Positions 1 to 64,000 of a DNA stretch of 64,000 nt are shown one piece after another. Under the pieces are notes generated by a model. It had not been told where the DNA came from. It worked only from the letters and a program-made list of their open reading frames with translations, and did not search any database. How positions within the stretch are numbered: position 1 is the stretch's first letter; each line of letters starts with the position of its first letter. The DNA comes from Malania oleifera (Eukaryota > Streptophyta > Magnoliopsida > Santalales > Ximeniaceae): contig NC_080419.1 of NCBI RefSeq assembly GCF_029873635.1, forward strand, positions 70,041,823-70,105,822, written 5' to 3'. The position numbers and the translations under genes are program-made.

Positions 1-1142
1 TATGGTTCACGGTCTTGTGTGTGTGTTTGGCTACTTATTTGGGGGAATCTAATGGGAAAAACTATGGGTTTTTCATGATTACAGTTTTGGGAAAAGGGTG
101 CGACGGGCTGCATCCCTGGTTTTGTTAAAAACCAAATGTATATGTGGATTTATACTATGTTATAGGGATGGTCATCCCTTGACTTGTTTAAATTGTATGT
201 GTTTGAAAAACCATGATTTTAGATTACCAAATTGGTGTAGTTTGTTGGGTTATATGTGCATGCTTGTATGTGTGATTGGTTTAAATGCTAGTAGGAACGT
301 GGTTCCGAATTTGTTCCAGGTACTGAGAGTATCCGGCTTTATATCTGAGGGCGTATGAAATCACTGGCCATAGATTGGAAAAGTGTTCGGCTCTATATCT
401 GAGGGTGTGAGCCTATTCCAAAAGATTAGACCAAAGGGTGTGGATCCACCAGTTAGTGCCGGTACAATGCTATGGGAGTCGGGGACTAGCCATGTGCCGG
501 TGGTGCTATGTTCGTGGGTTGGCTATGGGCCAACGTCGTATGTCGAGGGCCGGCTTTGGGCCGATGGGTGTGATGACACCGGGATTGCTGATCTTGTGTG
601 CGTGTGTGCGTGTATGCACTGTTGTGAAAATTAGTACTAGAATTACATTTAACTGCATGTTTGTTGCATCATGATAACACTCAAATGCCACACACCAATA
701 TAACTTATATTCTTCCTTACTGAGAGGTGTCTCACCCCTACTGTACGTACATATTTTTACAGGTCTTTTGAGTAATCGGAACTAGCGTTCTTGTGTCGGG
801 AGCGTAGTGGCTAGTGTACTGCGGGTAGCGCTTGGGTAAGTGCTAGAACTTGTATTTTGTGGGTTGCCATTTTGAGATATGTTGGGCACTCGTTTGTACG
901 TCATTTGATGGATCCTTGATTCTGTCCTTGTGTAGACTCTAGTATGGTACTGTATGTATAGAATAAGACCTTATTCCGCTATGTATATTCTGTTATGTTT
1001 TGATGTATATAGGGTGCCTGGGAACCCCACAGGGTCGGATCCTCATCCATTATCCTGTATTTTTGGATGTTTTGTATGGTGCAGGGACTGGTTGGTTTAC
1101 ATTTTCACCCCTGGGTCCCATTTTTGGGTTCGAGGCATAACA
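1..1142 (+). mobile_element. Right part of a gypsy-type LTR (3' LTR or solo LTR)
   Basis: This stretch carries no convincing gene. Its right edge is abrupt: sequence ending GAGGCATAACA at 1142 is followed directly by minus-strand integrase coding sequence of the next element. It contains the TACTGAG-GTGTCTCACCC motif followed by a pyrimidine-rich TTTTTACAGG near 718-765. The same motif occurs in two other gypsy LTRs of this window, at 5.56 kb on the minus strand and 37.03 kb on the plus strand, so it reads as a plus-strand LTR. No primer binding site follows its CA end, so it is a 3' LTR or a solo LTR rather than a 5' LTR. The left end lies outside the window. Short open frames here are not supported as genes. 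Confidence 0.6.
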
Positions 1143-3370
1143 CCATTTGTCTGAGGATAAAAAGCTGTGCTAAATGACAACTAAGACCCATGGCCCGTTG
1201 CAGACTCTTCCAAAAACGAGATGTGAACCGTGGGTCTCTGCCTGAAACTATGGACACTGGGATGCCATGGAGCCTAATTATCTCCTGGATATATAACTCA
1301 ACCAATTTGTCCATGGAGTAGCTAACTCTAATTGGCAAAATGTGGGCAGTATTTGTTAATTAATCCAGCACTACCTAGGTAGCGTCCTGTCCATGCAACG
1401 CCGGTGGTAATCCTGTGATGAAATCCATCGCTATATGCTCCCATTTCCACTCAGGAATGTGGAGTGGCTGCAATGATCCTACTAGTCTCTGGTGCTCAGC
1501 TTTCACTTGCTGGCATGTCAAACACTGATCCGCATACTGGGCTATCTCTCTCTTTATGTTTCTCCACCAGAAGGACTCTCGAAGATCCATATACATTTTA
1601 GTGCTACTTGGATGTACAGTATACAGGGATCAATGTGCTTCCTTCAGAATAACCTTCTCGATCTCTGTGTTAGCAGGAACACATAACCTGGTACGGAACC
1701 TCAAGGCTCCATCACTTGAGATGCTGAACTCTATTTCCTGACCATCCTGTACCTTCCCCATAAGCTCTACTAGTTCTGCATCATTCCTTTTAGCAACTTT
1801 AATTCTCGCCTACAGAGTTAGCTGCAAAACAAAGTTAGCAATAAATGTCTGGTGATTGCCCTCTACTAGCTCCACACGGAGCCTCTCTAGATTCATCTAG
1901 ATCGGATGCTGAATCTCCATTGCAGATATAGATGAATCCACTAATTTTCGGCTCAAAGCATTGGCGACCACATTAGCCTTCCCCGGGTGGTAGCTGATAG
2001 TGTAGTCATAATCCTTTATTAGCTCCAGCCATCTCCTTTGCCTCATATTTAATTCCTTCTGTGTGAAGAAATACTTTAAACTCTTATGGTCAGTAAATAT
2101 CTCACACCTACCCCCATATAGATAGTGCCTCCAAATCTTTAGTGCATAAACAACCACCGCCAATTCTAGATCATGGGTAGGGTAGTTCTTCTCATATTCT
2201 TTCAACTATCGTGAGGCATAGGCTATCACTCTCCCTCGCTACATTAACACACATCCAAGCCCTTTATGGGACGCATCACTGTAAATCAAGAACCCCTCTT
2301 CTCCTAAAGGAATTATCAACACAGGCACAGTGATGAGTCACTATTTCAATTCCTGGAAGCTCTATTCACTTTCATCAAACCACTCAAACTTCACTCCCTT
2401 CCTGGTCAATCTGGTCAGTGGGCCTGACAATTTAAATAAGCCCTCAACAAACCTGTGGTAGTACCCAGCCAATCCCAAGAAACTCTTAATCTTGTGCACA
2501 TTCTTTGGTCATACCCAGTCTATCACTAACTCAATCTTACTCGGATCAACAAAAATTCCATCCTTGGATATAACGTGTCCAAGGAAGGTAACCTGTTCCA
2601 ACCAGAACTTGCACTTCTTGAGCTTCGCATATAGCTTCTTCTCTCGCAAAACCTGAAGCACTATACTCAGATGCTCCTTATACTCCTCTGGGCTCTTTGA
2701 ATACACCGGTATATCATCAATAAATACTACCACAAACTAATCCAAATACTGGTGAAATACCCTGTTCATCAAATCCATAAACACTGTAGGAGCATTCGTT
2801 AAACCGAACGATATAACCAAAAATTCATAATGGCCATACCGTGTTCTAAATGCCATCTTTGGAACATCTTCCGCCCTGACTTTTATCTAATGGTACCCAA
2901 GGCGTAGGTCTATCTTCGAAAAGATTTGTGTCCTCTGTAACTGGTCAAACAAATCATTGATATGCGGGAGTGGGTATTTATTCTTGATAGTTACTTTATT
3001 TATTTCCCGGTAGTCAATGCATAACCTCATTGACCCATCCTTCTTCCTCACAAACAAAATTGGTGCTCCCCAGGGCGACACACTGGACCGAATAAACCCC
3101 TTATCTAATTTTTCCTGCAACTGTTCTTTAAATTATTTCAGCTCTGCTAGTGTCATTCTATACGGCACCTTCGAAATTGGCGCTGTCCCCGGAATCAGAT
3201 CAGTAAAAACTCTACCTCACAATCAAGAGGTTGTCCTAGTAAATCCTCGCGGAATACATCAAGAAAATCCCTCACCACTAGGATATCCTCCACCCTCAGC
3301 TCCCTTTCTGATATTGCCTTCACACAGGCTAAATATCCCTGACAGCCTTCTGATAGCAATCTACGTGCCT
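1143..3370 (-). pseudogene. gypsy pol remnant: reverse transcriptase, RNase H, integrase
   Basis: The reverse transcriptase lies at about 2509-3370 and shows [28 protein letters not shown] and the catalytic FIDD followed by PVYSKS. RNase H at 1897-2205 reads [18 protein letters not shown] and ends [16 protein letters not shown], where functional copies have ADALSRK. Integrase at 1143-1690 has the zinc-binding CLTCQQVKAEHQ, then EWKWEHIAMDFITGLP, then GIPVSIVSGRDPRFTSRFW. It stops in a frameshifted stretch equivalent to STAFYPQTNG where the left-hand LTR begins. Stops separate the blocks, for example at 2886, 2734 and 2206. The enzymes would copy element RNA into DNA and insert it. This copy cannot make them. 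Confidence 0.9.
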
Positions 3371-3386
3371 AAATAGCAGATAGTAA

Positions 3387-3990
3387 CTAAGGTGGGGTGT
3401 GTACACGTGATCCCACAAATTTGCACTCCTGTCCCTTCGGGGGTCTGAACACTACCTCTCTATGATGGCAATCAATGCTGGCATAGTGGGCAACTAGCCA
3501 GTCCATTCCCAAGATAACCTCAAACCCATACATATCTAAAACTACCAGATTAGCTGACAAAGACCTCCCTTGAATACCCACAGGACAGTTTTTGAGTACC
3601 TTTCTGCATATCCCTACAGCCCCAGTCGGCGTAGAAATAGATAGACTAATATCTAACTGCTGAGGTTCAAACCCATGCAACTTAACATATTCCCGTGCGA
3701 TAAAAGAATGAGTCGCCCCTGAATCAAATAAGGCAGTAGCTTTAAATGACAGTATTGAAACAGTACCTGTTACCACATCTCCTGCCACCTCAACATCTCC
3801 TGGCGTCAGTGCATAAACTCGTGTCGTAGTAGTATTCCTCTGCTATCTACCTCGAGGTGCCTAATAACCTTCTCTATATGGTCGAGGAGCAGTCGCTGCC
3901 ACTGGTCGTGCCTGTCAATTTCTCGCAATATGCCCAAGCTAGTGGCATTGATAGCAGACAACCTCCCTCACTCGGCACTCCTCTGGGTGC
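3387..3990 (-). pseudogene. gypsy aspartic protease with upstream zinc-knuckle remnant
   Basis: The open frame 3387-3788 contains the aspartic protease active-site motif ALFDSGATHSFIA, followed by VILGMDWLVAHYA, which is the usual second half of a gypsy protease. Just upstream (about 3910-3960) is the nucleocapsid zinc-knuckle text VCYQCH followed by a stop and LGHIARN. The last cysteine is also replaced by a stop, so the CCHC motif is broken. The protease would cleave the Gag-Pol polyprotein. The link to gag is interrupted by several stops. Confidence 0.85.
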
Positions 3991-4214
3991 CTCCTCAAAC
4001 ATCGGGATAAGGAGGGGGCATCTGTCTGCCCAATACTGCTCGATCTCCTCCTCCCTGTCTTCGTCTCTCTCTGCTATCATATTTCCGCCACAGCCTTTGA
4101 CTGGACCCCACCTGAAAATCAGAAGGCACGGGCCTCTTCCTCTGGCTCTGTGCTGCTGCGCCTTTCTATAGGCCGCTCTCAATCACCGCCGGCCTATCCA
4201 CTATCTCTAAGAAG

Positions 4215-4833
4215 GTCTGAGTTCGGAAACCTACCACCTACTCATACGGGTCTGCCTAAAGCCCTCCTCAAACTTCCTTGCCTTCCTCTCCTCATCTAAC
4301 ACCAAATACGGGCCGAATCGGGATAGCTTAACGAGTCTCGCTGCGTACTGCTGCACCGTCAAAGGCCCCTGTGTTAGATACAGAAACTCTGATGCCTTTG
4401 CACTCCTGACCATAGCGGGAAAGTACCGCTGGAAGAAAATCTCCCTGAAGCGGCTCCACATCATCACTACAAGGTTATGCCTATGCTCCTCTAGTAATCT
4501 CACCAACCTCCACCAGAGCTTTGCTTTCCCAGTCAACTTAAATGTGGCAAACAACACCTTCTGCTCGTCTGTACATGAGAGAACTGCCAGTATGTCCTCT
4601 ACGTTTTGAACCCAGTTCTTTGCTACTAGTAGGTCTGCTCCTCCAGCAAAATACGCGGATCGCATATGCGTGAATTGCTCGATCGTGCAGCTCTGCTCCC
4701 CCGAGCTCCTGGCCATCTTAGCCATCACCTGTTGGGTGACACTGTGCAATGCTGCGTCAAGGTCTCCACCACCTATACTAGAAGGTCCTACTCAATTATC
4801 TCTTACATTCGTGTTACTGTTTCCCGGATCCAT
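4215..4833 (-). pseudogene. gypsy gag remnant
   Basis: The frame is a Retrotrans_gag domain: FTHMRSAYFAGGADLLVAKNWV, then the central FATFKLTGKAKLWWRL and FREIFFQRYFP, then the EFLYLTQGPLTVQQYAARLVKLSRF segment. The natural start is the ATG at 4833 (MDPGNSN); an in-frame TGA lies 13 codons later, after which the frame stays open to 4231. Gag forms the virus-like particle. The stop lies where a CGA or CAA codon is expected, in keeping with C-to-T decay. Confidence 0.85.
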
Positions 4834-5213
4834 CCTGCAAAGAGAGCAACTAACTTTAGCATGCAATTACTATCACACAACACATACACTGCAATAATTC
4901 ATAAATTACTCTTCTTTATGACCATTTATCTTCACATCCATAATCCCCATTTAGGATTCAGTCCTACCACTTAGAAACAAGACCCAGCGATAATATCTAT
5001 GGTTTTCTTGAAATCGTTACCCTAGGAAAAACATAGAAACAAACCCGGTACTCCTGCCTCTAGGCCACAAGATAGAACCCTACATTCTCACCTCATCCTC
5101 TAACAAAATCTAATGCACATTTCAATCTACCTACCCCTTATTTCCCTCAAAATCCACTCCTATACTCTGGTATTGTATTCAGTTGTCTACTAAAGTCTAT
5201 AGAACCTGGCAAC

Positions 5214-5229
5214 CTAGGCTTTGATACCA
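5214..5229 (-). other. Primer binding site of the gypsy element
   Basis: On the minus strand the LTR end GGTGTCACA is followed after three bases by TGGTATCAAAGCC. It matches the 3' end of initiator methionine tRNA (TGGTATCAGAGC) with one change. It fixes the inner boundary of the 5' LTR at 5233. Confidence 0.85.
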
Positions 5230-5232
5230 AAC

Positions 5233-6691
5233 TGTGACACCTCGATTTTCGTAAATTTTTTTTTACAATAATAAATAACATTCATATGACCAGACCCGCA
5301 TTGGGTACTAGGTAAAAATTCATTTTATTTATACAATCTAACAGTGGAAGATAGTGCATACTTAACAAGAAGAATACAATACCTAGAGTATCAACATACA
5401 TATATGTATACATTACCATCCCATACTCAAAAGCAATTCAACTCTAGGGGAATTACACCTTCCCTAATCCAAAAACTTACCCTGTGTGTCAGGGTCTCAA
5501 CTCCCTAAGTTCCTGGAGCTCTATCACCTGGCCTATCCCTGTTTCCTGAAAAATTTAGATAATTTGGGTGAGACACATCTCAGTAAGCAGGAATAAATTA
5601 TTTACAGTGTATGGCCATATGAGTTTAGTTATAACACACTTACTTTTCAAATCAACATTTCATCTAAGAAAAATACACTAATAAACTTATTCTCATAATC
5701 ATATAGATATACAACACAAGCTTTTATAAGCTTTAAAACCATTTCTCAAATTCAATCATTTCCAACACATATTTACCCGTGAAGTTCCTGAGAATAGGGA
5801 ATATTACCCGCTCATACAAGTAACTTCCCTCTGCCCTAACACGTTATGCAGCTAGGTATGGCCACATCTGATAGCTATCAGGGCACTCACCTTACTTAGT
5901 AAGCCTCCAGGCAGAGAGTTTCACTTCGCCTCAATTATTTATGTTATTAATTCACACGAATCCATTTCCCAATTTATCATTCTCTATTTCTCAATTACCA
6001 TTATTTCTTTTTATTCTTATTTTAGCCAATTTTATCATTCTTTCACTTTCCATTTCCATTTCACTATCTAGCTTATAAGTATCCTTGGTACCTAGTACCA
6101 ACATCGCTTCTGTAACTCATGGCTACCCTGAGGATCTTTTTCTCCACCCCATGCTTCCCCTAATGGTCAGGGTTGTGTGGCCCAAAAGCTGTATCTAACC
6201 GCGATTGGCTAACCCGGTTAGATCAAAATATCATATCACATATCTCGCGTCTGTAGTACGATTGGTTCGCCTATAACCCTGATCCGGACTCAGGGGGCAC
6301 AACAACTGTACTAAACAGCTTAATCGACTATCACGCCACACGCTCTAAGAGTACGTGTGGTTACACTACACCACTAGCAACAGTACCGTGCTCAATATCA
6401 CAATCTATCATTAGGGTTTCCATAACCATCCATCAGGGTTCAGTGTCACATACCCGTAATCATTATGCGGTATTGACATTTCATCAATCATATTTCAATA
6501 TATACGTTTCAGAATTCACATTCTCATTTTCACATTTCAATATTTCCATATCAATATACATCATTAATCTCATATCAGTATATCTCAATTCATCTCAAAA
6601 TAAATGTTCTCATCATTTTCTGTGCACAATCCATCATCTCATAATAGTATATATCGTATTTCATGTATTTCAACATTTCTCAAAATACCCA
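5233..6691 (-). repeat. 5' LTR of the minus-strand gypsy element
   Basis: The inner end is fixed by the primer site. The outer end is placed where CACTA coding sequence (DUF4216) resumes; on the minus strand the LTR then starts TGGGTATTTTG and ends GGTGTCACA. The motif CTTACTGAGATGTGTCTCACCC near 5557-5580 matches the equivalent motif in the LTR at 1-1142. The outer boundary is uncertain by a few bases because no second LTR of this element is in the window. Confidence 0.75.
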
Positions 6692-7271
6692 TATTAGTAA
6701 CTCGCAAATTCTAGAGCTTAGCTATGGAGCAAACAGAGTCGTCCACCTATTCAAGTGTACCTGGTGGGACATCGGCAATAAAAAGACTGGGATAAACACT
6801 GATGCCTACTTCACCAGTGTCAATTTTAGCAAGACCTGGTATCAAAATGACCCTTTCGTGCTTGTGACGCAAGCAGAACAAGTGTTTTACCTTAAAGACA
6901 CCAAATTGAAGGGTGAATGGCATGTGACCCAAAAGATTCCTCTTCGAAGTTTGTATGTAGTTGCAGAAGTGGCAGATAGTGAGATGAGTGCCAGCGAGGC
7001 TGCATTCCAAGAAGATGCGCCATCTGTCCACGCAGCAATGCCATCTGAAACAGATGTTGTCGAAGAAGGCACTGATCCTATACCATTGCATGAGGATGCT
7101 GCTAGGGCAGAACACGTAGAAGCTGCTGACATAACAATTGAACCTTCTGTAGACGTTCACTTCATCGACGATGAGGAAACTAATGGGGAAGATAAAATAG
7201 GGATCGAGTACTGTAGTGAAGAGGAATACACTTTAGAAAGTGAGGATGATATGGATATTGAGGACGTATAG
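6692..7271 (+). pseudogene. CACTA TNP2-type transposase, C-terminal DUF4216 part
   Basis: The frame begins abruptly at the LTR junction with text equivalent to ILELSYGANRVVHLFKCTWW, then gives TGINTDAYFTSVNFSKT, NDPFVLVTQAEQVFYLKD and GEWHVTQKIPLR. This is the DUF4216 domain found at the C terminus of plant TNP2 transposases. A long acidic tail (EETNGEDKIG, EEEYTLESEDDMDIEDV) ends at a TAG at 7269-7271. The upstream TNP2 and DUF4218 parts are missing because of the gypsy insertion, so this is a fragment. The part that remains is open and well preserved. Confidence 0.85.
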
Positions 7272-7462
7272 GGGGGTAAGCATGTTATTTTTGTCACTAT
7301 GTATCTGACATGTGTAAATAACTTAAGAATTCATGTTTGTTGTATCCATCTAATATTCGTACTTCATATATGTACTTGTCTATTTTTGTCACTATGTATT
7401 TTACATGTGTAAATAACTTAAAAATTCGTTCTTCTTATATTGACTTGTAATTATTTACAGAT

Positions 7463-9012
7463 ATGGCAACAGGAGGTCGACGTTGGAGACTTCCTTTTAG
7501 GCCCACTACTACATCGCATGAGGATGATCTGACATCCTCGAGACCCGTGGAGCCCGTCGGTACTGATACGGTGGCACCATTGTCTGAGCCATTGACACCT
7601 CGGCCAGACATAGATACCACTTATGCGACTGACACGCAGGGTGAGTTTCCGACCGTCATGAGTAGTGTTGGTATGGATATGATTCATTTATTTACATGTC
7701 AACTATTGATGTTCGTACTTCATGTGTACGATTATATTGTTGTTTTTAAATTAACTCTACTTTCAGCATCTACGTCGACAGTCAAGCCAGACCGTAGTGC
7801 AGCAAAGAACATGTCGCTGAAGAAGCACCTGGATAGGACTAAATAGCGGATTCAGATCGAAATTCCTCCAGGATACACCACCCCACTAAATGATTGGTGC
7901 ACTGCGTGGACGAGGGAGCTCGGCATTATATACCGACAGTATACTCCAGTCACCACATTCAGCTGGCCCCAGGTGACTCAGGAGCAGCGCATGGTCATGT
8001 AGGAGGAGTTTGATATGGACATCCTCGAGGATGACCATATGAGGAGGGCGGTCGATGTCCAATTGTGTAATAAATTTAAGAGCTATCGCTCGAAAATGCA
8101 CTCCCATTTTCGAGTGATGGGAGATGAAGCAGAAGCAAGGCCATACGATAAGATATCCCAAGAAGATTGGGACGTGGTCTGTCGCCATTTCTGCGACCCG
8201 CGCTATCAGGTGATGTGTTTGTATTCTAATCACTAATTTTTCAGAATGATGTCCCTAATATGTTGACATGACATCTTCCTTATGTGAAACAAATGCTGTG
8301 AACCATAGCAAACTCCCTACGACGCATTGCGGTGAATCGAGGCTATTTGTAAATCATCGCCAGGTAATTACTATATATAAAATTATCTGACCATTACATG
8401 ACATAATAGTAATGATGACTTATATGATAATGTAGCGTGATCCCGAGACTGGCACAGAGGAGCCATTGCCGGATCTGTATCAGAGAACATACCAACGGCG
8501 ATCGGGGGAGTGGTGCGAGGGTGCGCAGGATCAACATGTAAGTGGAGCAAAAGATTTTGTTTATTACTTTATTCAAAACATCAAAGTTGTAGTCTTACTT
8601 ATTCTTTTTTATCATTTTCATGATTGAAATTAGGCATGGATGGTTGAGCTAAGGGATGCACCTGTTTCAGAGGGGAGTTCGCATATGACAAATTTCGAGA
8701 TCACTTCCCAGGTGCTTGGGCAACGAGGGGGGATGGGTGAAAGGTCTTGGAAGTGGATACATCGCCCTAATAGCATCATCATCCATGGGTGCGGCGGCTC
8801 GTGCAGAGATGGAACGACAGCGTTGAGAGGCCAAGTATGATAAGCAGGAGATGGCTTGACAGATGCAGAGGATCACTATGGAGAACGCGGAACTGAGATT
8901 GGACCTCTCCACTGTTTGAGCCCAGATGCAAGCCATGATGGATAGGACCACGCGGTTAGAGGAAATGATGCGCCGATCTAGATAAGATGATGCGGGTGGC
9001 TCCTCTGATTGA
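7463..9012 (+). pseudogene. CACTA second gene, plant transposase 24 (Ptta/En/Spm) family, five exons, decayed
   Basis: I infer exons 7463-7640, 7767-8209, 8245-8363, 8436-8537 and 8634-9012 from GT-AG borders and continuous family-like text. The core reads IPPGYTTPLNDWCTAWTREL, then VTTFSWPQVTQEQR, FKSYRSKMHSHF, QEDWDVVCRHFCDPRYQ, ETNAVNHSKLPTTHCGESR and RDPETGTEEPLPDLYQRTY. A coiled-coil-like tail (EMERQR, MQRITMENAELRLDL, MMDRTTRLEEMM) ends at 9010-9012. In-frame stops occur at about 7844, 8000, 8834, 8857, 8918 and 8981, and one frame slip near 8780. Most stops are TGA or TAG where CGA or CAG is expected. Related proteins act with TNP2 in CACTA transposition; this copy is inactive. Confidence 0.8.
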
Positions 9013-9061
9013 TTATAAGGTATTATGATCACAAATTGAGTTTCATGTTAAATCATGCTAT

Positions 9062-9167
9062 TCTAGAATGCCTCCTGCATAGCGGATGCAGTTGATGTGT
9101 ATTGCATGCTGGTAGTTGATATAGGTTCTCGTGTGCCTTCAACTTCTTATAAATGCTCTATTTGAAC
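9062..9167 (+). repeat. 106-bp direct repeat left of the palindrome
   Basis: The block beginning TCTAGAATGCCTCCTGCAT and ending GCTCTATTTGAAC recurs at 10394-10499 with about three mismatches. The two copies flank the palindrome 9250-10296 in the same orientation. A more diverged third copy lies at 50085-50175. Confidence 0.85.
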
Positions 9168-9249
9168 TGATCAACTCATTATATGCTATGCTCATTTGGC
9201 AGCTACTCAGGTGGGACAATTCATGAAGTTGGAAGATGCTTAAGTTTCA

Positions 9250-10296
9250 ATTTGTTGGACGAGGAGAAGATAAGGCAGTGTAATCAATGGGGAAGGAGAG
9301 AATGAAGTGGAATTGGACTTGTGGGTTAATAGGTATTTCTGAAAATGTGACATGTTTGAACTCAGCTTATGTAAAAACGTCTTTTTTTTTTCAACCTATG
9401 ATATGCTATGGTCATTTGGCAGCCACTCAGGTGGGACAATTCATGAAGTCTAAAGAAGCATTTGAAACATCTTCGAGACATGGTGGGATGACAACTGCAG
9501 GGGCAGTTCATTTCCCTCTGTTGCCAAAATTACAAGAAAATGTATGCAACTTCATGTTCTTCTGTTGAATGGCTTGGACAAACTTCTTCTTTTTCCCGCC
9601 CGGGGGGGTGGGGGGGTGGGGGGTTAAACCGTCTGAGCACAGCCTGCATGGCTTCTGTATAGTTGCTGGATTTTGTTCCATGTGTTGGACAACTTGAATC
9701 TTTAGAAGTAATAGTCGAGGTAGTAGTGGTGATAAGCAGTAAAATCTTAATTATGTACAGTTTTTCCAAAACAACTGACTGTAACTAAGATTTTACTTCT
9801 TATCACCACTACTACCTTGACTATTACTTCTAAAGATTCAAGTTGTCCAATATACGGAACAAAATCCAGCAACTATACAGAAGCCATGTAGGCTATGCTC
9901 AGACAGTTTAACCCCCCACCCACCCACCCCCCCCCCCCCCCGGCGGGAAAAAAGAAGAAGTTTGTCCAAGCCATTCAATAGAAGAACATGAAGTTGCACA
10001 CATTTTCTTGCAATTTTGACAACAGAGGGACAGGAACTGCCCCTGCAGTTGTCATCCCACCATGTCTCGAAGATGTTTCGGATACTTCTTCAGACTTCAT
10101 GAATTGTCCCACCTGAGTAGATGCCAAATAACCATAGCATATCATGGGTTGAAAAAAAAAAAAAGATGTTTCTACATAAGCTGAGTTCAAACATGTCACA
10201 TTTTCAAAAATACCTATTAACCCACAAGTCCAATTCCACTTCATTCTCTCCTTCCCCATTGATTACATTGCCTTATCTTCTCCTCGTCCAACAAAT
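9250..10296. repeat. 1-kb near-perfect palindrome (foldback) inside the CACTA element
   Basis: The left arm 9250-9751 and right arm 9785-10296 are inverted copies of about 500 bp, separated by a loop of about 33 bp. Each arm gives the same open reading in opposite directions ([16 protein letters not shown] and CNFMFF at the ends; 9287-9568 plus, 9975-10259 minus), which is a result of the symmetry rather than evidence for a gene. Each arm contains a homopolymer run (G-rich near 9601-9623, C-rich near 9914-9941) of different length. A transcript across it would form a long hairpin. Within the left part, a 45-bp stretch with GGTGGGACAATTCATGAAG occurs at both 9200 and 9420. Confidence 0.9.
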
Positions 10297-10393
10297 GGAA
10301 ATTATTCCACTGTTCTCTGCTATTTATATTCTGAATTTAAGATATGGTTGGCATGTATTACTGTCGTGAATATGCTACATGGTTGCATGCTAG

Positions 10394-10499
10394 TCTAGAA
10401 TGCCTCCTGCATGGCGGATGCAGTTGATGTGTATTGCATGCTGGTAGTGGATATAGGTTCTCGTGTGCCTTCAACTTGTTATAAATGCTCTATTTGAAC
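10394..10499 (+). repeat. 106-bp direct repeat right of the palindrome
   Basis: This is the second copy of the block at 9062-9167. Homology to the third copy at about 50085 continues to its right up to about 10635 (GATGACATGCTGCCGAAATT, then TTTTTGAAAGGATGAGTGAA). Confidence 0.85.
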
Positions 10500-12616
10500 C
10501 TATCAAGTGCAGGTTTTATGAGAAAACGTCCAATTTACAGATGACATGCTGCCGAAATTGCATTAAAATTTGACCAAACAAAAAGAAAAGATAGGCTTAC
10601 TCGTTTAATGTTAAAATATTTTTGAAAGGATGAGTGAATCTTAGGAATCATAATAAATAAGGCAATGTAGACTTAGTTAATTTAGAATAGACATTCATTA
10701 GAGATTCCAATCCATATTGGTGGTTAACAAAAGCATTAGATAAACAACCCCCTGTCCAATTCCTCCACGTAACACCTGACCCCTTCCTCAAAGGCACTCT
10801 ATCCAAGAACTCACAACTAGCTCAATCACACGCCTTCTCAAAATTAGAAAATCTAATTTGAACACAATACCCTTTTTCTTTGTACGACAAACATCCTACC
10901 ACTTAAATGTCTACTAAAAATAACATACACAATCTGTCTCTCTCCCACAAAAAACACTTTGTGCAAAAGAAATAGTATTACTAAGGAGGAGGTTAGACTT
11001 CACGTTTAGAGTCCAATACTCCAAACTTCAAGGTAATATGAACAATATAGGAATAATTGGGATTTGGATGAGATTTGGAAACAATATAGGAATAATTGAG
11101 AGTTGTATCATAAAACTTGAAAGTAATATGAACTTTGCAATTTTATAAAGAATATTTATTTTTTACATTGGATTTATAATTATGTAGGTTTTTCCTTAGA
11201 TTTTGCCGTCATTGAGAAGTGTTTGTTAATTAACTTTTAGGTCTACTTTTGATAATTTCTATTTTTGATAGTGGGCATATCATTTGCAGTGTGTATACAA
11301 TGAATGGAGGGGCTTTATTTAGTTTACCCAGAATTTCTTTTCACAATTGATTTGAAATGCGATAAGCCTACCCATGTAGACAAAATGAATTTTAACCTTT
11401 CTTTTGATAGGTTGTCGCTTATAGTTAAGGTATGATTTAAATATTAATTTTATTTCGCTTGAATCTTGATGCCCTTCTTGGAGTCATTGCATCCACAAGG
11501 CAAGATTCAAGAGAAATAACTGGTGGTGCTGAAAATTTGTTGAAAATTTTAGGGAAAGGAAAGAAAAATTCATGAGACCAATTTTGGACTATATGATATA
11601 ATTTTTCGTTGATTTCTTGCTTGCTTGGTGGTTATGCCAATTTTGGTTGGAGTCTGTTATTTATGTTTCAAGGTTTAAGTTTAATTTATGTACAACCAAA
11701 AATTAATTGTTAATTTCCAAAAAAAGAGATTAAAAGTAATATAGGGTCCATCAAAATGGATGGAACACTAGAGGAAGTGGCATTGTTTCTCATGCAAGTC
11801 TGTAGAAATTTGTTTCCCATTTTTCTTGTTGATTCCTTCCTCCCACTCATTTTAGTGTAGCTAATGGCAATAGGGTTTGATTTTGGGAGGATGCTTGGCC
11901 TAGTTACAGTCGTTCGAGTAGATGATACTTCATCTTCTTAAGATTTCCACTCTTCACAATGCACGTATCATCTCTTTCTTTTTTTTGGAGAGCAGCTCTC
12001 TTTCTTGTGATTTTCATTTTATAGTGAATCTCATACCAACTATGTCTACTCTCTATGAAATATTGTTTATGGGGATAATCCACTATATTCTGATATATGT
12101 GTTTTATAGAATGCATGAACACGTTACATTATTTAATGCTTATTATATGAAACTCCTGTGCACTCGCAAAATTAATTACTAGTTGGATTATTGTGAATTG
12201 TTTAACGTAAACACCTAGGTTTGGAGTATCTCTATGGAAAATGTCATATTTACAGGAGAAATGCTACCAAAATTTTTCAAAAAGCGTATACTAATTTTTT
12301 AAATTTTCTTAATTAATTTGTAGGGTTTGCGGTTGTGACAACATCAGGATGATGTCATGCACTCTAGATGCAGCTGAAAACTTTCTTTGTTATCTGAACA
12401 GATTAAATGTATTTGAATTTGAATTTATATAATGTATTTGTATTTAAATTTGAATTTGTATAACATATTTGTAATTTAATTTGAATTAGAATTTTTAATA
12501 ATTTATGAATTTTATTACAATTATGAATGTATAAGAAAATGTAATTTAATTACATATTTTTACAGAAATTAATAATTGGAAAAAAATTAATTTCACTAAT
12601 AATTATCTAATTTAAG
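10500..12616. other. Non-coding interior of the CACTA element
   Basis: The sequence is AT-rich with no coding frame that resembles a known family. The first 140 bp continue the homology to 50175-50345. The rest shows no repeat or RNA gene that I can support. Confidence 0.5.
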
Positions 12617-13170
12617 TATCAGTAACGGTTTCAAAATAGTCACTAATACCCCTTTTAAAAAGTTTTAGTGAAGGAATTCAAACCGTCACTAATAATAGCA
12701 ATGCAGAGCAATAGTGACGATTCTAAAACCGTCACTAATACTAGAGCATTACTGACGGCTTAACAATTGTCACTGATAGAGTAATAGTGACGGTTTTAAA
12801 ACCTTCACTAATAATAGAGCAATAGTGACAGTTCGATAACCGTCACTAATAATGCAGCAATAGTAACGGTTTCATGACTGTCACTAATAATGCAGTAATA
12901 GTGACGATTTTTGGTCGATTTGGTGTAGAAACTATAGTGACGGGCTTAGGTTTTTAGTGACGGTTTTAATCCATCACTAATACTTTACTATTAGTGACGG
13001 TTTGGAATATTCGTCACTAATAATTATTAATAATGGCTGGTATAGCGACTACTATAAATTTGTCACTAATAATCGTAAAACCGTCACTAATACTATTAGT
13101 GACGATTTTGTGGGTATTAGTGATAGTTTAAATCCGTCACTAATAATTTTTTATTTTTTTTTTTGTAGTG
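12617..13170 (+). repeat. CACTA subterminal repeat array and 3' terminus
   Basis: About twenty copies of AGTGACGGTTT and its complement AAACCGTCACTAAT alternate over 550 bp and end at TTTTGTAGTG (13170). Dense direct and inverted subterminal units next to a GTAGTG end are typical of CACTA elements, where they bind the element's own protein. Several CG dinucleotides inside the units have become TG or CA. Confidence 0.85.
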
Positions 13171-13454
13171 ATTGGATTAACAAGAAGAGGAGTAAGGCCT
13201 AGGGAATTAGTAAACGGTGGAAGCAAACAAACATTGAACCCATAACCTGAGTGTTTGGTAAAATTGTTTCAGTTAATCTGTTTAGTTTTGGTTACGTTAT
13301 TAGATTTACATTTTTGAAAAATTGAAGAAATTTCAGTCTCATTTTGATAGCTTACTCAAGCTCCTCCCATTTTTTTTACTGTTTTCAAAATCATAAAAGA
13401 CCAAAAAGACTCTCAACCCACATTTTGCAGCAACATGATTTCACTAACCTTTCA
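13171..13454. other. Unassigned sequence between CACTA end and copia fragment
   Basis: It begins with the likely CACTA target duplication ATT. The rest is AT-rich with no recognisable gene, repeat or terminus. The left breakpoint of the following copia fragment was not located. Confidence 0.35.
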
Positions 13455-14518
13455 TAAATACTTTGATACTCAGTGGTCCCTATGGAATACGATCTTGAAC
13501 TCATACTTGATACAACTTGACACTTCTACACTTGAAAGCACAACTCAGAATGAGTTAGCATATCACCCCGGGTGAATTTGAATGTCCAGCCTTGCTCAAA
13601 CTTGGATTCTAGAGCAGGGCTTCACACCCGAAGAATTTTTGCCTCTGATTATGGTAAATGAACCCGTTCCTTTTGGCCATTCACATATGTATAAACAACT
13701 GAATCTTCATACCCAAATACTTCATAAAATTATCTCCAACAACATCCTACCTAAGGCTGGCTCATATGATCATCTTTTTTATGTTGATTGTTTTGTGTTA
13801 TGGTGTTTACTAAAGGGAAAGAAACTTGATCTCTCTAACCTAATCTTGAAATGGATTGTCGGCCAAATTGGAAGCTACTAGAGTAACTCTTCCATATGGT
13901 GGTGTCTTAAACCTTATCTTTGTTCAACTTAATATTACCACACCTATTAAATTGTTCATAAAATGTACAAAATATAACCCTTTCACCTTCACAACGCTCA
14001 AACAAATGGGCTATGAAAAACATGATCATGGTTGGTTTTTGAAAGAGGGGCGACCTTAAAGGCCAGAAGTTTTACCTCCTCCTCCTCCAGCACAAGACCA
14101 AGGACCACCAGCTGACACTCCCTCTTGGTTTATTCCTTTCCATCATGAATTCTTTACATTCAGCAGAGATATGCAATCAGGTCTTCAATCCCTTCAAGAA
14201 AATGTATCCTCTTTTCATACTACTTGCTCTTCACTTGATCAACGCCTCACTCATATCGAGAAGTATTAGGCCAGATGATCTCGTGGTGTTGATCCTATGG
14301 ATACTAGTTCTGCTCCTCGGAGTGATGCTTCACTTGATGAAGAAACTGAGGAAGGAAGTGTGGAAGGTGATGAAGAGGAAGCTGAAGAGGCTGATGGTAA
14401 TCTGATGATAACTGATTTATTTGTCATTTTTTGTTGTATTAAGAACTCTCTATGTATTGGATTTGTCTTATGTTGTTTTGTTTGTTTTTGTTTAGCTTGT
14501 AAACTCTATCGTTTATGA
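13455..14518 (+). pseudogene. Copia extra ORF (putative plant transposon protein domain type), frameshifted
   Basis: Three frames join into one protein-like text. WSLWNTILNSYL and FECP are followed by a slip near 13580; then LAQTWILEQGFTPEEFLPL, NNILPKAGSYDHLFYVDCF and KKLDLSNLILKWI; after a slip near 13858, LPYGGVLNLIFVQLNI; then a stop at 14057, a proline-rich PEVLPPPPPAQ and an acidic end (DEETEEGSVEGDEEEAEEAD). The middle matches the family annotated as putative plant transposon protein, and is clearly homologous to the minus-strand gene split between 57219-57965 and 60135-60652. Its function is unknown. It sits where SIRE elements carry a third ORF. Confidence 0.65.
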
Positions 14519-14903
14519 ATTTGTGTAATATGACTTTGCTCTTTATGTGCTAAGTCCCTTTGTGCTTATGCCCCTCATTTCTTTTTGACTGATGTCAAAG
14601 GGGGAGAGATATTGAGCAAACATGAGACCACAACAAATATGTAAAACATACTCTTGACATAAGATATAGCACGGGGGAGTAAATGCAACATTAAGAACAT
14701 AAGAAGAATACTACTATAAGCATATATAAGTTGACATGAGCTATAATGCAATTTACTTGATTGTGATTTTTTTTTTGGACTTACTTATATTTGAAATCAT
14801 CATTTTTCATATATGTTAAAAGACATGCTTATTGTAAGGGGGAACCTTATCGAAGGTTCTCTCATCTTTGCTCATTATTTGTCATCATAAAAAATGGGGA
14901 GAT

Positions 14904-16694
14904 TGTTGGCCTAAACGTAGCTTTCGAATTTCGTTTTGATGATAACAAATAATGGTTGATTTAACATGTTGTATTTAAATGATGATATTTCAGGAAAGCT
15001 CAAATGACAAAATTCAAAAGATAAAAAGAAATGCAAGTTCAAGCTCACTAAGCACTATAAAGCCACACTCATCTTCAAAGTGATCCAAAAAAAAACTCAA
15101 ATGAACCAAAATGTTCAAAGCATGTGGAAGCCTAAAGATGACTCAAGCTCAAGTCTACGAGGATTCAAGGCAAAGACTTATATGAAGACTTCAAGCTTAG
15201 AGTGTTTAAGTCTCTAGGATGAACAATGTAAGTACTTCATACTAAATTTCATTTTGAAATGATTTGAAGCTCATTAGGGGTTGTTATGGACTTAAAGACC
15301 TTATTTTAAAACCTTGAAAAATGTTCTTTTAAACTAATAAAGCAAGGTGGCTAAGTGATTGTGAAAACAAAATTGAAAAACAAAATTTAGATCTGTTCAA
15401 GCGATTGAAGATTTAACCCAGGCGCCTGAAGAATTTTCTGAGCAATTTCTAAAGAGGTAGTGTAGGCTCAAGCGACTGACCCTGGTAACCTCAGGTGTCT
15501 GACCCTGTTTCAGTGCAAAAATACACAGTTTTCTGAAACCTCAAGCGACTGACCCTGAGACCTCAAGCGCCTGAACATTGTTAACGACTATATTTTTAAA
15601 AAAAGTTTTAAAATTCAAATTTATGTTTCTTGTGCCTCAAATTTCGTATAAACTTGGGAAACACTCCAAGTAACTTGGGCTACACGAATTAAATCCTTTT
15701 GAGCCTATAAATACATGATTTCTCTAATCAAATTCACACCAAGCATTGAAAATCTGCTCTCAAGTTAAAATTGCTCTTGCTCTCTCAAAGCTCTCTTGCT
15801 CACTCTTTCATATTTAGAATTGCTGAGATATTCTGAGTTGTTGATCAATCTTCTCTGAGTTCTAACATCTTATTTACTGATTCCCATTAAAAGAAGTATC
15901 CCGGTGAATTAATTATTGAGCTTCAATTCATTCATTTTGATATTTGTTTTGAAGTATACTAGTACTTTCAAGTGTACTAACCAGCTCTATCTAAGAGCAT
16001 CTATTGTGCAAAAGAAATTGTTTCTTGTTTCTTATTTCTTTGACGGTTCAGGTCAATAGATCATTGTACCAAGCGTGAGGTATTGCTTGGAGAGACGGCT
16101 CCACCCTAAAGGAGGGATTGTAAATAGTTTGTTTCGCCTGCAAAGAAACATGTTAGTAGAATCCTTAGGTGGTCTTGCTTAAAGCAATGACGTAGGCTGA
16201 GAATAACCCGAATCTCATAAAAAGTCTCGATCTCACTCTTATCCTTTACTCTTTAAATTTTAGTATATATAAATTGTATTTCTAAGTGTAAGTTGCTAAA
16301 AACTGAGATTAAGACCTTTTAATTTAAGAAAGTACGTTGGTTAATCTTTTACAGAAACCTTAAAGGAAGTACATTGATTAATCGCTTGTGGAAATCTTGA
16401 TTAAAAGAAGCGCACAAATTTTCATTCATACAGGGATATAAACTAAAATTTTGCAAACGCTAAAATAAGGAAATGTTGCAGCTCTCACAAATTGGTTAAG
16501 TATTGTGTGGTTGGTTGATTGATTATTATTTGATTTGTGATTGATATTGAATTGATTGATTGTGATTGGTTTAATTAAGTATTTAAAATCATAACATTCT
16601 TGTGTGTTTGTTTAAGTATACAAAAAGCTGTAAAATTATAAAAACACTTAAAAAAAATTTATAAACCTAATTCACCCCCTCTTGAGACTTCACA
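14904..16694 (+). repeat. 3' LTR of the SIRE-like copia fragment
   Basis: It starts TGTTGGCCTAAACG directly after a purine-rich tract and ends with AATTCACCCCCTCTTGAGAC and TTCACA, the common end of this LTR class. The exact last base is 16692 or 16694. A GCCTATAAATACA TATA-like box lies near 15700. A short motif rich in CAAGCGACTGACCCTG and GCGCCTGAA lies at 15390-15570 and has counterparts in the other copia LTRs of the window. Confidence 0.75.
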
Positions 16695-16923
16695 CTTAAC
16701 TTTGAGAGAGTTCGTTATGGGAAGAGAGCAGGTCCTCTACCCCCAAATTATTTAATTCGTCCATTGCGCCAATCCAATTACCTGTGCTTTGCCATGACAT
16801 GAATAAATCAACGTTGGAAACCTCTTTCTCACTCTTGCATGTCAAGTAGCATTGCTCCAGCCTCTAATATATTTTGCATGCACTTTCAAAAGATCAGCAG
16901 CATTGAAAAAACCAAAAAAATAA

Positions 16924-16983
<60 letters not shown>

Positions 16984-17989
16984 TTAAAATCAAAGCAAAA
17001 AAAAAATATACAAAAATATAAAAAATAACATGAAAGCTCCCCTTCAAAACTTGAAAAATAATAAGGAAAAAACTGAATGAATTTATCCTTTCATATTTGG
17101 TCATTAAGAAAGTAAAAAAGAAAATAAAAAATATAGAAAATTAATATAAAAAAATTCTAATTTTGCATACCAATAGCATTTGATTTTTTCTTAATTTTTA
17201 ATCATATTAGAATTTTTTTATTTTATTTTCAACAGTATTGAACATCAAGAAAAAATATAATGAAAAATAATTTTTTTTTCTTATTATTTCCCTTTCCTTT
17301 TGTGGATAAAATCCTTATCCAAAGGAAACCTGAAAATTTGCCTCACAAAAAAACAATGCAATTCCAAATCTGCCTAACCATAGAAAATGCACCAAGCATT
17401 TGCTTTACTTTGCCTCTGCCCTCCCTCTAGTTCAACACAATTTTACTATTATCCAGTGTAAGCGCCAGTGACATCATCTGCATTCTGGGCTCCTAACCTA
17501 AACAACCACTTGTAAAGGTCCCACATTTTTTATACCGAAACAAGGAAACCAATCTTTGCTCTAGAAGACTTAATAATTTCCATCAGCAATAAGTCAGTCT
17601 GGAAAGGCACCATTGTGTAGCACAGGAACAACAAAAGTTTACAACCTACCAAACAATTCAGACAATCGAAGGGAGAAAAGAAACAGTATGGCAATAAAAA
17701 AGACAGGAAGCAAGAAGACTGCAATAATATAACACTATATTGACCACAAACCCCGTTCAACTAACCAAAATTTGGGTAAAAAATCAAGAAATTATAAACT
17801 CAAACATGTGAACAAGACTCTGATGCTAAAATTGGGTGTAAACTTTTCTATACATCTAAAAATCCCTGGAAATTGTAATATCAAGTGTACAAGAAGGAGA
17901 CTGCATACCATAAATGGGCATAGGCTTATCAGATGCCTAAATTGAATGTGTCCCCCCATTGACTCCTCCCACTGCTTTTCTCTTTCCCT
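16695..17989. other. Region downstream of the host gene, with (ATA)n microsatellite
   Basis: Nothing coding is seen; an open frame at 16886-17104 is only the microsatellite read as poly-tyrosine. The microsatellite (ATA)n runs from about 16924 to 16982. The right part should contain the 3' UTR of the minus-strand gene ending at 17990. Confidence 0.5.
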
Positions 17990-20900
17990 TCAAAAGCCAA
18001 AAATCTTCGGTGCCAGCCGTAATAGAGGATCCAAGGCACTTGGAGCAAATTTTCTCGCAAAAAGATAACAAACCGAAGAGGAGTGATTATTGTAGAGGCA
18101 GTGGCGACCTTGAAGAAGTCTCTTTAGAAACTCCTCTGTGATATCCGCTTTTCCAAATGTGGCTGGGTGAGCCCCGCCCCTAGACCAGTCAACCCAAGTG
18201 ATGCTTCTATTTGCTAAAGTACTTGCAGCTTGAATGGTTAACATTGTTGGAAAGTAGTGCTCATCCACGTAACATGCTGGTCTGCAGAAGTATTTAAACT
18301 TTGGGTAGAATGTGGTGTCTTCCACTATGTTGATTGCAAGCCTACGATTGATTTCAAACCACTGTGAACCTTTTCGCCACTGGGTAATGTTCACCTCAGG
18401 TGCCATATTCTCATCATAGCGCCCTCTCCCATATGGCCCAGGGTCATCAAATGCTCCAATGAAGCTATACTTGGATCTATTAATGTAGTGGTAGATGAAG
18501 CTGAAATTGTAGATTGGAATGCATGATTCGGAGAGAAGTACAAACCATTCATTGGAAATATCAAGCAATGCATTAGCAAGGAGTCTCCTCTCAGCGTCAC
18601 AAATACTCATCCTCCCCCACTCTGCCACCTGCATAAAAGAACCAAGTAAATAATCAACCACTCGTAAAAACAGTAAATTTACAATTTTTGGACTTTTAAA
18701 ACTTCCAAAATTAGCGTAATAAAAAATCAAAATGTTGCTGAATTTCAAAACTTTAGAAAGAACAACTAATATATAGCTGTGACAGTAGGCCCAGGTGGAT
18801 ATGCATGGACACTGTTGTGCAGAATCATACCATTTCCCTATGCTATGTTTATTTAAATTTTTATTTAGTCTCCATTGTTCATTTGAGAAGGGCAAAAGAG
18901 AAAATCTAAGTAGGAAAATAATCAAAAATGAGAAAGCAACATTTTTAGCACATACATGAGTATTTTACATGGCATGATTTACAATTTTCCCTTCAAGCCA
19001 CTCCACTATTCAGTCTATTCATAGCAGAATTTTGCAGGCATGGAAGACAAAATTCATACAATGAAGATTTCCTCTCCCTCTCTCCCCTTCCCTTGTCATT
19101 TACAACAATGGTGAGGGCAACTTTTAAAAATTGCAACAGTGTTCTGCCTGCTTGACAATTATCTGGCTGCCTGGAAATTTAACTGGAATATACATTCTGA
19201 AAGACCCTTTCAACTGACTATTCTTTGAATGTCGCCAAATAAATAAATAAATAAGAAAGCAGTACACTTGATGAATCTGCGCAATTCCAGAGAATCAGGG
19301 GACTCATAATGAGGAAAGAAGATATGCATACAGAATGAGGACAGCAATTGAAGACAAGGAGGACATGCAGGCTTGAAAATAAAGATGCAATTGAGTAAAG
19401 GTAACAGATTAACTGTGCCAGTTTCATCTTTCTTGACACTGGGGGAAAATTTGTTACCAGAATTTTCAAGAAATGAACCAATTCCTCATTATCCTAGTAA
19501 GGATATGTTTGGGGGAACCCCTTAACAAAGGTTTAAATGCCATAGAACTTGCAATTCTTTTACTCACTGACTAATTCATTCATGAAACATCAGAAAAACA
19601 AACAAAATGATCATATCGTCTGGCAGTGACCAAAAGACCCATAGCAGTTAAATTATAGAATTACTTCTTCAATTCAAGTGCATATACGCATCCTCTCACC
19701 ATCATGGGCGGAGCTATGTTCATCCTAGTGTGGGCAACTGGCCCCACTGGGATGAGAATTTGCTCAAATATACGTATCGTATGCACAAATATTTTTTAAA
19801 TTTTCAAATTTGCCCCCACTACAATTGATATTGTGGAGGTCAACAAACCTAGGTGAGGTCAGCTACATGAATCCTTTTCCGCAAATTTACGGGATCATGG
19901 GCAATTAACTTCTACAATTCAGCGCTATTAAATCTTCATTATCTCATTCCAAGTTATTTTAGGTCAAATTCAGGGCTATTGTGGAGGTCACATTCAAATT
20001 TTTTAAAAGTTTCACGCTTTTTAGATATTTTAAGAAGATTACAGATTCAGTTCAGATTTTTGGATAACATTGGGATAATCCTATGCAAAGATGCAAAGAG
20101 ACAACTATAAAAAATCATTTTCAAAGTTGAAATTTGTAAAAAAAATCAATTGCATAATTGAATGTGATATGATGATGATTTCTTGACTATATACAATGAG
20201 AGATACATATATATTCAAAGATGCTGAAGTGGAGCTACTTTGGGAATAATTTCAAGAAAAATATTCATCAAGGACAATTTTGAGTGATACTTAATTGCTA
20301 TGAAATTTCTATTTAAGTTGTATGTATTTTATTTGAATTTTTGAAGTGAAAATAACTAATATTTATACCTATTTTGAAAAAAAAAATTATCTCAATATTA
20401 ATTTTTTATTTTTTTTACTACTTAAGCATTATGGCTAAATTGATTCCATGATAACATCCAAAAATAGGAAATATTCTCAAACATTTACTATTAAATAAAA
20501 AATATTTAAGATATTGAGTAACTGCCCCCACTCGCCAAAGGTCTTGACTCTGCCAATGCTCACCATGCATGAGCATGTCAAGGGAACTAGAAACTATAAA
20601 GGTTCTGCTTGCTTGTAATATAGAATTGAATGCAGTAGACGTTTCAACTAGTTTCTAGCCAGAAAATTATGATTATTACATTTGATACAGGATATATATA
20701 TATATAAGGCTTAAAAAGAAGATGACAACAGAGTAAAATAATTAAGTAGTTTCTTTTACAAAACTATGAGGATTAAGAGAATGTTGGATGAACGGAGGAA
20801 ACACACTTCAATACCTATATATGAAAGTAGTGGTGATATTCAAAATTGTAATAACTACAATGCTATTAAACTTATGAACCGTATAATGAAATATGAGTTT

Positions 20901-23900
20901 GGAGAAGGGTAATTGAAGAAAAATTAAGGTTAGAAACGAAGGTTTCAATTAAATGAGTTCGTTTTATGCAATTACAAAGGGAAACTTGCATATGTTTTAT
21001 TAACCTAGAAAAAGCCTATGTGGAAGTCCTATGATAAAGTCTACAAACAAATGGAGTAGGTAACCAGAATGTAAACATTATGAAGGATGTAAACAATACG
21101 GTAATGATTAGTGTAGAACTACAAGAGAAGAACCTGAGGAATTTTCGATCACATCTGCTTTGAGTCCTTATTTCTTTTTCTTTAGTTATGCATGAATTTA
21201 CTAGACATCCAAAATAAGGTTCCATGGTGTATGTGGCTTACAAATGAATTGTATTGATTGCCGAAACTAGCGTAGAGTGTAATCTATGTTAGAATTATGG
21301 TAAGAAGCTTTAGAATCTAGAGGCTTGAAGAAATATAAGACGCAATACTCAAAATTCAATTTTATTCGTCTAAGGAAGAATAAAAAAGAAAATATTGAAC
21401 TTACTAGCAAACAAATTCCTAGAGGAAGTAGATTTCAATATACTAGATTTATTATTATGCACGCTGAGGAAGAAATTGAAGAAGACATAATAAATAGAGC
21501 TTGAAGAAGATGTAATAGATAGAGATAAAGCAAATTGAGTGAAATGGAGAAATTCTTAGGACGTGTTATGAAACCATAAATTACTCTCTCAATTAAGCAA
21601 ATGTTTATAGAACAGCTATAACACCTCTACATGAATCATGAAGTTGGGCAACTAAGAAACAACATAACCAAAAAGTAAGGGGCAAAAATCGAAATACTAG
21701 CATGGATGAGTGGTAATGTGGTATAAACAAATATAATAAGGAAGGAAAACTTCCTCATATTCTAAGCATGACCCTCGTAGAAGATAAGAAAACTGCAGTT
21801 AAGATGGTTTGGAATCTTATAACATAGCGAGAAGGGGTAAGTCAGTTGTCATTTGTGGCACTGTGGCAGTAGGAGGGGTAGGCTTGAGATAGTAAAAAAT
21901 TGACAGGACTTTATCTTTCTAAGGATATTGCCCTAGAACACATGGAATGGCATAAAAGTTGCAGCCAGCCCACCTAACGGTACTTAAGACTGGATGGTCA
22001 TTAAAGTATGTTAGAACCACTAATGACTAAAAGGAAATTTGATCTGACATTGTTTAAAACCAAAAGGGTGAAACTAGAAATTTAAGAGTGGGTGATAAAC
22101 TTAGCATGAAATAACAAAATATTTATTAACTGGTCAACTGAGAAACCAGAGAGAGTTGGGGAGCAAACTACAAACTTGAAATATGGGCAGTTTATATTTT
22201 CACCATGCTTGGAGGAGCACCTCACTCCCAAGCAAAATATTTCCACTGCATAAGTTTGGCTTCATGTTTGGAAAAATATTGTGCCTACCCTTCAAATTCA
22301 AACAGCTGAGAAAAGCATCTCATTTTCCTATTATTTTGGGTCATAATAAAAGCATCCCTATATTTTAGCATACACAGGATTTTAATTAAAAAAAATAAAA
22401 TTATTTAGTTACATGTTGCATAGAATTGATAGAGAAAAGCAGCATTGAACAATCACTGTTCATTGTCAGCAGCAATGACATATAATGACAAGCTTCCCCA
22501 CTCCCCTCAACCTTTGAAAATTGCTTACCCAGCAGGGTACATCAATTTATTTTCAATTACAAAAATCCTAACTAAAAATTAAGAAAATAAGTCATTACCA
22601 CAAAATACACAGCAGCCTCTGAATTGTTGTTACAGCTATCACAACCTGGGGGCCATCTTCTATGATCACGGCCAAATCAAGTGTTTACCTCTTTTATACA
22701 TAATTATGTTCTCAACTTGTTCCTTGGCAATCATTTAATATATGAGCATCATAAAGGGATAAAAAGGGAGTCAGCTTGACTCAACAAAGCCTTACATGAA
22801 ATACAACTCTTTTCATAACATGTTCATCATAATTTACACCCATTGACCAGCTATAGTGACTGCACGAATGCATTTTTTCATTCTAAAGCTATATCATCAT
22901 GATATTAGAACAGTGGTATCACGCATGGTTTTAAATTTCATAGAAATTATTGATGTTTTAGATTTTAGACAGGTTGAGAAAGAGTCAAAATATAAACTAC
23001 CCTTCAATTTCTTTTTTCTTTTCTTTCAATTTTTTGCCCAAATTGCATATAATTCAGAAAATTTTGGCCAAAATTTGAAATTTTCAAAAATTTCACCAAC
23101 ATTTTGGAAATATTGATTAAAACTATAACAGAAAATTTTAGTTCGTCTTCACAAGGATCTCCTTTTCTCCTTTTTTAAATTTTTTTTTATTTCAACAAAT
23201 TGTAGGCTCACTAGTAACAGAGCAGTCAACTCAAATTTTCACCAAATTGAAGCTCATAAAGCTTTATTAGCCCTTGTATTGGGGTTTTCAGACTCAATGC
23301 TATCCATTATGCTGCACACAAAGTCATTTAAAAAATTAAAAAAAAAAAAACTTGTGTTTGAGCACATGAAACAAATTTTCAAAATGGGCTGAAGTGTTTT
23401 TTATTAATTGCGTGCCTAAGACAAAATTATAAATATTACTAGATATTAAATTTGATGATAAGTTGTTTAAATACAAATTGATTATGTTAAACAATAAACT
23501 TTCTTAAATAAATATTTGATAGGTATTATAATTATTTTAATTTTTTTTTTACTTCTTCTCATGATTTAGCGATATGCAATTTATAAACCTCATATCCTAT
23601 AAACTTATCACATGCATTTTCTTCATTTTATTTTGTTTCTAAACCATGCACAGTCATTAACATTTCCCAAAGATTCATTTACTATCTTCATAAGATACTT
23701 TATTTTGTTTCTAAACTATGCACAATCATTAACATTTCCCAAAGATTCATTCACTATTTTCATAATATACTACAAGTTTCTGCTTGTTTCTTTAGACTCT
23801 CTTTACTTTGAAATTAAAATTGCATCAAAATCAAAATTTCATTTGAGATTTCAGTGAATAAATTCCATCAAAATCAGAGTTTAATTCCTTGGGTGCCAAC

Positions 23901-24928
23901 AGTATTTACATATTAACATGTCATGATAACAAAAAAATCCCAGTTAAACTGGGGACCTAGGAGCCAGGCTGTACAAACTCTTTTGTCTATTACAGTAGGA
24001 GAAAAGAACTAGGCACTTGCCCTATAAACCAGAGTTTGTTTATTATTGACCACTTGCAACGATGTTGTTCTAATTACTTGTAGAAGACACCAGTTTCAGT
24101 GGTTCCTACCCCAATCATAGGTAAGAAATGACTTGTTCAAGACATATGAAACCACAATCGTCAGGAATTAGCTAGGTGAAGAGTTAAACTAACCCCAATT
24201 ATTTATAGAAAACAAAATCAGTAAATCAGCAACATAATGTAAAAGCACATGCCATTAGACAAATTGATGACCTTAAGGAAATTTAGAAGAATTTAGTGTC
24301 AACTACTATTACTAAGGAAAATTGAACAATAGCCTGTCTACATGCAGATTGCAGAATGGTCACTAAAATGTAGAACTGCAAAGTAATATTAAATAGCTGA
24401 GGACCATACCTGGCTTGGAATCTGTCTACCATAGAAAACCGATGAGGATGGGAATTGAGCATGGAATGATGGCAGCGAATGTACATAAAGCGAATAAAGT
24501 TTTTCATGGCCCTTTAGAAACCTCTCCCAAAGAGGCGCAAGTGGCAGTGGCCCCTTAGTCAAGAACATGAATGCAATCTTCGGGACTCTGCTGAAAGGAT
24601 ACTTCTTTTTTCGTGGCACAAAAGATGCCCTCCAGAAGAGCTCTTGGTCAGTCATCTTATGAAGTAGATTGGATGGAGGCCTGATCCACCACTGTAAACT
24701 GTTCGGCTCTTCGAAACATGGCCGTAAGCTGGGCTGTGCCATGGTTACAACAGTGCGTACTCCAAAATGCGGAATCATGTATATACTAATGATTGAAAAG
24801 GAAATACACAGTACCACAAACAGCACAAACAGCTGAATAATTCTCAGAGGGAAAACCCTAGATTGGTTTGTTCTGCCTGTAACTGTAGACTCCTTAACTT
24901 CCTCCAATGGCATAGTCCTCGACTGCAT
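17990..24928 (-). CDS. Core-2/I-branching (DUF266) glycosyltransferase-like protein, two exons, 385 aa
   Basis: Exon 1 is 24928-24410 (173 codons, ATG at 24928) and exon 2 is 18628-17990 (212 codons plus TGA). The intron opens GTATGG after CCAAGCCAG and closes TATGCAG, in phase 0, joining RQIPSQ to VAEWGRM exactly as the family requires. Residues about 29-52 form one hydrophobic segment (IIQLFVLFVVLCISFSIISI), suggesting a type II Golgi membrane protein. The Branch domain starts at PKIAFMFLTKGPLPL (116-130). It shows CDAERRLLANAL, LLSESCIP (204-211), RKGSQWFEI (258-266), DEHYFPTM and TWVDWSRGGAHP (317-328). The length is normal and the frame intact, so it is probably functional. Family members are presumed glycan-modifying enzymes; the substrate is unknown. 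Confidence 0.93.
19703..20558. mobile_element. Non-autonomous hAT element with 8-bp target duplication
   Basis: The 8-bp sequence CTCACCAT lies immediately left (19695-19702) and right (20559-20566). The ends CATGGGCGGAGCTATG and, as complement, CATTGGCAGAGTCAAG form degenerate terminal inverted repeats resembling the C-A-x-TGGCGGAG ends of plant hAT elements. At 856 bp it has no transposase gene, so it would depend on an enzyme from elsewhere. It lies in the host gene intron. Confidence 0.8.
20865..21980 (+). pseudogene. RTE-type LINE reverse transcriptase relic
   Basis: Fragments in shifting frames match the C-terminal half of plant RTE-like LINE proteins: KLRLETKVS then a gap, NLEKAYVEVL (21002-21031), YRTAITPLHES then SWATKKQHNQK (about 21605-21680), and YLSKDIALEHMEWHKS (about 21912-21960). 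The central RT part with the catalytic residues is mostly deleted. It is antisense to the host gene and lies in its intron. Boundaries are approximate; no target duplication was found. Confidence 0.65.
23629..23772. repeat. 72-bp tandem duplication
   Basis: Two adjacent copies of a 72-bp unit containing TTTTGTTTCTAAAC and CATTAACATTTCCCAAAGAT differ at a few positions. They make an apparent 24-residue repeat in an open frame, which is not a gene. Confidence 0.85.
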
Positions 24929-25355
24929 CTTGATTTAAATAGGAAAAAATAAGATATATCGAAATCACCTCCCAGGTACTATGTTTTCACCAGTATCAAA
25001 TCCAATAACAACCCTACCGCACTGGAAAACTTTGGGATCTGAGTATATGGATAAATTGTTCACCCAGAGTCCTAATTGTATTTTAGAACGCAAATGGCGA
25101 ACTGGGTTGGGTTTTTAACATATGAGTGAGCGAAGACAATACTTCAAGGGATCAGGAGCGATCCCCTCTCCCTAATGTTGAAAAGCAGAGTGCCAAACAG
25201 CTACGTTGACCAATAGAATTGATATAGATTGAGGCGTTAGCATGTGGGAGGCTTGAAAAATCTTCAACAATACAACCCAAGATCGGGCGATTTTGGATCA
25301 ATCGAAGAGAGATAGAGAAAAGCTTGTCAAGCGAAAGGCCGAGTGTGTTCCCATC

Positions 25356-25394
<39 letters not shown>

Positions 25395-25548
25395 GCAATC
25401 GATCCTTCACTTTAATACTTGAATCGCGCCAGAATGAGTAAATTAAACTTCCATTAGTCAAAAGACAAAAAGGAGTTAGGCGAAGGAGAAAAAAGAAATC
25501 CGGAAAGAGGGCAGAGCGATGGTGTCCCTGTGTAACTGGGAAGACAAT

Positions 25549-25590
<42 letters not shown>

Positions 25591-25850
25591 ACGGTTTAAG
25601 GAGAATTGTGGCTGTTGCTAAGGAGAATTGTGGTTGTCGCTAAGAATATTTTGATTCTTTTGACATCAGGCAGGCATCACCCAGGGAGAGACCCATATAA
25701 AATATTAATTATAGTAATTATTATAATAATAATAATAATAATAACAACGCACGCAAAGAGAAAGAGGGTACCTCCGTCTTCGTGCTCCTACTGCTTCGGT
25801 GATGCGGCAGAGTAGCAGTGGTCAGGGATGGGGGCGTTTCTTTTTATACA
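24929..25850 (-). promoter_or_regulatory. Promoter and 5' UTR of the glycosyltransferase-like gene
   Basis: On the minus strand a TATA box TGTATAAAAA lies at 25850-25841, about 910 bp upstream of the ATG. Between them are two CT tracts, (GA)n on the plus strand at about 25359-25387 and 25547-25587, common in plant leaders. The long leader may contain an intron; I could not fix one. The TATA box and both flanks are conserved in the duplicate at 31526-32572. The start of transcription is inferred, not seen. Confidence 0.5.
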
Positions 25851-26346
25851 CATTATAAAAGCTTTGCCCCTGCTTCCCCATCAACGAGCTTAATTATAAA
25901 TTTACAAGTGTAGATTGATGCTATAATTTGGTATGGGAGAACATCATAAATAATTTTTATATATATAAAAATGAAGTAGAAGTCATAAAAATTTATTTAA
26001 TTTGTTATTTAAATAATATTTTCTAAATTATCGAGAATTATTGTTAAAGTTGGAAAAATATATATTATTTTAAAATTTAAAAATACAAACTAATTATGGA
26101 TTCTAATCAAACAAAATCATGCGATTTTTCTAAAATTTTTAAAAATATTAATATTCATATATGTGTATATATTGAAAATAAAGACAATCCTCCCTGTCCT
26201 TTCAAGAATTTTCTCAAGACTTAATACTAAACCTTTCCATAAGGGATCAGAATGTGAACCATCCGGTCAAAGCTCAGGTTTGTGATTTTATGACTATTTA
26301 AATTTTAACAATAAGGAAATATGTACATATTAATTTGAATTTTTAA
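25204..26346 (-). repeat. Duplicated promoter segment, copy 1 (at the host gene)
   Basis: This 1.14-kb block recurs in the same orientation at 31526-32572. It starts within the leader of the host gene (ATAGATTGAGG, AGCATGTGGGAGG, TTCAACAATACAACCCAAGA) and runs through the TATA box to AATTTGAATTTTTAAT. This copy is attached to the intact gene. Confidence 0.85.
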
Positions 26347-26845
26347 TTACACCAGTGGGAAAGAGATCTTGTGTTTTTTTCCCCAATTTCTTTGGGGATA
26401 TAAACTAACAGAATATTGACTACAACCTTGATAATAGTTAGCATAGGCTATATCAATCGATGCTCAAACTAGGGAAAATGTACAATGGCTTAAGGCATTG
26501 GGCCATGACTTTGGCTAATTTGTGTAGGATAATTATGATGGATTCTATTTTATAAGTTCAAGTTTGCACTTCATCTAATCTGACCATCCTTGAGTGGTGT
26601 GCCTCGCCACTTCCACTACATTGCCATCTAAGGATGAGGCGCAACTCCAAACATAGCTTAGGGTGTGAATACCATGTTGATGCCCATGGGTGCAAAGTCC
26701 CGAAACGCACTTGGATTGATCCTACATCATCCAAGTTGTCCTTAAATTTCTTTGCTTCATCTTGTTAGTTCAATTCTCCCCTTCGCCCCCCTCCCCCAAA
26801 CAATTTGGTCTTATCAGCTTGAGTCATGGTTGTTGTTGGAATTGA
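26347..26845. other. Upstream sequence with fragment B1 of an old repeat
   Basis: 26478-26607 (GTACAATGGCTTAAGGCATT onward) recurs at 30138-30265. No gene is seen. The right edge is the solo LTR. Confidence 0.5.
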
Positions 26846-27616
26846 TGTATTCCCAAGAGATGGGATGAATTGAGTATTTTAAAAAATTTCTCCTTAGGTC
26901 AAATTAAACTAGCAGTAGTAAAACACAATCTAGGATTTGTCTAAACAAATACCAATTACTCAACACGAATTTAACTAAATGAATAATCAGAGCAAGTATA
27001 ATAAGCTCAATTTATCTATCATTCACAATAATAAAACATTAACATTCAAGTGCAAAAAATTAAATTGCAGATCAAGCACAATAAATGTTATCAGGGTTTG
27101 GTCAATACTGTCTACGTCCCCACTTGAAGCCGCAACTCAAAAATTCCACTAGCTGCTCACTTCACGGGTGGAGCAACACCGTTTACAATACCTTACAGGA
27201 TGGTGCACCTAGTTTTCCTAATCGGATCTGAACCAGTCTCGTGCTCTCCTAATCGGGTTTGAGTAAGTCCGAGACTATTCACAGGGCTAGTCCTAGTCTC
27301 TCTCTTCCGACAACCTGTCGGGAATACAATAGATATTCAAATGAAATAATTTTCGTACAACTAGAATGTTTCTCAAAAACATATGTGTACAACAATAAAG
27401 CTCGATCAAAATACACTCACGTATGATATGAAAATAAGTTCAATGTGAGTACGTGATAACTTCTCAAAATATTTTAAAATCTTTGAATACTAATGTATAT
27501 GATAAAGCACTTCAAAGATTTAGACCCTAAAAATAATTTTCTCCCAAAAACAATTTTTCAAATAAAGTGCAGGAGAACCTAGGATTTTTGCTTTCAAATG
27601 ATTTTTCTCAAAATCA

Positions 27617-27647
<31 letters not shown>

Positions 27648-29009
27648 CTTTAATATAAAAGAAATATGAAATATGTGCTTTTCGAAGATTAAAAAAAACT
27701 TCAAATGAAATCTCCAAAATATATTTAATAATAAAGTGGAGTATATCTAGGGTTCAAGCTCAAAAAGAATTTTGCAATAAATCAATATGAGCTTTGAAAT
27801 CTTACAATAGGATATGCAAAATTCACAAGTATAGAAAGTTTACTCCCAAAGATATTTATCAAGTGAAAATATGTGGGAGAACCTAAACTTTACTCTCAAG
27901 AAATGATTTTGAAAGAAAGGAGAAAATGAGAGTAATAGATTTTTAGTATGAAAAATGAATGCCCAAAAAAAATGTTCTCTTGAAAGATTTTCGAAAATAA
28001 TAAGGGTTGGAGAACAAGAATAAATAAATTTCAAAAATAATTTGGGAGGATTTTTCTCTCTAATCTTACATTTAAAAATGAGTAATGGAGGGGTATATAT
28101 AGACTCAGGATGCTTTTTGACCGTTAGAGACATATTAGGGATTTTTAGAAATGTTTAATTAAAAATTTAGCCTAATTACCATGATTAATTTGGCAACCGA
28201 GAGTTTTGATTGCCCGATCCTTAGGGTCGGTCGCCTGAACAGACACAAAGAAAAAAAGGTGAATTTTTGAGTTCGAGTGCCCGAGGGTGAGCTCGGTTGG
28301 CTAGGCAAAGGCAATTTTCCAATCGTTCATGACTTTGGGCGCCTGGTCCATGGTTTGGGTTGCCGAACTCCTCAATTCGGTCGCTTGGACCTATTTTGAA
28401 CTACAAGTTTAGTTGCCCGAGGACAGCAAGAAAAGTTACTTTATGAGTTCAATTGATCGTGGACAATCAGATCATTTTTTGTTTGGTCGCTCGGGCCAAG
28501 TCAACATGTTGACTCTCTACCCATTCGGTTGCCCGAACCTATTTTGAACTAAAAGTTTGGTCGCTTGAAGCCCTTTCAAAGCTCAAGTTAGGTCCTGATT
28601 TTGTTTCAAAACCACCCCTTGCTCACATATGTACAACTTTTAAGATATAGGGAATTTTTCATGAAGTGCTTGGGGACCTATGGTTAGTCTACAACTTAGG
28701 CTTCTTAATTAAGCCTAAAAACTTGGCGTCGGTCGACCGAAATTTTTTCTATGGTCTTTTGATTTCCCTACGGTCCATCTACGACCATCACTAAGCTTTC
28801 ATTCACATCATGCACGTCATACATTATTACAGACCAAAATATAAAACTAAATGCTATTACAACATAGAACAAATATCTTCTTCTTCTTCTTTTACTCCTC
28901 TGATTTGTCATGGAATACGTCGGATGATATGGTCTTTATGTTCCTCCTGGCTTCCATTTCTTCTTTATGTGTCCACTAAAATATTAAGTCTGCTCAAGCA
29001 CTGAATACA
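26846..29009 (-). mobile_element. Solo LTR of a copia-type element
   Basis: The ends form a short inverted pair TGTATTC and GAATACA. Read on the minus strand it ends ATCCCATCTCTTGGGAATACA, as copia LTRs of this window do. Neither a primer site nor a purine tract adjoins it, hence solo. The five bases on each side (ATTGA, TAAAT) do not match, so the flanks have been rearranged or the ends are slightly off. 28180-28760 is packed with the motif GGTTGCCCGAACC and variants. A (TA)n run lies at about 27617-27643. No gene is present. Confidence 0.55.
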
Positions 29010-29015
29010 TAAATA

Positions 29016-29240
29016 AGTAACTTGTATTTCCTTTTCCTAACAATTCCTATTCAGAAATTACTAATTTAACCACATTCATAATCATTTTAGGAAAGTGAAC
29101 CTTACTTACCTTGATGAGCCCCTTGCTCTTTTTTGGGGACTTTGTATCAGAGCCTTCTAGATGGAGTTCTCCAGTACCTCACCATTCCAAAAGTTGTGCC
29201 ATGTATTGTCTATAATCTCCCTTAATTATGGTATTATATG
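29016..29240 (+). repeat. Fragment A1 of an old retroelement (LTR end and primer site)
   Basis: This block recurs at 30714-30965. Both contain TTTTTTGGGGACTTTGTATC then AGAGCC, which looks like an LTR end followed by a primer site for initiator methionine tRNA. The element body is not recognisable. Confidence 0.5.
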
Positions 29241-30137
29241 ACTTTTAGCCAACTTTAATTATGGTTTCTTTGCCTACTTTCTTTGTTTTAATTTGTGGAT
29301 AGATAAGACTCATTAAGCTGTAAACTATAATTTTTATTTTTCATTTTAAATTTTTAAAATTATTAAATAAGTAGGCTAATTTTTTATTTTTACAAACATC
29401 ATTGAAAAAAACAAATAGCAATCAACATTTTTTTTAGATTATTCGCTTGTGAAAATAGTTTTATATTTCTAATTTTGTTAATAATTTAAAAAATTCACCT
29501 TATTTTTCAAAACTTCAAATTTATATGGAAAAGTTGGAAAACATATTTTCATTATTTTTCTATATTTCTATCTCTTACTTTGTATATGGAAGTATGAACT
29601 TTGAGATCTTGAACTTTAATTTGTACCAATTATGTAGAGTTTCTTCTAAATCGACATAAATCCAAATTCAAACCCAAATATCCATTATTCCACACATTAC
29701 CTTATATAAAATTTAAAAAATTAGAAAACAAGTCTCCCTTTTTGAGATTATTTTGAAATCTAAAAATAAAATAAAAATGAAAAATTGTTTCGCATGTTTA
29801 AACAAATTTTTTTTTTATTATTTTCTATCTTTTCAATATGATTCTTAAAAATTGTAAAAATAAGTTAAACTTTTTATTTTTTTAAAATAAAATAAAAATA
29901 AAAAATAAAAAATAATTTTCATAACTAAACCAATCTTAAATATTTCTTTCATGCCTAATCTTTTATATGATGGAGGGCATTTAAGCATTGAGTGGGTGAC
30001 CAGACCCTTTTACTATAACCAACTCAAAGGAAGTTTTTAGGATTTAGGATTTAGGACATCCTCTCATTCAAAATGTAGAGCGGAGTTTGTCAACGTACAA
30101 ATTAAGTGGAGAATTGTTAAAAAAAATTTGGGACTTT
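29241..30137. other. AT-rich sequence, nothing recognised
   Basis: Long A and T runs dominate. I see no coding frame, terminus or RNA gene. Confidence 0.5.
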
Positions 30138-30265
30138 GTACAATGGCTTAAGGCGTCGGGCCATGACTTTGGATAGTTTGTTGAGGATAATTATGATTGA
30201 TTCTATTTTATAAATTCAAGTTTGCACTTCATCTAATCTGACCATCCTCGGGTGGTGTGCCTCTT
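30138..30265 (+). repeat. Fragment B2, second copy of the 26478 block
   Basis: About 130 bp closely matching 26478-26607 (GGGCCATGACTTTGG, ACTTCATCTAATCTGACCATC). Confidence 0.75.
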
Positions 30266-30592
30266 CCCCTCTCTTGTCTAACCTTTTTCTCTAAAGTCTT
30301 CGTTACTGTGTTTTTTTCTTTTAGCTATGGTTTTGATATTTTTCTTTCCACTAGTTGAGTGTGGCCTAACTTCTCAAATATTGTTCTCTAAGGTTGGCCC
30401 TTAGGCTAGTGATGGTGTCATTTTAAGTCTCTTAACACTTGAAGGAAAAGTGTCTTAGGATCCCTCAATTGAGCTTTAATTTTTATAGTCCTCCCTTGAT
30501 CAAATATGTATTGTGTCATTTTTTGCCTATGTTTGTTTATGCCTGGGGGCTGAGGACTCCCTCATTAGCCTTATTTGATCAATTTTTTCTAG

Positions 30593-30594
<2 letters not shown>

Positions 30595-30646
<52 letters not shown>

Positions 30647-30650
30647 GTTA
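30595..30650. repeat. (TTA)n microsatellite
   Basis: About 17 copies of TTA; an open frame across it (poly-tyrosine) is an artefact. Confidence 0.9.
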
Positions 30651-30713
30651 TGCTAGTAGGTTCTACTTTGTTATTTGTTTCTCTCCTCTTTGAAGCCCAC
30701 ATGCTTCTAAGAA

Positions 30714-30965
30714 TCTTGTATTTCTTTTTCCTAGCGATTCCTACGCAGGTATTACTAATTTAGCCACATTCATGGCCATTTTAAGAAAATGAACCTTACA
30801 CCTTAATGAGCCCCTTGCTCTTTTTTGGGGACTTTGTATCAGAGCCTTCTACATGGAGTTATTGAATGCCTCACCATTTGAAGCCGCGTGTTTCCAAAAT
30901 TGTGCCATGTATAGTAGTTATTGTCTATAATCTCCTTTAATTGTGGTGTAATATGACCTTTAGTC
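30714..30965 (+). repeat. Fragment A2, second copy of the 29016 block
   Basis: It matches A1 including the GTATCAGAGCC primer-like site near 30836. B2 and A2 keep the order of B1 and A1, so two copies of one old retroelement family are likely. Confidence 0.65.
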
Positions 30966-31525
30966 AACCTCATTTCTTTATTTCTTAATAGATGGTTGAA
31001 GATTTCATCTACTATGGTGATATTGACTGTGTAGGGTTTCCCTATATTTGAGGGAGATATCCTTGCCTTCCAATCTTTGCACCTATTTGACAATTTTGGT
31101 CAAACCAAAAAAGAGAGTTCATAACCTTAATCAAGTTTGAACTCTACCATTGTTGATGTTTGTTCAACTTGAACATGCACACCGAAAGCACGCAATCAAT
31201 CACGAAACAATCAACAACCACTAATACAATCACTCGATGATGAAATATACCCAAGAAGCAATCAAACAATAATAAAAAGAAGCAAAAACACAACTAGAAT
31301 GCACAAGATCTATATGGTTCAGCATTAGCCTACATCCACAAGAGCAACACTGGGGTATCCACTACGATCAATGTCAAAGCTCACCCCAATAGGGTTACAT
31401 AATGATGTTTATATAACATCTAGTGCGTACAGAAGTGTTCTAGTATAAATAAACTACATCTGCAGCAATCCCCTAGAGAAATATCCTCCAAATAAGCCTA
31501 ATCTACAAGCCCCCGATTTGAAATA
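30966..31525. other. Unassigned, possibly copia LTR debris
   Basis: 31290-31400 (ATATGGTTCAGCATTAGCC, ACACTGGGGTATCCACTACG) resembles the 5' transcript region of copia LTRs read backwards. No boundary or coding frame supports more. Confidence 0.3.
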
Positions 31526-31939
31526 CATTGACTAATAGAACTGATAAAGATTGAGGTTTTAGCATGTGGGGGGTGTGAAAAATCTTCAACAATACAACCC
31601 AAGATCGGGCAATTTTGGAAGAGAAAGGCCAAGTGTGTTACCATTAGAGAAAGAGATAGGAGAGAAGCAGTCGATCTTTTCACCTTAATACTCAAATCGC
31701 AGCATAATGAGTAAATTAAACTTCCATTAGTCAAAAGAAAAAAAGGAGTTAGCCAAAGGAGAAAAAAGAAATCCGAAAAGAGGGCAGAGTGATGCTGTCC
31801 CTGTGTAACTAGGAAGGCAATCAAGAGAGAGAGAGAGAGAGAGAGAGATGCAAGGTTTAAGGAGAATTGTGGTTCTTGTTAAGAATGTTTTGATTCTTTT
31901 TACATCAAGCAGGCAACATGCAAGGAGTGACCCAAATAA

Positions 31940-31977
<38 letters not shown>

Positions 31978-32572
31978 CAACGCTCGCAAAGAGGGGTATC
32001 TCTGTCTTCATTCTCCTACTTCTTTAGTGATGCAGCAGACTTGCAGTGGTCAGGGATGGGGGCGTTTCTTTTTATACGTTATAAGAGCTTTGACCTTTTT
32101 GAAAATTTTCTAAGTTCCCATCAACGATCGCTTAATTATAAATTTATAAGTGTAGATTGATAATTTGGTAAGGGAGAACATCATAAATAATTTTTATTTA
32201 TAAAAAATCGAAGTCATAAAAATTTATTTAATTGGTTATTTAAAAAATATTTTCTAAATTATCTAGAATTATTGTTAGAGTTGAAAATTTTAAAAAATTA
32301 TTTTAAAATTAAAAAAATATAAACTAATTATGGATTCTAATCAAACAAAATCATGTAATTTTTCTAAATTTTTTTAAATTATTAATATACATATGTATAT
32401 ATTTAAACAATACTCCCCCCTCCTTTCAAGAATTTTCTCAAGACTTAAACGCTAAACCTTCCCCTAAGGGATCGGAATGTGGACTATCCGGTGAAAGTTC
32501 AAGTTTGTGATTTTATGGCTATTTAAATTTTAACAATAAGGAAATATGTACATATTAATTTGAATTTTTAAT
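31526..32572 (-). repeat. Duplicated promoter segment, copy 2 (no gene attached)
   Basis: It repeats 25204-26346 in direct orientation with many substitutions, a shorter GA tract (31823-31848) and a longer (ATA)n run (31937-31974). The TATA box (CGTATAAAAA, 32078-32069) and GC-rich initiator neighbourhood are kept. Downstream of it there is no Core-2/I-branching coding sequence, so if transcribed it would make a non-coding or chimeric RNA. Confidence 0.85.
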
Positions 32573-33037
32573 AAATTTAAATAAATTGGGACTCATATTT
32601 TGATAAAATATTTCCTTTTTTTTTTGAAATATTTTTGAACTAAAAATTAAGGTTTTTGATTTTTGAAATTATTTAAAATTAAAAAATTTAAAACATCATT
32701 AAATGATAGAAGAAATATGTACTTTTTAATTTAAAATTTTTAAGAAATAAAAATAGAAATTGGGATTTGGATTTGGCTTTTGAAATTCAGAATTTAGCAT
32801 GTTAATTCAAATTTTCAAATTTTGATTATATTTTAATTTTATAAAAATTATTTAATTTTTTTCCCTGAAATGGAAAACAAATTGTTATTCAATAATTATT
32901 TAAGTAATAATCTTTTTATGTGGAGATGTGTTTGTTTTTATAGGATTACTAATAGCTTTACCCATATGGTCTGGGACATTGGGGAAAACCCTCCTCCTTA
33001 GGAGTGAGCAAGAAAAATCAAAAAATCAAACTAAACT
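32573..33037. other. AT-rich flank of the next element
   Basis: Nothing coding is seen. The last bases AAAATCAAACTAAACT continue, across the inserted element, into AAAAAGTCGGTTAACC at 44941, so this is the pre-insertion locus. Confidence 0.5.
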
Positions 33038-33460
33038 TGTTGCTGCCAAAAATGTTGATCTGACCTTCGACAAGCTTTCCGATCTCGATCACTTGAAAAG
33101 GACAAAAACAAATGCGGCTTGGAGGACTCGGGGTGTACTATGGGGGATCTCTCTTATACCTAAGTAAGGGATTGCTTTGGAGAGGTTGTAAGCAACAGTG
33201 AAATTGGGTTAGAATGAGATACCTTAAACTCTCCATAGTACCCCTTTTATACTAGTCAGGTTTGACCCTGGTAGATTTGTCATTTATAGCACTTGCCATA
33301 GATCACTTTGATCATTATAACGTGGGCGTGGATCACTCCAGTTAATATATGGGCAATGTCAATGGCTTTGGTCGAGCGACTGACTTTGTAGGTGATTTCC
33401 CCCATTAATGCTAGGTAAATGCCTTCTCTTTAGGGCAGGTGATATATTTGGGGTATATCA
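33038..33460 (-). repeat. 3' LTR of the gag-only element
   Basis: It pairs with 44508-44935. On its right (upstream in element sense) is the purine tract AAGGGGGGCCAAT read on the minus strand. It has diverged by many substitutions from its partner, so the insertion is old. Confidence 0.9.
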
Positions 33461-33989
33461 ATTGGCCCCCCTTAGTTTCGAAGTTTTGAACCATGTTCCC
33501 AAAGTTCAAAAGTTGTTTTTGTTGAGCTTTTGTGGAGCCTAATTGTGTTTGATCTGGGTGATGAACTGTTCCAAAGTGCGTGGTTTCTCAATGGGAGATT
33601 TCTTACTCAGGCTTAGAGCGAAGGCTTGGACTAGAAATTTTTTTTTAACACCCTCTTCTGCTACTTCTTTATCTACAGCTTGTCGAGTCGAATTTGGGGT
33701 GTGCTCGACTTACCTGAGCCAATCTTGTGGCGCTCCTAGCTTTGCTGAGCCAAACTCAAGGGGAAGTTGGCTAGTTCGAGCCGAGGTGGAGGAGTACATG
33801 GCTTTTTCGAGTAGGATTTGGGTGTGGCTTGTCGAGCCGAATGTACTAACATAGTGGCTCATATGAGCCGATGCTTCTATGTGTGAGCATGCTAAGCTGG
33901 ATTTCTTGGCTCACCCAAGCAAATTTGCCAAGCACATCTTCCTCGAGCATTTTGTGTTGAACAGGTCTCCATACGGCATTTGTGCCGAC
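33461..33989 (-). other. 3' internal region of the gag-only element
   Basis: No gene is supported. The purine tract adjoins the LTR. Short GTCGAGCCGA-type words anticipate the array on the right. Confidence 0.5.
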
Positions 33990-34845
33990 CAGCTCATCGT
34001 GGGGTATTCATGCTGAGTAGCTCTTCGTGGGGCATTTGTGCCGAGCTACTCTTCATAGGGCATTCTTGCTATGCTGCTGAGTTGCTCTTCGTGAGCATCC
34101 TTACCAAGCTGTCGAGCTGCTCCTTATGGGAATTATGCTGACTTGTCGAGTTGCTCCTCATAGGCATTCTTGCCAAGCTACCGAGATGATCTTCATGGGC
34201 ATTCTTGTCGAGCTGCTCCTTATGGGAATTCTGCCGAGCTGCCGAGCTACTCCTCATGGGCATTTTTTCCGAGCTGCCGAGCTGCTTCTCATGGTGATTC
34301 TTACTGAGCTACCAAGCTGCTCCTCATTTGGAATTCTTGCCAAACTGCCAAGCTACTCTTCGTGGGCATTCTTGCTGAGCTGCTCTTCGTGGACATTCTT
34401 GTCGAACTGCTCTTCATGGGCATTCTTGCCGAACTGCTCTACATTGACATTCTTGCCAAGGTGCTTTATATAGGCCTTCTTGCCGAGCTGCTCTACATGG
34501 GCATTATTGCCGAGCTGCTCTTTATGTGCATTCTTGCCGAGCTGCTCTACATGGGCATTCTTGTCGAGCTGCTCTTCATAGGCATTCTTGCCGAACTGCT
34601 TTACATGGACATTCTTACTAAGCGGCTCTACATGGGCATTCTTGCCGAGTTTCCAAGCCACTCTTCGTGGGCATTTTTGTCGAGTTGTCCCTCGTGAGGA
34701 ATTCTTCTGAGCTCTCGAGCTGCTCTTCTGGGCGTTTTTTTGCCGAACCACTGAGTTGCCGAGCTACTCTTCTAGTGGCATTTTTTTTCAAGTTGTCCCT
34801 CATAGGAAATTATTCCGAGCTGTCGAGTTGCTCTTCTGGTGGCAT
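33990..34845. repeat. 27-bp tandem array (interrupted at 34845, remnant continues at 42787)
   Basis: A 27-bp unit of the form CATTCTTGCCGAGCTGCTCT plus seven bases is repeated about thirty times, most regularly from 34330 to 34660. Because 27 is a multiple of three, both strands stay open: the plus strand reads MGILAELLY repeats and the minus strand LGKNAHVEQ repeats. A younger LTR element inserted in it with duplication of GGCAT. Confidence 0.85.
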
Positions 34846-37321
34846 TGTGATGACCCAAAAATATATATACGATTAAAGCACAATAATAATAAAATAATAA
34901 AAATGGTCATTAAGTTAATATCAATACAGAAGTATTTTTTCTGTAGGATCCTTGATTCCATGTTTGATGTCTAAGAAAGACCTTGTCTAAGCGAGTGCTC
35001 AGAGACCATTGCGGCTCAGTCGCTCCCTGGAGGTCGGTCTGGTCAAAATGGAATTTTATAGGATAAACAGGATAGACACTGTTTGTACACGTAAATAAGT
35101 ATATATACATAAAATAGTATTTTGACAGACATAATTTGTAGAAATACATAATAAGATGATAATAATATAGGTATCATATGTGGGGCCCACAAGACTATGT
35201 GGGGTCCACATGAGTCTCGGAGTCACAAGACACTATTTATATACGTAAATAAGTACATAAAATAATGTTTTGACTGATATAATTTGTAGAAATATATGAT
35301 AAAATAATAATAATATAGGTATCCTATGCGGGGCCCACAAGACTGTGTGGGGCCCACATGAGCCCTGAAGCCGTATGGAGGTTTACACGAGTCTCAAAGT
35401 TATGTAGGATGCATAAAATCATATGAGAGTTATTCGAGTTACTTAGGATCCATTTGGGTCTCGAAGTTATGTGGGGCCCACAAGATCATGTGGGGTCCAC
35501 ATGAGTTTTCAAAATTCAAATTTAATTCATATTCAAAAAAATAAAATAAAGAAATACTAAAAATAGTTTAAAAGTAATAACAATGATAATAATAATAATG
35601 ATTAAGAAAAATAATGAAATAATAAAATAATTAATTAACTAATTAATTAATTAGGTAAGTAATTAATTAAAAATTTATTTAATGGGAATGGTGGCAAGCA
35701 CTCCCACATGACCTCCATCCCCATCCCATACCTTACCCATCCCTTGTCCATTCTTTAATTTAAAAAAAAAAATTATGATTTCACCCATCTCCCCACACTT
35801 TTATAAATTTCATTTCTTCCCCAAAATTTTCCTATAAATAGGAAGCTCTCAACCTTCATTTTTCACAACAATTTTTCCAAAGAAGAGAAGGATTAGTGAG
35901 TGAAAGAATTTGTGGTGGAGAGAGAATTTTGAGTAAGTTCTCACTCACCCACTCTTTCCGATTTCATTTCTTAAAAATAATTATTGTGTTCGTAGCACGC
36001 GGTAAAAAAGTAAGTAAATTTTGATCATGTTAGTTTTATTTATTTATTTAAAATTCATACTCGAGTTTATTTTATAAGTAAATTTCAATTATGTTAATTA
36101 GTTCCACAAAATTTTCATGAGTTTATTTTTACGCGTATTTAATTATACCAGTTCTATCTTTAATATACTTGCATCTATTTTTCGGTTAAGAAATGTTCTA
36201 ATCCCTTCGGGTAAATTTTCAGCATTTTTTTCTATTCAAAAATAAAATTGTATATATTTTTAACACAAAAATTGTGTGGCATGAGTTTATTTCTACGTTT
36301 CATTTTTTTATGAAAATATGAGTAAAGATGAGATTTTCACGATATTATTTTAAATTGCATAAATTATAATAAGATGATTTTAAAACCCCTTATGGCAACG
36401 AAAGTTCAAAGTTACAGATATTCGGTACCGCAACTTAAAGTTTATACGGATCAGAGTGCACCCACACTGTTTACAGAGTGGTTATTTATGTTAGTGGATT
36501 TCTCCTGAGTGCACACTTGGTTCCGGACCAGGACTTAATAAGGAAAATTTCACTTAAAGTTTACGTACGTTGATTTGGTTTGGTCGGTCAGCCAGCTAAG
36601 TCCAGTCTTCGGACCGCACAACCCAGTCATGGGGGTAAACATGACTTACGACAAACAGACCTAAGGGTGGTTTTTATAATATATGTTTATACATATTTAA
36701 TTACGTGTACAAAGATACTGATGATTTGAAGGAAAAGTGTAAATTTACGTGAAAATGATTATTCTGGTGCTTAAATGACGATCTAAGGAAAAGTATATGT
36801 ATGTTTATCATTAAATATTTTTACAGTTTTAAAGTTAAAAATTTAATTTAACAATTATAGTATAGGATTATAAAAATTTACTGTTGAAATTGATGACAAA
36901 AGTCTTATGCAGAAATTTTTAAATTTATATTTATTCTAAAAGCAGTCATGAAATTATAGTATTAAATATTGTTTTATGAAATTCTTTAAAAGCTCATTTT
37001 GGCCACACACTAATAATAATCTTATTTACTTACTGAGCGTCGTCTCACCCCAATTATATTTTATTTCAGATAACTCTGAAGGACATGTCGGAAATTAGGC
37101 TTAGCAAGCATGCGGGTGGGGATTAGAAAAATAAAGATTGATTAGAAATATTAGTATGGTTTTAGATATTTATGTTTGTATAATTTTTCTTCTTTTGAAA
37201 TAAATGATTGTAATATGGATAATTAGCGCTCTGATTTAATAAAAATTGAGTTTATTTGCTTCCGCTGTAAATCAGTAGTAAAAAGTTAATATCCCAGGCC
37301 CCTCGGGGTTGGGGTGTTACA
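34846..37321 (+). repeat. 5' LTR of the WOX-carrying element
   Basis: The LTR is 2476 bp. CCTATAAATAGG (35830-35841) is a likely core promoter box. ACTGAGCGTCGTCTCACCCC near 37033-37052 followed by a TTTATTTCAG tract is shared with other gypsy LTRs here. GGGGCCCACAAGAC blocks recur near 35181-35480. Confidence 0.95.
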
Positions 37322-37323
37322 TT

Positions 37324-37335
37324 TGGTATCAGAGC
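37324..37335 (+). other. Primer binding site, tRNA-Met(i)
   Basis: TGGTATCAGAGC lies two bases after the 5' LTR end, a perfect match to the complement of the tRNA 3' end. Confidence 0.95.
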
Positions 37336-37360
37336 ATAGATTATAGGTTCCGTAGACTTT

Positions 37361-37394
<34 letters not shown>

Positions 37395-37572
37395 ACGAGA
37401 GCATAGGATATAAGTTCTGCATACTCTAATATATAAATTTTACCAAAGCTTAGATATAAAACATGATTTGGGTAGGATTGGGTAGTTTAGAATATTTATT
37501 TTAGTTTGTTATATTATTATACGTTAATAATAGATTTATGATTTTAAAATAACATTTGATCATTATTTAAGA

Positions 37573-37638
37573 ATGGATCCTAAAGATAGTAGCATTAGAG
37601 GAAATGAGATTTACGTGAAGGCTCCCAAGGACAGGTAA
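37573..37638 (+). CDS. Short leader ORF, 21 codons
   Basis: The ATG opens MDPKDSSIRGNEIYVKAPK and stops after 21 codons. Gypsy gag proteins often begin MDP, so it may be a gag remnant. The stop overlaps a good 5' splice site (ACAG then GTAATA), so it could also be a leader exon. No homology was recognised beyond the first residues. Confidence 0.3.
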   Translation: MDPKDSSIRGNEIYVKAPKDR

Positions 37639-38472
37639 TAATTATAAATTCTCTAAGAAAAATAGTAGTATTATTGAAGACACGTTAATTAATTTAAATA
37701 TGTTATTTATGTTTGTAGAAACACGTACCCATATTGATGATTCATAATTAATTGTCAAATGCATTAATAATTTAAAATTTATATATATATAAATATAATA
37801 ATAATATCTGAGATTTAATTATTTTCACTGTTGTTATTTTCACTAAATGTATAAGAAATAACCTATTAGATCCTACTGAATTTAGAAGTGCTACACATAC
37901 AAATAAATATGAACAAACGGTCTATTATTAAATCTGAATTTACTCAAAATTTCTTTGCATGTATAAGTTGGATATGAATATGTATTTTTACATTACATAT
38001 TTAGTTATCAACAAAACATTCAAGCTTAATTTAGGAATATATAATTTGACAAAATCTTTAATTTTTATTTTGTATTACTATATAAGGAATTGAATATCAT
38101 TTAAATATTACTTATTATATTTAAATTCAAAAAAAAAAAAAAAAATCCCTTAGCATGTGCAAGTTAAATATGTATATCTATTTTTGTTTTTTTTTTCTAT
38201 TGCATATTCAATTTCCATCAAGTATCAAAGTTTGATTTAAGAGTACAAATTTTGACAAAATCTTAAATTTTGTATAAATTTATAAAAGTTAATACAACTT
38301 AAATTTTTCTATAAAAAAAAAAAAAAAAACTTTATATAGTAAAAATTTCATTAATGAAAGCAATATAAAAATTAACTAATTTCCTTCAAATAACTAACCA
38401 ATGTCAAATCATCAATCGGCCAAACATGCCCAACATATATTTGATATAATAATAATAATAATAATAATAATG

Positions 38473-38520
<48 letters not shown>

Positions 38521-38535
38521 GGTACTCTTGCAGTT
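37639..38535 (+). other. AT-rich interior of the WOX-carrying element
   Basis: Contains A runs (38129-38144, 38313-38329), a short (ATA)n at 38446-38470 and a (TA)n run at about 38475-38517. No gene is seen. Confidence 0.6.
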
Positions 38536-38698
38536 AAAAAAAAAAAAAAAAAGGCCTCATGGGTGGAAATCATCGGTTATAGCTCACTTACCCCCGAAGT
38601 AAGGCCAGGGCATGAGACCACTTGGGCGTAGTGGGGACTCGAACCCGTGATCACATGGATGCACGACCGGTTCCTTACCACTAGGCCACCCACCCAAG
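38536..38698 (-). mobile_element. tRNA-derived SINE-like element
   Basis: On the minus strand it begins GGGTGGGTGGCCTAGTGGT. It contains the A box TGGCCTAGTGGT (38688-38677) and, 30 bp on, the B box GGGTTCGAGTCCCC (38646-38633), the split RNA polymerase III promoter. A tRNA-unrelated body of about 80 bp follows and it ends in 17 T (38552-38536). It lacks a folding acceptor stem, so it is not a tRNA gene. A T-tail rather than an A-tail is known for some plant SINEs such as Au. No clear target duplication was found. Confidence 0.7.
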
Positions 38699-38784
38699 TA
38701 GTGACATAAGGATGAAATTAATTATAGTTAAAGCATTAATAAAGATGTAGAAACATAAAAAGAACCTTGAGTTTGCAAATTTTG

Positions 38785-39172
38785 CAATACATGTCACTCG
38801 CTCAATTTCCGCGACACATATCGCTCTCCCTCAATTTTTGAAAAAATGCGTCACTCGAGGCATGCGTCGCTTTCTCTCTCTCTCGATTTTTGTGACACAC
38901 ATCGTTCTCCCTCGATTTTTACAAAACGCGTCGTTTGTGACACTCGTCGCTATCTCGATTTTTGTGACACACATCGTTCTCCCTCGATTTATGCAAAACG
39001 TGTGCTCAATATCCGTGATACGCGTCGCTCTCTCTCGATTCTCACGACACATGTCGTTCTCCCTCGATTTGTGCAAAATGCGTTGCTCGATATCCGTGAC
39101 ACACGTCGCTCTCCCTCGATTCTCGCAGCACACGTCGCTCTCTCTCGATTTCCACAACACGCGGCCACTCTC
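38785..39172 (+). repeat. CpG-rich minisatellite upstream of the WOX ORF
   Basis: About eleven variants of a 25-35 bp unit built on CGTCGCTCTCCCTCGATTT alternate with ACAAAACGCG-type spacers, partly in a higher-order pair of about 80 bp. It ends directly before a TATA box. Its CG content stands out from the AT-rich surroundings. Open frames on both strands across it are repeat artefacts. Confidence 0.8.
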
Positions 39173-39181
39173 CTATAAAAA
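39173..39181 (+). promoter_or_regulatory. TATA box of the captured WOX gene
   Basis: CTATAAAAA lies 119 bp upstream of the ATG at 39300, in the setting CTCTCCTATAAAAAGGG, with a pyrimidine-rich leader after it. This would give the ORF its own RNA polymerase II promoter, separate from the LTR. It is inferred from position and sequence only. Confidence 0.55.
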
Positions 39182-39299
39182 GGGTCTATCCTTCTCAAAC
39201 TCTAAGCATCACAACTTTCTATCATCTTGAACAATCACATTTCGGTTTGCAGTGATTAGCTCTTCCCAACTTGTCTCTTAGTTGTCTCATTACTCGAAA

Positions 39300-39965
39300 A
39301 TGTTGCCAAATCACCCAACTCCCCAAGTTGCTGAGAGCAGCACTAGATCGTCGATTCAAAGATGGAAACCCAGTAAGCCACAGCTGGAGATTCTAGAGGA
39401 GGCCTTCCACAGCAGTCAAGGGGAACTCCCTTCCGTGGAGTGGACTATCTTGCTTGCAGCACAACTCCGACGGTATGGTCCAATCGAGTCGAGAAATATA
39501 CGCTTTTGGTTTGAGAACCGTAGGCGTAGGCGGAGATCAGTTGGAGAAGCCACTATCTCAACTACTGCCCCATCAATTCTCCATATTACCTCCTCCGCCA
39601 CTACCGACCTGAATAGTGCCCCTGCTATTCTTCCAACCCTCTTCCCTATCGAGAATATTCCGACTATGAAACTTACAACTAATATCACACCAATGAGCCA
39701 TATCCCTTACAATGGCAATATTACAGTCACCACACTAAGGATTTCGGATAATGCTGGCCTACTTCACCATTGCAAGGAAATCCGATGTGCATTGAGACTC
39801 ATATACGGGCCACCAATAACTCGGGAAGAGGGCAGCTCTTCCTCCTTCGCCGAACAAATGGGCGTTCTCTCCCTTTTTCCGACCCAAGCTGGTGACATTA
39901 TAAGATGTCAACTCTGCCAAGAAAGAACTCAGGCATTAGCAGTGACACCGCTCGTACTGCGATAG
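39300..39965 (+). CDS. WUSCHEL-related homeobox (WOX) protein, retrotransposon-borne, 221 aa
   Basis: The first ATG is at 39300. An in-frame TTG at 39282 is six codons upstream. Residues about 18-80 are a homeodomain of the enlarged WOX type: RWKPSKPQLEILEEAF (helix 1), SVEWTILLAAQLRRYGPIES (helix 2 and turn) and RNIRFWFENRRRRRR (helix 3). The near-invariant W70, F71, N73 and R74 are present. The residue usually Q before N is E, which is odd. VLSLFPT (189-195) fits the WUS-box pattern of the WUS clade. A second LFP occurs near 114-116. The frame is intact and has no intron, while plant WOX genes normally have introns in or near the homeobox, which suggests capture from spliced mRNA. WOX proteins are nuclear regulators of stem-cell and organ identity. 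Function of this copy is unproven. Confidence 0.75.
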   Translation: MLPNHPTPQVAESSTRSSIQRWKPSKPQLEILEEAFHSSQGELPSVEWTILLAAQLRRYGPIESRNIRFWFENRRRRRRSVGEATISTTAPSILHITSSATTDLNSAPAILPTLFPIENIPTMKLTTNITPMSHIPYNGNITVTTLRISDNAGLLHHCKEIRCALRLIYGPPITREEGSSSSFAEQMGVLSLFPTQAGDIIRCQLCQERTQALAVTPLVLR

Positions 39966-40269
39966 ATGTTGACATTGATCTAAGGCTCTAAAGGCCAGAT
40001 CTCGTATATTTTTAATTTATAGGACATGTATAATATATATACATATATATAATTATCCTTTTCTACATCTTCTGAATTTCTTTTCCATTTCAACCTCTAT
40101 TAGACCGACGATTCACACTTCAATTCCCAAAATAAAATACTTCGCTAAATTGACCCTCAATCTATTCTAAGTCTTAGTCAAATCGTTAATCAATGTACTC
40201 TTTTAAATAGCGCAACCAATTATACAGTACTCATTTTAAATTAGCAAATTTCGAGGACAAAATTTTTAT
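39966..40269 (+). other. 3' flank of the WOX ORF
   Basis: AT-rich, with an AAAATAAAATAC possible polyadenylation signal near 40130. It could be captured 3' UTR or element sequence. Confidence 0.4.
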
Positions 40270-40282
40270 AAGGAGGGGAGAA
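40270..40282 (+). other. Polypurine tract
   Basis: AAGGAGGGGAGAA directly precedes the 3' LTR and would prime second-strand synthesis. Confidence 0.9.
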
Positions 40283-42781
40283 TGTGATGACCCAAAAATA
40301 TATATACGATTAAAGCATAATAATAATAAAATAATAAAAATGGTCATTAAGTTAATATCAATACAGAAGTGTTTTTTCTGTAGGATCCTTGATTCCATGT
40401 TTGATGTCTAAGAAAGACTTTGTCTAAGCGAGTGCTCAGAAACCATTGCGGCTCAGTCGCTCCCTGGAGGTTGGCCTGGTCAAAATGGAATTTTATAGGA
40501 TAAACAGGATAGATACTATTTGTACACGTAAATAAGTATATATATACATAAAATAGTGTTTTGACAGACATAATTTGTAGAAATACATAATAAGATGATA
40601 ATAATATAGGTATCATATGTGGGGCCCACAAGACTATATGGGGTCCACATGAGTCCCGGAGCCACAAGACACTGTTTATATACGTAAATAAGTACATAAA
40701 ATAATGTTTTGACTGATATAATTTGTAGAAATATATGATAAAATAATAATAATATAGGTATCCTGTGCGGGGCCCACAAGACTGTGTGGGGCCCATATGA
40801 GCCCCGAAGCCGTATGAAGGTTTGCACGAGTCTCAAAGCTATGTAGAATGCATAAAATTATATGAGAGTTATTCGAGTTACTTAAGATCTATTTGGGTCT
40901 CGAAGTTGTGTGGGGCCCACAAGACCATGTGGGGCCCACATGAGTTTTCAAAATTTAAATTTAATTCATATTCAAAAAAATAAAATAAAGAAATACTAAA
41001 AATAGTTTAAAAGTAATAACAATGATAATAATAATGATAATAATGATTAATAAAAATAATGAAATAATAAAATAATTAATTAACTAATTGATTAATTAGG
41101 TAAGTAATTAATTAAGAATTTATTTAATGGGAATGGTGGTAAGCACTCCCACATGACCTCCATCTCCATCCCATACCTTACCCATCCCTTGTCCATTCTT
41201 TAATTTAAAAAAAAAAAATTATTATTTCACCCATCTCCTCACACTTTTATAAATTTCATTTCTTCCCCAAAATTTTCCTATAAATAGGAAGCTCTCAACC
41301 TTCATTTTTCACAACAATTTTTCCAAGGAAGAGAAGGATTAGTGAGTGAAAGAATTTGTGGTGGAGAGAGAATTTTGAGTAAGTTCTCACTCACCCACTC
41401 TTTCCGATCTCATTTCTTAAAAATAATTATTGTGTTCGTAGCACGCGGTAAAAAGGTAAGTAAATTTTGATTATGTTAGTTTTTTTTTTTTTATTTAAAA
41501 TTCATACTCTAGTTTATTTTATAAGTAAATTTCAATTATGTTAATTAGTTCCACAAAATTTTCATGAGTTTATTTTTACGCGTATTTAATTATACCAATT
41601 CTATCTTTAATATATTTGCATCTATTTTTGGGTTAAGAAATGTTCTAATCCCATCGGGTAAATTTTCAACATTTCTTTCTATTCAAAAATAAAATTATAT
41701 ATATTTTTAACACAAAAATTGTGTGGCATGAGTTTATTTCTACGTTTCATTTTTTTATGAAAATATGAGTAAAGATGAGATTTTCACGATATTATTTTAA
41801 ATTGCATAAATTATAATAAGATGATTTTAAAACCCCTTATGGCAACGAAAGTTCAAAGTTACAGATGCTCGGTACCGCAGCTTAAAGTTTATACGGATCA
41901 GAGTGCACCCATACTGTTTACAGAGTGGTTATTTATGTTAGTGGATTTCTCCTGAGTGCACACCTGGTTCCGGACCAGAACTTAATAAGGAAAATCTCAC
42001 TTAAAGTTTACGTACGTTGATTTAGTTTGGTCGGCCAGCCAGCTAAGTCCAGTCTTCGGACCGCACAACCCAGTCATGGGGGTAAACATGACTTACGGCA
42101 AACAGACCTAAGGGTGATTTTTATAATATATGTTTATACATATTTAATTACGTGTACAAAGTTACTGATGATTTGAAGGAAAAGTGTAAGTTTACGTGAA
42201 AAGGATTATTCTGGTGCTTAAATGACGATATAAGGAAAACATATAAGGAAAAGTATATGTATGTTTATCATTAAATATTTTTACAGTTTTAAAGTTAAAA
42301 ATTTAATTTAGCAGTTATAGTATAGGATTATAAAAATTTACTGTTGAAATTGATGACAAAAGTCTTATGTAGAAATTTTTAAATTTATATTTATTCTAAA
42401 AGCAGTCTTGAAGTTATAGTATTAAATATTGTTTTACGAAATTCTTTAAAAGCTCATTTTAGTCACACACTAATAATAATCTTATTTACTTACTGAGCGT
42501 CGTCTCACCCCAATCATATTTTATTTCAGATAACTCTGAAGGACATGTCGGAAATCAGGCTTAGCAAGCATGCGGGTGGGGATTAGAAAAATAAAGATTG
42601 ATTAGAAATATTAGTATGGTTTCAGATATTTATGTTTGTGTAATTTTTCTTCTTTTGAAAGAAATGATTGTAATATGGATAATTAGCGCTTTGATTTAAT
42701 AAAAATTGAGTTTATTTGCTTCCGCTGTAAATCAATAGTAAAAAGTTAATATCACAAGCCCCTTGGGGTTGGGGTGTTACA
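40283..42781 (+). repeat. 3' LTR of the WOX-carrying element
   Basis: The LTR is 2499 bp, near-identical to 34846-37321. Differences include a short duplication around 42231-42250 (ATAAGGAAAACAT) and scattered point changes. Confidence 0.95.
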
Positions 42782-42786
42782 GGCAT

Positions 42787-42869
42787 TTTTTTCGAGTTGA
42801 TCTTAGTGGGGCATTCTTGCCGCACTGCCATTCGTGGAGAAATCTTGCCAAACAGCTCTTTTGGTCTCA
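42787..42869. repeat. Remnant of the interrupted 27-bp array
   Basis: After the GGCAT duplication the sequence resumes with CATTCTTGCC units that match the array to the left of the insertion. Confidence 0.65.
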
Positions 42870-43165
42870 TAAGTGTTGCTTGTCAATTGGGCTGATTTTG
42901 CCTAATGAGTTGTGCTCATTTGTTGGGAAGTCTTATGGACTCACGAGAGTTGCTTGTTAGTTGGGCCGATTTTGCCTAATGAGTTGTGCTTATTTGTTGA
43001 GTAGTCTTCTGACCTCACGAGCGTTGCTCATCAATTTGACTAATTTTGCCTAATGAGATGTGCTCATTTTTTGGGTAGTCTTCTGGTCTCACGAGCATTG
43101 TTCGTCAATTGGGCTAATTTTCTTTTATCTAATGAGCTATGCTCATCTTTTGTGCTGAAATCGAG
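42870..43165. repeat. 74-bp tandem array, four copies
   Basis: A unit containing TTGGGCTGATTTTGCCTAAT and GAGTTGTGCTCATTTGTTG repeats at exactly 74-bp intervals (phase points 42877, 42951, 43025, 43099). It belongs to the gag-only element, between gag and the 27-bp array. Confidence 0.85.
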
Positions 43166-43429
43166 TAGCATGATAGAGAATCCACTTATAGATATGTGCA
43201 CAAAGTTTGATAATTTAATAAAGGTAATGTTCGAAGATATGACTAACAAAGGTGCAATTTTATGAACAATCTCTTTTATGGGCATGCTAGATTGGGTCAG
43301 AGCACCCTAGGGCATTGGTTTGTGAGACATTTAGGGGAGTGTAGGATTAGAACTTTGTATGTCCTAACCCCCTAGGGTTGCTCCGCAACTTGCTACTCTC
43401 TTGTTTCTTCCCTATTTTGGAGGCCTCCC

Positions 43430-44425
43430 CCGTATCCCTCGAGCTATTTCTTTTCAAATCAACTTGGTCTCTCCTTGTGTCCATTGCTTCTTGTAGATTG
43501 ATATACTTCTATGCTCGGGTCATTAGTTTTGCCATGTCGGTTGGAGGCCTTTTCCCTAGGGAGTACAAGAAGTCCCCAGGTTGGAGGGTCGTGGTTAGGG
43601 TTGCCAATACTACCCTATGATCCAAGTTGTGAATCTCTAAGGTAGTAGTGACAAAGTGATATATGGATTTTTTCAATGTTTCCCTTTCTCCTTGGACCAG
43701 GTTCAAAGATGAGCTGAGGTCTTTGCCATCTTGCGTTAGCTGATGAAGTGTCCGGAAAATTGTTGTTCCATCTCAGAGAATGATTTGATGGATCCGGGTT
43801 TTAGGGTTCAGTACCATGCCATGGCATTCCCTTTAAGGGTGGCAGCAAATGCATGAAACATGATAGCATTTGGTGTGCTAAAGGTATCCAGGTGATCAAC
43901 CAAGTCGGTTGAGCCTTCATACCTTTCTAAGGTAGGCATTTCGAACTTTCTTGGCAACAAGACCTCCATCACTTTTTTGATGAATGGTGGATCTAAAGAC
44001 TTCAACGAGGTCTCCTTGCAGGACGGGTTGGAACAAGCCTCCTTCATCATCTTTTCTATTTGGTCAATCTTTTTGATCCTCTCCTCCAGTTCGTTCGATC
44101 TTTGTTTATTGACTCCCATGCTATTCGTGTCCTCCACCTTTTTTGTGGGGTTGGTTTTTCCATTACTCTCCTTCAAGTCTTTCGCTTTCTCCTGTGAGTC
44201 AGGATCAACTAGCTGCTGGCAAGGGGCAAATTCTCCATGACTCATTTTCTATAAGAGCATGTTGAGCATGTCCTCCATCTTCTTCCAAGAGGCTTCCACT
44301 CTCCTTTGGAAGATAAGGAATTCCTCCCTTGTCACTCTCGAATGGTCTCTAGGTGCAAAATGAATGGATTGGGGTAATTGATTACCCGCTGCAAGGTTGG
44401 ACCTAGAATTGGAGGTTGTTGTCAT
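43430..44425 (-). pseudogene. gag of the TR-GAG element, interrupted
   Basis: The likely start is the ATG at 44425 (MTTTSNSRSNLAAG). An in-frame stop at 44246-44248 precedes the long open part (44245-43808), which reads FEMPTLERYEGSTDLVDHLD, then AFAATLKGNAMAWY, a typical Retrotrans_gag domain. After a stop the domain goes on in other frames: KPGSIKSFSEMEQQF, then HNLDHRVVLATL and KRPPTDMAKLMTRA. At least two stops and one frame slip make it non-functional as it stands. A charged stretch (NELEERIKKIDQIEKMMKEA) may be a coiled coil. Confidence 0.8.
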
Positions 44426-44486
44426 GATGCAGGGATTGAGAATTGAAAATTTAAAACCTCTTTGTTGGAATTGCTCTCTTAGGAGC

Positions 44487-44507
44487 ATTCCCACAGACAG
44501 TGCCAAT
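44487..44507 (-). other. Primer binding site of the gag-only element
   Basis: Right after the LTR end the minus strand reads TTGGCACTGTCTGTGGGAA, close to the TTGGCGCCGTCTGTGGGAA site common in plant gypsy elements of the Tat/Athila branch. It differs from the tRNA-Met site used by the nested element. Confidence 0.7.
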
Positions 44508-44935
44508 TGTTGCTGCCAAAAATGTCAATCTGACTTCCAGCAAGCTTTTTGATCCTGATCACCTGAAAAGGACAAAAAAAAAAAAAATCCCGCTTAGAGG
44601 ACCCGGGGTGTACTCTAGGAAATCTCTCTGATGCCTAAGTAAGGGAGTGCTTTAGAGAGGTTGTAAGCAATATTGAAATTAGGTTAGAATGAGATACCTT
44701 AGCCTATCTATAGTACCCTTTTTATATTGGTCAGGTTTAACCCTGGTAGATCTATCATTTATAGCGCTTGACATGGATTACTTTGATCATTATAGCGCGG
44801 GTGTGGATCACTCCGGTCAACAAATGGCTGACGTCAATGGCTCTAGTCCAGCAATTGACTTTGTAGGTGATTTCCCCCATTAATGCTGGACATATTCCTT
44901 CTCTTTAGGGTAGGTGATATATTTGAGGTATATCA
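44508..44935 (-). repeat. 5' LTR of the gag-only element
   Basis: Pairs with 33038-33460; the inner border is set by the primer site on its left. Confidence 0.9.
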
Positions 44936-45351
44936 GAACTAAAAAGTCGGTTAACCATTTTGATTTTTCGGTTTAGTTTCAGTTTGAAATTTTTTATTTT
45001 TTTAGCTATCAGTTCGATTTTGGTTCGGTCCATTCAATAACCATAATTAATCTAATTGAATTGATATACTATAAATATATTTTAAAAATATATATTAAAT
45101 ATAATATTATATAAAATTTCAATAATTGAAATTTTAAAAATGTGTTGATATAATATTCATGCCCATATTTTCATTTTTATGATTTTAAATTTATATGTTG
45201 ATTATTATGAAAGAAAAATATTATTTGTAGTGACTTTAAAATTTTAAATTATGTTTAACAGTTCAGTTTAGTTAACCAATGTATATTAGTTCAAAATTCG
45301 ATAAACCATTGGATACTAGTTCCCATCAAGGTATTCTAAATGAGCATAGAT
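44936..45351 (-). pseudogene. AT-rich flank and possible gypsy RNase H fragment
   Basis: 44941-45250 is AT-rich with GGTTAACC and CGGTTTAG words. At about 45270-45351 the minus strand can be read LEYLDGN, stop, YPMVYRILN, like the start of a gypsy RNase H (the DGxEYPIYYLSRxLN region). It would be continuous with the gypsy RT fragment at 54049 if the 45352-54043 element were removed. The match is short and partly out of frame. Confidence 0.4.
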
Positions 45352-47557
45352 TGTTGACCTTAAAGGTCACGTCCGGTTTTGATAATGACAAATACCTATT
45401 ATATTTAATGCACGTTTGAGGTTGTGTGTAGGTATTCTAATTGGCAGATCATAATGATAGCACAACGAGAGATTGAAGTTGAAGACCTAATTTATGATGT
45501 ATTTAATTTCATTATTATTTAAAGGGTTTGTAATAGTAAATAGGGCTTGACTTGTAATAATTGCATGCATCACCTGCATGATTTAATAGTTAAGCTCAAA
45601 GTAAAATGAACCTAGAAATGACCCTAGGACACTTACTCATGCATTTACATGTTTGGTCATTTGATTAGGGTGTTTGCACAAATTGAAAAGAACTGAAATG
45701 TATGAAAATTACATGTTTGGTCGACCATACTCTCATGTACAAAAAGCTCTTGGTCAACCGAACTAGTGCTGGGTCAACAGATTCACCATAGCCCAGTCGA
45801 CCGAACTTGTCTAGTTCACTTATACCCAGTTGACTGAACTCCCTTGAAGTCAACATAATTGACCTTTTGGTCGACCGTGCCCAAAATGAATAACAACGCC
45901 CTAGTTGACCGAGTTTCCATGTGTGAGAACTCAACGGTCTGGTCGATCGACCAAGATAGTTCAATATGTTCTCGGTCGATCGAACCGCATTAAAAGGGAA
46001 AAATCGCCCTGGACCTCCAAGTCCAGTCGACCGAACTTGTAGTTCATTTAATTCCCAGTCGATCAAACTTTGAGCAACTCGGTCAACCGAACTTGCCACG
46101 GTCAACCGGTGCTCTCGGGTTGCCCCAAAAATTTACTGCGGTTAACATTTTTTTAACGAGGTTAATTTAATTAAATAATATTAAAACTTTTATAATAATT
46201 CCATTTGTGTCCTTAATGGTCATATTTTTGGGGATGTCTATATATACCCCCTCATTTGGAATAATTAGAAAGGGGATTAGCAATCTTAATTAGAAAAAAA
46301 TCCTTTGAAATTCCAAAATCTATAATACTCATTTTTTAGCCTCCAACACTCATTCTTACCAAATTTTTTTGCTCAAATATCTTTGTAAGTGTGATTTGAG
46401 TGTTATTGTTCTATAAGGTTTGCTCTCTCAAGATTGTGCATGTTTGATATTATTTTATTTGAAAGCAAAACCTCAAGTTTTCTTAAGGGATTTCATTGAT
46501 AAGTTTATCCCAAGAAGACTTCACTTGAGCTTCTGAGTATTGCATCGTCATTGCAATATCTTGTGAAGTTTGTATTTGATTTTGGTTGCAAAAATATTTT
46601 CAAATCATTTTCAAATATATACTGTGTTTCATCTTGAGAAATCTTTGAAGAGATATTTGTTTATGTGGTAAAAATCTTTGTTGCAATATTCATTAAGTAA
46701 TATCATTTGTTGAATACAAAGATTAAAACCTCTTGCAAATATATATATCTTGAGCTTTTTACATTGAGAAAGTCTGCTGTTTGAGATATATATATATATC
46801 TTGAGCTTTTTACATTGAGAAAATCTGTTGTTTGAGATATATGAAATTTGACTGATATCTTTGTTTAAGCATTTAGATTGAATATATATTTTATGATACA
46901 AAGATCATATTGGTTGCACTCTCACACACTAACTACAACGATTGCAAATATATTTGAGAGTAGACATCTAAAACCACATTGAGCTTACTTCATTAAATCT
47001 TTTGGTGGTGTATATAATTGCACGTATTGGGTAAAAATCTACTTTACATGAAAGCATAATCATTGTACCATTTGATTGAGCAAAACTTTTGTATTCCAGG
47101 CATGGGCCTGAAGAGGGAGACTAGTCTTGGTAAAATAGTCTTGGATTGGCTTAGACCCTGTTAGGAAAGGTAAGTGCGCCATCCTGTCAAGGCGTGTTGG
47201 TTGAGGTCAGTCCCTTGAGTTGACTTGGTTGTAAACGGTGCCTCTCCACCCGTTAAGTGAGCTTATAGTGCAATCCTTGTGCTGGTGTAGCCAAGGCGGG
47301 GAGAAAGGCATAGTTTGCCGAACCCCGATAACATATTGTATGTCTATTTATATTTCCGCACTTTATATTTACCTCACGTGTATGTTATGATGTGAATGAT
47401 GCACATGATTTAAATTTCTACATATTATATTATCTGCACATTTGGGATTGTATAAAAAGACCTTAGGTTACCAAATCACATTGACTTCTGACTTAATCTA
47501 GGAGAAAAGTTTAAAATTTGAATTCACCCCACTCTTGGGAATATTCCAAAGCTAATA
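45352..47557 (+). repeat. 5' LTR of the LARD-like element
   Basis: 45720-46120 carries about fifteen GGTCGACCGAACT-like words. Near 46736-46850 a 60-bp piece (ATCTTGAGCTTTTTACATTG) is duplicated compared with the other LTR. Open frames on the minus strand (45665-46105) come from these repeats and are not genes. Confidence 0.9.
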
Positions 47558-47612
47558 ATTGGTATTAAAGTCTCGTTGCACTAGACTTAAATGTTTTTGC
47601 AAAAAGATCGCA

Positions 47613-48708
47613 ATGACTCAATTTGGTGTATCCCCATTCGGAGAGGGACAGTCACCTTCCAGTCCTCTGTTATTTTGTGGTATTGATTACACCGCGTGGA
47701 AAATTAGAATGAGCATATTTGTAAAATCTATGAATTGGAGGGCTTGACAGGTGATTGATAAGGGAATTTGTATGCTTGTAGAAAATGATGTTAATTTGAT
47801 GCATGCAAATTCATATGACATGTACATGTTATATCTTGCATTAGATTCTGATATTTTTTTTTGAGTTTGTGGCATTTTAGACTGCAAAAGAAATCTGGGA
47901 TGAACTAGAAAAGAAATATGGAGAATCTTAGGAGAAGAAGATCGTAACTCCTCCAAATGCTCCAAGCTTAAATGATCAAAAGGAGGTAAATCATGAGCTA
48001 GAAATCAATGAGGAGGTATATTATTCTCACTCTAGCTCGTTTGATGATTATTGTGAGGAATGTTGTGAAGTATCATATACTAAATCATCTGTTGATAATA
48101 CTATTAATGATTTATGCGATGTTTATTGTGAAAAATCTTATGATGAATCATCTGATAGCTCATGTGATGTTTTGGCTGAAAATTCATGCACTAATTCATA
48201 TGATAACTTTTGTGTTGAATTTTGCTATGAATCATGTGCTAATTTGATATATAAAAGCATGCCATTCTACAAAGAACTAGAAAAGGATTTACTTAAAATG
48301 CATAAGCTTCTAGTTCGGATTTCTAAGTAGAAAACAGTCATGAAGAAAGAAAATAAAAGGGTGGCAATACAATTAGACGATCTAAAAGATTATCACGCCA
48401 CATTAGAAAAGAAAAAGATTGAGAAAATATTGAAAATTGTATGCTTAGATGAAGAAATAGATGATTATTCTAAAGTTACTCTCAAAATTAAAAATGAAAA
48501 GAATAATCATAATAAACCTTTCAGAGTTACAAAGAAAAATGTTTTCAAAAAGGGTTCACTTTGTAAATCCCATTGTCATAAATTTTTCCATGCCACATCT
48601 AGTAAAAATTGGGTATGCAAGCACAATCTTTCACATTTATTCAAAACTTGCTTGCACCATAGAATGAAAGGGCACGCCAGTTTTAATTGTCTATTTAGAA
48701 GTGCTTGA
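47613..48708 (+). pseudogene. Copia gag remnant
   Basis: After the ATG at 47613 the text SSPLLFCGIDYTAWKIRMSI then FVKSMNW matches the start of copia gag (PPLFxGxNYxxWKxRM). Stops follow, with fragments such as AKEIWDELEKKYGE near 47885-47925. The open frame 48340-48708 is lysine-rich and ends CLHHRMKGHASFNC, a damaged CCHC zinc knuckle (the second cysteine is H). No protease or pol follows. Confidence 0.7.
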
Positions 48709-51700
48709 GGCCTAGAAAAAGAAATGATCTGGATGATTTAAGTTAATATGACTTTATTATTAAATGTTTCCTTAGATCCTAGGCTTAGGTTTAGGGGGTT
48801 GTGATGACTGTAGGCTTGGGAAGTGGTTGTTGCTTAAAATGAAAATCTTAGTATACGCACTCACCTATCTTATTATACTAAGAATCTTTATCCACTTCCA
48901 AATGGACATGACATCTATGTCTGGTATTTAATTCAAAATGCTTAACCCATGCTAACATGAAAATCACAAGTTTAAGCATACTGTTGTCCATTGCACAGAA
49001 ATGAGCTTTAGGGATCCATCCTATTCTATATATCTTTAACCCTAATCTCATTAGTCAAAACCTGGTAATCACTTTAGGTATAAGTAATGATAATAAATTC
49101 CATATCTATCTTGTGCTAATAATAAGACATCCCTCTCACAATCAAAATAAGAGGCATCCACTAGGGAATTCGTATTTTATTGTTAAATCAAATCATTCCC
49201 TTTGAGTTTAATATTTAAATCCTCTAATCTTGATTCACCTATCCCCTTCATAGGAAATCCTTACCAAACCATGATCATATTCAATAAGGTTTCACTTATC
49301 TACTTGTATCTTTGTTCCAAACTGTGATAATATCTAAAGGATACTTTTCAATCACCAAAGAGCATCAGTTACTAGTTATTCTTATCCTCCACAATGCTCT
49401 TTGCCAAAATAAGTTAGGACATATTCTTTAGAATGCTTATCTTGTACAATGTTCTACTTTTGAATACTCTCTTAAATAAAATGTTTAATCTTTAAGAGTA
49501 TTCATTATTTACTTCTCAAACAAAGCTCTCAACTTTCAATTCAAATCCTTTAGAGCTTCATATCTTAAATGAAGTTGAATGGCTAATATGATCACCTAGG
49601 TCTCAATCTAGATGAATGTATAAAATTCAAGTAGACCTATGCATGTGCAATTTTAAGTCGAAAGCCATTCTTGCTTAGGCCTCTCTCACATATTGAGATT
49701 CATAAGAAAAGAGGAAGACATAGGTTTAGTACACTTAAAGAAACATTCATTGTGACTTCTTGGTCTAATAAACTTAAAGCATTCATGCCAAGTCTAAATT
49801 CATTGAAAATCTTAATAACCTTGGCTAAAGAAAGTTGATAATTAAGAAAATGCATAAATTGAATAAGTGCATAACTCAGGGGGAGCATTTATCGTTCATA
49901 TCTATATATATTTGAATGCTCTCATATTCTTATATCGTTTATGCCTATATGTGCATAGCATTGCAGCACACTATCCATGATTTGATTAATAGCTAAAATT
50001 TCTTTGATGGATAGTTTATATCTCTACTATGGAGCTATACTGAATCTCTTGAGTTGACTATACTACTGAAATGCATGCTTAGTATAGAATGCCTCCTACA
50101 TGGCGGATGCAGTTGATGAGAATTGCATGCTGGTAGTGGATTATAGGTTCTCGCATGCTCAAATTGAACTATTTTGAATTGATTGCTTGAATCTATCAGG
50201 TTTTGGTGCATGAAAATTTGGAAAATGTCCGATTTGCCGATGACATGCTATCGAAATTTCAATAGGAATCTTCCCAAACCAAAACCTTGTGTTAAAGATG
50301 ATTATAATAAAATTAATATTAAAACATTTTTGGAAGGATGAGTGAAATCAAATAGATAATTAAACTTCATCTTAACATAATCATCAACTGTTTAGAAAGG
50401 TTCAGATCCATCCCTGTAGGAAGTGTATAAATGATCCATATGCATCACTTTCATCTACTGAATATCGAGGCTCTTAAGAATACCCTAAACATTATATCTA
50501 GTGCTTAAAGGCTTATGATTTGATATGAAATGTTCTTGGGTCATGAACATTATTGCATGCCTCAATATATACTCTCTGATGCATTTATGATCTATAGGGA
50601 CAACTATACTAATCAAGTGATAAATGCAATTGACAAATACTCAGTATAGTTGATTTTAAATATTTGAATTGATGACTTATACTACTTGGCATAATGAAAT
50701 AATTCTCTATCTGGTATAAGCAGTTTGTTGTATCTAAGCTATAATTAAAATCGATAGGGGGAGCATCTTAACTTAAAATGTCTATCATGTTTTGCTTACA
50801 AATATGTTTAGCTTATATCTGTTTTTGAAACAAGTGTGGCATGTGCTTAACTGAAATGATGTTGGTGAAAATCTTACGTTGATATATATTTCTTTGCCAC
50901 ATATTGTTTGTGTTTGCCATGTGATCCTTGCTTTAAATTTTTTTGACATCTTTAGGATCATTGTAGTTGTGATTTTCTGGTTATATTTTAGTATGTGCTT
51001 AATGGACAAACCAGAAAACTTGTACTTGCTTGCTTTAATTTAAAATCTTATTTTTCCAGCAAGCAACCCCCAGTACTTTTTTCAAATATTAAAGGGGATA
51101 TATTTTTAATACTCGTATATATATTTTATATATATTTACTATATTATAGCAAGAAATGCTTTTAAATTAAATATGTTTTAGTTCTTGCTTGTGTGCTAAA
51201 GGCTTTCATGACTTTTGCTATCTATGCTTTAAAATTTTAAGTCATGAAGTTATTTTTTTTTGTTTGTTTAAAAAAAAAATTACAAAGAATGTTGCATAAT
51301 TGGTTCATGGATCTTACATGAAAATGCATGTGAACTAGTTAGATCGTTTTTATGCTTAAATCTTCTTTTGGTATCCTATGTCGGGTGCCTTTAACTCAAA
51401 TCTTCCACAGGTCTTATGATATGCTTCAATTGTAGTGGTTTGTGTCTATTTCTAGTTTAGCCACGTTTTACATGTCATTTTAATCTTTTAAATGACCAGT
51501 TAAACTGTTCTGTGTACCTCTCATATCTACAACATGACAATGATGGACTTTGTATTTTATTGCATAGATCATACTTGAATTGTTTGAGTAATCGTGGATA
51601 AATTATTAGGTCTTATACACTCCAACAGGTCATTATTTATACAGGATTTGTTTTGAAAAGTCCTATTTTCAGATGGCACTCAGCCAAAATTTTTCCAAAA

Positions 51701-51916
51701 TTTTTTTTCCAAAACATATAATGTATAAAAATGATGTTTACCCATTGCCTAGAGCTATTATTTTTATGGCCTTTTTTGCTATTACCAAAAGGGGGAGATG
51801 AAGAGGCAAAAATATTGGGTTAAATTATTTTATTTAATGCATATTTTTAGGGGGGGCTTTTTATGGCTAAGCCCATATTTTTTCTTGATGTAGAACATCA
51901 TCAAAAAGGGGGAGAA
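48709..51916 (+). other. Non-coding interior of the LARD-like element
   Basis: No pol fragment is found. 50070-50345 matches 10380-10635 in the CACTA element. Two GGGGGAGCAT stretches (49870, 50759) resemble polypurine tracts, suggesting internal rearrangement. The end is the true purine tract at 51903-51916. Confidence 0.6.
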
Positions 51917-53239
51917 TGTTGACCTTATAGGTCACGCTTGGTTTTGATAATGAAAAATACCTATTATATTTAATACACGTTTGAGGTTATGTGCAGGTAT
52001 TCTAATTGGCAGATCATAATGATAGTACAAAGAGAGATTGAAGTTGAAGACCCAATTTATGATGTATTTAATTTCATTATTATTTAAAGGGCCTGTAGTA
52101 ATAAATAGGGCTTGACTTGTAATAGTTGCATGCATCACCTGCATAATTTAATATGTAAGCTCAAACTAAAAAGAACCTAGAAATGACCTTAGGACACTCA
52201 CTCATGCATTTACATGTTTGGTCATTTGATTAGGGTGTTCACCCAAATTGAAAAGAATTGAAATGTATGAAAATTACATGTTCGTTCGACCGTACTCCAA
52301 TGTACAAAAAGCTCCCAGTCGACTGAACCGGTGCTAAGTCAATAGATTCACCATAGCCCAATCGACTGAACTCCCTTGGAGTCAACATAATTGACCTCTT
52401 GGTCGACCGAGTTCCCACGTATGAGAACTCAACGGTCTGGTTGACCAACCGAGATAGTTCAAAATGTTCCCGGTCGACTGAACCGCGCTAAAAGGGAAAA
52501 ATTGCCCTGGACCTCCAAGTCCGGTTGATCGAACTTGTAGTTCATTTAATTCCCGGTCGACTGGTCTTCGAGCATTTCGGTTAGCCGAACTTGCCACGGT
52601 CGACCGGTGCTCTCGGTTTGCCTTAAAAATTTAACGCGGTTAACATTTTTTTAATGGGTTGATTTAATTAAAAAATATTAAAACTTTTATAATAATTCCA
52701 TTTGTGTCTTTAATGGTCATATTTTTGGGGATGTCTATATATATACCCCCTCATTTGGAATAATTAGCAAGGGGATTAGCAATCTTAATTAGAAAAAAAA
52801 TCCTTTGAAATTCCAAAATCTATAATACTCATTTTTGAGCCTCCAACACTCATTCTTACCAGATTTTTTGCTCAAATATCTTTGTAAGTGCGATTTGAGT
52901 GTTATTGTTCCATAAGTTTTGCTCTCTCAAGATTGTGCATGTTTGATATTATTTTATTTGAGAGAAAAACCTCAAGTGTTCTTAAGGGATTTCATTGATA
53001 AGTCTATCCTAAGAAGACTTCACTTGAGCTTCTAAGTATTGCATCGTCATTGCAATATCATGTGAAATTTGTATTTGATTTTGGTTACAAAAATCTTTTC
53101 AAATCATTATCAAATATATAGTGCGTTTCATCTTGAGAAATCTTTGAAGAGATATTTATTTATGTGGCAAAAATCTTTGTTGCAATATTCATTAAGTAAT
53201 ATCATTTGTTGAATACAAAGATTAAAACCTCTTGCAAAC

Positions 53240-53294
<55 letters not shown>

Positions 53295-54043
53295 TGAGCT
53301 TTATACACTGAGAAAATCTGCTGTTTGAGATATATGAAATTTGACTAATATCTTTGTTTGAGCATTTAGATTGAATATATATTTTGTGATGCAAAGATCA
53401 TATTGGTTGCACTCTCATGCACTAACTACAACGATTGCAAATATATTTGAGAGTAGACATCTAAAACCACATTGAGCTTACTTCATTATATCTTTTGGTG
53501 GTGTATGTGATTCACATATTGGGTACAAATCTGCTTTACATGAAAGCATAATCACTATACCATTTGATTGAGCAAATCTGTTGTATTCTAGGCATGGGCC
53601 TGAAGAGGGAGACTACCTTGGTAAAATAGTCCCAGATTGGCTTAAACCCAATTAGGAAAGTTAGGTGCGTCATCTTGTCAAGGCATGTTGGTTGAGGTCA
53701 GCCCTGTAATTGACCTGATTGTAAATGGTGCTGCTCTACCCGTTAAGTGAGCTTATAATGTAATCTTTGTGCTGGTGTAGGCAAGGTGGGGACGTAGGTA
53801 CAGTTGGCTGAACCCCAATAACATATCGTGTGTCTATTTATATTGCACTTTATATTATTGCACATGTATGTTGATGTGAATGATGCACATGATTTAAATT
53901 TCTGCATCTTATATTATTTGCACATTTGGGATTGTATAGAAAACCCTAGGTTACCAAATCACATTGACTTTTGACTTAACCTAGGAGAAAAGTTTAAAAT
54001 TCCAATTCACCCCCCCCCTCTTGGGAATACACCAAAGCTAACA
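51917..54043 (+). repeat. 3' LTR of the LARD-like element
   Basis: Pairs with 45352-47557. It differs by a shorter GGTCGACCGA block (52280-52610), a long (AT)n run at 53243-53292 and a C-run near 54010-54018. Confidence 0.9.
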
Positions 54044-54048
54044 TAGAT

Positions 54049-54740
54049 CCTATTGAAGCTTTTGTTGTAGATGCATAAAGGACTGTGAGTCTTGTAGGTA
54101 CTGATGCTTATCTTCCCATTTCAAGTCTGAGTCTATTTTAGATGTTAAAAAGACAAAATTCTTTGATTCGACCTACTATATTAGCTATAAATATTTGTAC
54201 TAAAATTATTTGGCCGAGGAAATGCTAAAACTCCTTGTTGCTTTAAAGTAATTGAGCCTCCAAGATCGCTTTGATTTTCTTCTTGTCTATCTCAATCCCT
54301 TTACATTGAACTAGAAAACCCAGGAAATTTTTAGCTAAAATCTCACATTTATACTTCAATGGATTCATGTTTAGTTAATGTTCCCTCATTATGATAGGCA
54401 CCTTCTTGAGATTGTCTACATAAGTATTCATATTTTTGACTTTAACGGCTACATCATCAATATAGACTTCCATGACTTGCATTATCATGTCATAGAATAT
54501 CAATTTCATGGCTCTTTGGTATGTTATCCTTGCATTCTTCAACTCAAAGGGTATGGAAACTAGCTCGAAGGTCCTACTTGCTTTTGGACATTTGAAATTT
54601 GTCTTCTATATACACGAGTGATATATAAATGACCATAGCTCAAATGACAGTTCATAAAACTTAATACTTGATTTCTTGCAACCAAGTCCATTAATTAATT
54701 GACCACCCACATCAACATGTTCATCTTTAAAATTGAAAGT
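54049..54740 (-). pseudogene. Ty3/gypsy reverse transcriptase fragment (Tat/Athila-like)
   Basis: Read leftwards: VSIPFELKNARITYQRAMKL, then VMEVYIDD (catalytic motif YxDD), VDNLKKVPIIMREH, LNMNPLKYKCEI, FLGFLVQCKGIEIDKKKIKA. This matches gypsy RT of the Tat/Athila branch (PFGLKNAGATYQRAM, YVDD, GKFLGFMVSxRGIEVDPxKI). Its end, LTVLYASTTKASIGSM, runs into the TAGAT duplication of the LARD-like element, so it was split by that insertion. Right of 54746 it is cut by a copia LTR. Confidence 0.75.
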
Positions 54741-54745
54741 GAAGG

Positions 54746-56291
54746 TGTAATCCCGAGAGGGGGGGGGTGAATTGGGTACTTTAAAATTTAATGTAGAAGT
54801 TTGATCTATTTATTTTTCTCACATGTTCTAAACACTTTAATTGCCACACAACTAATTTCAACAAACAACTATACCAAAGTTGAGATTCCTATATACATGA
54901 AACCAAATCACCAAATTTACAATATTTCCAGTAGATTAATATGGATAGCAATATGTTCAACCACACAAATATTTATGCTAGTATTTGAATAACCAATGAA
55001 CCAATACCTTGCAATTCCAGTTGGTTAAATTAGGTTTAAATTAGTAGCTACAATAGAGTTTGTTCATAATAGGTATTCAAATCATTCATGGCCTTGAAAG
55101 TAAAAAGATAAAGGATAAGAATGACACTGAGATTTTTTACAAGGTTCGGCAACGTTCCTACGTCCTTGCTTCAAGCAACTTGTTAGGAGGATTTTACTTA
55201 CTCTCCGTTTAGTAGGTGGAGCACCTCTTAAGCAAGAACACCCTCTTGCTTGTCATCGATTCACATCCAAATCGTTCGTTTACAAATAAATTAGCAATAG
55301 ATTTAGTACTATAAGAAACTCTCTCAAAAAGAAGATTTGTACACTCGAAAATTACTATGATACCCTCAAAAATAAATTTTCTATGAAGCTCAAGAGATTT
55401 GCTAGGTTTGCCAAATTGAAAACTATGAACTTGAAGTACAAAAGCTAGAAAATACAATCAACGAAAGAGAATGGCGCACAACAACTTTTGAAAGATGAAA
55501 TCAATGTGTTTCGTGCTATTGGGTTGCCCTAACACGATTAGGGTTAGCCTTATATAGCTAGGTTTGTATTCTGACCGTTTGACCAAGTTTTGGAAACAAT
55601 ATATTTCAAAAATGGAAAGAAATCGCATTGTTCGCAAAATATATCACACACTTTGGTCCATTGAACTAGGAGTTCGATTACCCGACCCAATTAAAATCAT
55701 GAATTCTGAAACAGGCAGTAGCCTTTTGGTCAACTAAACTTTAGGTTCGGTTAGCTGAACTTGTTCGATTGACTGAAATTTTAGTTCGGTCACTCAAACC
55801 AACACTATCTGGGCTTTAACAATAGTAGTAGCCATTATGTCGACTAAGCCATAAGATTGGTCACCCAAACTCATTGATGTCAGGCCACCTTGAAATTCAG
55901 TGCTTTCTTTATTTTTGATTCCAAAACTCATTTGTATTCTTTTGAAAAAATATTTGGACTTCGAAAAAATATTTTCCAAGTTATTGAAATAGGTCTCTAA
56001 GTTCAATTATTTATCCTAAGAGCTTCATAAACAAACATAAGTTTGAGAAGTACTTACATGTAACTTATAATACATTACACATGAAATAAAATCTAAGTCT
56101 TCATGTCTTGAAGCTTGATCTTCATCCAAACTCTAGCCAATCTTCATTTTGCTTGTTTTCTTTATGGCTTTTAAACTTAAACATGGTCCATTATGCTTGT
56201 AAAATATAATACCCATAAATTCACTAGAAAGCACAATTAGATTCCTTAGTTTGTCATTATCAAAACGAGATTAAGCCTTGTTAGGCCAACA
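54746..56291 (-). repeat. 3' LTR of the SIRE-like element
   Basis: On the minus strand it starts TGTTGGCCTAACAAGGC and ends CCCTCTCGGGATTACA, with AAAAAAAGGGGGAGAT as purine tract just upstream. It resembles 62662 onward closely and 14904 onward more distantly. 55640-55870 holds GGTTCGGTTAGCTGAAC-like words. Confidence 0.85.
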
Positions 56292-56660
56292 ATCTCCCCC
56301 TTTTTTTGATGATGACAAATAAGGAGTAAAGTGAGGTAGCCTTGATAAGGCTCCCCCTCACAATAAGTATAAAACATAATAAATAATCAATGTAGACATA
56401 TTTGTTCAAGGCTCAATTATGATGGAATTATCTCCCTTTTTAAAAAAAATTCCTTTTATTTCAAAACAAGATTAAGCCTTGTTAGGCCAACAATCTCCCA
56501 CTTTTTGATGATGACAAATGAGAAGCAAAAGCAAATGAGGTAGCCTTGATAACCCCCCCCCCCAAAATAAGCTTAAAACATAATAAATAATCAATGTATA
56601 CATATTTGTTCAAGGCTCAATTGTGATGGAATTATCTTATTTTTTTTAAAAAAATTCCCT
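56261..56660. repeat. 201-bp tandem duplication spanning the LTR tip
   Basis: CAAAAC followed by ATTAAGCCTTGTTAGGCC recurs 201 bp to the right (56261 and 56462), with homology over the whole unit. The first 30 bases of the LTR plus the purine tract are therefore present twice; the inner copy has an 11-C run at 56551-56562. Confidence 0.8.
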
Positions 56661-57218
56661 TTTGTTTTACTTAAAACTCAAAAGGTATTGTATTGTATAA
56701 TCAAACATACTATTTTGCAATTTGCCATATTTAGTATTTCATTATTCTACCTCTTTGGAAAATACAAATAGAAGTTATCCTCCCCCTTTTGATAATACTA
56801 AAGTATTTTATTCATATTTATTTTTCTTATTCTCCCTTTTTTCACATTAGCAAAAAAATTACAGAGATTAAGAAGTATGACACAGCAAATGCTAGGAAGA
56901 GGAACATCCAATGCAAACATCTATTTAACAATCAACTAACATGCAGTTTACAACAATACGACCATCAACAGAAGCTCACAATCAACATTCAACAGTGCAA
57001 CATACATACTCAGTCATCATATTCAAGATATAATTTATAGAGATTAAGCAATATGACACAAAAAAACATCAGGTAAAGGAACAACCATTGCAAACATCTA
57101 TTTAGTAATCAACCAGCATGTATTTCACAACAATAGGACTATCAGTAGAAGGTCACAATCAACATTCAACAGTGCAACATACATACTCAGTCGTCATCAT
57201 CCAACACAAACTGATCAT

Positions 57219-57965
57219 CTAATCGTTATCTATATCATCAGCACCTGAAGAGCTCTTGTCGTCTTCCTCATTGTCGTCCTGGTCCTCGTTACTTGAACTC
57301 ACTCCCATGGGAGCTTTCCCTCTTGATGAGGAAACACTACCCATGTTGCTTTCAATCCAGGCGAGCCACTGATCGAAGGAACTAAAGTTGGATTGGAATG
57401 TTTGTTGGAGTGCATTGTATTTATATTCAATATCTTCATGAATAACACTAAATTGTAAATCCATATCCTAATGATAATCCATAAACCATGCAGGAGGATC
57501 AGTGGCTGCACTAGCAGGAGCAGGAGACATCTAATGGTGTGAATCATTTCTACGAGCACGTTCTCTCTCCACGCCTACATTTACATTATCTTGTAGAGGT
57601 TGACAGTTCTTATGGATCTAACCAAGTGCTTGAGTCAATTCATATCCAATTAGTTTTATAGTGGTTGATGAAAATATATTAGAGGTTTTTCATTTAACAA
57701 ATAAGGTTGATGAATGGGCTAGACCAACATACTTAAAGATGAGATTTAGAGCCCCTCTATAAGGGAGAATGACTTGTCTAGATTCTTCCTTGGTAATCAT
57801 CCATTTGAGTATAAGCGTTGGAAGATAAAGACGCTTGTCTGTATAAATGCACCACATAACAAAACAATCTAAATAGGAAATATGGTCTCGTGATGCACTC
57901 CTAGGTAGAATGTTGTATGTAATGAGCAAGTGAATGATCTTAGCTTCAAGTGTTAACTGCCTATA
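57219..57965 (-). pseudogene. SIRE extra ORF, C-terminal part
   Basis: The frame reads RQLTLEAKIIHLLITYN, ILPRSASRDHISYLDCFVMW, LYLPTLILKWM and LPYRGALNLIFKYVGL, then in another frame a helical segment and the acidic tail GVSSSNEDQDDNEEDDKSSS ending ADDIDND. Each block has a counterpart in the ORF at 13455-14518. The N-terminal part lies beyond a 2.17-kb insertion at 60135-60652. Confidence 0.7.
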
Positions 57966-60134
57966 TGATTACGCATCAAAGTTTCATAATTAGGTGTTTA
58001 AATGCGTTAATTAAGTATTGCAATTTTATTTAAATGCCTAGTTATGTGTAGTACTTTAACGTTGAGCTCAATTGATAATATCAAGATAATTATCCTATCT
58101 TTGCCCATAAATTTATGAACATTTGTGCTTAATTATCACAGGGCAATGCTTGGGAATAAAAGGGTGAAGGCTCAAGCATTTTAAAGCAATGAAAGTGGAA
58201 TGCACGAGGAGGACACACGTGAAGGGTCTTAAATTTCTACATGGACCATAAAGATTAGAGAAAAAAAAAAGTGCATGGGCCATGCAAAGAAGGCCCATGC
58301 AGCTATGCTTGTGTGATTAGAGCTTTAAAAGGTTAAAAGGGTTGTGCATGTGTGTGTGGGCTACAAGGGCAGTCGTGCTTGAAAGGAAACAAGTCACATG
58401 GGCCATGCAAAGAAGGCCTATGCGCCTACAACAAAGAAACACGGCTAGGGTAGCTTGTGGGGGAAGGAAAAGAAGGGTTTTATGTTTGTGTTGCCATATG
58501 ACTAAGGAGGTTTGGTGGCCGTGAGCAAGAGGGCAGCATTGCTGGGAGTTTTGGAGCAGTCATGTGTATCCATTTGGCTTAGACTTCTCTTCTCTTCTCT
58601 CCTCCTCTCCTCTCTTTTTTCTATTTTTTTTTTTTTTTTTTTTGTGTTCTTCACTCTAAGGTTTATTTGTGAGTGCAATTGAAGGAAGTTAGTAGCTATG
58701 GATTAAAGGGTTTTTGGAGCCGCCATGAGTAGGGAAAGAACACTCAGCAAGCTTAATAGTAGTTGTGTTTGTAGGCTTGAAGAAGGGACACGCAACAAGC
58801 TTAATAGTAGCTGTGTCCGCAACTTGTGCCTTGTGTTCGGCCTCTCTTTTCTCTCTTCTCTCCTCTCCTCTCTCCTCTTCTTCCTCTCCTTCCTTTCCTT
58901 TATCCTTTTGTTCTTTTTTTCTTTACTTTAATGTCTACACAAATACTTTATTTTGATTAAGTTATTGTTGTATTGAGTCTGCTTTGTTTAAGTTAATGTT
59001 GGATTGATTTACTTTATGGTTGAATGTTTTATTAGATTAATGAAGTTCTTGTGTTTAGTTCATCTTTTTTTATCAGTAAAGGTGAATGTATTGATCAAAG
59101 TATGTATATACAACATACACTGGGCATCCCTAGGATTACACAAGGGAAAACAATCCCCATCCAAAGCAGTATCAGATATCAAGGACTTCCAAGCTAAAAC
59201 AACAATTTATCCAAATCTTACAGAGAGTTGAAAGCATTTAAATATCATTGTACATAATAAATTTATCATATACTACTCTATAAGTGTACCTTTGAATCAC
59301 CTAGAGTAGGTCCAAGGGAGAGATCCTCTTTCCTTCAAATTTCCACAGGTTCCTAAAGTGCTAGATGAAATAAACCGTAGCAGCCAAGCCTTCTTGTGTT
59401 TAGTTCATTGTTTGAATGTTTAAACGTTGGGTTATTTTGTTCGTTTAATTTCGTTATGGTTTACTTTATTATTTGCATGAGTCGTTGAATAAGTTATTTT
59501 TGTTGCGTTGGTTTTGCGTAGTTTGTTAAGTTTGATTTGTGTTTAAGGGATGTTTTATAGCACAAGAAGATTAAGATTTAATTAAGTAACAAGGTACACA
59601 AGGTATTTGATAGAATGTCATTTAGAACATGAATAATATATTTGACCACCTTAGAAAGAAGGGATTAGATGATGTTGTTGAATGTGGTTTATCTCTTTGA
59701 AGCAAGGATAGTCATTATTCATTCAACACACGTCCTCAATTTCTTATAATTTATGGGCAAGAATAGTGTTGGTGACAAGGACATCGACACATGAATTTTA
59801 AACATTTTCCATAACTATGTTTTGTGTCTTACTCGAGGTTATAAACATGCTGCGTTTTAATTTCATTTATTCCATTAAGTAGATAATTTACCAATCTCAC
59901 ATAAAATCAAGAAAAAGAACCATCTTCGAACTATGTATGGAGACCCCGTTCCATTGTCAATAACATGTTAGTTAGTCATAGAGTTTAATTTCCTTCATTT
60001 TTGGATAACAGTTAAATTTGGAATTCAACCATACTGTTCCCTATGGAGATGACTTAGGGACTTCCTTAATTACTACTTGCCGACACTCTTATATTTGGGA
60101 GCTATTCTCTAAGGTATTTTATAGTCAAGTCAAA
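57966..60134. mobile_element. 2.17-kb insertion of unknown class with 12-bp target duplication
   Basis: TAACTGCCTATA lies on both sides (57954-57965, 60135-60146), and removing the insert restores the extra ORF in frame (YRQL joined to TLEAK). The insert begins TGATTACGCATC and ends AGTCAAA, has no inverted ends and no coding frame that I recognise. Phrases such as TTCCCTATGGAGATGACTTA near its right end recall gypsy LTR ends, but a 12-bp duplication does not fit an LTR element. It contains CT-rich and T-rich stretches (58590-58640, 58840-58930) and a LINE at 59064. Confidence 0.55.
59064..59390 (-). mobile_element. 5'-truncated L1-type LINE
   Basis: TTCTTGTGTTTAGTTCAT flanks it exactly (59046-59063, 59391-59408), an 18-bp target duplication. 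The A-rich tail is on the left (minus strand ATAAAAAAAG). Minus-strand text LAATVYFI, stop, HFRNLWKFEGKRISPLDLL resembles the C terminus of plant L1 ORF2. Only 327 bp remain. Confidence 0.75.
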
Positions 60135-60652
60135 TAACTGCCTATACAAAGGAGGATGACCGAAACAAATTGGTGGTTCAGTTAAGATGAGTTGCAAAAA
60201 TGCTTTTTGGGGGGGGGGGGGGTAAACCCTTCCTCCATTTTCCAAGATTGTCCTAAGTTAGGGCATTCAAAATCTCCAAACTGAAGTTGAAAATTTTCAA
60301 CTATGGTTTGTGGGGTGAGAGCAAAAGATTTGTTCATGATTAAGGTTGTATATATGGTCCCTTCCCTTCCTAAGTTTGCATAAAATAGGTGAACCAAATT
60401 TGGAAAAACCCATTTGGGTTGATAAGCTATGAATCTATCCCAACCTAATGTAGTAAACATTTAGAGAATATTGGGAAAGTACTCTTGCATAAAGGGTATT
60501 TCTAGAATCTTACTCAAAATAGGTTCTAAAGAACAAAGATGTTCACTGTAGATCTTCTTTTCCCCTGGAGTCACAAACTAGTGGTGAATGTGCTCCATAT
60601 TATCCTAACCCGTGGGAGGATATTTTAGTCCAATGCTCTTTGTTCTTGGCAT
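60135..60652 (-). pseudogene. SIRE extra ORF, N-terminal part
   Basis: From the ATG at 60652 (MPRTKSIGLKYPP) the frame passes stops at about 60607, 60583 and 60460. It then reads FTTLGWDRFIAYQPKWVFPN, LVHLFYANLGREGTIYTTLI, FECPNLGQSWKMEEGFTP. A run of 13 G (60212-60224, C on the coding strand) coincides with a frame slip, after which FLQLILTEPPICFGHPPLYR continues to the insertion. GWxxF, FYANL and PxLVxxFYAN are hallmarks of the putative plant transposon protein domain. Confidence 0.7.
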
Positions 60653-61144
60653 GATTTCGGAGCTTGAGAGTAGAGAAATTCGAAAGATCTGAGGTAAAGA
60701 AGCAAGATTGGAGCGTAGATATGAGTTTTTGAGGCTAAATCGAAGTGTAGAAGAGTCGAAGAGGGAGAGGTGCATGTTTGGGTGAGAGAAGAATAGGGTT
60801 CAAGGAGCTGAAATGTTAAAAATTTAGGGTTTTTCACGACTTTCAAATTTTATATCTGCACGGTTCGGTCACCTGAACCAAAAGTTCGGTCGCCCGAACA
60901 TCCTGGATTTTAAAACTCCTAACACAGTAGGCATTCGGTCGCTTGAACTGCAAGTTTAGTCACTCGAAGTCTTCGGCTGACTCTATGTCGAGCTTTCAAT
61001 TGCCTGAACCAATGAATAATCTTAGCACACAATCCAATAAGGGTTCGGTTGATTGACCTACACCCTTTAGTTGCTCGAAGTTCTGAAGTTTTTAAATAAC
61101 TTAAAATTTCACCTGAAACACTCAAGTTAATGAACAACTTCTCC
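60653..61144 (-). other. Spacer between copia pol and the extra ORF
   Basis: It separates the RNase H end from the extra ORF ATG. It holds several imperfect palindromes of the form GTTCGGTCGCCCGAAC (60861-61075), the same word class as in the copia LTRs, and a TATATAAAATTTG-like box near 60846. It could contain the promoter of the extra ORF; this is inference. Confidence 0.4.
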
Positions 61145-62655
61145 TCAAACTACTTCTCTTGCATGCAATATGACTAATTCATGTCTTATTAATATGAAGC
61201 GGTCCACTTGAAGAGGTTTCGTGAATATGTTGGCCCATTGTTCATCCGTGCTCACAAATTCAAGAGTGATATCCTCCTTTTGCACATGATTTCGAAGAAA
61301 GTGATGTCTTATATCAATGTGCTTTGTTCTTAAGTGAGATATCAAATTTTTAGATATATTAATGGCGCTAGTATTATCACATTTTATGGGCATAGACTCA
61401 TAATCCAAATTATAGTCTTTAAGTTGTTGCTTCATATACAACACTTGTGCACAACAGCTTCGAGCAGTGACATATTATGCTTTAGCAGTAGATAATGCCA
61501 TGAAATTCTATTTATTGGAAAACCAAGATACCCAAGAATGTCCTAAGAAGTGACATGTACTACTTGTACTCTTGCAGTCAATTTTGTACCTAGCATCGTC
61601 CACATCGGACTAACTAATCATTTCAAAGGATGTGTATTTATGATACCGTAAACCCAAGTCTATAGTACCAATCAAATAACCTTTTGACAACTATTTGATG
61701 TGATTCCTTAGGTGAGACTTGAAATTTAGCACACATGCAAACACTGAAAATTATATCTGGTCTACTGGCTATTAAGTAAAGCAGACTCACAATCATACCA
61801 CGGTAGTACTTGACATCTACCAGCTCATCTTTGTCAAGATTAATAGAGATGCTCATTGGAGTTCCTATTGCCTTGCCACCTTCTATATCAAATTTCTTGA
61901 GCAAGTCTTTTATGTATTTAGATTGGGTTATAAACGTGCCATTCTTGGCTTACTTGATTTGAAGTCCTAGAAAATATGTGATTTCACCCATTATACTCAT
62001 CTCAAATTCATTTTGCATGCATGTAGCAAACTCTTTGCATAAAATCTCATTTGTAGCCCCAAATATGATATCATCGACATAAATTTGAATGATAAGCATA
62101 TCATTGGCCTTGGTTTTGATAAAGAGAGTACTATCGATCTTTCCCCTCGAGAATCCATTTTCTAATAGAAAGCCACTTAATCTTTCATATGAAGCTCTAG
62201 GAGCTTGTTTTAACCTATATAAGGCTTTCTTCAACCTAAACACATGGTTTGGAAAATTGAAATCTTCAAAACTTGGGGTTGTGCTACATATACTTCTTCA
62301 TTTATGAAACCATTTAAGAATGCACTCTTTACACCCTTTTGATAGAGTTAAAAGTTTTTATGGGATGCATAGGAAAGTAATATACGAATGACTTCCATTC
62401 TAGCTACAGGAGCATAGGTTTCCTCAAAATTAATGCCTTCTTCTTGATTGTAACTTTGTGCTACCAGTCTAGTCATGTTACGGATAACAATGTCATTTTC
62501 ATCCTTTTATTCATATAATCCCATTTAGTGCCTATTACTGAATGATTATTGGGTCTAGGAACTAACTTCCAAAGTTTATTCCTTTCAAATTGATTTAACT
62601 CCTCTTGCATTGATAATACCCATGAGTCATCATTGATTGCATTATTAATGTTCTT
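61145..62655 (-). pseudogene. Copia reverse transcriptase and RNase H (SIRE-like), decayed
   Basis: From the right: SWVLSMQEELNQFERNKVWK, LVPRPNNHSVIGTKW, several stops, then VFRLKKALYRLKQAPRASYE, IQIYVDDIIFG (catalytic YVDD), EFEMSIMGEITYFLGLQI, KKFDIEGGKAIGTPMSIS, YRGMIVSLLYLIASRPDI. The RNase H end reads PIKCDNTSAINISKN, TKHIDIRHHFLR and EFVSTDEQWANIFTKPL. Stops and frame changes near 62244-62500, 61905-61950 and 61445-61637 rule out function. The first part of RT and all of integrase are missing. Confidence 0.88.
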
Positions 62656-62661
62656 AGGTTT

Positions 62662-63922
62662 TGTTGGCCTAACAAGGCTTCATCTCTATTTTGATGATAA
62701 CAAACTAAGGATTCTAATTGTGCTTCAAGTAAATTTATAGGTATCATAACTCACAAGCACATTGGATCATACTTAAAGCTTAAAATTCGTGAGAAACAAA
62801 AGCTAAATGAGGATTGGCTAAAGCTTGGATGCAGATAAACCTTCAAGAACATGAGGACTTAACTTTTATTTGATATGTATTATTTTAGGAGTCTCATGTA
62901 AGTACTTATCTATGTTAAGATTGTGTATGAAGCTCGTAGGATATAATTGGACTTAGAGACCTATTTCTAAAATTCAAAAAATGTCTTTTCAAAGTTGAAA
63001 TATGTTTTAAAAGAACATAAATGATTTTTGAAATAAAGAATATTGAATTTCACAACAAATTGAACAAACTGGTCTGGAATTAGTGTGTTCCGATTCACAC
63101 AAAAAAACATATTATTTTCATATTTCATAGTTGCTGTGCACCGTGCTTCGCTGCTAAAATTCAAAATCTGGTTTTGGCTCTTCATTTTCAAATATTTCAG
63201 TCCAAGAAACCCTAGAATTCTTCTTAGCTTCATTACATATTCTTATTGAGAGGTTTTTAGTGATTTTATATTGTACAAATATACGCTTCTTAGAGAGTAT
63301 TCTGCTTGTACGAAAATCTGCTGTATTGCTTATTGAACTTTCAATTTAGAAATAGAATCGAACTAGCAAGAGGGTTGTTCTTGCTAGAGAGGTGTTTCCA
63401 CCTACTGAAAAGAGAGAGGGAACTCCACCTATTGAAAGAAGAGAGTAAAAGAAATCCTTACAGCGGGTTGCTTGAGGCAAGGACGTAGGCAGGCCGCCGA
63501 ACCTCATAAAAAATTTGAGTGTTTTTCTTTCCTTTAATCTCTTTACTTTCCTACAATTATAAATTGATAATTATCTTCTGTGCATGAATTAAAATTGATT
63601 TGGTAATTGTTGAATGTTGAGATTGATTTGAGGATATTGTGAATCATTTAAAGTTACTTTTAGATATTGTGAATAATTGAAGTTTCCTTCAAAAATCAAA
63701 TGTTGTTGAAATTGCAAATTCTAAATTGATTTAATCAGGTGAGATAATTTCATTTTAGTTAATTGATTATTCAAATACAAGAAGGATATTTGATTGGTTA
63801 AAATTGTTGAGATTGTTTGATATTTACATATTCATTATTTAAACACAAGATTAATATTTGTATGGTTAAATATCTATTCACGTATATTAATCTGCTAGAA
63901 ATAAAATAAGCCTTGTGTTTTG

Positions 63923-63972
<50 letters not shown>

Positions 63973-64000
63973 GGATTTCTTATTGGTATAGTTGTAGCGA
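62662..64000 (+). repeat. LTR of a second SIRE-like copy, plus strand, runs off the window
   Basis: TGTTGGCCTAACAAGGCTTC matches the start of the minus-strand LTR at 56291 and similarity continues (TAAGGATTCTAATTGTGCTT, TTTATAGGTAT). It begins inside the RT of the preceding element in opposite orientation. A (TA)n run lies at 63930-63969. The end of the LTR and any interior are outside. Confidence 0.75.

Follow-up and report, generated by a model that had tools for sequence, protein, structure and literature searches.

We identified a structurally complete LTR element at positions 34846-42781 of the window, the 64,000-nucleotide stretch of Malania oleifera DNA analyzed here (Table 1). As the first-pass annotation had stated, its cis parts are all present: TG...CA LTRs, an exact 5-bp target-site duplication (GGCAT), a primer-binding site, and a polypurine tract. 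Joining the two flanks of the element restores a plain minisatellite unit. The primer-binding site, which we take to be of the initiator tRNA-Met type, is exact in 13 of 20 further copies, changed in three (L012, L017, and L021), and was not read in four. The LTRs had also been described as near-identical, which overstates their similarity: they are about 96-97% identical, with 95.9% identity by blastn (2499 aligned columns), 2395 of 2476 ungapped sites matching, and a K2P of 0.034.

The interior contains no gag or pol frame, in agreement with the earlier description. Apart from a WOX-type homeobox frame, the only sense ATG frames of at least 80 codons are two overlapping ones that cover a CpG-rich minisatellite, and neither an Rfam scan of the whole window nor a tRNA scan of the element returned a match. 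Two TATA boxes mark putative promoters. The one in the LTR is present 3' of the ORF in 14 of the 20 copies checked, and the one just upstream of the WOX frame is found in 20 of 21 copies (the window copy and L009-L028, with L009 the exception). The 98-nt GT...AG stretch between the second TATA box and the frame is missing exactly from two copies, L019 and L023; it is a putative intron that may have been spliced out before reverse transcription in these two copies.

Table 1. Features of the LTR element and its WOX-type gene, in window coordinates.
Feature	Position	Strand	Remark
Target-site duplication GGCAT, 5' copy	34841..34845	.	
5' LTR	34846..37321	+	from TGTGATGACC to GTGTTACA
Dense TAAT/ATTA cluster in LTR, upstream of LTR TATA box	35575..35690	+	partly (TAAT)n repeat
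LTR TATA box TATAAATAGG	35833..35842	+	putative LTR promoter
Primer-binding site TGGTATCAGAGC	37324..37335	+	
CpG-rich minisatellite, upstream of gene	38794..39164	+	
Second TATA box TATAAAAA	39174..39181	+	putative internal promoter of WOX gene
98-nt GT...AG stretch	39184..39281	+	putative intron
WOX-type homeobox frame	39300..39965	+	221 codons in window copy
Homeodomain	39357..39536	+	residues 20-79
WUS-box-like VLSLFPT	39864..39884	+	
DNA encoding EAR-like end DVDVDLRL or near it in other copies	39965..39991	+	out of frame in window copy
Polypurine tract AAGGAGGGGAGAA	40270..40282	+	
3' LTR	40283..42781	+	
Target-site duplication GGCAT, 3' copy	42782..42786	.	

The WOX-type protein and its host relatives

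The window frame matches Pfam PF00046 (E 9.2e-9, residues 20-79), and its top matches among solved structures are to STENOFOLIA (5.2e-10, residues 20-86) and WUSCHEL (1.5e-9, residues 19-80), a significant resemblance to WOX homeodomains of the kind the first-pass annotation had predicted. That annotation had described an intact WOX frame of 221 codons. The homeodomain protein is real, but the frame is not intact: it measures exactly 230 codons in 52 of the 59 other copies read, and in the window copy a frame change near residue 213 removes the C-terminal tail common in the family. The window copy is a slightly damaged family member, and 221 codons is not the family form. An EAR-like C-terminal end, (D/N)L(R/K)L, is present in 54 of the 59 other copies and absent from the window copy's frame, and for this reason we call the protein WUS-like rather than a member of the WUS clade. 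The motif xLSLFxx occurs in 56 of 59 copies and is an inexact match to TLxLFPxx, the WUS-box consensus. Taken together, the homeodomain, the WUS-box-like motif, and the EAR-like tail of the family form suggest that the product is most likely a DNA-binding repressor. A structure prediction of the window protein from a two-row alignment reached a mean pLDDT of 34 and was not used.

The WOX genes of the host are separate from the element copies and far closer to WUS, with a best E of 1.5e-31 compared with 2.6e-10 for the best element copy under the same query. Over the homeodomain, three element sequences are 35-41% identical to Malania WUS, and the element proteins carry a glutamate after WF, where the host WOX proteins have a glutamine. 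In a tree in which seven of the 13 inner branches are drawn open, the element sequences form a clade with 100/100 support on a branch of length 1.44; their top pair scores are to WUS and WOX1-like proteins. The element frame is a single exon, and several of the host WOX pieces run into stops beside the homeodomain. Searching with a profile of the window protein plus seven further copies led to nothing beyond P0001.

Copies across the genome and selection on the frame

DNA encoding helix 3 was found at 524 sites genome-wide, compared with none in the control. Candidates for window-type copies numbered 983 and those for a second subfamily 2318, with 150 of each scored. Further copies within the same LTRs, which the first-pass annotation had proposed to look for, proved numerous: of 20 copies retrieved in full length, 17 are flanked on both sides by the same LTRs and share one short interior, about 3 kb long, and in the other three, which lack one LTR, the interior is not closed. 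Target-site duplications of 5 bp were exact in nine of the 20, matched at four of five bases in two, did not match in one, and were unreadable in eight. The earlier proposal that an LTR element captured a host gene is supported by these copies. LTR K2P ranged from 0.0014 to 0.054 in the 15 readable copies (the value for L012, from only 105 bases of a broken LTR, was left out). The family comprises hundreds of dispersed copies; its insertions are young, and most of the copies read have an open frame.

The first-pass annotation, working from a single copy, had noted neither the size of the family nor the slight damage to the window copy, nor the EAR-like tail at the C terminus of the family form.

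Comparison of synonymous and nonsynonymous change, also suggested at that stage, gave a divided answer. Singleton variants look neutral (114 nonsynonymous and 46 synonymous; omega-like ratio 1.00), but variants shared by at least five copies are constrained (36 and 31; omega about 0.53, P 0.007), and this holds in the true frame only, as these same variants gave 1.35 and 1.58 when read in frames +1 and +2. Variants in at least 15 copies (n = 15) showed no constraint (1.1). Internal branches had an omega of 0.62 (P 0.003), with no stops beside 145 classed changes, and terminal branches one of 0.88 (P 0.11) with six stops, which is no significant departure from neutrality. Deep comparisons, in which the old-type copies L089 and L087 were each paired with four copies of the window's subfamily and the L084 rows (one codon each) were excluded, gave maximum-likelihood omegas of 0.48-0.99 that were mostly non-significant: one of the eight usable pairs reached a 2dlnL of 3.9, the rest 0-2.9. 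Across 21 copies, the ORF had the lowest gap fraction of seven regions (0.0025, the others 0.0068-0.121). Selecting copies by protein similarity to the window could have biased the sample toward open, ungapped frames.

These results bear on whether the gene is a passive passenger, captured once by a successful non-autonomous element, without function, and open merely by virtue of its young age. The seven deep pairs with an omega not significantly below 1 fit such a history, as do the many copies of the older subfamily with stops and the base divergence of the ORF, which is not below that of its non-coding neighbors (p-distance 0.064, against 0.051-0.064 in three of the four internal regions). 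The passenger account does not readily explain why shared variants are constrained where singletons are not, why internal branches are free of stops, or why the C-terminal tail is retained in nearly all copies, and we regard it as the less likely course of events, if one to be taken seriously. Selection on the WOX protein is supported, though not proven, and there is partial evidence that lineages keeping the protein spread better.

Probable mode of mobilization and retention of the gene

We favor, at a probability of roughly 80%, the reading that this is a high-copy, non-autonomous, Ty3-type LTR family of Malania oleifera that is moved in trans and whose only recognizable gene is a captured and kept WUS-like WOX. 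The family is non-autonomous because the window interior lacks gag-pol and the 17 copies with both LTRs enclose the same short interior. Its affiliation is indicated by the polypurine tract, a 30-base motif of which occurs at 3645 sites genome-wide. Of 100 listed exact sites, 10 were fetched; eight had integrase-like frames nearby by eye, and all four neighboring frames compared with Pfam matched the Ty3 integrase or its SH3 domain (one Integrase_H2C2, three SH3_Tf2-1). On this basis the family would be placed with the Ty3/gypsy chromoviruses, presumably of the Tekay/Del type. None of the 10 fetched sites had a WOX-family LTR downstream, so a gag-pol helper with the same LTRs was not found by way of the shared tract; one, L090, has such an LTR upstream of the tract, with almost no interior between.

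As an alternative, which we consider improbable, an autonomous element with gag-pol might have carried the WOX frame as an extra ORF, and the observed copies would be its internal-deletion derivatives. A helper with matching ends must indeed exist or have existed, but the 17 copies with both LTRs all have the same short interior, and among the matches listed the one long frame found (1069 codons, at C8:90178040) enters a stretch of N. That frame had the appearance of a WOX-polyprotein fusion and was rejected, since it is mostly a run of N. Much less probable still, the copies could serve the host as a domesticated regulator. NCBI does list one related gene model, LOC131144967, but hundreds of similar copies, with terminal branches that do not depart significantly from neutrality, are unlike a fixed host gene. 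Finally, a host WOX family flanked by unrelated LTRs by chance, or spread by segmental duplication, would suit the local tandem arrays in which some copies sit but is refuted by same-LTR, duplication-bounded copies at independent sites; the dispersal of the helix-3 sites and the separateness of the host WOX genes speak against it as well. That dispersal, with the copies that have the same LTR on both sides, also excludes an ancestral locus, so that neither of the two outcomes named in the first-pass annotation as refuting it came about.

Under the favored reading of a captured gene moved in trans, a chromodomain-containing Ty3-type element would have taken up a WOX mRNA by template switching during reverse transcription and then lost gag-pol; its copying would since have depended on gag-pol supplied by intact relatives with the same purine tract. 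The benefit would most likely fall to the element itself, for example if it were expressed in the stem cells that give rise to plant germ cells, or prolonged that pool. In plants, WUS-type proteins control how large the stem-cell pools are, and these pools are the source of the germ cells. One speculative form of this idea, which we think has only an outside chance of being right, is that the element encodes its own master regulator: the TAAT-rich stretch immediately 5' of the LTR promoter would be a binding site for the captured protein, which would steer expression into shoot stem cells or enlarge the pool so that copies reach the germ line, and the family would be a selfish element that uses a stem-cell factor and is kept by element-level selection. 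The cluster holds 23 TAAT/ATTA in 110 bp, matched by none of 500 shuffles, and overlaps a TAAT repeat found by TRF (35612-35670). Over the whole LTR, TAAT is not enriched (79 against 73-79 expected) and the local cluster alone stands out; TTAATSS, a WUS motif, is not enriched in the LTR either (two against 2.7-2.8 expected).

This family makes it possible to test whether a retrotransposon profits from a gene that regulates development in the very tissue it has to enter, and it also offers hundreds of natural replicates for the evolution of a captured transcription factor. Counts of Malania WOX genes and of WOX-like transcripts may be inflated by mobile copies.

Comparison with known systems

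LTR elements that carry host genes are known. We found no WOX cargo in such an element in the accessible text of the open-licence literature (PMC13317346, PMC7264820, PMC5664825, PMC9289625, PMC3726574, PMC10199050, and PMC5501002). Additional ORFs of plant LTR retrotransposons occur alongside gag-pol (PMC7264820); the Malania ORF is likewise an extra frame in an LTR element but stands alone, and the words "homeobox" and "homeodomain" are absent from the main text of that review. In orchids, Ty3/gypsy elements carry an AlkB RNA-demethylase ORF, and LTR elements of Aegilops tauschii carry a B3 DNA-binding domain (PMC9289625). Both are extra domains retained through rounds of copying, and B3 is also a plant transcription-factor domain, whereas the Malania cargo is a WOX-type homeodomain protein in an element with no gag-pol left.

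Bs1 of maize contains pieces of three enzyme genes, of which none is full-length (PMC13317346). It resembles the Malania element as an LTR element with host coding sequence, but the latter carries a single transcription-factor frame that extends from the homeodomain to the C-terminal motif and is present in hundreds of copies. A further parallel comes from pepper, where retroduplicated NLR genes lie mostly inside non-autonomous LTR elements: a gene family multiplied in elements without gag-pol, with presumed help in trans and reported purifying selection (PMC5664825). Those are immune genes, however, and the Malania case is a developmental homeobox gene with one element family and one cargo. 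Compared with the WUS clade itself (host WUS and WOX1/STF), the element protein has the W, F, N, and R of helix 3, a WUS-box-like VLSLFPT motif, and, in its family form, the EAR-like tail, but differs in its low homeodomain identity, its glutamate after WF, its long branch, and its existence as a mobile, multicopy gene.

The element and its setting in the window

Window positions 34846-42781 hold an LTR element that is complete in structure. The LTRs, 5-bp target-site duplication (TSD), primer-binding site (PBS) and purine tract claimed in the first-pass annotation are all present in this copy, and joining its two flanks yields an unbroken minisatellite unit. The interior contains a single notable protein frame, and none of the frames examined there encodes gag-pol. 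This notable frame encodes a homeodomain (Pfam PF00046, E 9.2e-9, residues 20-79). Among solved chains it comes nearest to STENOFOLIA and WUSCHEL, and the alignment stays colinear through helix 3, which bears out the proposed match to WOX-type proteins.

Features of the WOX element and its neighbors in the window
Feature	Position	Description
LTRs	34846-37321 + 40283-42781	identity 95.9% (blastn), K2P divergence 0.034
GGCAT duplications		flank element on either side
PBS	37324	TGGTATCAGAGC
Interior	37322-40282	
WOX frame	39300-39965	221 codons
Purine tract	40270-40282	AAGGAGGGGAGAA
LTR TATA box	35833	
ORF TATA box	39174	TATAAAAA, ~125 bases ahead of ATG
GT...AG stretch	39184-39281	
Minisatellite around insertion site	33991-34839 + 42857-43121	27-bp and 74-bp units among others; element lies within one minisatellite
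Core-2/I-branching enzyme gene (PF02485)	17993-18964 + 24392-24934	minus strand; two coding stretches; ~10 kb from element
Remains of other LTR element	3387-4791	minus strand; Retrotrans_gag, RVP_2
Direct repeats	45348-47555 / 51913-54041	~2.1-2.2 kb, ~90% identity; probably LTRs of another, older element
Foldback-like stretch	9241-10304	~1.06 kb, self-complementary; 91% identity to own reverse complement

Copies, age and protein of the family

The element belongs to a family and is not an isolated capture. Searched with the protein, the 1.494-Gb genome yielded at least 150 copies (150 scored of 983 candidates), every one at E 2.2e-115 or better, and a search with P0001, the protein-database relative, also found at least 150 (150 scored of 2318 candidates, the two lists being kept unmerged). 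The latter copies, at 73-99% identity and many with stops, are an older subfamily. A 26-base helix 3 pattern matched 524 genome sites with up to three mismatches (reversed control 0), and a non-coding 5' interior piece gave 723 candidates, 40 of them scored.

Twenty copies were read over 9.8 kb each. The check proposed in the first-pass annotation showed that further copies lie inside the same LTRs: window-LTR matches flank 17 of the 20 on both sides (the 3' LTR being broken in L012 and L019), with a match upstream only in L018 and downstream only in L024 and L026. Exact 5-bp TSDs were seen in nine (L011, L013, L016, L017, L020, L022, L025, L027, L028); four of five bases match in L010 and L021, L009 mismatches, and eight are unreadable. 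LTR divergence spans K2P 0.0014-0.054 in 15 readable copies. Assuming 1.3e-8 substitutions per site per year, a value that may be too high for a tree, the copies are about 0.05 to 2 million years old and the window copy about 1.3 million. The lowest values are those of L015 (0.0014), L013 (0.0035) and L020 (0.0036); because L015 comes from a tandem array, its LTR pair may not date an insertion.

Local arrays of the WOX element itself, the start of one of which was read in L015, occur at contig positions C7:96280977/96286743, C6:84607053/84612642, C4:124242635/124248334, C1:68237773/68243402/68249037 and C2:65969332/65974666/65979997. Their spacing of ~5.3-5.8 kb is as expected of LTR-interior-LTR-interior tandems.

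Among 59 loci read (L009-L068 minus L030, which is cut short), 52 have 230 codons to the first stop, the others having 27, 206, 221, 227, 229, 232 and 263; open frames may be over-represented, because the loci were chosen among hits ordered by how similar their protein is to that of the window. An xLSLFxx motif is present in 56 and a C-terminal (D/N)L(R/K)L in 54, of which 44 read DVDVDLRL. Known WUS-clade proteins have both a WUS-box and, at the C-terminus, an EAR motif, and the family form therefore resembles a small repressor of the WUS type. The window copy's 221-codon frame reported as intact is so only in part: its homeodomain frame is open, but it departs from the common frame near residue 213 and is missing the C-terminal tail, an ending similar to that of L025.

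Selection, expression, mobilization and donor

For selection we compared ORF pieces of 636 bases. With L024, L025 and L068 left out for indels and L030 for truncation, 64 were kept, and merging identical ones gave 57 distinct pieces. Non-synonymous/synonymous (N/S) counts of singleton variants were 114/46, an omega-like ratio of 1.00, equal to what changes of those kinds would be expected to give; variants in 2-4 copies gave 69/32 (1.05), and those in at least five copies 36/31 (0.53, P 0.007; 0.52-0.55, P 0.006-0.009 under finer change classes; 1.35 and 1.58 in frames +1 and +2). Under the finer classes the ratio was 0.56-0.58 for variants in at least 10 copies (25 variants, P 0.11-0.12) and 1.1 for those in at least 15 (15 variants). 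Internal tree branches had N81/S64 and no stops (0.62, P 0.003), and terminal branches N256/S143 and six stops (0.88, P 0.11). The ORF gap fraction, 0.0025, was the lowest of seven regions (rest 0.0068-0.121) in a sample biased to protein similarity. While shared variants, internal branches and gaps count for selection, pairwise omega and base divergence count against it. Pairwise maximum-likelihood omega was 0.48-0.99 for the old-type copies L089 and L087 versus four copies of the window's subfamily, with 2dlnL 3.9 reached by only one of eight usable pairs. Mean ORF divergence, 0.064, was no lower than in internal non-coding parts (0.051-0.064; minisatellite stretch 0.114) and near that of LTR pieces (0.064, 0.073). 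Taken together, these sequence comparisons lend moderate support, short of proof, to a history in which source lineages were under selection and their copies then decayed almost neutrally.

All but one of 21 copies have a TATA box ahead of the ORF. The GT...AG stretch is missing exactly from L019 and L023, as splicing of element RNA before reverse transcription would leave it. The joined form is rare, since the genome holds two sites with 0-1 mismatch and two more with two, and both losses may be one common event; in nine of the copies compared the acceptor is GG instead of AG. Upstream of the LTR TATA box lie 23 TAAT/ATTA cores inside 110 bp, a density matched by none of 500 shuffles of either order. 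This TATA box was located in 14 of 20 copies, which have 21-28 cores within 300 bp upstream of it. Putative binding of the WOX protein there is only a lead, because the stretch is in part a (TAAT)n repeat and neither TAAT across the whole LTR nor TTAATSS is enriched.

The purine-tract module recurs at 3645 genome sites with up to two mismatches (control 0). Ten sites were read out of 100 exact ones listed, and eight (exceptions L090 and L094) have upstream frames resembling Ty3 integrase ends by eye; four frames were run against Pfam, one matching Integrase_H2C2 and three SH3_Tf2-1. The WOX element and Ty3 elements therefore have the priming module in common, and mobilization in trans by Ty3 elements would be the natural reading. 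None of the ten sites had the WOX element LTR downstream of the tract or a helper with matching LTRs.

The host genome carries its own WOX genes, including WUS (L069) with tandem copies; other homeodomains resemble WOX1/STF, WOX3, WOX4, WOX5, WOX9 (two), WOX11 and WOX13, named after the Arabidopsis proteins. Element homeodomains form one clade (100/100) with a branch length of 1.44 changes per column, in a tree where many WOX forks lack resolution. Scored in pairs, they come out nearest to WUS of Malania or Arabidopsis, followed closely by WOX1-like or STF. From this likeness we conclude that the donor was WUS-like; it is possibly foreign to Malania.

Malania WUS has an apparent tandem array of homeodomain copies ~0.9 Mb away (L069-L075 and L077: C1:43737669; C1:44656760, 44660152, 44663546, 44682649, 44686027; C13:48345872; C435:36139), spaced ~3.38-3.39 kb inside two groups, several with in-frame stops in or beside the homeodomain. 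Another host WOX-type homeodomain, L082 (C2:15438760-15439173), has a long branch and matched none of the usual groups clearly.

Relation to known gene captures

Malania belongs to the Ximeniaceae (Santalales), and its published assembly is described as 1.5 Gb in 13 pseudo-chromosomes (PMC10199050). Among 5.8 billion proteins searched, the sole relative was Malania oleifera LOC131144967, and no WOX cargo in an LTR element was found in the open-licence literature searched. As far as these searches reach, the family is the first LTR element with a WUS-like regulator as its sole recognizable gene, hundreds of copies and signs of selection. Host gene capture by LTR elements is itself of a known kind. 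Bs1 is likewise an LTR element with captured segments of host genes (PMC13317346). About 72% of retroduplicated pepper NLRs lie in elements that, as here, hold a captured host gene without gag or pol, and purifying selection is reported for them (PMC5664825). Similar cargo captures are the AlkB ORF of orchid Ty3 elements and the B3 domain of Aegilops tauschii elements (PMC9289625).
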